From Planctomycetota bacterium (lineage in GTDB: Bacteria > Planctomycetota > Planctomycetia > Pirellulales > Pirellulaceae), in assembly GCA_014381825.1 (NCBI GenBank), contig JACNKX010000101.1:68107-103680 (forward strand): DNA of 35,574 nucleotides, written 5' to 3'. Position 1 is the stretch's first letter, and each line of letters opens with the position of its first letter. This document shows positions 1 through 35,574 of the stretch, in pieces. The notes below the pieces were generated by a model. It saw only the letters and a program-made list of their open reading frames with translations. It did not search any database and was not told the DNA's origin. The translations under genes and the position numbers were made by a program.

Positions 1-45
1 TCCAAGCCCGGTGAATCCAAGCCCGGTGAATCCAAGCCCGGTGAG
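1..45 (+). repeat. 15-bp tandem repeat encoding SKPGE
   Basis: Three head-to-tail copies of TCCAAGCCCGGTGAA are present; the third ends in GAG instead of GAA. The unit is in frame with the truncated coiled-coil gene and encodes Ser-Lys-Pro-Gly-Glu. The array starts exactly at the window edge, so it probably continues to the left. In-frame 15-bp units of this type can change copy number without disrupting the frame. Confidence 0.9.
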
Positions 46-939
46 GATGGACAGAATTCAAATGACCAACCACAACTGAATGAAGACCAGCAAAAGGAAG
101 ATGCCAATCCCGCTCGTGAGCGATTGCAAGCCGCTGAAGAGCGAATGCGAGAGGCGCAAAAACAGCTGGAGAGCGCGAGTCGCGATGATGCGGTTGAGGA
201 ACAGGAGAAGGCTCGCCACGAACTCGAAAAGGCGAAGGCAGAACTAGAGGAGATCTTGCGTCAGCTGCGCGAGGAGGAAGTTGGACGAACGCTCGCGCTG
301 CTTGAAGGTCGGTTTCGCCGAATGCTCGAAAAGCAGCTAGAGGTCTTCGAGTCGACGAAACGCCTTGACAAGGTCGCGCCCGACGAACGAGGTCGTCAAG
401 TGGATATTCAGGCCAGCAAACTCGGTTTCGATGAAACAAAACTAGCGATCGAAGCCGACAAAGCGCTGCTGCTGTTGCACGAGGAAGGATCGTCCGTTGC
501 ATTTCCTGAGACAGTTTCAATGATGCGAGACGACATGCAACAAGTTGCCGACCAACTCTCGTCAACGAAAATCGGCACGCTCACGCAAGGAATCGAAGAA
601 GAGATCATCAGCACCTTGGAAGAGATGATCGCCGCATTGCAGCAGGCTCAACAGGATCTGGAAGAAAAGAAGCAGCAAGAGCAGCAACAGCAAAAACAAA
701 TGCAACGATCGGGCGAGGAGCCGCTGGTTGATCAAATTGCCGAGTTGAAGATGATCCGCGCGCTGCAAATGCGTGTTAACACTCGAACGACACGATTCTC
801 GCGATTGTTGGAAAACAGTGATGATCTTGTCGGCGAGCCAGATGACGAAGAACTTCGTGAGTCGATCGTCAAACTGAGCGAGCGACAAGATCGCATCCAT
901 CAAGTCACGTCGGACATCGTCTTGGGAAAAAACAATTAG
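1..939 (+). CDS. Coiled-coil protein, 5'-truncated by window edge
   Basis: The reading frame is open from base 1 to the TAG at 937-939, so the gene begins outside the window and the visible part is its C-terminal 312 residues. It opens with three copies of the pentapeptide SKPGE, then an acidic, Gln/Asn-rich linker, then about 250 residues rich in Glu, Lys, Arg and Gln with the heptad pattern of long coiled coils (for example the AEERMREAQKQLESA region). A poly-Gln/Lys stretch lies near bases 670-705. No enzyme motif is visible. It is followed 8 bp later by the next gene of a six-gene operon. I do not recognise a named family. By context it is probably a structural or scaffold component of an envelope-associated operon, which is inference. 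Confidence 0.85.
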   Translation, partial: SKPGESKPGESKPGEDGQNSNDQPQLNEDQQKEDANPARERLQAAEERMREAQKQLESASRDDAVEEQEKARHELEKAKAELEEILRQLREEEVGRTLALLEGRFRRMLEKQLEVFESTKRLDKVAPDERGRQVDIQASKLGFDETKLAIEADKALLLLHEEGSSVAFPETVSMMRDDMQQVADQLSSTKIGTLTQGIEEEIISTLEEMIAALQQAQQDLEEKKQQEQQQQKQMQRSGEEPLVDQIAELKMIRALQMRVNTRTTRFSRLLENSDDLVGEPDDEELRESIVKLSERQDRIHQVTSDIVLGKNN

Positions 940-947
940 GATCGAGC

Positions 948-1985
948 ATGAAATGTGAAGCCATCGCGATGCTATTGGTGACTTGCGTTGCAACATCCAA
1001 CGTATACAGCGAGGATGATCTCGCAAAACGCGCAAGTTGGGCACAGCCTTCGGTAGCCGAGGTGAAGGCACAGGTTATTTCATGGCTCGAATCGCAAGAT
1101 GTGGACGAAGCGCTACAAAAGGAGGTTGATACGTTCTGGACTGACGACCGTTTACCACTATCCGGCGTAGAGTTGCTTGAGCACGTGGCCCTCACGATTG
1201 GACGTGTTGATTTAGAGGTTCGACCGCTTGTCGAACTTTGTCGTGGCACCGCACCGCGTCACCTGACACCTCCGGTTGAAGTCCTATTCGACGAGAGCCG
1301 CGAGCCTTTCGAACGAAACAATCTACGCCTCTACTTTGCCCAATGGCTGACGCAGCAGGCGTTCTACGACGAAGCGCTCGAACTGCTCGATGGACTCACC
1401 CACGAGGATGTAGTCGACCCGGCATCATTGTTGTTCTATCAAAGCGTCGTCCACCATCGATTGCTAAATAAGGACGACTGCCTGATTTCATTGAACTTGT
1501 TGCTGGAGGACGAGCGAGGGATTCCACGGCGTTACCGCTCCGTCGCCAAGCTGATGGAATCAGACATTAAACCGCTCGAAGAGGATTCTCTCGACGAAGT
1601 GTCTCGCCTGATGGATGACATCCAAAGGCGATTGAATCTCGGTCGTGCCGGCACGCGTGTCCGCGATGAAGAAGACGATGTCATCGAAAAGCTTGACAAG
1701 ATGATTGAAGATCTCGAAAAGCAGCGACAGCAGGCGCAGCAAGCGAGTGGCAGCGCCAATGGAACACTCCAGCCAAGTAAACCTGCGGATGACTCAAACG
1801 CAATGGGCGGCAAAGGGCCAGGCAACGTCGACCAAAAGCGGCTGAAGAACGAAGTGGACTGGGGTAACCTGCCGCCCAAGGAGAGACAAGAGGCTCTGCA
1901 ACAGATCAGCAAGGATTTGCCCGCGCACTTCCGGGACGTGATCGAAGAGTATTTCCGAAAACTAGCACGCGACGATGGTAACTAA
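948..1985 (+). CDS. Exported TPR-like / coiled-coil hypothetical protein
   Basis: This 345-residue protein begins with a probable signal peptide (hydrophobic residues about 7-20, likely cleavage after the Ser at about 21). An AGGA Shine-Dalgarno sits just before the ATG. Residues about 120-200 have the alternating helical pattern of TPR-like repeats (FYDEALELLDGL, then SLLFYQSVVHHRLL). A charged coiled coil follows at about 225-265, then a Ser/Gly/Asn-rich linker, and the end carries the motif W-G-N-L-P-P-K-E-R-Q-E-A-L-Q. From memory, that ending recurs in coiled-coil proteins of planctomycete BatA/VWA-type gene clusters; I could not check this. It starts 8 bp after the coiled-coil gene and overlaps the next gene by 11 bp, which points to translational coupling. 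The specific function is unknown. Confidence 0.85.
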   Translation: MKCEAIAMLLVTCVATSNVYSEDDLAKRASWAQPSVAEVKAQVISWLESQDVDEALQKEVDTFWTDDRLPLSGVELLEHVALTIGRVDLEVRPLVELCRGTAPRHLTPPVEVLFDESREPFERNNLRLYFAQWLTQQAFYDEALELLDGLTHEDVVDPASLLFYQSVVHHRLLNKDDCLISLNLLLEDERGIPRRYRSVAKLMESDIKPLEEDSLDEVSRLMDDIQRRLNLGRAGTRVRDEEDDVIEKLDKMIEDLEKQRQQAQQASGSANGTLQPSKPADDSNAMGGKGPGNVDQKRLKNEVDWGNLPPKERQEALQQISKDLPAHFRDVIEEYFRKLARDDGN

Positions 1986-3240
1986 CACGATGCTCACTGC
2001 AACCTTGAACTCCCTTGTGCTTGCTGCAACTCTTGGCAACGCACCAATCGACATCAACCAACTCGACGGCCAAACTACGAGCGGAACGCTCGTCTCACTT
2101 TCCCCGGATCAAATGGTCGTCGAAACAGACGACGGGACGCAGACGTTCACGACTCGTGAGATTTTCTCACTGACGTTTGTCGACTCATACGGTGATGAAG
2201 ACTTTATTCCTCTCGAAGACCCGTTAGTCGTTCAATTTGTGGATGGCTCCAGCCTACAAGCAACAGGCTTCCAAGTGGAGGCCGGTCGTGCAACGGTACT
2301 GCGTCCGGAGGACGATCCGATTCGAGCCGCAACTCGCTCAGTGCATTCGGTTCGATTCTTCAAGCCAACGGTCGAGCTATCTAAGCAATGGGATGACATC
2401 GAAACGGCTAGCGACGTTGCTGGTGATGTCCTTGTGATTCGCAAGACGCTAACGGTGGAGGACGAGAACGGCATTGAACAGGAATCAATCGGACTCGATT
2501 CGTTGGAAGGTGTGCTCTACGACATCACGGACGAAAGTGTCGCGTTTGAGTTCGACGGAACTCGCGTCGACGTACCACGTCACAAGGTCGAAGGCGTGAT
2601 CTACTTTCGTCGAACTGGCGCGCGCTTGGCCGAGCCGACGAGTCGAGTGTCGACCGTAGACGGCACGATCTGGAATCTTAAGTCTTGTCAGCTTGACGGC
2701 GACACGCTCAAAGGCGTCAGCGTCGGTGGCGTTCGATTGAGTATGCCACTTGCAAGTTTGACGAAGCTCGATTTTTCTGTTGGAAATCTGGTCTTCCTGA
2801 GCGATCTAGAGCCAAGCACGTTCCACTGGAAAGCCGACTTTCAAACCTCGAAAACTCCCTCGGTCGTACCTACGTGGTACCACCTTCGATTGGACGAAGG
2901 CTTCTACGGAGGTCCCTTGCGGCTCGACTCACGCAGTTATGAAAAGGGGCTATCTCTCCATAGCCAAACGAAGCTGAGCTACCGTCTAACACGTGACTTC
3001 GACCGTTTCGCTGCGATCGCCGGTATCGATGACCGCTTTCAAGCCGACGGTAACGTCACACTCACGATCAGCGGAGATGGCAAGCAACTCCTGTCAGAGG
3101 ACTTGGCCGGCTCGAGGAATATCGAGATTAATCTTGATCTAAGAGGCATCCGTCGCTTGGAGATTCTTGTCGATTATGGTGATGATGAAGTCGGTTACGG
3201 CGACTACCTAAACCTTTGCAACGCAAGGCTAATGAAATGA
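1975..3240 (+). CDS. Exported protein with beta repeats and C-terminal NPCBM domain
   Basis: The protein has 421 residues. The C-terminal part (about 300-420) matches the NPCBM/NEW2 pattern: Y-x-L-R-L-D near the start, then Y-x-K-G-L-S-L-H-S-Q, A-x-A-G-I-D-D and an I-x-G-D-G-K strand. NPCBM is a carbohydrate-binding fold often attached to glycosidases, and it is used more widely in planctomycetes. The N-terminal part holds about four weakly similar units of 40-55 residues (about 29-69, 86-128, 178-212 and 226-268), each running from a D-G or E-G turn to a short [VI]xxxxF strand, which suggests small beta barrels. The N-terminus is a weak signal sequence. The ATG at 1975 overlaps the previous gene by 11 bp, while an ATG at 1990 (residue 6) would give a cleaner signal peptide. 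It overlaps the next gene by 4 bp. It is probably a cell-surface or periplasmic binding component. Confidence 0.85.
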   Translation: MVTNTMLTATLNSLVLAATLGNAPIDINQLDGQTTSGTLVSLSPDQMVVETDDGTQTFTTREIFSLTFVDSYGDEDFIPLEDPLVVQFVDGSSLQATGFQVEAGRATVLRPEDDPIRAATRSVHSVRFFKPTVELSKQWDDIETASDVAGDVLVIRKTLTVEDENGIEQESIGLDSLEGVLYDITDESVAFEFDGTRVDVPRHKVEGVIYFRRTGARLAEPTSRVSTVDGTIWNLKSCQLDGDTLKGVSVGGVRLSMPLASLTKLDFSVGNLVFLSDLEPSTFHWKADFQTSKTPSVVPTWYHLRLDEGFYGGPLRLDSRSYEKGLSLHSQTKLSYRLTRDFDRFAAIAGIDDRFQADGNVTLTISGDGKQLLSEDLAGSRNIEINLDLRGIRRLEILVDYGDDEVGYGDYLNLCNARLMK

Positions 3241-5003
3241 ACAAGGTGGTTCATAAATTCGCGATCATCGCGTTCCTGATACCGACATTCGCGATGGCGA
3301 ATCTCGCGAGCGGGCAAGTCGCTGAAGCGGTTCGCCAAGCCGAGCAACAACGCATTGATGCAGTTGCGAAAGCGGTGAAGTCGGCCGTTGCGATCTTTTC
3401 GGCTGATGGAAACGGTGGCGGATCGGGGGTCGTGATTTCACCCGACGGCTACGCGCTGACAAACTTCCACGTCGTACAACCTGTCGGCGACTACATGCAG
3501 TGTGGTATGGCAGACGGCCGCTTGTACGACGCGGTTCTCGTAAGTATCGATCCGACCGGCGACGTCGCGTTGATCAAACTCGTTGGGCGCGAGGATTTTC
3601 CGGTCGCTGAGATGGCTGACAGCGACGAAGTGCAAGCGGGTGACTGGTGCTTCGCAGTAGGAAACCCGTTCTTGCTTGCATCAAACTTTGAGCCGACCGT
3701 CACTTACGGTATCGTCTCGGGCGTCCACCGATATCAGGAGCCCGCGGGGACCATCCTCGAATACACCGATTGCATTCAGACCGACGCCGCTATCAACCCA
3801 GGGAATTCGGGTGGACCGCTGTTCAACGCGGCAGGACAACTGATCGGAGTTAATGGCCGCGGGTCGTTCGAGAAACGCGGACGAGTTAACGTCGGCTTGG
3901 GGTACGCGATCTCGATAAATCAAATCAAACACTTTCTCGGATATCTTCACAGTGGTCGCATCGTCGATCATGCAACCCTTGGTGCCACCGTGGATGATGA
4001 CGAAGAGGGACGTGTTGTCGTCTCGAACATCCTGGAGTCGTCGGATGCATATCGACGAGGTCTCCGCTACTCGGACGAACTTGTGTCCTTCGGCGGCCGG
4101 ACCATTGATTCACCGAACGCGTTCAAAAATGTGCTTGGGATCTATCCGAAAGGATGGCGCGTTCCATTGAGTTTCTTGAGAGATGGAGTGCGGCACGACG
4201 TTCATGTGCGTTTGGCAGGTGTCCATGCTGTCGAAGAACTGCTGGCGAAGATCCAAGAAGCTCCCGTCGAAGAACAGAAGCCAAAACGGCGCCCCGGGGA
4301 CGGTGAACAACCGAGCGACGACCAGGAGGAGAAGTCACCGGCTAACCCACATGGCGAACCTGCGAAGGTCCCGGAAGAACTACAGCAGTACATCAAGCAT
4401 CGTTCGGGTTTCGCGAACTATTTCTTCAACGAGTTGCATCGTACGCGGGTGTGGAATGAGTTTCATGATGCCACGGGAGATTTTGCCGCATCTCGAGCAG
4501 ATTGGACGCTTGCAAAGGGTGCAGACTTTGCGATCACGCTCGGGGACGAGAAATCGGCGATAAAGACTGCGACGGCGACGATCGCGCTCGATCGCGGAAA
4601 GGATCTGTCCGAGCAACTCGAACCACAAGGCAGCGGCGGAATGCTCGCGACCTTGCACTTGTGGCGTCGTTTGCTCGTCGAGGGGCCTGCCGCGTTCGGC
4701 GATGTCGTCTATCTGGGACAAGCTCCTCTCGTTGGTCACGATGGCCTGCACGACGTCCTTCTTGGAACCTACGACGTTGTCGAAACGCATTTTTATTTCG
4801 ACCTCACTTCGGGTGAATTACGCGCAATTGAGATGACCCCCGAGCCGGGCACTGATCCGTGCGAGATTCATTTGACTGATTATCGAGAAGTTGCTGGAGC
4901 GAAACTGCCTCATCGAATGCTGATTCGCCATGGCGATAGCATTTTCTTAGAGATTGAGATCGATTCCATACAATTGTCCAAGCCTGATAAGCCGGAGGCT
5001 TAG
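3237..5003 (+). CDS. HtrA/DegP-like serine protease (intact triad) with PDZ and LolA-like C-terminal domain
   Basis: I take the ATG at 3237, which forms an ATGA overlap with the previous stop; a TTG seven codons upstream is less likely. The product has 588 residues. A signal peptide occupies about 1-26. The S1C trypsin-like domain shows a complete triad: His78 in LTNFHVV, Asp109 in GDVALIKL, and Ser191 in NPGNSGGPL. One PDZ domain follows (about 248-326), then a charged Pro/Glu linker (about 340-380). The last 200 residues are not typical of DegP. They are beta-rich and contain FDLTSGELRAIEM and TDYREVAGAKLPHR, which resemble the LolA/outer-membrane lipoprotein carrier fold; this match is tentative. 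It probably acts in the periplasm or at the cell surface as a protease or chaperone. It is the only active member of three successive HtrA-type genes. Confidence 0.93.
   Translation: MNKVVHKFAIIAFLIPTFAMANLASGQVAEAVRQAEQQRIDAVAKAVKSAVAIFSADGNGGGSGVVISPDGYALTNFHVVQPVGDYMQCGMADGRLYDAVLVSIDPTGDVALIKLVGREDFPVAEMADSDEVQAGDWCFAVGNPFLLASNFEPTVTYGIVSGVHRYQEPAGTILEYTDCIQTDAAINPGNSGGPLFNAAGQLIGVNGRGSFEKRGRVNVGLGYAISINQIKHFLGYLHSGRIVDHATLGATVDDDEEGRVVVSNILESSDAYRRGLRYSDELVSFGGRTIDSPNAFKNVLGIYPKGWRVPLSFLRDGVRHDVHVRLAGVHAVEELLAKIQEAPVEEQKPKRRPGDGEQPSDDQEEKSPANPHGEPAKVPEELQQYIKHRSGFANYFFNELHRTRVWNEFHDATGDFAASRADWTLAKGADFAITLGDEKSAIKTATATIALDRGKDLSEQLEPQGSGGMLATLHLWRRLLVEGPAAFGDVVYLGQAPLVGHDGLHDVLLGTYDVVETHFYFDLTSGELRAIEMTPEPGTDPCEIHLTDYREVAGAKLPHRMLIRHGDSIFLEIEIDSIQLSKPDKPEA
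4994..4998 (+). promoter_or_regulatory. Strong Shine-Dalgarno before GTG start of first pseudoprotease
   Basis: GGAGG lies inside the end of the active protease gene, 8 nt before a GTG at 5007. It is the clearest ribosome binding site in this operon, and it favours the GTG at 5007 over the ATG at 5094 as the start of the next gene. Confidence 0.6.
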
Positions 5004-5006
5004 TTC

Positions 5007-6110
5007 GTGATCCGCGAGAGAATATACGCGATTCGTTCACGCTCCGTGTGCGATTCCAATTCGGCGGTCGTGGTGAACTGGCAGATCGCCCGGATGCGAA
5101 GCCTATCGCTGATTCTTCTTTGCGCGACCCTGATCGGCTCGCAGTACAACACGCTGCGCGCAGCTCAGTCGTTTGCAACTACGATTAACTCAGTGCAACC
5201 CAAAATGGTAAAGATCTATGGTGCCGGTGGTATTCGCGGACTTGAAGCTTATCAAAGCGGTTTCTTGATCTCACCAGTAGGACACATCCTCACGACTTGG
5301 AGCTATGTGCTCGATACCGATACCGAAACCGTCACGATCGTGCTCGATGATGGACGCCGGTTCGATGCAAAACTCCTCGGTGCCGACCCGCGGATCGAAA
5401 TCGCAGTGCTAAAGATTGATGCGACGGAGTTGCCGTTCTTCGATCTGGATAGCGCGGTTGATCTGAGTGCGGGTTCACGAGTCCTTGCCTTTAGCAACGT
5501 GTTCGCGGTCGCTGCTGGAAATGAACCGGTAAGTGTCTTACACGGCAGCGTCGCCGCCAACACCAACCTTGCGGCGAGGCGCGGAGCTTACGCTACGACG
5601 TATCGTGGTGCAGCCTATATTTTGGATGCCATGACGAACAACCCGGGCGCGGCGGGTGGAGCATTGACCGACCGGCGAGGCCAATTGGCTGGGTTGTTGG
5701 GCAAGGAGTTGAGGAACTCGCTGGACAACACGTGGCTCAACTATGCCCTTCCGATTCCTGAAATCAAAGCGTCTGTCGATGAAATCCTCGCTGGCAACGC
5801 CCGCCCAATCAGTTCCGCGCCAGACCGACGTCGCCCAATCGAATCCATCACGCTCGCGTCTCTCGGAATCGTCTTGGTGCCGGACGTCGTCAGCAAGACT
5901 CCGCCGTACATCGATCGCGTGCGTCCCGGAACGCCGGCGGCTGAAGCGGACCTTCGACCAGACGATTTGATTTTATTCGCCAATGATCGCCTTGTTAACT
6001 CGTCCAAGATACTTCGAGAAGAGCTGATATACATCGATCGAATCGACGAAGTGCGGTTGGTGGTTCAGCGAATGCAGCAATTGATCGAAGTTTCACTTTT
6101 TGCCGAATAA
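5007..6110 (+). CDS. HtrA-like pseudoprotease with one PDZ domain
   Basis: The fold is recognisably S1C plus PDZ, but all three catalytic positions are changed. The histidine position of the usual ILTNNHVV is Ser99 in ILTTWSYV. The aspartate position is Glu131 in RIEIAVLKI. The nucleophile position of NPGNSGG is Ala216 in NPGAAGG. The oxyanion-loop glycines and surrounding strands are kept, so this reads as a functional non-enzyme, not a decaying gene. The PDZ domain is at about 283-365 (GTPAAEADLRPDDLILFAND). From the GTG at 5007 (strong GGAGG, 3 bp after the previous stop) the protein has 367 residues, with 29 residues before a signal-like segment RSLSLILLCATLIG. From the ATG at 5094 the signal peptide would be of normal length (338 residues). 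The gene lies between the active protease and a second inactive homologue. Confidence 0.88.
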   Translation: MIRERIYAIRSRSVCDSNSAVVVNWQIARMRSLSLILLCATLIGSQYNTLRAAQSFATTINSVQPKMVKIYGAGGIRGLEAYQSGFLISPVGHILTTWSYVLDTDTETVTIVLDDGRRFDAKLLGADPRIEIAVLKIDATELPFFDLDSAVDLSAGSRVLAFSNVFAVAAGNEPVSVLHGSVAANTNLAARRGAYATTYRGAAYILDAMTNNPGAAGGALTDRRGQLAGLLGKELRNSLDNTWLNYALPIPEIKASVDEILAGNARPISSAPDRRRPIESITLASLGIVLVPDVVSKTPPYIDRVRPGTPAAEADLRPDDLILFANDRLVNSSKILREELIYIDRIDEVRLVVQRMQQLIEVSLFAE

Positions 6111-6119
6111 TGCAATTCC

Positions 6120-8072
6120 ATGAAGCAAAGTCCCTCATCGTTAAGCATCTTGTGCCTCCTACTCAGTGTGGGGATTGCGTCTTCGGCAATGGCGGAAGAC
6201 GATATCGCCGCGTTGGAAGAGCAAGCCATGAACGCGGCTGTTGCTAAGGTCGCCCCTGCCGTAGTTCGAATTGAAACGGTTGGCGGGTTGAACCGAGTGG
6301 GCGATGTACTTTTAGGTGACGGACCAACGACCGGGCTGGTCGTCGATGCAGATGGCTTTATCATTTCCAGCGCCTTCAATTTTCTGCGCAAGCCAAATTC
6401 TATTTTAGTGACATTGCCGAGCGGCCAGCGAACGCCCGCGGAGATCGTCGCAAGAGATCACAGTCGCATGTTGGTGCTTTTGAAAGTGACGACCGACGAA
6501 GCGTTGCAAGTTCCAGAACAGGTTCCCGTCGAGGAGATGCAAGTCGGTCAATGGGCGATCGCCGTCGGGCGTGCTCTCGATTCGCGGCGCCCAAATCTCT
6601 CTGTCGGAATCGTCAGCGCGAAAGATCGTGTTTGGGGCAAAGCTATTCAATGTGATGCGAAGATCTCGCCGAGTAACTACGGCGGTCCGCTCGTCGATAT
6701 CGAGGGGCGCGTCCTCGGGGTTTTGGTACCCATGTCACCCAACGAGCATAGCGAGGTCGCCGGTGCCGAATGGTACGACTCAGGAATCGGTTTCGCCATT
6801 CCTCTAGCCGACATTCATGGCACGCTGAAATCGATGATGCGAGGCGAAGACGTGTCACCTGGCTTGCTAGGAATCGCTCTCAAGGGCGGCAGCATTTATT
6901 CGCTGCCAGCTCATATCGCTGCTTGCCAGGTCAAATCGCCAGCATTCGAAGCTGGCCTGCGGGCCGGAGATACGATCATTGAAGTCGATGGCCGAGCGAT
7001 TGAACGACAAGCCCACCTCAAACACGCACTTGGGCCACGGTACGCCGGCGACACGGTTCATGTCGTGGTAAAGCGTGGAGAGGAACGTATCGAGGCGGAT
7101 GTTAAACTCGTGGATCGACTGCTTCCCTACGATCACCCTTTCCTTGGTATCCTTCCGATGCGTGACGGTGAAGGAGTGATTGTGCGCCATGTATTTCCTA
7201 GCAGTGGAGCAGCGACCGCGGGCATTCGGGCCGGCGATAAGCTTGTCATGCTTAATGACACCGTAATCGCAGAAGTCGCTTCTTTGCGAGAGGCACTTGC
7301 AGGTTTCGAACCAATGCAGCAGTTGCAAATTACCGTGACTCGCGCAAACGAAGAACAAGTATTTCAGGTGACACTTGGATCGCTACCTACGACGATTCCT
7401 GAGAGCTTGCCGCCGCCCCACTTAGAAGCTCCCGGCGGAGACTCGGTAGCAGCGGCTGGCTTCATTGAAATGAAAGTTCCCGAACAGCCGAACGAGTGCT
7501 TTGCGTTTGTGCCGCCCAGCTATCAGGCAAGTACTCCTCATGGCGTCATCGTCTACCTACGTCCGCCGGGTGAATTCGACAAGGACAAATTGCTTACACG
7601 TTGGCGAGCGCTATGTGAAGAGAACGAATTAATCCTGTTGGCTCCACAGCCTCTCGACAAGGAACGTTGGACACCGGTCGAAGTCGAATTCGTTCAAAAG
7701 ACGCTCGACCAAATTGTCACGAACTACAATGTCGACAAGTCGCGAATCGTTCTTCATGGTCAAGAAGCTGGCGGCGCGCTGGCGTACCTTTTTGCATTCC
7801 GTAATCGCGAGATCGCAAGGGCAGTGATCGCGATCGACGCCGTCATGCCAGCACGTCTTCGATTGCCCGACACCGATCCCGTCTACCCACTGGCGATCCT
7901 CACAACGCAGGCGCCAAAATCGCGCGTTGCCGAGCGAGTTGAGCAGGCCGTCGAGAAACTACGTGACATGAAGTACCCCGTCACTGTATTGCAACTGGAC
8001 ACCGTTCGCTCATTGAACGACCAAGAACTGGAACAGGTCGTTCATTGGATCGACATGCTCGACCGAATTTAG
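6120..8072 (+). CDS. HtrA-like pseudoprotease, two PDZ domains, fused inactive alpha/beta-hydrolase domain
   Basis: The protein has 650 residues with a signal peptide (about 1-25, ending SSAMA). The S1C-like domain (about 35-235) lacks the triad: the His position is Phe86 (IISSAFNF), the Asp position is Met117 (SRMLVLLKV), and the Ser position is Tyr187 (SPSNYGGPL). Two PDZ domains follow, at about 248-330 (SPAFEAGLRAGDTIIEVDG) and 340-420 (AATAGIRAGDKLVMLND). Residues about 447-650 resemble an esterase-type alpha/beta hydrolase, with RIVLHGQEAGGALA at the nucleophile elbow; the usual GxSxG is GQEAG, so Glu549 replaces the serine. No clear catalytic His follows. The gene starts 9 bp after the previous stop, has no obvious Shine-Dalgarno, and is the last gene of the operon. 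It converges with the methyltransferase gene, leaving only 17 bp between them. Confidence 0.88.
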   Translation: MKQSPSSLSILCLLLSVGIASSAMAEDDIAALEEQAMNAAVAKVAPAVVRIETVGGLNRVGDVLLGDGPTTGLVVDADGFIISSAFNFLRKPNSILVTLPSGQRTPAEIVARDHSRMLVLLKVTTDEALQVPEQVPVEEMQVGQWAIAVGRALDSRRPNLSVGIVSAKDRVWGKAIQCDAKISPSNYGGPLVDIEGRVLGVLVPMSPNEHSEVAGAEWYDSGIGFAIPLADIHGTLKSMMRGEDVSPGLLGIALKGGSIYSLPAHIAACQVKSPAFEAGLRAGDTIIEVDGRAIERQAHLKHALGPRYAGDTVHVVVKRGEERIEADVKLVDRLLPYDHPFLGILPMRDGEGVIVRHVFPSSGAATAGIRAGDKLVMLNDTVIAEVASLREALAGFEPMQQLQITVTRANEEQVFQVTLGSLPTTIPESLPPPHLEAPGGDSVAAAGFIEMKVPEQPNECFAFVPPSYQASTPHGVIVYLRPPGEFDKDKLLTRWRALCEENELILLAPQPLDKERWTPVEVEFVQKTLDQIVTNYNVDKSRIVLHGQEAGGALAYLFAFRNREIARAVIAIDAVMPARLRLPDTDPVYPLAILTTQAPKSRVAERVEQAVEKLRDMKYPVTVLQLDTVRSLNDQELEQVVHWIDMLDRI

Positions 8073-8089
8073 ACCACGGGCAGCCATGC

Positions 8090-9097
8090 TCACGTCAAAC
8101 TGGACTCGAGTTTTTGACAAGTGACGTATACGCTTGCGTCAAACTCGTCGCGTGCGACTTGGCTCTTCGCCTGTTCGCCCACCGCCGCGTCGATTAATCC
8201 TGCGACGTTGTCTTCGTCACGGTACGTCAAATACCAGTTGCCGATCCATTCCATGTAAGCTCGACTAGGATTGGATGGCGCAAAGTTAAAGACGATCATT
8301 TCGCCGATATCGGAAAGCTGACTCCAGAAGCATCCCAACATTTCGACGGCGTCTGCATCGGTCAAATAATCGAACAGGCCGGTGCAAGCGATGAAGTCCG
8401 AGTACTCGAGAAGCGCCCTCGCCTTTCGCAATTTAGGCAAGCGAAATAGATTCTCTCGCTGAATACAAAGCTGACTGGCATCCAACGACGACTCCAACCG
8501 ATGCCTCGCGTGAGTGAGGGCGTCAGGATCAAGGTCCAACAGCGTGACGACAAGCTTTGCCCTTTCGTCTTGCGTCAATTCCCGACATGCGAGGTCGACA
8601 TCGATCGCAGGTCCACACCCCACGCTACAAATGTGAACCCGTTCCCCTTTCGCTTCCCGAACGATCCGAACAATTCGGTCGGCAACGAGTTGTGTCCGGA
8701 AACGTACGGCATAGGGCGCGGCCTGTTCTTGGAAAAAGTGATCGAAGGCTCGCCCAAGCGAGTCCGAACAGAGACTTCGATTAACAATCTTGTCAATCAT
8801 TTCAAAGTCACCGGCGTAACCGCGCGGCTTCTGCCGTGCATGTTGCTGAAGCCATCCGACCGAAAGGACCTCTCCCGCGACCTTCCACAACACATTCGAC
8901 GGAACTCGATTTGCTTTACCCCAACAATTCGTCAATGCTAGGTCGTCAAGACACGAGTTCATAATCCGGGAAACTTCGAGCTCAGTTCGCTCGCGATTCG
9001 ACCATCCGCTCGTCGTCACCTCGGCGTAGCGCAAATCCTCGAGCAGCTTGTCGCCCGCCCGCCTAGCGTGTTCGCGCAATTCATTCAGTTCATTCAT
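8090..9097 (-). CDS. Class I SAM-dependent methyltransferase
   Basis: The protein has 335 residues. The Rossmann-fold SAM site is clear: motif I is [10 protein letters not shown] (158-167), and an acidic strand end LLDLDPDAL (186-194) would bind the ribose. An N-terminal helical region of about 130 residues contains [11 protein letters not shown] associate that motif with a family often annotated as 3-hydroxypalmitate methyl ester (EF) biosynthesis protein in planctomycetes and xanthomonads, but this is from memory and the substrate cannot be read from the sequence. There is no signal peptide, so it should be cytosolic. Its ATG overlaps the stop of the upstream phosphodiesterase-like gene by 4 bp, so the two are co-translated and probably act on related substrates. 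Confidence 0.82.
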
Positions 9098-10410
9098 GAG
9101 AACATCGAGAGTACGAGCTCGCAGATTTCAGTATCCGTGAGATCTGCGGAGAGGCGGTCGCTTTCTGAACAGAGAAGAATGCCCTGCTGCTCCGGTGTCG
9201 ACACCGGAGCACCGTGCGAGCCTTTAACGAGCGTCGCGTCGAGAGGAATGCTCCTGGTCGCCATGTCAAAGTGCAACTCTACCGGGTCGTAGCCCGGCTT
9301 GCGATGAATATCGACCGTGCGAGCAAAGCCTGGCGCGTTCGCATCGTCGAGCCACCAATAATAAGCCTGCCAACTGCTCGGCGTCGAGATCAGTATCACG
9401 TCGCCCGCTCGCTCGTGGCTAATGTAATACTTGTCTCTGTTCGCGCCAGCTAGAACATCTGCGATTCCTTCGGTTCCGTCAAAGAGTTGAGTAACGCGGG
9501 CGATCAAGTCGGCATTCGCATTTTTCACAAAGACGTGAGAAAACTGATGATCTGCCAAGGCCCATGCATCGCTACGCTGATAGTCGAGATGCTCTCCGTC
9601 TTCCTCAACGCGCACCTGCAGGAGCCCGGCTTCGCGCAAAACGCGGTTCGGATACGTTACATGATCGACCGGCGTGATGACGTACTCGCTGGCGACGAGC
9701 CACACAGGTTGATCGCCGTAGGCTTCCGTCATTCCATCCGCCAGCCTTCCGATGACTTCGTCCAGTTCGTCGAGGGCTCGCAATGCAGCCTCACTGTCTG
9801 GGCCGGTCTTCTGGGCGGCATAATCTAAGTGAGGCAGATACAGGTAGAAGAGGTTGGGCTTGAACTGTCTCGCCGCAGTGACCGCAGAATCGGCGATCCA
9901 GCCGGTTGATTGTATGTTGGCGAGTGGTCCCCAGAAGTGTTTCAATGGGAAATGCCCGTGTGCGTCCCGCAAGTCGCCGTACAATTCGACAGGCTTCGTA
10001 TAGCACCACAACGATTCCGAACCATCGGGATTATGGATCGGCTTGGGCATACAGATGTAGTCGGCACCACATCCCTTGCTCAACATCGGGAACCACACTG
10101 CCGACGTGATCGACGGATCTCGATCATGTAACAAGTCCCAAATCTGTGGAGCCGTGATCTTATCGTTCCAAGCCGTCCACATTTCGACTTCGCCAGTCTC
10201 TCGCCAGTAGAACCCGTTTCCAATCACGCCGTGCTCGTTGGGCGTCTTGCCGGTCAGCATGTTCGCCTGTGTAGGCCAAGTTGCACAGGGAAAGCTTGGA
10301 GTTAGTTTCGCTCGACTTCCTGGTCCCATCAGCGCGGACAGCCGAGGCATTCGTTCAACGTCTTGCGGTCGCAAACCTGGAACCGATAGAAAGACGACAT
10401 GTTTATGCAT
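9094..10410 (-). CDS. Alkaline phosphatase superfamily (type I phosphodiesterase-like) protein with atypical metal site
   Basis: I use the ATG at 10410 (438 residues); a GTG three codons upstream is possible, and neither has a clear Shine-Dalgarno. The fold signature of nucleotide pyrophosphatases is present: a [11 protein letters not shown] strand at the N-terminus, [15 protein letters not shown] with the expected nucleophile Thr44, and NEHGVIGN. The canonical metal ligands are altered: the first Asp (DGLR) is Pro11, the D-x-x-x-H motif reads LDYAAQ (Asp196 kept, His replaced by Gln200), and SDHG reads SEYV (Glu242, Tyr243). The final GSHG histidine (399) is kept. Some superfamily branches may have SEY-type motifs as their norm, so activity cannot be excluded. 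No signal peptide is seen. It is coupled to the downstream methyltransferase by an ATGA overlap. Confidence 0.82.
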
Positions 10411-10504
10411 GATTGGCACGACGTATCCAGTTATGCACGCTGCGAACGTGCTCTAATTCATTCGCACGCCGCCGCGGGATGCACGACGATCGAGAAGACA
10501 TCTC

Positions 10505-12529
10505 CTAGCGTGGCGGGGCCAACGTCACGACGACTTCCAGTTTTTTGCCGTCGCGGAGGATGATTACCTTGACTTTGTCGCCAGCTTTAAACTTACGAAG
10601 TGCTCCATCAATGTCTTCGAGACCCGCGATCTTGCTATCGCCAAATTTGACTATCACGTCGCCTGCTTTAATACCGGCGCGATCCGCGGGGCTATCTTTC
10701 GTCGCCCCCATCAGTGCATATCCTTCAACATCGCGGCCAAAATCCGGAATTGATCCGAGATAGGGGCGGTCGCCGCTTACTTCGCGTTTCTTCTGCTTGA
10801 CTTCAATGTATTCAGGGCGTTCTTCCACGCTCGCAAGTTGGTCCACAACATCGTTCACAAAGCCCGCGATCCGCTCCATGCCTTCGACATTGATTTTGTC
10901 GAAGTCGTCGCTGGGGCGATGATAGTCGTTGTGCGTGCCAGTAAAGAAATGAAAGACGGGAACTTTCTTCCCATAGAACGACGCATGATCGCTGGGACCG
11001 AATCCGCCGGGATCTTTCTTGATTTCAAATTCGTGTCGCTTATTAGTCTCGTCGATCAGCGAGTCGAACGACTTTGCAGTACCTGTACCATGGACGATCA
11101 ACTTGTTGTCCTTTAGTCGGCCCACCATATCCATGTTTACCATGGCGACTGTCTTTTCGAGAGAGATCGCAGGGTTCTTTACGTAGTGGGAGCTGCCGAG
11201 CAAGCCGCGTTCCTCGCCCGAGAAAGCTATAAAGACGATTCGGCGACGGGGTTTGTCATCTTGCGAGGACATTCGGCGAGCTACTTCGAGTAAGGTTGAA
11301 GTGCCAGAGGCATTATCGTCGGCACCGTTGTGAATCGCTTTGGTCCACGGAGCAAGCGAGCCAGGCCCGCCGAGTCCCAAGTGATCATAGTGAGCTCCGA
11401 CAACAATCGTTTCGTCGGCGAGTGCGCCGTTGCCATCGAGGACTCCGGCAACGTTTTTGATCGTTGCCTTCTTGTAGACGACGTTCGACTCGCAGTCCGC
11501 CTTCCAGCCCTTCAAGGCTTGGCTGCGAGGAGTCGGACCTTCGTCAATCGCTGATTCGAGTGCGGCGAGGCCCTTTCCGAGCGAAGCTTTTAAAACACGG
11601 TCGATTAATGTGCGACTCGCGAAGAACACAGGCAGCTTGCGATGACTGCTCTCGGTGCCAGCACCTTGTAGCGTCAAAATCTCGTCGTGATCGCCCTGCA
11701 ACTTGCCGTCGAGAGTGTGAATTCGCGAAACTAGCTTCCCGATACTTTCGCGGTGTTCGGCGGTCTCTTCCTCAGTCGGTTCATCCTTCTCCTGGAACGC
11801 ACTTCGTAGCTTGACTAGTTCGTTAAGTGACTCGTTCCATTGATTTCGAGAGGTCTTTTCCGCTTGCGTGATCCCGTATTGATCATTCACCATCACGACA
11901 GCTGCCGCGCCGTGAGAATAGGCGTTTGATACTTTTGTCGAAAAATGAGCGTGACGTGACGATGAGGTTCCGTCGAAGGCGCTGTGCGGGTTGTTCTGTT
12001 GCGGCTCTTTGCGAATCAGCAACACGACCTTTCCCTTGACATCCACGTCGGCATAATCATCATACTCGGCGTCGGGCGCTGTGATGCCATAGCCGACGAA
12101 GACGATTGACGCGTTGACGACCGCAGTCCCGCCCACCGCCAACGTGTTGAAGTCCTCGCCTAAAACAAGTTCGATCCGCTGCGCTACATCGGCGTCCTCG
12201 ACGCCAGATCCGACGAACGTCAGGTGGTTGTTTGCTGCGGGGCCAAGTTCGGCCTTGACCGTGATCTCGAACGACTGAAACGCGTCACCTGCAAACAAAT
12301 CAGTTCGCAATCCAGCGTCCTCGAACCGCTTCGCAATAAAGTCCGCCGCCTGATCCAGCTCCGCGGTCCCGACGCCACGTCCGCCCAATTCGTCGCTGGC
12401 CAAATACTTCACGGTTTCGAACAGCCGGGCCCCGCTCGCCGAGGAATCCTCACCTTGCGCCGGTGCATTCCCATACGCGATGAACAGGGAAATTGAGAAG
12501 GTAAGCGGGTTGAGCAATTGGCGTAGCAT
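10505..12529 (-). CDS. Exported M28-family zinc peptidase with PA and PDZ domains
   Basis: The protein has 674 residues with a signal peptide (about 1-24). A PA (protease-associated) segment lies at about 140-220 (VFVGYGITAPDAEYDDY, then GKVVLLIRKEP). The M28 domain has all expected zinc ligands and the catalytic Glu: His380 in GAHYDHLG, Asp404 in GADDNASG, Glu439/Glu440 in FSGEERGLLGS, Asp467 in VNMDMVG, and His515 in SDHASF. A C-terminal PDZ domain (about 588-670) has SPADRAGIKAGDVIVKFGD. M28 enzymes with this layout are co-catalytic zinc aminopeptidases. This one should act outside the cytoplasm on peptides, with PDZ perhaps binding substrate or partner. A charged insertion (about 225-290, EKDEPTEEETAEHRE) is longer than usual. 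The gene is monocistronic and divergent from the receiver/histidine kinase pair. Confidence 0.93.
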   Translation of the reverse strand: MLRQLLNPLTFSISLFIAYGNAPAQGEDSSASGARLFETVKYLASDELGGRGVGTAELDQAADFIAKRFEDAGLRTDLFAGDAFQSFEITVKAELGPAANNHLTFVGSGVEDADVAQRIELVLGEDFNTLAVGGTAVVNASIVFVGYGITAPDAEYDDYADVDVKGKVVLLIRKEPQQNNPHSAFDGTSSSRHAHFSTKVSNAYSHGAAAVVMVNDQYGITQAEKTSRNQWNESLNELVKLRSAFQEKDEPTEEETAEHRESIGKLVSRIHTLDGKLQGDHDEILTLQGAGTESSHRKLPVFFASRTLIDRVLKASLGKGLAALESAIDEGPTPRSQALKGWKADCESNVVYKKATIKNVAGVLDGNGALADETIVVGAHYDHLGLGGPGSLAPWTKAIHNGADDNASGTSTLLEVARRMSSQDDKPRRRIVFIAFSGEERGLLGSSHYVKNPAISLEKTVAMVNMDMVGRLKDNKLIVHGTGTAKSFDSLIDETNKRHEFEIKKDPGGFGPSDHASFYGKKVPVFHFFTGTHNDYHRPSDDFDKINVEGMERIAGFVNDVVDQLASVEERPEYIEVKQKKREVSGDRPYLGSIPDFGRDVEGYALMGATKDSPADRAGIKAGDVIVKFGDSKIAGLEDIDGALRKFKAGDKVKVIILRDGKKLEVVVTLAPPR

Positions 12530-12651
12530 GATGTCCTATTCCTCTGGGAAGGCAAAGTGTGGCGGGCGTGCAACATTTTTTTCGGTCGGAGACGCCGCGT
12601 CAAGTCATATCTCGTTTAGTTCAAGCAGGTTAATGCTACTCGAATTCGGTT

Positions 12652-12680
12652 TTGACAGGAACGAGGTACGACAATATCCT
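12652..12680 (+). promoter_or_regulatory. Sigma-70-like promoter for receiver/histidine kinase operon
   Basis: A perfect -35 TTGACA (12652-12657) is separated by 17 bp from TATCCT (12675-12680), a 4-of-6 match to the -10 consensus. The predicted start near 12687 leaves a leader of about 108 nt before the receiver gene. It lies in the divergent gap with the M28 peptidase gene. Confidence 0.55.
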
Positions 12681-12782
12681 CTCCACCCACGCGACAAAGG
12701 CAATATAGCCGCTCATGAGGCCAATCAGGACGAGAGGCCGCATCCCTCCAAAGCTTCCCACCGATCTGTCGACATTGCACAC

Positions 12783-12787
12783 GGAGG
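12783..12787 (+). promoter_or_regulatory. Shine-Dalgarno that decides the receiver gene start
   Basis: GGAGG ends 7 nt before a TTG at 12795 but 16 nt before the ATG at 12804, so the TTG is the better-placed start. Confidence 0.5.
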
Positions 12788-12794
12788 TGCTAGT

Positions 12795-13205
12795 TTGACC
12801 CCAATGGCATCGGAACGTCGTTCCGCCAGCGTTCTTATTGTGGATCGATCCGAGGAAACTCGGGACGTCTTACGCACGATTCTGGAACCTCGAGGAGTGG
12901 ACATCTTAGAGGCAGAACAGGGAGCAAATGGCTTAGAGTTACTTCGCGAGTTGCACCCTCGCGTCGTAGTGCTCGACCTTGAAGTTGATGATAGCGAGTC
13001 CACACGCCTGCAAGATGCCTTCGAAGATGAATCACGTCGTAGCGAAGCCTCGCTCGTCATGTTAGGTAGGGTAAGAGGGGCGAGCCAATCTAGCAGCGTC
13101 GACAAATCGTCCGATGCCCCGCATGTGATCGCGAAACCCTACCATTACGGGCCTTTGATTCGTACAATCGAGCAGTTGCTTCAGCAACACGACGCGGTCG
13201 CATAG
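12795..13205 (+). CDS. Single-domain response regulator receiver
   Basis: From TTG 12795 the product has 136 residues; the ATG at 12804 would give 133. It is one receiver domain with no output domain. The acidic pocket is present (VLIVDRSEE), as is the phospho-acceptor Asp in VVVLDLEVDD and the conserved Lys in VIAKPYHY. The switch Thr/Ser after strand beta-4 appears to be Gly (SLVMLGRV), and a Ser-rich insertion follows it (RGASQSSSVDKSSD). Receivers of this kind act by phosphotransfer or protein-protein contact. The following gene on the same strand, 137 bp away, is a histidine kinase and the likely partner. An upstream extension of the frame to 12480 runs over the promoter and the divergent gene's start, so I excluded it. 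Confidence 0.82.
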   Translation: MTPMASERRSASVLIVDRSEETRDVLRTILEPRGVDILEAEQGANGLELLRELHPRVVVLDLEVDDSESTRLQDAFEDESRRSEASLVMLGRVRGASQSSSVDKSSDAPHVIAKPYHYGPLIRTIEQLLQQHDAVA

Positions 13206-13276
13206 CCGATATTCGAGTTGGGGCGAATTCCGTTCTGGCCGAGAAGCGGCATCGGCAACCGCTCGAAACGTGATCG

Positions 13277-13308
13277 TTCTCAGGTGCCTGATAATTCTCT
13301 GGTGCCTG
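13277..13308. repeat. Pair of 14-bp direct repeats before the histidine kinase gene
   Basis: TTCTCAGGTGCCTG (13277-13290) and TTCTCTGGTGCCTG (13295-13308) differ by one base and are spaced 18 bp start to start. The first contains CAGG-TG-CCTG, an imperfect palindrome. They lie 35 bp before the histidine kinase start codon and could be an operator or a fortuitous duplication. Confidence 0.5.
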
Positions 13309-13342
13309 CCCACTCACAGGCTACTTCTGCCGGACGGGTCAG

Positions 13343-15049
13343 ATGGCTTCGCTCTTTGTAATCCACGGAAGCGATCAAGGTCGACGATACGATCTTGATG
13401 AAGACGCGATATCGCTTGGCCGCGATAACGACAACGGTATCCAGTTGCATGATAGCGAGGTGTCACGCCACCATGCCGAAGTCCGAGGCGACGAAGCTGG
13501 CTATCAGCTTGTCGATTTGAGCAGCTCGAACGGCAGCTTTGTGAACGGTAACCAGATTACCGAACATCAGCTTACGAACGGCGATCGTGTTCAGTTGGGT
13601 CGGACGCTGATGATCTTCACTGGCGACGATGATTCGTCTTCGATCAGCTTAGCGGATGAAGTGGATATCGTCGGTCAGTCGCCTAACGTCGCAGGCTCGC
13701 GAATTATTCATTCCATGAGTCACGAAGAAGGCAGTCAGATCATCGGTAGCTTTGACGAATCGGAGAGCCCGTGGCTGGCACGAGCGCGAAGCAACCTTCA
13801 GGTCATGTACCGGACGGCATTGGCGGTCAGTCACACGTTGGACATCGACCAACTATTGCACCGGATTATGGAATTGATCTTCGAGTGGGTTGAGGCCGAT
13901 CGCGGCTGCGTCATGCTCCTGGATCAACAGACCAGCGAACTGGTCCCCAAGGTCAGCCGCAATCGGCGACAGCGCGAAGATCGCGAGAAAGAACGGCTCG
14001 AAATCAGCCGAACGATTCTGGACTACGTCCTAGAACACCGCGAGGGCGTTCTCACCAGTGACGCAAAAGACGACCAACGATGGGACCCCGCGGCAAGCAT
14101 CGTCAAAATGGGAATCCGCGAAGCGATCTGTGTCCCCATGCAGGGGCGTTATGGCATCGTCGGCGTGATATATATCGACACATACACTGCACCGGGACGC
14201 TTCGTGCAGCGCGCCGGAAACAAGTTCTCGGAAGAGCATTTGAAGTTGATGGTGGCCATCGCCCATCAAGCGGCACTCGCCATCGAGGACACTTCCTACT
14301 ACTCGGCGATGGTGCAAGCAGAAAGATTGGCCGCGATGGGACAAACGATCGCAACGCTATCGCATCACATCAAGAATATCCTGCAAGGCATTCGCGGTGG
14401 CAGTTACCTGATCGAAGAAGGGCTGAAGAACGAAGATAACGATATCGTTCGCAAAGGTTGGACGATCGTTGACAAGAATCAAGACAAAATCTCCAACTTA
14501 GTGATGGACATGCTCACGTTTAGCAAAGATCGCGAGCCCGATCTCGTCCCATCCGATATGAATGAACTCGTCAACGATGTGCTTGAACTGATCGTCGTTC
14601 GCGCCAAGGGAGCCGGAGTCGAGCTGAATTTCAGCCCCGTCGACACGATGCCCGAGTTGTTGTTCGACCCCGAACTGCTTCATCGCGCGATCCTCAACGT
14701 CGTCGCCAATGCGATCGATGCGTGCGGGCAGTCATCCCCAGGACGCGTCGAAGTTTCAACTGAGCATTCCGTCGAAGAAGGTAAAGTGCGAGTCGTCGTG
14801 ACAGACAACGGTGCAGGAATCGAGGAAGACGACATCAAACGCATCTTCTCAGTCTTCGAATCACGCAAAGGTGCTCGCGGCACCGGTCTCGGCTTGCCGG
14901 TCAGCCAAAAGATCCTTCGAGAACATGGCGGCGATATTTTCGTCGAAAGTACGCTCGGCTCCGGCAGCCGTTTCATCCTAGAAATCCCCGCCATCATCCC
15001 CGACCCGTCACACCTCGGCGACACATTGGCCGGATTTCGGATCGAATAG
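13343..15049 (+). CDS. FHA-GAF sensor histidine kinase
   Basis: The protein has 568 residues, no membrane segment, and is therefore cytosolic. The FHA domain (about 1-95) retains the phosphothreonine-binding residues: Gly-Arg27, Ser41 and His44 in SRHHAEV, and Asn63 and Asn68-Gly in SSNGSFVNG. A linker leads to a GAF domain (about 165-318). The dimerisation helix carries the phospho-acceptor His341 in LSHHIKNILQGI. The ATPase domain shows the N box Asn456 (NVVANAIDA), the G1 box DNGAGI (488-493) and the G2 box GTGLGL (513-518). It should autophosphorylate and pass phosphate to the receiver encoded just upstream. Input may come through GAF (small molecule) and FHA (a phosphorylated protein). 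The ATG at 13343 has no strong Shine-Dalgarno. Confidence 0.93.
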   Translation: MASLFVIHGSDQGRRYDLDEDAISLGRDNDNGIQLHDSEVSRHHAEVRGDEAGYQLVDLSSSNGSFVNGNQITEHQLTNGDRVQLGRTLMIFTGDDDSSSISLADEVDIVGQSPNVAGSRIIHSMSHEEGSQIIGSFDESESPWLARARSNLQVMYRTALAVSHTLDIDQLLHRIMELIFEWVEADRGCVMLLDQQTSELVPKVSRNRRQREDREKERLEISRTILDYVLEHREGVLTSDAKDDQRWDPAASIVKMGIREAICVPMQGRYGIVGVIYIDTYTAPGRFVQRAGNKFSEEHLKLMVAIAHQAALAIEDTSYYSAMVQAERLAAMGQTIATLSHHIKNILQGIRGGSYLIEEGLKNEDNDIVRKGWTIVDKNQDKISNLVMDMLTFSKDREPDLVPSDMNELVNDVLELIVVRAKGAGVELNFSPVDTMPELLFDPELLHRAILNVVANAIDACGQSSPGRVEVSTEHSVEEGKVRVVVTDNGAGIEEDDIKRIFSVFESRKGARGTGLGLPVSQKILREHGGDIFVESTLGSGSRFILEIPAIIPDPSHLGDTLAGFRIE

Positions 15050-15260
15050 CATCGATCGTTCCTAAGTGTGAGATTAGTTCGGCTGCCAGCGCTGTAAGAT
15101 CATCCTGTCGAGTCAGTATGCTTACGCTCCACAAAAGCGCAAGTCTCTTAGGTCAAAGTGTTCCATACAATCGGAAGCGCTCAGAAAGAGCAAAAAACGC
15201 TCGCAGCACTGCCCGTGAAGCAGTTTGGTTCAAGAGCCAGAAAAGCCAGATGAAGAAGCC

Positions 15261-16664
15261 TTACCCGAACAAATCCATCACCGGCTTGCCCGTGGTTATG
15301 GGGCGCGAAATGCCGCTATTGTTCTGCGGCCCGTTGAGCGGAATGTCGAGGGCGTGGTAGATGGTAGCCGCCATTTCCTCGGGACGAATGGGGTGGCTAG
15401 TAGGATACTCAGCGTGTTTGTTGGATTTTCCAAAAACTTGGCCTCCGGCGATGCCACAGCCTGCCATGATGGCGGAGAAACATTTGGGCCAGTGCTGGCG
15501 TCCGGGAGGTTGCTGGGTGAGAACTTTTGGTGTGCGGCCAAACTCTCCTGTCACGACGACGAGCGTGTTGTCCATCATGCCACGCTCTTTGAGGTCGGAG
15601 AACAGCCCCGCAAGCGCTTGATCCAGGCGAGGCAGGCAAAATCCCATGCCGTAGGAGCCGTCGCCGAAGGCGTTGCCCATGCCCATGTTTCCACCGTGCA
15701 TGTCCCAACTGCTGCTGGGTGGGCCTGCCGTATCGTGTGGTGCCTGGCCGGTCCAGCCGTTAACGGTGACGAAACGCACGCCGGCCTCGACCATACGCCG
15801 GGCGAGAAGTAAATTCTGACCAAGCGGATGGCGACCGTAACGATCTCGCACTTTTGCCGGCTCGAGATCCAGCTTAAACGCATCCCGGCCCTCGGGGCGT
15901 GTCATGGCTTCGTAGCCCTTTTCTCGCAAGTCGGCCCAGTCCACTCCGCGAGCGTCCTTGGCCAGCGAGTTGCTCTCAATGCTGCCGAGCAACTTGCGGC
16001 GCTGAGCAAGCCGAGCAGGGTCGCCGAGATCGTAAATCGGCGGAGGCGTAAAGTTATCCATTGCCGGATGATTTTGGGCCGAACCGATGAACACCGGCGC
16101 GAAGGCTGACCCGAGGTAGCCACCGATGCCAATGTTCGGCGCGCAAAAGACCGGTGGTCCGACGCATTTGATGAGCCACGCGTTGGAGACGATGTTGCGT
16201 TTGCTCGGGTTGTGCTTGGCGACGAAGGAGCCCAGGTAAGGCTGGTCATCAGTCACGCCTTGTTGGACACGTTTCGCTGATTGACCGCTGAGCAGGTTGT
16301 GCATCGCATCGAAGTGATTGCTGATGCCGCCCGGATGTGTCATCGAGTTGATGAGCGTGAACTGGTCGGTGAACTTTGCCAGCTCCGTGTGCATCTCATT
16401 GATGCGCATGCCCGGCACTTTGGTGGAGATAGGTTGGTATGGTCCTCGGATTGTATCGGGCGCGTTGGGCTTCATATCCCATGTATCCACATGGCTCGGT
16501 CCGCCACAGAGCAACACAAAGATGCAAGACTTCTCGGCAGCAACGGCATTGCCGCTAGTGTCCAGCTTGTCCCTACCCATCACCATTCCCGGCATGCGCA
16601 GTGAGAGTGCGCCCATGCCTGCTGTAACGAGGGCCTGCCGTCGGTTTAGTTCATAAGTGTTCAT
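15261..16664 (-). CDS. DUF1501 exported protein (sulfatase-like fold)
   Basis: I take the ATG at 16664 (467 residues) because it places a twin-arginine-type signal at the N-terminus (ELNRRQALVTAGMGALSLR); a GTG ten codons upstream would bury it. Family hallmarks are FVLLCGGPSHVDTWDMKP near the N-terminus, THPGGISNHFDAMH, and VVVTGEFGRTPK near the C-terminus. DUF1501 proteins are expanded in planctomycetes, related to the alkaline phosphatase/sulfatase superfamily, and usually lie directly downstream of a DUF1549/DUF1553 cytochrome-type gene. No such partner is present here, so this is an orphan copy. The substrate is unknown. It probably acts in the periplasm after Tat export. Confidence 0.93.
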   Translation of the reverse strand: MNTYELNRRQALVTAGMGALSLRMPGMVMGRDKLDTSGNAVAAEKSCIFVLLCGGPSHVDTWDMKPNAPDTIRGPYQPISTKVPGMRINEMHTELAKFTDQFTLINSMTHPGGISNHFDAMHNLLSGQSAKRVQQGVTDDQPYLGSFVAKHNPSKRNIVSNAWLIKCVGPPVFCAPNIGIGGYLGSAFAPVFIGSAQNHPAMDNFTPPPIYDLGDPARLAQRRKLLGSIESNSLAKDARGVDWADLREKGYEAMTRPEGRDAFKLDLEPAKVRDRYGRHPLGQNLLLARRMVEAGVRFVTVNGWTGQAPHDTAGPPSSSWDMHGGNMGMGNAFGDGSYGMGFCLPRLDQALAGLFSDLKERGMMDNTLVVVTGEFGRTPKVLTQQPPGRQHWPKCFSAIMAGCGIAGGQVFGKSNKHAEYPTSHPIRPEEMAATIYHALDIPLNGPQNNSGISRPITTGKPVMDLFG

Positions 16665-16823
16665 GGAAATACCTGGCTGTGTTCGATATTGCACAGTACG
16701 CCGGCGCGATGCGCAAAATGTCCAACTTCACGCGGAGATTAGTTCATCCGGAACACCCCGATCACCACACAAGATAGCGTAAGCCAAGAACTCGTGTCGA
16801 GTCAATTCTGCGTACCTGCCCCG

Positions 16824-17036
16824 TTAGGGACCCGCCAGCAACGCCGTTTGCGAGTCGTCAGTACACTCCAAAGTGTGCCGTTTCATGGGGCGAGAAACCG
16901 GGAACTCTTTCCTGGCATCTTCGCGATTGGCCCTCTTGACGACGTTGGGCAGTATCTCTGGTAGGAGAATGGTTTCGAGTGATTCCCGATCTTGACGGGT
17001 CGTGAAAACAAACGTTACGGCTCCGCCGGTCGCCAT
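16824..17036 (-). CDS. Possible small hypothetical protein, 70 aa
   Basis: The frame begins ATG-GCG-ACC and ends in TAA, and its codon use looks like that of the neighbouring genes. A perfect TATAAT lies 27 bp upstream of the ATG. The product is charged and soluble (TTRQDRESLETILLPEILPN in the first half) and matches no family I know. No Shine-Dalgarno is visible. It could equally be a relic or a chance ORF. Confidence 0.28.
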   Translation of the reverse strand: MATGGAVTFVFTTRQDRESLETILLPEILPNVVKRANREDARKEFPVSRPMKRHTLECTDDSQTALLAGP

Positions 17037-17062
17037 CCGAGGCCGACTGAACGTCAGTGTTA

Positions 17063-17068
17063 ATTATA
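17063..17068 (-). promoter_or_regulatory. TATAAT -10-like hexamer
   Basis: A perfect -10 consensus is read on the minus strand (ATTATA on plus). No good -35 is found 16-18 bp upstream. It could drive the 70-codon ORF or the DUF1501 gene with a long leader. Confidence 0.3.
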
Positions 17069-17179
17069 CGGAGGACGAAGCCGAGGGACGCACCTTCCGC
17101 AGTGGTTTCCGTTCCCCAATTGGCCAGATTTAATGCTCGCGGTTCGAACGCGCCCCCAAGACTTTCACCGGTTGCCCAG

Positions 17180-20100
17180 TTAGTCTTCCGTTAGATTCTC
17201 CATTTGCTCGACACGCGGGCGTGCTTCGGCAACTTGCTGTGCCGCGTCCGGCCAACCGAATATCAACCCAGCTTCACCGCGAGCCAACATCGACTTCGCG
17301 TGTTCGCGGCGTGCTCCCTGTGCCTCTGCAAGTTCGATGCTCTCGTCGAAGTACTGTCTGGCTTGTTCTTCGCGCACGGCGAGGACCTCCAATAGACCGC
17401 ACTCGCGAAGCAGATGGGCACGGCAGGTCAAATACTGCTTGGTGATTTTCAGTGCAGATCGAGCTGCCTCTCTGGCTCGTTTGATCGCTTGCCGCCGCGA
17501 CGGTCCTTCGGATTCTCGTTCGGCGGCAATGCGAAGGGCGGTGACTTTCCACGTCGCGCTCGCGAAGACACACACGTTGCGGACGCCTTTGTTCTTGCAA
17601 AGGTCGAGACTCTCCTGGAGTACCTTTGCCGCTCGCAGGGGATCGTCTTCTCGGAAGAGGATCTCTAACCCACGGCCCTGGATCGCGAGCGCGCCAGAAG
17701 TAGCATCGTCACGCGGGCGGTCGACTTCCTCCTGCATCTCGCCCTCAGGCGCACTCTTGGGATCGATTTGCATCCAAAAGCAGAGGGAAATCGCTACCGC
17801 TGAGTAGTCGCGGACTTCTTTACCGATAGCGAGGACGCGTTTCGTCTGGCGATAGGCCGCCTTAAGATCGCCTGCGTGATACAGCGACCATGTGTTCATC
17901 ATGCGGGCCATGTTGGCCTCCCACACGTCGCCAGCCTGCTCCAACAGCTCGACGCCGCGGCCGGACGTTTCGATCGCCTTCTCATGTTGCCCGGTGACGA
18001 AGTAGTTAAACGTGTAGAAGCTCAACGCTTGCCCCTGACTCCACAAGTCGCCGCGATCCTTCGAGATGTCGTGCGATCGCTGTGCATACTTCATCCCGCG
18101 ACGTGCCATCGGTAAGCCCGACATCACAATCGAGTGGAACGAATACACTTTCGCCAATTCGGCCGACGGTTGATACCGCTCGGCGATGTTCATCTCTCGC
18201 AAGTGGCACCAGAGGCAAAGTTCCACGCCACGCGTGTACCAGCAGATCATTGTGAAGGCATCGAGTACCCTAGCGCGAAGTAAGTCCATGCGACCGGCGG
18301 CAGAATCAGCGCTTCGAATTCCAACAAGTGACGGAGAGAACGTGTGCAGAACTTGAACCACCGCCTCCTTGCAGAGTCGAACCACAATCGACGGGAAGTT
18401 GCCGGGGGGGCGCTCGCCCAGCGCGATCAGGGCCCTTTCGAGGTACTCGCCAGCCGTTCTCAGGTCCCCCTGCTTAAAGGCCATCGCGCCAAGTTTGCCT
18501 TCGATCCGTGCCAGCGGGATGGCACTTGGGGCAAGCGACAAGGCGGCCTCCAACTGTGTGTGTGCTTCTTTGTACTGTCCTCTGAGTACTAACACGCTGC
18601 CCAGTCCTTCGAGTACGCGGAAGCGAATCGCGTCGGATTGCTTCGAGGCCCCATTGCGCGCGATGCAGTACTGTTGTTCCGCGACTTCCAACGCGTTCTG
18701 CTTGCGCGCCTGTTCAGCGGCGGCTAGTGCGAAGGGAAACGCGCGCTCGTGTTCGCCCGCAGCATCGAAGAAAGACGCGAGGTCGAAGACTCGTTGCCAT
18801 TCTCGCTTCTCGAGTTGATAAGGCTCGGTCGATTCTTCCCAATCCGCCGTACTGTTGATATGAGCCCGCAAGTCTGCAACTTCGATTCCGCTTACCTGTT
18901 CTATCATCAGGGCAAGTTGCAGATTGTGTTGCCGGAGAGTTCCTTGATCGAGATGATCTACAACCGATTCTCGGACGCGGTCGTGATAGCTCTCGACGAC
19001 CACGTCGGAATCTTCTGATCCGGTCGTACGGACGAAGTTTCCGATGCGCAGTTGCGCGAGGAACGCCTGTCCTCTTTCGACCGCGCCGATGGCCTGATAG
19101 GCCTCCATCACCGGGATCGGTCGGCCACTGACCGCGATGAGTTCGAGAAGTCGTCGTGCTTCCTCCGGCAATCGATTGACTCGTGTCCAAATCACTTCAT
19201 CGAGTTCAAGAGACTGATCGGCGATCTGGGGATCCTGTTGTACGTGCTGGGCCAACTCCCAAACGAAGAACGGCCAGCCGCCCGACTCTTCCGCGATCTT
19301 GTTCGCAAAGGTCCGACTTGCATCGTCCTCGCGCCCCAAGAGCGTCAATGCCAGTTGTGTCGACTCTGTTTGAGTTAGCGACTGGACTGCTAACTCTTCT
19401 CGATGGGGAAGGTATTGTCCCTTGCTGTAAGCCTCCGACAAGGCTTGCAGGCACAGGCTACTTTCGACATCTTCGCTTCGATAGGAGCCCAGCAGCAGCA
19501 GCCGTGGCGCGTCGGGAGGACGTACCAAATCCGCCAACAGCCCGGCGCTGTCGACGTCACCCCATTGCAAATCGTCAATATATAAGATCAACGGTTCACG
19601 GATGGCCAGCCGCTGCAGCAACTCGCGCAACGCGTTCATGGCACGCTGCCGCAATTCCTGCTGATCGACATTGTCAATCGAAGGATACGATGCGTTGGGC
19701 GCTTCTGGTGCGCGATCAAGTACAGGGAAAACCCGCGTCAGCGCTAGGCGGTCCCGCGGCATGACGACTTGAACTTCACCAGCGGGCAACGCCTCCAAAT
19801 ACACGGAGAGCGAGTCAATCAAACTGTCCAGAGCCTTGAACGGGACCGATTCCTGTTCGTAGCAGCGGCCTTCCAGAACTACGGCTGCTCGTTGCTGCTG
19901 AACGCCGTCGAGGAAACTGCGTACCAGGACACTCTTACCCATGCCCGACTTGCCATGAACAAAGAAGCTAAGCGTGTCTCCTTCCGAAACCCGTGTCAGG
20001 GCGTCACGCAGTACGTCGAAGTGTCGTTCGCGCCCGACCAGCTCAACGGAGCGAATATCTGTCGCCGGTTGGTGAGCTTCGAGTTGATCTGCCAAGGCGT

Positions 20101-21298
20101 CGGCACCCACACAGCGCAAGACCTCGGTCGCCGTCGGACGACGTTCGGGATCGCGAGCCAATAATGCTATACACAGGTCGTTTAGGTACTGCAGCGTGGC
20201 CGATGCAAAGTGATCAGGCATCTGCGGAGTCTCCGACCGCTTTCTGCTGAGGATTCGCATCGTACCTCCGCTGAAAGGGAAACGGCCTGTCAGCACCTCG
20301 TACAACATCACCCCGACGGCATACCAATCACTGGCTCGAGAGAGCAGTCCTCCGGCCGCCTGTTCGGGAGACATATAGAGTGGCGTTCCCTGGACGATCC
20401 GCTTCTCGTTGGTAGCATGCTTTCGTATCTGGGCCGCCAATCCGAAGTCCAGCAGCACGAGGCGGCCTTCCTTGGTCATCAGCACGTTGGAAGGTTTGAT
20501 GTCACTATGCAGCACACCCGCGTCGTGCAAAACGTTTAGGCCCATAGCCAACTGACTGAGCGCATTCACGAGACGGGCCTGCCGTTCTGCGGATAATCGC
20601 GCCGTACTCACCGAATCGGTAATGGGTGGGCAGTCAGCTTTAGAATCCGGTCCATCGAATCCAGACCAGACATACTCCAGGAAATCCACGCCCTCCAGGA
20701 TCTCCATCGTGAAGCACCAGGTCTGGCCATCGGAGAGAAGTTCGTACAGTGACGCGAGATTGGGGTGAGCAATGTCGGCCAGCGTCCGGAATTCCTGCTT
20801 GAAGCGGTGCAGTCCGTCCGGACTCATCCGTTGCAACGTCTTCAATGCGACTTCACGGCCCATCGCTTCGTTGCGAGCACGATATACGACTCCCATTCCG
20901 CCACGGCCAAGCTCGTCAAGGACCTGATAACCGGCCAGAGTCGGTGGCTCAAACATCTCACGCGAATCATGCTCAGAGGAACTCTGATTGGCCGAGTCAG
21001 AGCTGTGATCCAGCGTCAGAAAGCGCGCCGCTTTCGAGTCCGCTTCCGCCGCCTCGTAATTGGACTGTCGTACCCCACCCGAATTCTCGGCGGAATCAAT
21101 GGTAGCGTCCACGGACCCGGATTGCTTTGTCTCGTGTGCCGGTCTCACTTTGGTGATCGAACCGCACCGCGGACAGGTGACACGACCCGTGGATTCTGGC
21201 AGTTCCAAGATATCCAGTTCGTGACCGTGATGGCAGGACAGACGCGAGGTCATCGGGGTCTCTCGTCGCAATACATTATCGTTGACCGGTGTCGGCAT
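17180..21298 (-). CDS. Giant Ser/Thr protein kinase - STAND ATPase - TPR protein, paralogue A
   Basis: I use the ATG at 21298, equivalent to the start of the tandem copy (1372 residues); an ATG 15 codons later is also possible. Order of domains: a zinc ribbon (about 20-52: CHHGHE then CPRCG), a Ser/Asp-rich linker, a protein kinase (about 120-400), an AAA/STAND ATPase (about 418-780), and TPR-type helical repeats to the end. Kinase motifs are GRGGMGVVY, VALKTL (Lys), VLHSDIKPSN, LLDFGLA and YMSPEQ. The catalytic loop reads HSD, not HRD, so this is a non-RD kinase. Walker A is GKSGMGKS and Walker B is LILYIDDLQW. No membrane segment is seen. It is probably a cytosolic signalling kinase whose TPR region receives the input. 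It lies 208 bp downstream of its near-identical paralogue. Confidence 0.93.
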   Translation of the reverse strand: MPTPVNDNVLRRETPMTSRLSCHHGHELDILELPESTGRVTCPRCGSITKVRPAHETKQSGSVDATIDSAENSGGVRQSNYEAAEADSKAARFLTLDHSSDSANQSSSEHDSREMFEPPTLAGYQVLDELGRGGMGVVYRARNEAMGREVALKTLQRMSPDGLHRFKQEFRTLADIAHPNLASLYELLSDGQTWCFTMEILEGVDFLEYVWSGFDGPDSKADCPPITDSVSTARLSAERQARLVNALSQLAMGLNVLHDAGVLHSDIKPSNVLMTKEGRLVLLDFGLAAQIRKHATNEKRIVQGTPLYMSPEQAAGGLLSRASDWYAVGVMLYEVLTGRFPFSGGTMRILSRKRSETPQMPDHFASATLQYLNDLCIALLARDPERRPTATEVLRCVGADALADQLEAHQPATDIRSVELVGRERHFDVLRDALTRVSEGDTLSFFVHGKSGMGKSVLVRSFLDGVQQQRAAVVLEGRCYEQESVPFKALDSLIDSLSVYLEALPAGEVQVVMPRDRLALTRVFPVLDRAPEAPNASYPSIDNVDQQELRQRAMNALRELLQRLAIREPLILYIDDLQWGDVDSAGLLADLVRPPDAPRLLLLGSYRSEDVESSLCLQALSEAYSKGQYLPHREELAVQSLTQTESTQLALTLLGREDDASRTFANKIAEESGGWPFFVWELAQHVQQDPQIADQSLELDEVIWTRVNRLPEEARRLLELIAVSGRPIPVMEAYQAIGAVERGQAFLAQLRIGNFVRTTGSEDSDVVVESYHDRVRESVVDHLDQGTLRQHNLQLALMIEQVSGIEVADLRAHINSTADWEESTEPYQLEKREWQRVFDLASFFDAAGEHERAFPFALAAAEQARKQNALEVAEQQYCIARNGASKQSDAIRFRVLEGLGSVLVLRGQYKEAHTQLEAALSLAPSAIPLARIEGKLGAMAFKQGDLRTAGEYLERALIALGERPPGNFPSIVVRLCKEAVVQVLHTFSPSLVGIRSADSAAGRMDLLRARVLDAFTMICWYTRGVELCLWCHLREMNIAERYQPSAELAKVYSFHSIVMSGLPMARRGMKYAQRSHDISKDRGDLWSQGQALSFYTFNYFVTGQHEKAIETSGRGVELLEQAGDVWEANMARMMNTWSLYHAGDLKAAYRQTKRVLAIGKEVRDYSAVAISLCFWMQIDPKSAPEGEMQEEVDRPRDDATSGALAIQGRGLEILFREDDPLRAAKVLQESLDLCKNKGVRNVCVFASATWKVTALRIAAERESEGPSRRQAIKRAREAARSALKITKQYLTCRAHLLRECGLLEVLAVREEQARQYFDESIELAEAQGARREHAKSMLARGEAGLIFGWPDAAQQVAEARPRVEQMENLTED

Positions 21299-21430
21299 CG
21301 GTCGTCGGCGTAGCGTCGAACCGTTGCCGCGCCGGGGCCATTGAGCCGCGTCGCCATTACAACTGAATGCTCTTGAGCGCGCCCATTGTAGCATGTGCTT
21401 CGCCAAGCTGCTTTGTGGCCTTCGGCCCGC
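19050..21430 (-). repeat. Tandem duplication, copy A (5' part of kinase gene plus upstream segment)
   Basis: This segment is highly similar to 23300-25760. It covers the zinc-ribbon, kinase and ATPase coding regions and the non-coding upstream segment including the TACAAT hexamer. Similarity falls sharply toward the 3' part of the gene. Boundaries are by eye and approximate. Confidence 0.75.
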
Positions 21431-21450
21431 CAAACTTGACGCCAGCTTCG
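21357..21450 (-). pseudogene. Possible C-terminal relic of another kinase paralogue, upstream of copy A
   Basis: Read on the minus strand, this segment gives RPEAGVKFGGPKATKQLGEA, then HATMGALKSIQL and a stop (TAA at 21357-21359). It resembles the kinase C-termini: paralogue A ends with RGEAGLIFGWPDAAQQVAEA and paralogue B has RGETGLRFGWPNAEEQVA, followed in each case by a short tail. It therefore looks like the 3' end of a lost array member. The match is short (about 10 identities in 24), so chance or a functional upstream element remains possible. Confidence 0.4.
21385..21390 (-). promoter_or_regulatory. Conserved -10-like TACAAT upstream of kinase A
   Basis: On the minus strand the sequence reads GCTACAATGG, a 5-of-6 match to TATAAT, 86 bp before the ATG at 21298. 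The same hexamer at nearly the same distance precedes paralogue B (25719-25724). No good -35 is found at 17 bp. Confidence 0.4.
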
Positions 21451-21506
21451 GGGCGAATCAAACGCGTCAAGGAACAGAGTTGCCAAGTCCCTGGACCGCT
21501 CCGAGA

Positions 21507-24500
21507 TCAAACCCCATCGATTTCCTCCATTCCCTCGATGAGTTTTCGAGAAGGTGCAACCTGTTCCTCTGCGTTCGGCCAGCCAAATCTCAGACCCGTC
21601 TCTCCTTGTGCCAGCAGCGTCTGGGCGTGTTGGTATTTCGCGTGTTGCTGCGTGGCAATCGCCAGGCTTTCATCAAACAACTTCCGAGCGACCGTTTCCC
21701 GGCCTTCCATCGCCGCCAAAATCGCATTCTCCCGCAAGGCATGTGCCAAGTTATTCTGAAATCGACGGGAGACTCTGACTGCCTGGCGGCCCGTTGCCTT
21801 GGCCTGTGCTAGGAACTGACGTTGACGTGCCGAGCCATTCTCCTCGCGTTCGGCGAGCAATCGACGAGCCGTCGTGAGCCAAGCGTGATTCGCCATGACG
21901 TAAGTGTTTTGAAGACCACGTGTGGCGGCGTCGTTTCGCGCCTTTTCGAACAACTCAACAGCCTTCGCGGGGTCGTCGTTGCCGAGCAAGACCTTGATCC
22001 CATGTGCTTGAATCAGTTGCACGGCTGATAAGGGGTCTTCTCGGGGGCGTTCGTACTCGGTTTCGATAATGTCGAGTGAGATCCTGCCGCGTGTTGCAGC
22101 TGCCCAAGGAGCGAGGACGTAACCAGCAGCAGACGCGTCGCCAACCTCGACAGCTTGCTGATACATGAGTTCCGCCTGTACAACAGCATTCCGCAAGTCG
22201 CCAAGATGGTACAGCGAATCCGCGAAGTGATAACGTGCCGAGCATGCTTCCCAAAAATCGCCAACGTTTTCCAATCGCCGAATTGCCTCGCGGCACTTTT
22301 CGATGCATTCCTCGAATTGCGAACTGGCGAACAACACGACGCCATGAAAATGAAACGACTGTCCCTGCCCCCAAAGATCGTGCATCTCTTCGCGTATCTT
22401 CAAGGATCGCTTGGCGTAGTCGATACCGCGACTGTAATACGCGACGGCACTCATAATGGGCGCGTGCAAGGAATAGGCTTGGGCCAACTCCAAAGTTGGT
22501 GGGTAACATTCGACCAGATTCAATTGCCGCAGATGCGCCCACAATGTGGAATACAAACCGCGGGAAAACCAGTAGGCATAGCTGAGACGGTCGTATAATC
22601 GAACAATGACCAAGTCGATCTTGGATTGTTCGCTTTCCAAGGATCTTCGTCCAACCAACTTCGCAGGAAGCAGCGAATGCAGAATCTGCGTCACTCCTTC
22701 CTTGGCAAGGCCCAATGCAATCATTGCCGAACTACGCGGTGGTTGCTTGCCGAGTACCGTCAGAGCTCGCTCGATATGAGACGTAGCAGTTGTCTGATCG
22801 CCTCTTTTAGAGAACAGCTCTCCCAGTTTGCCTTCGATGCGAGCCAAAGCTAGATCAACCTTGGCGCGAGAGAGAGCGTCCCGGAATTGTTGCTCGGCGG
22901 CATCGTAATGACCGCGTAACATGAGGATGTCGCCAAGTCCTTCCGAGACGCGGAATTGAAGGGCACCGCCCGCTGACTTCGATCCTCGAATTGCGATCCG
23001 GTACTGTTGTTCGGCGACTTCCAGAGCATTCTGCGAACGGGCCTGTTCGGCTGCGGCCAGCGCGAATGGAAACGCGCGTTCGTACTCACCCGCTGCATCA
23101 AAGGAATATGCCAGATCGAAGACTCGCTGCCATTGATGCTTCTCCAGCCCATGAGGCTTATCCGGCTCTTCAAACTCCGCCGTCGTGTCGATGTGCGCGC
23201 GGAGAAGTTCGAGTTTAACGCCGCTGTTTTTTTCGATCGTGAGGGCCAAGTTGAGGCTGTGCCCTTGAACCGTTGGTTTGTCGAGATGAGCGATGACTGA
23301 CTCACGGATGCGATCGTGATAGGTCTCGACGATGGTGTCTTCGTCCTCCGATTCCGTCGTGCGGACGAAGTTGCTGGTGCGCAATTGCGCGAGATATCCT
23401 TGCCCCTTTTCGACCGAGTCGATGGCCTGATAGGCTTCCATCGTCGGGATCGGACGACCGCTGACCGCGATGAGTTCGAGAAGTTGTCGTGCTTCCATCG
23501 GTAAACGAGTGACGCGAGCCCAAATCACTTCATCGAGTTCAAGCGACTGATCCGCGATCTCCGGATCGTCTTGTACGTGCTGGGCTAACTCCCAGACAAA
23601 GAATGGCCAGCCGCCCGATTCTTCCGCGATCTTGTTCGCGAAGGTCCGACTTGCATCGTCTTCGCGCCCCAAGAGCGTCAATGCCAGTTGTGTCGACTCG
23701 GTCTGGGTCAGCGACTGGACCGCCAAATCTTCTCGATGGGGCAAGTATTGTCCCTTGCTGTAAGCCTCCGACAAGGCTTGCAGGCACAGGCTACTTTCGA
23801 CATCTTCGGTGCGGTAGGAACCCAGCAGCAGCATCCGTGGGGCATCGGGGGGACGTACCAAATCCGCCAGCAGTCCGGCGCTGTCGACGTCACCCCATTG
23901 CAAGTCGTCGATGTAAAGCACCAACGGTTCACGGATGGCCAGCCGCTGCAGCAACTCGCGCAACGCGTTCATGGCGCGCTGCCGCAATTCCTGCTGATCA
24001 ACATTGTCGATCGAAGGATACGTCGCGTTGAGACGTTCCGGCGCTCGGTCAAGTACCGGGAACACCCGAGTCATCGCTAGCCGGTCTCGAGGCATGACTT
24101 CCCGAATCTCACCAGTGGGGAGCGTCTCTAAATACTCTGAGAGCGAATCGATCAAGCTGTCGAGCGCTTTGAACGGCACCGATTCCTGTTCGTAGCAGCG
24201 GCCCTCCAGAACTACGGCTGCTCGTTGCTGCTGAACGCTGTCGATGAAACTGCGCACCAGGACACTTTTTCCCATGCCCGATTTGCCATGAACAAAGAAG
24301 CTGAGCGTGTCTCCTTCCGAAACGCGTGACAGGGCATCACGCAGCACATCGAAGTGTCGTTCTCGCCCCACAAGTTCAACGGAGCGAATCGGTGTCGCCT
24401 GTTGGTGAGCCACAACTTGTTCTGCCAAGGCGTCGGCACCCACACAGCGCAATACGTCGGCCGCTGTCGGTCGCCGCGCGGGATCGCGATCCAATAAAGC

Positions 24501-25631
24501 GATGCATAGCTCGTTAAAGTGCTGAGGCGCGTCCGACGCTAAGCGGTCCGGTTTCATCGGGGCCTCTGATCGCTTTCTGCTGAGAATCTGAATAGTATTT
24601 CCGCTGAAGGGAAAACGTCCGGTTAGCACCTCATACAAGACCACGCCCACGGCATACCAATCGCTAGCTAGTGAGAGCGCTCCGCCGACCGCTTGTTCGG
24701 GAGCCATGTAGAGCGGCGTTCCTTGTACGACTCGCTTCCCGATAGCATCATGTTTTCGTATCTGGGCTGCCAAGCCAAAATCCAGCAGCACTAGGCGACC
24801 CTCCTTAGTCATCAGGACATTGGAGGGTTTGATGTCGCTGTGCAACACGCCCGCCTCATGCAAGGCGTTCAAGCCGGTGGCCAGTTGTGTTAGCGCATTC
24901 ACGAGGCGGTCCTGCCGTTCTGCCGTTAATCGTGACGTACGCCCAGAATCGGTCGTGGGCTGGCAGCCAGCTATAGAATCCGGTCCATCGAATCCCGACC
25001 AGACATACTCCAGAAAATCCACGCCCTCAAGGATTTCCATCGTGAAGCACCAGGTTTGGCCATCGGAGAGCAATTCGTACAGTGACGCGAGATTGGGGTG
25101 AGCGATGTCGGCCAGCGTCCGGAATTCCTGCTTGAAGCGATGCAATCCATCCGGACTCATCCGTTGCAGCGTCTTCAACGCGATCTCGCGCCCAATGGCT
25201 TCATCGCGAGCACGATACACGACTCCCATTCCGCCACGACCAAGCTCGTCAAGGACCTGATAACCGGCCAGAGTCGGTGGTTCAAAATGCTCACGCGAAT
25301 CATGCTCGGAGGAACTCTGATCGACCGAGGAGGAGCTGTGATCTAGCGTCTGGAACCGCGATACATCAGCGGCCGCGTCCGCCGCCACGAAATCGGCGTG
25401 TTGCTCCACCTCCGATTTGCTAACGGAATCAATGGTCGGGTCCACGGAGCCGGATTGTCTTGTCTCGTGTGCCGGTCTCACTTTGGTGATCGAACCGCAT
25501 CGCGGACAAGTGACACGACCCACGGATGCTGGCAATTCCAAGATTGCCAGTTCGTGACCGTGGTGGCAGGACAGACGCGAGGTCATCGGAGTCTCTCGTC
25601 GCAATACATTATTATTGACGGGTGTCGGCAT
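21507..25631 (-). CDS. Giant Ser/Thr protein kinase - STAND ATPase - TPR protein, paralogue B
   Basis: The protein has 1374 residues and the same architecture as its downstream neighbour. The zinc ribbon has CHHGHE (22-27) and CPRCG (42-46). The kinase (about 120-400) has the Gly loop GRGGMGVVY, Lys153 in IALKTL, His264-Ser265-Asp266 (HSD, not HRD), Asn271 and Asp284-Phe-Gly. The ATPase has Walker A GKSGMGKS (449-456) and Walker B VLYIDD (571-576). From about residue 850 on there are TPR-like helices. In the ATPase segment I count about 20 substitutions against paralogue A over about 285 residues, while the TPR part has many more. It probably senses a different input from A but may share an output. 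It is divergent from the M81 peptidase gene across 491 bp. An ATG at residue 16 (MTSRL) is the alternative start. Confidence 0.93.
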   Translation of the reverse strand: MPTPVNNNVLRRETPMTSRLSCHHGHELAILELPASVGRVTCPRCGSITKVRPAHETRQSGSVDPTIDSVSKSEVEQHADFVAADAAADVSRFQTLDHSSSSVDQSSSEHDSREHFEPPTLAGYQVLDELGRGGMGVVYRARDEAIGREIALKTLQRMSPDGLHRFKQEFRTLADIAHPNLASLYELLSDGQTWCFTMEILEGVDFLEYVWSGFDGPDSIAGCQPTTDSGRTSRLTAERQDRLVNALTQLATGLNALHEAGVLHSDIKPSNVLMTKEGRLVLLDFGLAAQIRKHDAIGKRVVQGTPLYMAPEQAVGGALSLASDWYAVGVVLYEVLTGRFPFSGNTIQILSRKRSEAPMKPDRLASDAPQHFNELCIALLDRDPARRPTAADVLRCVGADALAEQVVAHQQATPIRSVELVGRERHFDVLRDALSRVSEGDTLSFFVHGKSGMGKSVLVRSFIDSVQQQRAAVVLEGRCYEQESVPFKALDSLIDSLSEYLETLPTGEIREVMPRDRLAMTRVFPVLDRAPERLNATYPSIDNVDQQELRQRAMNALRELLQRLAIREPLVLYIDDLQWGDVDSAGLLADLVRPPDAPRMLLLGSYRTEDVESSLCLQALSEAYSKGQYLPHREDLAVQSLTQTESTQLALTLLGREDDASRTFANKIAEESGGWPFFVWELAQHVQDDPEIADQSLELDEVIWARVTRLPMEARQLLELIAVSGRPIPTMEAYQAIDSVEKGQGYLAQLRTSNFVRTTESEDEDTIVETYHDRIRESVIAHLDKPTVQGHSLNLALTIEKNSGVKLELLRAHIDTTAEFEEPDKPHGLEKHQWQRVFDLAYSFDAAGEYERAFPFALAAAEQARSQNALEVAEQQYRIAIRGSKSAGGALQFRVSEGLGDILMLRGHYDAAEQQFRDALSRAKVDLALARIEGKLGELFSKRGDQTTATSHIERALTVLGKQPPRSSAMIALGLAKEGVTQILHSLLPAKLVGRRSLESEQSKIDLVIVRLYDRLSYAYWFSRGLYSTLWAHLRQLNLVECYPPTLELAQAYSLHAPIMSAVAYYSRGIDYAKRSLKIREEMHDLWGQGQSFHFHGVVLFASSQFEECIEKCREAIRRLENVGDFWEACSARYHFADSLYHLGDLRNAVVQAELMYQQAVEVGDASAAGYVLAPWAAATRGRISLDIIETEYERPREDPLSAVQLIQAHGIKVLLGNDDPAKAVELFEKARNDAATRGLQNTYVMANHAWLTTARRLLAEREENGSARQRQFLAQAKATGRQAVRVSRRFQNNLAHALRENAILAAMEGRETVARKLFDESLAIATQQHAKYQHAQTLLAQGETGLRFGWPNAEEQVAPSRKLIEGMEEIDGV

Positions 25632-25760
25632 CGACCGTCGGCGTCGCGTCGAACCGTTACCGCGCCGAGGCGATTGAGAAGCGTCGCCATTACAACTTAA
25701 TGCTCTCGCAGTTCGCCCATTGTAGCATGTGCTTTGCCAAGCTGCCTTGTGGCCCTCGGC
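23300..25760 (-). repeat. Tandem duplication, copy B (5' part of kinase gene plus upstream segment)
   Basis: This is the counterpart of 19050-21430 in the same orientation, with a unit spacing of 4333 bp between start codons. Both coding and upstream non-coding sequence are conserved. Boundaries are by eye and approximate. Confidence 0.75.
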
Positions 25761-25790
25761 CGCTCGAATCGGCTTCGGTTACAAGATCAC
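25697..25790 (-). pseudogene. Possible C-terminal relic of another kinase paralogue, upstream of copy B
   Basis: The minus strand gives PRATRQLGKAHATMGELREH followed by TAA (25697-25699), aligned base by base with the relic upstream of copy A. Further upstream an indel of about 7 bases breaks the frame relative to A. It is shared because both copies were duplicated together with their upstream DNA. The relic reading is tentative. Confidence 0.35.
25719..25724 (-). promoter_or_regulatory. Conserved -10-like TACAAT upstream of kinase B
   Basis: It is identical in sequence and almost identical in position to the hexamer upstream of kinase A. It lies 87 bp before the ATG at 25631 within GCTACAATGG. 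No clear -35 is seen. Confidence 0.4.
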
Positions 25791-26013
25791 GTGCAGTCAA
25801 TCGCTGGCGACACGTCCCAATGCACAACTAGGAACGTGGAGGATATCGCCGACGGTTGTGTCCGAGATCGGTTACTCGGAAGGGCCTCAAATGCTTGCTA
25901 CGGTGTACAGTTCCTTCTCGCTAATGGCTCAGAGCTTGGTTAACTGACGCTGCGAGATAACGTCCGGCTCCTTCCCGTCGGAATGCTCGGAAACGTCGGC
26001 CAGCGCACAGTGC

Positions 26014-26019
26014 TATACT
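26014..26019 (+). promoter_or_regulatory. -10-like TATACT upstream of M81 gene
   Basis: TATACT is a 5-of-6 match to the consensus and is preceded by TGC. The hexamer 17 bp upstream (AAACGT) is a poor -35. It would give a leader of about 97 nt. Confidence 0.3.
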
Positions 26020-26122
26020 GCGTAGGCATCAAAGGATGCTGAGTTGTTCGTATTGATGGCGACCCCAGCACCGTTGTCCGAGAAACACGACCAAATAAAT
26101 CGAAGCATAGGCGACCGCAATT

Positions 26123-27619
26123 ATGCCACGTATCCTTGTCGCCGAATGCAAACAGGAAGTTTCGACATTCAGCCCGGTCCGCAGCCAGTACGACGATTTT
26201 CGCGCGTTCACCGGCCACGCGGCGTTCGACTACCATCGTTCCGCAGGTGAAGAAATCGGCGGGGCCCTTGGCGTGTTCGAGTCGGCCGAAGATATCGATT
26301 TAGCACCAGCCCATTTCTTGAGTGCAATCTCCGCTGGCGGTGTCTTGTTGGACGAAAGCTTTGCGCAAATGAGTGAGGAGTTTTTGCGAGCCTTGCGTCG
26401 TGCCGGGCCCGCGGATGGAGCGTACTTTTGTTTGCACGGCGCGATGCAAACCGAATCAGAAAACGATCCCGAGGGGCACCTGCTTCAGGAAGCACGTAAG
26501 ATACTTGGCGAAGAGATTCCGATTGTTATTTCCGTCGACTTGCATGGCATTCTGACCGATCGAATGATTCAGCATGCAGATGCTGTAGTAACGTATCACA
26601 CCTATCCGCACGTCGATTTCTTCGAGACCGGCGAACGAGCGGCGAAACTGCTATTGAGAATATTGAGAGATGGCGTTAGGCCCGTCGTTGCTCGTATCAA
26701 GATTCCCGTTCTAGCTCGCGGCGACGAAATGATCACCGACACCGGAGCGATCGCTGAGTGCATCGAGCTCGCGAAAGAAATCGAATCGAGCGACATCGGG
26801 CTGTCCGCTGGCGTGATGTGGAGCAATCCGTTCACCGACGTACCCGAATTGTGCAGTTCGAGTATCGTTGTGACGGATGGCGACGAGCAGCTTGCGAGCG
26901 AACATGCTATGGATCTGGCCAATCGCTTCTGGAGACATCACACGAAAATGCAAGTGCCATTGACCTCATTGCAGGATGCCGTGTTTCAGGCTGCGGCAGT
27001 TTCGACGGGAACGGTAGTAATGATGGACGCCGCCGACGCGACCAGCTCGGGCGCGTCGGGGGACAGCAACGCGATCCTTTGTGAAGCAACGCGCCAAGGG
27101 TATAAGGGTCGCATTCTTACGCCCGTCGTCGATCCGACGGCCGCGCAAATGGCATTCGCTGCAGGCGTGGGTGCGACCATTGAAACGACCGTTGGGGGTG
27201 CGCTCGATCCGTCGCGGTATGAGCCCCTGCCAATAAAAGCTCGCGTGCGTTCGCTCTCCGACGGCGAGTTTTTAAGCGAGACGTTCGGTTGGCCGTGGAG
27301 TTCCGGACAGACGGCGGTCTTAGAGGCGGATAACGCGACGATCGTCGTTGGCACGCGACCGATCATGTTATTCGACCGTTCTTGGTTTTTCGCCAATGGG
27401 CAGAACCCGCGGCATTTTAATATGGTTGTTGTCAAATCTCCGCACTGTGAACCTCATATGTATGCCGATTGGTGTGCGAAGCTGATCAACGTCGACGCGC
27501 CCGGAGCGACCAGCGCGAACTTGCGCAGTCTTGGTCATAACATCTGTGCCCGACCGATCTTCCCGTTGGACGAAAATGTCACGTTTGAACCGAAGGTCGA
27601 CATATGGCGGCGCCGATGA
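26123..27619 (+). CDS. M81-family metallopeptidase (MlrC/microcystinase-like)
   Basis: The protein has 498 residues and no signal peptide. The N-terminal M81 domain opens with RILVAECKQEVSTFSP, typical of the family. Likely metal and active-site motifs are CLHGAM (103-108), SVDLHG (137-142) and TYPHVDFFETG with His163 and Asp165. The MlrC-type C-terminal domain carries DAADATSSGASGDSNAIL (about 291-308), matching the family's D-x-x-D-x-x-x-x-G-x-x-G-D pattern. MlrC of Sphingomonas cleaves linearised microcystin peptides. In other bacteria the family members are of unknown substrate, so I would not assign microcystin. It is a monocistronic gene convergent with the hydrolase/permease/rhamnosidase operon. 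Confidence 0.9.
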   Translation: MPRILVAECKQEVSTFSPVRSQYDDFRAFTGHAAFDYHRSAGEEIGGALGVFESAEDIDLAPAHFLSAISAGGVLLDESFAQMSEEFLRALRRAGPADGAYFCLHGAMQTESENDPEGHLLQEARKILGEEIPIVISVDLHGILTDRMIQHADAVVTYHTYPHVDFFETGERAAKLLLRILRDGVRPVVARIKIPVLARGDEMITDTGAIAECIELAKEIESSDIGLSAGVMWSNPFTDVPELCSSSIVVTDGDEQLASEHAMDLANRFWRHHTKMQVPLTSLQDAVFQAAAVSTGTVVMMDAADATSSGASGDSNAILCEATRQGYKGRILTPVVDPTAAQMAFAAGVGATIETTVGGALDPSRYEPLPIKARVRSLSDGEFLSETFGWPWSSGQTAVLEADNATIVVGTRPIMLFDRSWFFANGQNPRHFNMVVVKSPHCEPHMYADWCAKLINVDAPGATSANLRSLGHNICARPIFPLDENVTFEPKVDIWRRR

Positions 27620-27885
27620 ATGTCGCGAGTATGACCAACCTGGATTGGTGTGGCGCCATTTGTTGGTCACCGGACATTTCATTGTTAACCACATTCGAAT
27701 GATAAAGACGCTTGGCGCGAGTTCGATGCGGGACGTGCGAATGTCGGTCGCATTTGGTGTGAGTTTGATTATGGTGTCCGATGTTCTGATTGAAACAGGT
27801 CGACGCGATTTATCCGCTGTTAGTTAATCGGTACCTTTCTCTGGCGCCAGCGGGGCAGATGCGATAGCGAGATCCGTCATGGACG

Positions 27886-30189
27886 CTAGGGCTCCGGCCA
27901 ATTCAGATGCTTATGCAAGAACGCGAACGTGCCTTCGCCGTTAATGCTGTGGCCTCCCTGAAAGAATTCAATGTCCACGCGATCAGCGATACCAAGCTGG
28001 GCGTAAAGCCATCGAACCTTGGCAAACTCATGGGCGACCCACCGGTCCCGGCCCACTCGATCAAGGTGCCCGCGTTCCACCATGAACGGTCGCGGTGCCA
28101 TCAGGTACGTCATCTCGGCATAGTCAAACGTATGGCCAAGATTCCAGTAAGGCATTTCCCATTCGATCGTCCGCATGAAACTGAACGATTGATCGGTTGC
28201 CGCGACTTTGCGAGTCCATTGATTAAAGTCTCCTGAACAGATCGAGAGACAGTAGCCTTCCAAGATCGTCGGCACGCGAACGGCCGTTTCACCGCCATAG
28301 CTCAGTCCGTAAAACGCGATGCGTTCGCCATCGACAAAGTCCAGCGAATCGAGCCAACGCAGTATTTGATCATGCTGGGCCACGATAAACGAGAATAGCG
28401 AACAACCGATCGTATTGGCCTTGCGATCGAGCCAGCGATAGCGATCTTCACCTCGGTAGAGATTATGTGGAGCGAAGGTGATGAAACCGCGCTCGGCCAG
28501 CTTTGCGGCAAAGTCGTTATAGGCGGTCGCGTGTGAGTCGATCGTATCGCGAGGAATGCCCTGTCGACCATGCTGACAGACAACGACCGGGTGCCGCTCT
28601 CCTGGCTTTAAGTCCTTTGGAACGACCAACACGCCCCACGCAATTAATTCGTCAAACACGTCAAGGACCACATCATACGCGGTCCACAAATCAGTTTCTG
28701 CAACACGACGCGTGCGGGCGTTGAAAGGCAACAACGACTCGTCGAACTTGCCGATCGACCCTTCATGAAATCGTCGACGAAATTCGCGCGTACCCTCCGT
28801 AAACTTCTCGACGGGAGACACCGGGTGCCGGCGCGCGGTACTCCAACGTGCGTCTGCCAACTCCGGCATAACGGTATAGAGCATAAAGTCATCACGAACA
28901 TGCTCCGATCTTCGTATGAGCATTTGGACATGCCGTTCGATCTGTAGGAGTGCGCGTTGCTGCCGCTGATCGGGTGAAAACGCCTCTCGACGGTCTCGGA
29001 GCGGTTGCGTCGCGCCGAGTGGTTCGTCGATTCCAAGTAGCTCGAGAAACTTCGTCGTGGCAACTGCGGAGTAAGGTTCGACAGTCGCAGCGCCGTCGCC
29101 ATGGACGAATACTGGTGGATCACCGCCCTGCGGCGTGCGAATCCTGATGACTTCCCGTGAGACGCGATCGAACGGCGGTGTCTTCCAATCGCCCTTGTGA
29201 CCCGAAATCGTTGGCACCGCGCTGTACTCGATGATCAGTTTTCGTGGCTGCACGAGCGACGCAATCTCTGCATCACTGAACCGTCGGAGCAGTCCCCACA
29301 CATTGCGATATATCGGTTCCGACCAAACCGCCTCCCGGGAATCGAAATACCCACTGACCAGTGTCACATCAATCCGTTCGTCGAGCGCGGCGGCATAAAA
29401 CGCGAGCAACGCGCCCTCTCCGTAGCCCGCCACCCCGATCGGATCTGTTTTCGTCTTGCGACGGACTTCGAGGCCGTCGACTGCCGCCAGCACCATTTGC
29501 ACTTCGTATCCGATCAAATGGCGCCCCATGTGGAAGGCCTGTCGATAGAGCCACTCGCGGTGCGTTTGATCCGATCGGATCAGTCGTGCGTCTTCGGTCT
29601 GGAGTTTCTCTCGACTGACCATCGTCGGTATGAGTACTTCAACATGGTTCGCAAGCAACTGCCGCGCGATCTGGGATTCAGCGGCGACGCCTTGCACTAT
29701 CCCGAGTAGCTGCTCCGGAGTCTGATCAGCATCCGGAACAACGACCGCTGCCGCAATCGGATCATCTGGTGAAAGCAGCAAACCTTCGCCGAAGACGCCT
29801 TCTACGACCGGCCAGCGAACTTGCGATATATGAAAGCTGTCGCCTTCGTACACAAACGACCCATCACGCGAGCTACCAAAGAACTCAAGTCGAGGTGGCA
29901 ATCGATCATCGACAGCACCAATGATCGTCCGCAGACGCTCTCGATTCGCTTCGATCATCTTGTGTTTTTGGTCCGCAGTAGCATCTCTTGAAGGCCAGAA
30001 CCGCCGCCTGTCCATGGCCGCTTGTTCGATCTTTCGTTCAACGAACCGATGCGCACCGTCCATTAACCGATCCGGCAATTCAGCTTCGGGCCACTCGAGC
30101 GGTTTTGTCGCAGGCAATGAGCCATCATCGGCGTGTCCGGATATAGACGACGCAACAAGAGCCAGGGCAATACAGCAGCGAAATTGCAT
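27886..30189 (-). CDS. Exported two-domain alpha/beta hydrolase (inactive N-terminal, active-looking C-terminal domain)
   Basis: The protein has 767 residues with a signal peptide (about 1-20). There are two hydrolase-like halves. In the first (about 135-390) the nucleophile elbow is VAGYGEGALLA, so Gly257 sits where the serine should be. In the second (about 505-767) the elbow is FYGLSYGGE with Ser630, an acid is likely at Asp710 (MVERGHLD), and His747 lies in QGGHSINGEG. The C-terminal half resembles acetyl xylan esterase/dienelactone hydrolase-type enzymes, so deacetylation or deacylation of a carbohydrate is plausible. It begins 30 bp after the permease stop and is the last gene of the rhamnosidase operon. 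The length is about twice that of a single-domain esterase. Confidence 0.85.
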   Translation of the reverse strand: MQFRCCIALALVASSISGHADDGSLPATKPLEWPEAELPDRLMDGAHRFVERKIEQAAMDRRRFWPSRDATADQKHKMIEANRERLRTIIGAVDDRLPPRLEFFGSSRDGSFVYEGDSFHISQVRWPVVEGVFGEGLLLSPDDPIAAAVVVPDADQTPEQLLGIVQGVAAESQIARQLLANHVEVLIPTMVSREKLQTEDARLIRSDQTHREWLYRQAFHMGRHLIGYEVQMVLAAVDGLEVRRKTKTDPIGVAGYGEGALLAFYAAALDERIDVTLVSGYFDSREAVWSEPIYRNVWGLLRRFSDAEIASLVQPRKLIIEYSAVPTISGHKGDWKTPPFDRVSREVIRIRTPQGGDPPVFVHGDGAATVEPYSAVATTKFLELLGIDEPLGATQPLRDRREAFSPDQRQQRALLQIERHVQMLIRRSEHVRDDFMLYTVMPELADARWSTARRHPVSPVEKFTEGTREFRRRFHEGSIGKFDESLLPFNARTRRVAETDLWTAYDVVLDVFDELIAWGVLVVPKDLKPGERHPVVVCQHGRQGIPRDTIDSHATAYNDFAAKLAERGFITFAPHNLYRGEDRYRWLDRKANTIGCSLFSFIVAQHDQILRWLDSLDFVDGERIAFYGLSYGGETAVRVPTILEGYCLSICSGDFNQWTRKVAATDQSFSFMRTIEWEMPYWNLGHTFDYAEMTYLMAPRPFMVERGHLDRVGRDRWVAHEFAKVRWLYAQLGIADRVDIEFFQGGHSINGEGTFAFLHKHLNWPEP

Positions 30190-30219
30190 GATCCAATCCC
30201 TTCTTGAGACACACGAAAT

Positions 30220-31929
30220 CTAACGATCGGCGCTCTCGTCCGTTGGTCGCACAACGGTTTGTTCACCAATCAGAACCCACGCAGCGATGGTTACTAAATG
30301 AATGACGCTGGCAGCGCCAAGCCAGAAGTGGTAACTCGGCAATTTCGATTCATAGACACTGTTTCCACCTGCCATGACCCAAAACGGCAGCAAGACTTGT
30401 GCGAGCAAGCTGACGAGTGCAATAACTCCTACAGCTCTCAACCAAGCTGGCTGCGAGCGAGCTATCCGTGCCGTCGTTTGATTCGAGTCGACGGCGGACA
30501 CGAGATCTTCCTTGATTCCCGGTTGGGCTGTTCGTGCGCCTGCCGCAGCGGCAAACACTGTGTAAAGTGCTGCCGCAACGAACCACAGCGGAATCGCGAT
30601 AAAGAACTCGTGCAGCGTCTCGGTAAACCACAGACCAAGCGCGATGCCAACAGAACTCGCCCAAGCCAGGAGCGCCGGCCAACTGATCGACTTATCCGTC
30701 GCGCTGAACCAATACTGACGAAATCCAAGTCGAGGGAACAGCCAGTGTTCGACGAATACGATCGCACCGACTGGCGAAAGTAGAATTCCGAACAGAGCGA
30801 CAAAGCTCAGCAGTTTTGTGAACACAAACGGAAAACAGGCAACGACCGTTGTGGCGATCCCGGCCAGCAAGGTCACAAGCCAGCGTGGCCAGCCAGGAGT
30901 GACCGCCTGCAACGCGAGCCCTGCTCGGTAGAGGGTTGGGTTGGATGTTGCCCAGCCGGCGATAATCACTGCCAAGATTCCGGCAAGTCCGAGGGCCTGA
31001 TAAGCGACCTCGCCAGCGTCAAGTTCCGCGAGCGGTCTCTGCAGGATTAAAGCTGCCGCGGCACCCATCACGCCCGCACAAACCCAAGCAAGATAATGAC
31101 CCAGGTACATCCCGCAAGCCGAGAACACACCGTACGAAGCCCGTGGTGCGTAACGCAGGACAGCCATATCGGACAGGCCTACATGAAACGCAAGATTGCA
31201 GATCCAGGCGAAGGCCGTAATGTGCCAGACGCCTAGGCCGCTCTCGGGCTTGTGCAGCCAGATTTGTTCCTGCGCGATACGCCACAGGTCGGCGATGCTA
31301 TCGATGCTGCCCATTCCAGGAGACGCGTTTGCCAGGACGGGAAGCGTGCCGATTGCTCCTGCCGTGAACATGACAAAGAGCCACGGAACACAAACTTCTG
31401 AAAACTGGGCGAGTCGTTTGAAGCCCATGATCGCGACGCCAACGACGACCGCTCCAACAACCAACACGATGAACACGAATCGCATGTCTTCCGGATACCA
31501 TTTCGTCTGCGGAGCGATCCCGAACGGGATGCGGATCGCTGAAGCAGACACGGTGATCATCGTGCCAGAAAGGATGCAAAACAGGAATGCGTTGAGTACG
31601 TTGTAAACGGCTGTCACTCCAGGTCCAGCGATTTTCCGCAGGTACCAGTAAAGGGTCAGTCGGGTGCGAACGGCGATCGGAGCACAGATGAACGTCCACG
31701 ACAGAACAGCCAATGCGTTACCGATCAAGAGTCCGATGAGGACATCCGCAGCGCTGGCTCCCCAGGCAACAAACGCAGCACCGATAACAAATTCCGTTCC
31801 CGCAACATGCTCGCCAGCAAACAAGGCTGCAAAGTGCTTACCGCTTTCTAGCTTGTCTTCAGAGACTGGTTCGCGCTCGAACTCGTAGAGTTTGTCGACG
31901 CGTTCTGTTAGCGATTCAGATTCGTTCAT
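30220..31929 (-). CDS. NCS1-like (purine/cytosine permease-type) membrane transporter
   Basis: The protein has 569 residues, with a charged N-terminus and then about 11-12 hydrophobic segments by eye. The first membrane segments (FAGEHVAGTEFVIGAAF, then a Gly/Ala-rich helix ending APIAVRTR) resemble the NCS1 nucleobase/cation symporter family. Later segments include ILAVIIAGWATSNPTLYRAG, an unwound-helix-type motif expected in this fold. NCS1 carriers usually move nucleobases, hydantoins or vitamins with H+ or Na+. Next to a rhamnosidase, a sugar-derived or aglycone substrate is possible but unproven. It lies between the rhamnosidase gene (93-bp gap) and the hydrolase gene (30-bp gap), all on the same strand. 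Confidence 0.78.
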   Translation of the reverse strand: MNESESLTERVDKLYEFEREPVSEDKLESGKHFAALFAGEHVAGTEFVIGAAFVAWGASAADVLIGLLIGNALAVLSWTFICAPIAVRTRLTLYWYLRKIAGPGVTAVYNVLNAFLFCILSGTMITVSASAIRIPFGIAPQTKWYPEDMRFVFIVLVVGAVVVGVAIMGFKRLAQFSEVCVPWLFVMFTAGAIGTLPVLANASPGMGSIDSIADLWRIAQEQIWLHKPESGLGVWHITAFAWICNLAFHVGLSDMAVLRYAPRASYGVFSACGMYLGHYLAWVCAGVMGAAAALILQRPLAELDAGEVAYQALGLAGILAVIIAGWATSNPTLYRAGLALQAVTPGWPRWLVTLLAGIATTVVACFPFVFTKLLSFVALFGILLSPVGAIVFVEHWLFPRLGFRQYWFSATDKSISWPALLAWASSVGIALGLWFTETLHEFFIAIPLWFVAAALYTVFAAAAGARTAQPGIKEDLVSAVDSNQTTARIARSQPAWLRAVGVIALVSLLAQVLLPFWVMAGGNSVYESKLPSYHFWLGAASVIHLVTIAAWVLIGEQTVVRPTDESADR

Positions 31930-32022
31930 TTCCCGAGTCGATTCCTGCGTAAGATGGGGTTCACTCGACGCCGTTCGATCTGTGAACGTGGCGTTTCGTT
32001 CGCGAAGCCAACGACGACTTTT

Positions 32023-35000
32023 CTACCTTCTGAACGGCGCTGTGAAATCATAAGCTCCTGATCCAAGTTCTACGATCGCTGCGTTCGTTCGCAATTCGAT
32101 CAACTGGATTCCCGGCGTCTGGTCGATTGGCTCGCCAGATTCACGAACAAGATTTGATGACGTTGTTGGGATGTACGCAGTCGCGGTCGCATTCGGCGGC
32201 ACGACGACTCGCCAGTGGATTTTCCCGTCAGCAAGTTTCCAGTCGCTGACGATCTTCCCGTAAACGCTGACATGCGATGCTCGCGTCCATGTCAGATCCC
32301 CAACTGGTCGAGGACGCAGAATGATGTGCTTGAAGCCAGGTCTTTGGGGGTCGTAGTTGATTCCGCCAAGCGTCTGGTAACACCAGGCTTCGAAATTGCC
32401 CGAAAGAATCTTCTGACTCTCGCCGTTCATGCCACCATCCTGAGTATCGGTGTCCCAGCGTTCCCAAGATGTGGTCGCGCCTTTGCTGATCATATAGCCC
32501 CAGCTTGGTCTCTCCGTTCGTGTCGCGATCTTATAGGCAACATCGGGTCGACCGATGTCCGTCAGCACTTGCATTTGCCATTGTGTTCCGATCAGCCCGA
32601 CCGACGTGTGACCGTTGTGTGCTACCAAGATATCATTGACCAGATGATCGATCACGCGCTGCCGGTGTTCGTCCGGCACGAGCCCAAACGCGAGAGGGAG
32701 AACGCTCGAACATTGAGTCGCGCTCTCATAGGAACCGGTCATCGCGTCGAAGAAACGTCGATTGAATCCGACGTATATCCGACCAGCGAGTTCGCGGAAG
32801 TATTGTTCGTCCTGAGCGTTTCCCAGCATTCCCGCCGCTCGTTGGACGATTTGACAATTGTTGTACAAATACGCCGTACTCATCAGCGGTCGCGACGTCG
32901 CGCCCCCGTTACGGCTGTTCGCACCGATCGATGCAGTGTCGACCCAGTCGCCATAAGTGCAGTGGTCCATCGTGTTGTCGGGTTTGAGATTCGTTTGCTC
33001 GTGATACAACACAAAACGCTTCATCATGTCGTAGTTATCACGCAGCGGGCGGTCGTCGCCATAGAAGTTGTAGTACCAGTCGGGAATGATCGTCGCCACG
33101 CTGGGCCAGATGATGTCCCTGCCGTCGAACAGCCAATAGGGCGGCAGGATCTCCTGCATGTGACCGTCGTCCGCTTGGTGAACTCGGTAATTGTGCAGGA
33201 AATGTTCGTAGAATCGAGCAACGTTGAACGCCCAACCTTCGCTTTCGGACGTCTTCGCCGGGTGACCGGACCAAGGCATACGTTCGTCGCGGTCCGGTTC
33301 CATCGGTACGCTTCGATTTTGCAGCCGAGTTCCCCAGCGAGCGTTCAAGTAAACTCGATTGACTAGTTCGTTGGAACATTCGAACTCACCGACCGGAGCG
33401 TGATCGGTGTGAGTCACTAATCCTGCGAAATTGTTCTTCGTCGGCGTACCGGGGAACTCTTCCACCTGGACCCATCGAGTGGCGTTGCCTCGAAATCTTG
33501 GATGCCACGTTTCGACGCCGTCGCCATTCACGGTATAGACATCCGTGTTTCTCGCGCTGCGGTCGTTGATATAGTTCAGCGTTCCATCGGGCAACACGTT
33601 GAAGCTGGTTCGCATGGTGACTCGCGTGCCCGTTGGCCCGCTGACCTGCAGACGCACGACTCCGTAAAACGCTTGCCCGAAGTCGATCATCCAGATACCG
33701 GGTTTGGCTTGCAGAATCTGGACTGGCTCAAGGACTTCCGTCACTCGAATGGGTTCGACCATCTGCGCTTCAAGCTGCCCGCCCGGTGGCTTTATGATAT
33801 CTACCGGCTTCCACGCCGACGCGTTGAATTGTGGCGCGGACCAGCCAGCCATTTCCTTTCGAGCATCGTATTCTTCTCCGTCAAATTCGTTGCTGGCAAG
33901 CAACGGACCGTCCGATGTCACCTTCCATGATTCATCCGTGACGATCGTATGTTTCGAACCGTCGGTGTATTCAATGTGTATCTGTCCGATCATCTGTGGA
34001 TGACCGTAGCTGTGCATAGGGACTGGGTGCTGCACTCGCGGCGCAAAGAAGCGACCATTACTGAGAACGACACCAACGACATTCTTCCCCGACCGTATTG
34101 CATCGGTCACATCAAACGTCACGTACAGCGCTCGCTTGTCATATCCCGTCAGGGCAGGGTTCATTAATTGATCTCCGATCCGCCTTCCGTTGACATAAAG
34201 ATCGAAGAAGCCGAGCCCGCTGACATACGCCGTTGCTCGCCGGACTGTTTTTCCATCTTGCGTTTGAAATTCACGTCGCAAATTGCGGCCTGGGAGCCGT
34301 CGGTGCTCGGATTGCCAACGGTCTTTCCACGGGATTCCCCAAGGTGCGATCCCAGCCTTCCCGAGTTCCACGGCTCCGACCCAGTCAGAGCCCGTAAAGT
34401 CAGCGGTCAGCCAACTGTCGTCGGCGGACTTCACGCATTTCCAAGTCTTGTCGGTATGCAAGACCATCGGTGGGCCTCTGTCGAACTCGACCCGAAGCGC
34501 ACCGATCCACCCAGCGGGATTGTTTGGTACGTCCGCATTGCCGTTGGTGATCGACGCCGCAAGTTCGTTGACTCCAGGTTTCAACTGCCTGGTCAGTTCG
34601 GCCCCTACTAAAGACGGATGTCCGTTGCCGATGCCTACGAGCGCACCGTTCACGAAGAATTGCACGGAGTCATCGCCGGCGAAGAAGCAGTGAGCGCGAA
34701 CGATTCTTCGGTCCGTCGGCAGTGTGATATCACGACGAAAGTATCTCGTCTCAACAGGTGCATCGAACGCAGCGTTGCCTTCCGGATACCACAACCAGTT
34801 GGCCGATTTTATATCGGTAATTTCGACGCCAGCATCGACGATTTCGCTAAGCCCAATCCATTTCGCATTTTGCCACGCATCTGGCGTCAGTAGCCCCATG
34901 GACCACTGCGCGATAGGACTCCAGTCGGAGGCGATGCCGCGTTCATCCCAGACCCGGACCTTCCAGAGGCATTGCACCCGCGACCGCAGCGGCTGGCCTT

Positions 35001-35328
35001 CGTACGAAACCAGATGCGATTGCGTTGACGCGACCCGACCCGAGTCCCACAGGTCTCCACGATCTCGATCCAGTAGTAATCGCTCACTCGCAACTAGCAC
35101 TCGGTAAGCAGACTGCCGCTGACTGCGGAGCCCTTTGGCCGTTGGAGCAAGCTTCCAACTAAGTCGCGGCACGCGGTCATCTATCCCAAGCGGATCGACG
35201 AGGTGTTCGCAGCGAAGGTCGATTGCCTTCAGTGTCGGCGAAACGGGTTCAGTGGCAATCGCAGCCAAGGTGACGAGGTTCGTTTCAACCGGAACGAGCA
35301 AAAGCAGCAGAACAAACTGACGCAGCAT
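32023..35328 (-). CDS. GH78-type alpha-L-rhamnosidase, exported
   Basis: I take the ATG at 35328 (1101 residues). It overlaps the previous stop as TGATG and has AAGGTGGAG just upstream; a GTG three codons earlier lacks a ribosome site. A signal peptide is followed by a beta domain (LRCEHLVDPLGIDDRVPRLS) and an inserted carbohydrate-binding-like region (about 185-300). Next come the rhamnosidase N-domain (LYVNGRRIGDQLMNPALTGY) and the (alpha/alpha)6 catalytic barrel. Catalytic-region motifs are PDRDERMPWSGH, where the DxxxE acid pair is kept but the last acidic position of the usual RDERxGWxGD is His, and GATTSWERW with the putative general base Glu (codon 32461-32463). It should release terminal L-rhamnose from polysaccharide or glycoside in the periplasm or outside. 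Confidence 0.92.
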   Translation of the reverse strand: MLRQFVLLLLLVPVETNLVTLAAIATEPVSPTLKAIDLRCEHLVDPLGIDDRVPRLSWKLAPTAKGLRSQRQSAYRVLVASERLLLDRDRGDLWDSGRVASTQSHLVSYEGQPLRSRVQCLWKVRVWDERGIASDWSPIAQWSMGLLTPDAWQNAKWIGLSEIVDAGVEITDIKSANWLWYPEGNAAFDAPVETRYFRRDITLPTDRRIVRAHCFFAGDDSVQFFVNGALVGIGNGHPSLVGAELTRQLKPGVNELAASITNGNADVPNNPAGWIGALRVEFDRGPPMVLHTDKTWKCVKSADDSWLTADFTGSDWVGAVELGKAGIAPWGIPWKDRWQSEHRRLPGRNLRREFQTQDGKTVRRATAYVSGLGFFDLYVNGRRIGDQLMNPALTGYDKRALYVTFDVTDAIRSGKNVVGVVLSNGRFFAPRVQHPVPMHSYGHPQMIGQIHIEYTDGSKHTIVTDESWKVTSDGPLLASNEFDGEEYDARKEMAGWSAPQFNASAWKPVDIIKPPGGQLEAQMVEPIRVTEVLEPVQILQAKPGIWMIDFGQAFYGVVRLQVSGPTGTRVTMRTSFNVLPDGTLNYINDRSARNTDVYTVNGDGVETWHPRFRGNATRWVQVEEFPGTPTKNNFAGLVTHTDHAPVGEFECSNELVNRVYLNARWGTRLQNRSVPMEPDRDERMPWSGHPAKTSESEGWAFNVARFYEHFLHNYRVHQADDGHMQEILPPYWLFDGRDIIWPSVATIIPDWYYNFYGDDRPLRDNYDMMKRFVLYHEQTNLKPDNTMDHCTYGDWVDTASIGANSRNGGATSRPLMSTAYLYNNCQIVQRAAGMLGNAQDEQYFRELAGRIYVGFNRRFFDAMTGSYESATQCSSVLPLAFGLVPDEHRQRVIDHLVNDILVAHNGHTSVGLIGTQWQMQVLTDIGRPDVAYKIATRTERPSWGYMISKGATTSWERWDTDTQDGGMNGESQKILSGNFEAWCYQTLGGINYDPQRPGFKHIILRPRPVGDLTWTRASHVSVYGKIVSDWKLADGKIHWRVVVPPNATATAYIPTTSSNLVRESGEPIDQTPGIQLIELRTNAAIVELGSGAYDFTAPFRR

Positions 35329-35574
35329 CAACTCCACCTTGATCGAAAGAAATCACGAAACAGAATGGTTTCGGAAACATTGTCGACCTCGTTGCAATGC
35401 TCCCAGTCGATCCATACGTACTCGACGCCGATGTACCCTGAGTAACCTTGCTTCTGCATGATGTCGACAACGCGACCATAGTCGATCACGTTGTCCTTGA
35501 ATGAACATTGCAATCGCCCCTCGCGGGCACCCCGAACATGGAAGTGGCTGGCGTGAGTGAGGAGCGACTCCACT
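35328..35574 (-). CDS. Sugar-phosphate isomerase/epimerase-like TIM barrel, 5'-truncated by window edge
   Basis: The C-terminal 81-82 residues are visible; the frame is open to the window edge and the start lies outside. The segment SFKDNVIDYGRVVDIMQKQG followed by GYIGVEYVWIDW matches the last strands of the xylose-isomerase-like (AP endonuclease 2) TIM barrel, where a metal-binding Glu sits in GYIGVEY. Its TGA shares one base with the rhamnosidase ATG (TGATG), so it is translationally coupled to it. It could isomerise rhamnose or a related sugar, but the family is broad. Confidence 0.75.
   Translation of the reverse strand, partial: VESLLTHASHFHVRGAREGRLQCSFKDNVIDYGRVVDIMQKQGYSGYIGVEYVWIDWEHCNEVDNVSETILFRDFFRSRWS
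35332..35340 (-). promoter_or_regulatory. Shine-Dalgarno for the rhamnosidase ATG
   Basis: AAGGTGGAG lies just before the ATG at 35328 on the minus strand and supports that start over the GTG at 35337. Confidence 0.5.

Follow-up and report, generated by a model that had tools for sequence, protein, structure and literature searches.

The window, by which we mean the whole 35,574-nucleotide stretch of DNA analysed here from a Planctomycetota bacterium, carries three consecutive genes on the forward strand, termed p1, p2 and p3, which are preceded in the same direction by three other genes, g1 to g3 (Table 1). The open reading frame of p1 opens at 3216, and its ATG overlaps the stop codon of g3 (ATGA, 3237-3240). 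For p2, the GTG at 5007 serves as the reference for residue numbering; the ATG at 5094, ahead of a signal-peptide-like stretch, is the likelier start. Judging from their sequences, all three products are probably exported to the periplasm or cell envelope. The repeat of g1 contains a short run of N.

Table 1. Genes, domains and catalytic positions of the HtrA trio and its upstream neighbours, with residue counts among orthologues
Feature	Position	Strand	Remarks
g1, 3' part	1..939	+	coiled-coil/low-complexity protein; starts upstream of the window (L141:17273 onward)
g2	948..1985	+	no Pfam family over cut-off
g3	1975..3240	+	NPCBM domain; stop overlaps p1 start
p1	3237..5003	+	HtrA with intact triad; Trypsin_2, PDZ and own C-terminal domain
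p1 His78 (catalytic)	3468..3470	+	H in 94/94 readable of 96 rows
p1 Asp109 (catalytic)	3561..3563	+	D in 94/94 readable of 96 rows
p1 Ser191 (catalytic)	3807..3809	+	S in 95/95 readable of 96 rows
p1-specific C-terminal domain	4374..5003	+	p1 marker in genome survey (query 4350-5000)
p2	5007..6110	+	pseudoprotease; Trypsin_2 and PDZ
p2 Ser99 (His position)	5301..5303	+	S86 N8 T3 G1 of 98
p2 Glu131 (Asp position)	5397..5399	+	E58 D34 G4 A2 of 98
p2 Ala216 (Ser position)	5652..5654	+	A76 G10 P4 T3 H2 V1 Q1 N1 of 98
p3	6120..8072	+	pseudoprotease; Trypsin_2, two PDZ and esterase-like C-terminal domain
p3 Phe86 (His position)	6375..6377	+	F71 Y10 I6 A3 W2 L2 T1 H1 E1 of 97
p3 Met117 (Asp position)	6468..6470	+	M49, rest variable, one D, of 97
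p3 Tyr187 (Ser position)	6678..6680	+	Y96 V1 of 97; Y 15/15 outside class
p3 C-terminal alpha/beta-hydrolase (esterase)-like domain	7464..8069	+	residue 549 (Glu) at would-be nucleophile Ser

Open reading frames, Pfam and alignment all agree with the earlier note that three neighbouring HtrA/PDZ genes lie here, one active-looking and two without a triad. In each product a trypsin-like domain is followed by PDZ, with Trypsin_2 at 113, 68 and 74 bits for p1, p2 and p3 (cut-off 27.6) and PDZ_2 at 28, 32 and 93 bits (cut-off 27). They share the protease and PDZ fold with DegP, DegQ and DegS of the HtrA family, which gave the best PDB and Foldseek matches. The AlphaFold models of p2 (mean pLDDT 83.3, pTM 0.70) and p3 (92.5 and 0.87) were both matched best by DegP/DegQ in Foldseek, with a whole-chain TM-score for p2 of only 0.47 (rmsd 13.9) when protease and PDZ were aligned together. 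Unlike these Deg proteins, p2 and p3 have no triad, all three score below the curated 416-bit cut-off of the Do-family endopeptidase model TIGR02037 (p1 223, p2 91, p3 176), and p1 and p3 bear extra C-terminal domains. For that of p1, no family was found, with no Pfam match and no convincing PDB match. That of p3, overlooked in the earlier note, has glutamate instead of serine in the nucleophile elbow of the window protein, and among 75 named-contig rows the same column reads Q32 E15 G10 R6 D4 K4 A2 H1 T1; serine occurs in four rows of the 97-row set (L127, L128, L132, L229), L132 reading GISAG. Thus, in this extra domain, seen in this class, the nucleophile is mostly lost.

The residues previously read at the triad positions, namely His/Asp/Ser in p1, Ser/Glu/Ala in p2 and Phe/Met/Tyr in p3, were recovered in the alignments, and active-site placement here follows the per-family sequence alignment, not model coordinates. 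A misalignment masking a triad was considered: when p1, p2 and p3 were aligned jointly with the remaining trypsin-like proteins of the genome, p2 and p3 were displaced by one residue at the His column, and the per-family alignments give Ser and Phe, respectively, so that histidine stands there in neither reading. The full His-Asp-Ser triad is thus found in p1 and in neither p2 nor p3. Across orthologues, the catalytic His or Ser of p2 appears in none of 98 class members and none of 15 outside the class; these 15 trio loci (16 p1 rows, with L291, from a region without the trio, left out of the count) combine an intact p1 triad with the same p2 and p3 patterns as within the class. For the Tyr of p3, one set gave 81/81, a biased figure in that the search pattern contained this very Tyr, and the counts in Table 1 are preferred. 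The claim that all three catalytic residues were lost twice therefore holds for p2 and p3 of the window, and fails for p2 in general, which retains Asp in 34/98 orthologues. In the same genome, 11 of 15 other assessable trypsin-like places keep His, Asp and Ser; those shown without the full triad are L013, L015, L016 and L018, and excluded from this control set were L019 (assigned to the frame of its neighbour), L020 (assigned to the L010 frame) and L014 (p2, assigned to p3). Since the losses recur in about 100 orthologues, against 11/15 other places with a triad, they go beyond chance.

Triad loss taken alone would speak for p2 and p3 as dying copies of p1. We give such ordinary decay practically no credence, since p1, p2 and p3 form one clade each (SH-aLRT 100) and the two genes occur in several classes with restricted replacements, open frames and dN/dS far below 1. 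The ratio was 0.05-0.11 in the nearest pairs (window, L142, L143), a rough value in that every estimable dS exceeded 1 (1.16-2.89); estimable pairs with L144 gave 0.14-0.19 for p1, p2 and p3, and L144 was saturated against the window and in one pair with L143. Intact triads in the second and third genes of relatives, or a ratio near 1, had been named as signs of recent decay; neither was seen, and the view of the earlier note that these are retained pseudoproteases stands. With the fold kept, the catalytic residues lost across orthologues and purifying selection in force, we infer that p2 and p3 would lack proteolytic activity and that p1 would cut. Each of the two seems to have become fixed in its non-catalytic state ahead of the divergence of the phylum classes sampled. 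This retention of the fold without the cutting residues suggests a separate role for the dead copies next to the live p1.

What, then, does a dead active site do beside a live paralogue? In both proteins the dead serine loop is more conserved than the domain average (p2, 0.84 vs 0.60; p3, 0.82 vs 0.62), and the loops round the remaining triad positions do not stand out in this way (p2, 0.69 and 0.64; p3, 0.55 and 0.68). The serine-loop signal need not mean binding, as this loop holds fold-keeping glycines. One precedent for a dead HtrA site put to new use is MamO, a studied bacterial pseudoprotease of HtrA type, which has Thr for Ser and binds metal through a di-histidine site (PMC4794232). 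A comparable metal-binding role for p2 or p3 is very improbable: no alignment column in either protein has His conserved at 85% or more, which speaks against a MamO-like site with His ligands, and the NCBI MamO model gives each only 33 bits against a cut-off of 800.

p1, p2 and p3 are nearly always retained or lost jointly, even where the genes are scattered. Of 148 class-sample genomes, 103 have the p1 C-terminal domain; all 103 belong to the 107 with both p2 and p3, and no class-sample genome without these two has it. In 12 genomes lacking p2 and p3, every match to the full p1 query ended at or before residue 377, as expected of other HtrAs. The linkage is imperfect: a weak match to p2 is all that G308 shows, and p2 and p3 occur in G024, G304, G368 and G394 with no match to the p1 C-terminal domain, although p1 nonetheless lies beside them in G024 and G304. 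By a hand count over whole hit lists, p2 and p3 adjoin in 96/107 genomes and are apart or on different contigs in 11/107 (adjacency within the fetched region sets is partly by choice, the regions having been taken among p2/p3 hits). Two single-contig genomes, G313 and G400, have the three genes widely separated and yet have lost none of them; there too, p1 is intact and p2 and p3 lack the triad. Furthermore, p1 and p2 are fused in one 1045-residue frame in L280, a single case from a draft genome; apparent p2 fusions in L285, L287 and L290 were rejected, their long frames overlapping the p1 gene in another frame. One aligned position, which we take to be an HtrA trimer contact, is Phe in 107/109 p1 and Phe or Tyr in 112/112 p2 sequences; in p3 it is Phe, Tyr or Trp in 77 of 110 listed and otherwise L24, G7 and I2, the window p3 having Leu.

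On the grounds of triad conservation, one clade each, joint retention, the fusion, the mostly aromatic presumed contact position, the conserved dead serine loops and low dN/dS, we favour, with a probability of roughly 0.55, the reading of p2 and p3 as non-cutting partners of p1, the trio being one envelope unit; contact with p1 would be a prediction from these patterns, and so would the ligands. Against it, joint presence and gene order would also be expected of three proteins that share a process and never meet, p3 is often non-aromatic at the presumed contact, the fusion is single, and p2 and p3 are sometimes separated. A different, rather unlikely, possibility is that p2 and p3 serve the envelope process to which p1 belongs without acting on p1 itself, as independent scaffolds, chaperones or receptors that a MoxR/Bat-type complex has in the periplasm, taking peptides through PDZ and perhaps other ligands through the esterase-like domain of p3. 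The setting suits this, for the trio ends a gene cluster with NPCBM and coiled-coil genes, headed in 8-10 of 14 regions by MoxR, DUF58 and BatA/VWA genes, and so do the two PDZ domains of p3, its further domain and its only partly kept presumed contact residue; the fusion and the retention of all three genes in broken-up clusters point instead to a link with p1 itself. It is more improbable still that p2 and p3 are inhibitors or decoys that hold p1 down by entering its oligomer or by binding its substrates uncut; dead paralogues with conserved serine loops in one cluster with the active enzyme would fit, yet the long-term upkeep of two distinct inhibitors for a single target is not the most economical solution.

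In the favoured partner reading, the trio would be an ancient unit that functions as a whole in the planctomycete cell envelope and belongs to this often MoxR-headed cluster. In it, p1 would act as a working periplasmic HtrA protease, and the exported p2 and p3 may use their PDZ domains, together with the surface surrounding the dead serine loop, to hold substrates or partner proteins. They might deliver the bound proteins to p1 or set its activity, either as fellow subunits of p1 in a mixed HtrA oligomer or as separate factors that dock on it. Tentatively, one may go further and imagine a phylum-deep heteromeric HtrA machine, a mixed periplasmic oligomer of one catalytic and two obligatory dead subunits, whose dead sites would read substrates for the single live one. 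In many species, a link across the membrane would connect this machine with an AAA+ system of the MoxR/BatA type; we hold this larger picture doubtful.

The earlier suppositions that known HtrA systems are homotrimers and that a fixed set of active and inactive members within a single operon has no precedent find no support in the literature. Magnetotactic bacteria have active MamE and inactive MamO homologues in one gene island, their pairing being judged selected (PMC4794232), and in plant Deg7 a single chain contains both an active HtrA domain and a degenerate one that is involved in trimerisation (PMC3473262). MamE/MamO and the MamE-derived pseudoproteases resemble the trio in uniting active and inactive HtrAs in one island; they are pairs or recent duplicates tied to magnetite, in contrast to our two dead lineages without His and Ser, lacking any His at 85% or more and found in another gene setting across several Planctomycetota classes. 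Deg7 likewise pairs active with degenerate domains, recalling the natural p1-p2 fusion, but is one plant chain, whereas the trio is normally three separate bacterial genes. Our literature search, covering mostly open-licence papers and no preprints, found no paper on a phylum-deep HtrA trio with two dead lineages. In the main text of the essential-gene paper on Planctopirus limnophila, a term search met 'protease' once, in the methods, and MoxR, DUF58 and trypsin not at all (PMC10632474).

Several Planctomycetota classes thus keep two different dead HtrAs beside a live one, with a nearly invariant Tyr for Ser in p3. With three small genes and a natural fusion from which contacts between the proteins can be predicted, the role of the dead sites is open to experiment; the trio also gives access to an envelope gene cluster that is widespread. 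This cluster resembles Bat (Bacteroides aerotolerance) clusters, of which DUF58 is also part, in that MoxR adjoins BatA/VWA genes, and differs from them by the additional HtrA trio, NPCBM and coiled-coil genes. The function of Bat is itself described as unsettled (PMC3557215). MoxR, VWA and inactive trypsin domains also meet in the MoxR-vWA (VMAP) conflict systems, where inactive trypsins serve as effector domains in fusions with vWA proteins (PMC7159879), unlike the constant HtrA-PDZ proteins that here stand beside DUF58/BatA-type genes. In the one region searched with Pfam for this (L267), the DUF58 and BatA/VWA neighbours had no trypsin domain, and its MoxR was also over the bpMoxR cut-off.

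The active/dead HtrA trio is real and conserved. In the window's genome (9.69 Mb in 238 contigs), three neighbouring HtrA/PDZ genes stand consecutively on the plus strand and encode one protease-like protein, p1, and two pseudoproteases, p2 and p3. Trypsin_2 and PDZ were found above the Pfam cut-offs in all three, their sequence matches were DegP, DegQ and DegS, and a signal-peptide-like stretch was seen by eye (unscored) at each N-terminus. DegP/DegQ was also the best Foldseek match of the models of p2 (pLDDT 83.3, pTM 0.70) and p3 (pLDDT 92.5, pTM 0.87).

Window coordinates of the trio genes and of the C-terminal domain of p3
Feature	Position	Strand	Basis	Remark
p1	3237..5003	+	ORF	
p2	5007..6110	+	ORF	likelier start ATG 5094
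p3	6120..8072	+	ORF	
p3 alpha/beta-hydrolase-like (esterase-like) domain	7464-8069	+	profile + model	residues about 449-650

The triad positions were read from joint alignments of the window with two samples of relatives, the first of 60 regions, each taken from a different one of the 296 genomes searched at order level, and the second of 40 regions from 37 further genomes, 4 of which belong to the same order as the first. The triad of p1 (His78, Asp109 and Ser191 in the window; 96 rows) was intact in every readable row, i.e., 94/94, 94/94 and 95/95, the remainder being gapped. In p2 (Ser99, Glu131 and Ala216; 98 rows), the His position held Ser 86, Asn 8, Thr 3 and Gly 1, the Asp position Glu 58, Asp 34, Gly 4 and Ala 2, and the Ser position Ala 76, Gly 10, Pro 4, Thr 3, His 2 and Val, Gln and Asn 1 each. 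In p3 (Phe86, Met117 and Tyr187; 97 rows), Phe (71) and Tyr (10) led at the His position, the others including one His; the Asp position was variable, with one Asp, and the Ser position was Tyr in 96/97 and Val in 1/97. At the Ser position p2 accepts many residues but never Ser, and p3 nearly always has Tyr, so constraint differs between the two dead sites. The former serine loop of each was conserved above the domain average; the loops at the His and Asp positions showed no special conservation, that of the p3 His position falling below average. When the window was compared with L142 and L143, the relatives closest to it, dN/dS (NG86) was 0.05-0.06 for p1, 0.07-0.08 for p2 and 0.05-0.09 for p3, between L142 and L143 it was 0.09, 0.07 and 0.11, and in pairs with L144 it was 0.14-0.19 where dS was estimable; since every estimable dS exceeded 1 these values are rough, but they are nowhere near 1.

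In a class sample of 148 genomes, p2 was present in 108 and p3 in 107 (G308 gave a weak p2 match only), and the p1-specific C-terminal domain in 103, every one with p2 and p3. That domain was unmatched in four genomes having p2 and p3 (G024, G304, G368 and G394), in two of which, G024 and G304, p1 nevertheless adjoins p2. Among the 20 listed genomes without p2, 18 belong to one family (f21), 20 more being unlisted; when 12 genomes lacking p2 and p3 were searched with whole p1, no match extended past residue 377, which is the pattern that other HtrAs should give. Counted by hand from two match lists, p2 and p3 were adjacent in 96 of the 107 genomes having both and apart in 11 (G002, G310, G313, G352, G361, G370, G385, G386, G388, G394 and G400), in 8 of which they lay on different contigs of draft genomes. 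The trio genes of G310, G313 and G400 are scattered, yet all three are present, with p1 intact in each and the triad absent from the fetched p2 and p3 of G313 and G400. Such retention after break-up of the cluster speaks for a functional link between the three that goes further than common regulation. A second p2-p3 pair was observed at G008:C12:20406-22415, in a genome already having one.

Named relatives of p3 came from Pirellulaceae, Thermoguttaceae, Blastopirellula marina and other planctomycetes, which points to a planctomycete host, in all likelihood a member of Pirellulales. At phylum level, a single-sequence query, which may miss further p2-like proteins, found such proteins (E 1e-20 or better) in 34/199 genomes, of which 23 do not belong to the class. 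Regions were fetched from 16 of these 23, and 15 carried the trio (L291 did not), with p1 intact in 15/15, p2 without His and Ser in 15/15 and p3 with Tyr in 15/15. In a quick-method tree of 96 protease-PDZ sequences, including nine other proteins of the window's genome, p1, p2 and p3 formed three clades (SH-aLRT 100 each), several groupings being repeated within all three; long branches occurred among the non-trio proteins. One clade each, and the same triad states outside the class, suggest that catalysis in p2 and p3 was lost before the sampled classes arose.

One out-of-class region, L280 (4754-7888, plus strand), holds a natural p1-p2 fusion in a single frame of 1045 residues, with p3 separate. 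Together with the keep-or-lose-together pattern, this fusion suggests, as the simplest reading, that p2, and probably p3, would be non-catalytic partners of p1. In such a scheme p1 would be the cutting member, and p2 and p3, in which the fold, the PDZ domains and the constraint on the serine loop persist, would not cut. At the position of a presumed HtrA trimer contact, p1 and p2 retain an aromatic residue and p3 does so in part, Leu standing there in the p3 of the window.

Dead copies as such are already known: in a 2008 survey of 91 prokaryotic genomes, 42 of the 966 serine proteases counted were putative inactive homologues (PMC2605481). The closest precedent is MamE/MamO, where active and inactive HtrAs occur within one island (PMC4794232), plant Deg7 combines active and degenerate HtrA domains (PMC3473262), MoxR-vWA conflict systems also have inactive trypsins but arrange them differently from the trio (PMC7159879), and planctomycetes are described as rich in PDZ proteins (PMC6411480). 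No description of the p1-p2-p3 trio was found in the literature searched. In a loose alignment the triad also looks degenerate in L015 (G000:C58:49921-50379) and L016 (G000:C15:15851-16240), two more trypsin-like proteins encoded in the window's genome.

The C-terminal tail of p3 matched by profile the esterase LC-Est1C (E 2.5e-10) and a PHB-depolymerase-family esterase (8e-7), and the model places a strand-turn-helix at its nucleophile elbow. In the window's own p3 another residue stands in place of the nucleophile Ser. The nucleophile column held Ser in 0/75 named-contig rows and in 4/97 of the 97-row set, one of these (L132) in a GxSxG context; GxSxG occurred anywhere in the tail in 4/97. 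The missing nucleophile points to a second dead enzyme domain in most members of p3, not all. The tail was present in 59/60 of the order sample (the exception, L137, ends at a contig end), 33/37 of the second sample and 1/15 of the phylum sample; being mostly missing from the other classes sampled, it is an addition to p3, not core.

As for the gene setting, p1, p2 and p3 were all found in 59/60 order-level regions, some of which end at contig ends, and BLAST with the window's proteins recovered the complete series of g1 (coiled-coil/low-complexity), g2 (no Pfam family above cut-off), g3 (NPCBM) and the trio in 44/60. The gene above g1, g0, codes for a large protein in which segments resembling transmembrane stretches can be seen by eye. 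Of 14 regions extended further upstream (L262-L275), 12 showed g0, 9 a MoxR-type AAA+, 8 DUF58, 10 BatA/VWA and 10 another VWA-like protein, with none of these in L271 and L272; neighbours were named by Pfam in L267 only and by BLAST clustering in the rest. Considering L141:14867-17257 (plus strand) together with the upstream parts of L262-L275, MoxR, DUF58 and BatA/VWA genes often head the cluster. In the window's genome other genes precede g0, and the nearest BatA/VWA relative is on another contig (G000:C45). An M28 peptidase with PA and PDZ domains (window 10505-12529, minus strand) is encoded on the opposite strand, two genes further downstream than the trio, and two adjacent proteins of ~1400 aa (17180-21433 and 21507-25631, minus strand), sharing a plan of protein kinase, AAA_16 and TPR, are perhaps a tandem duplication.
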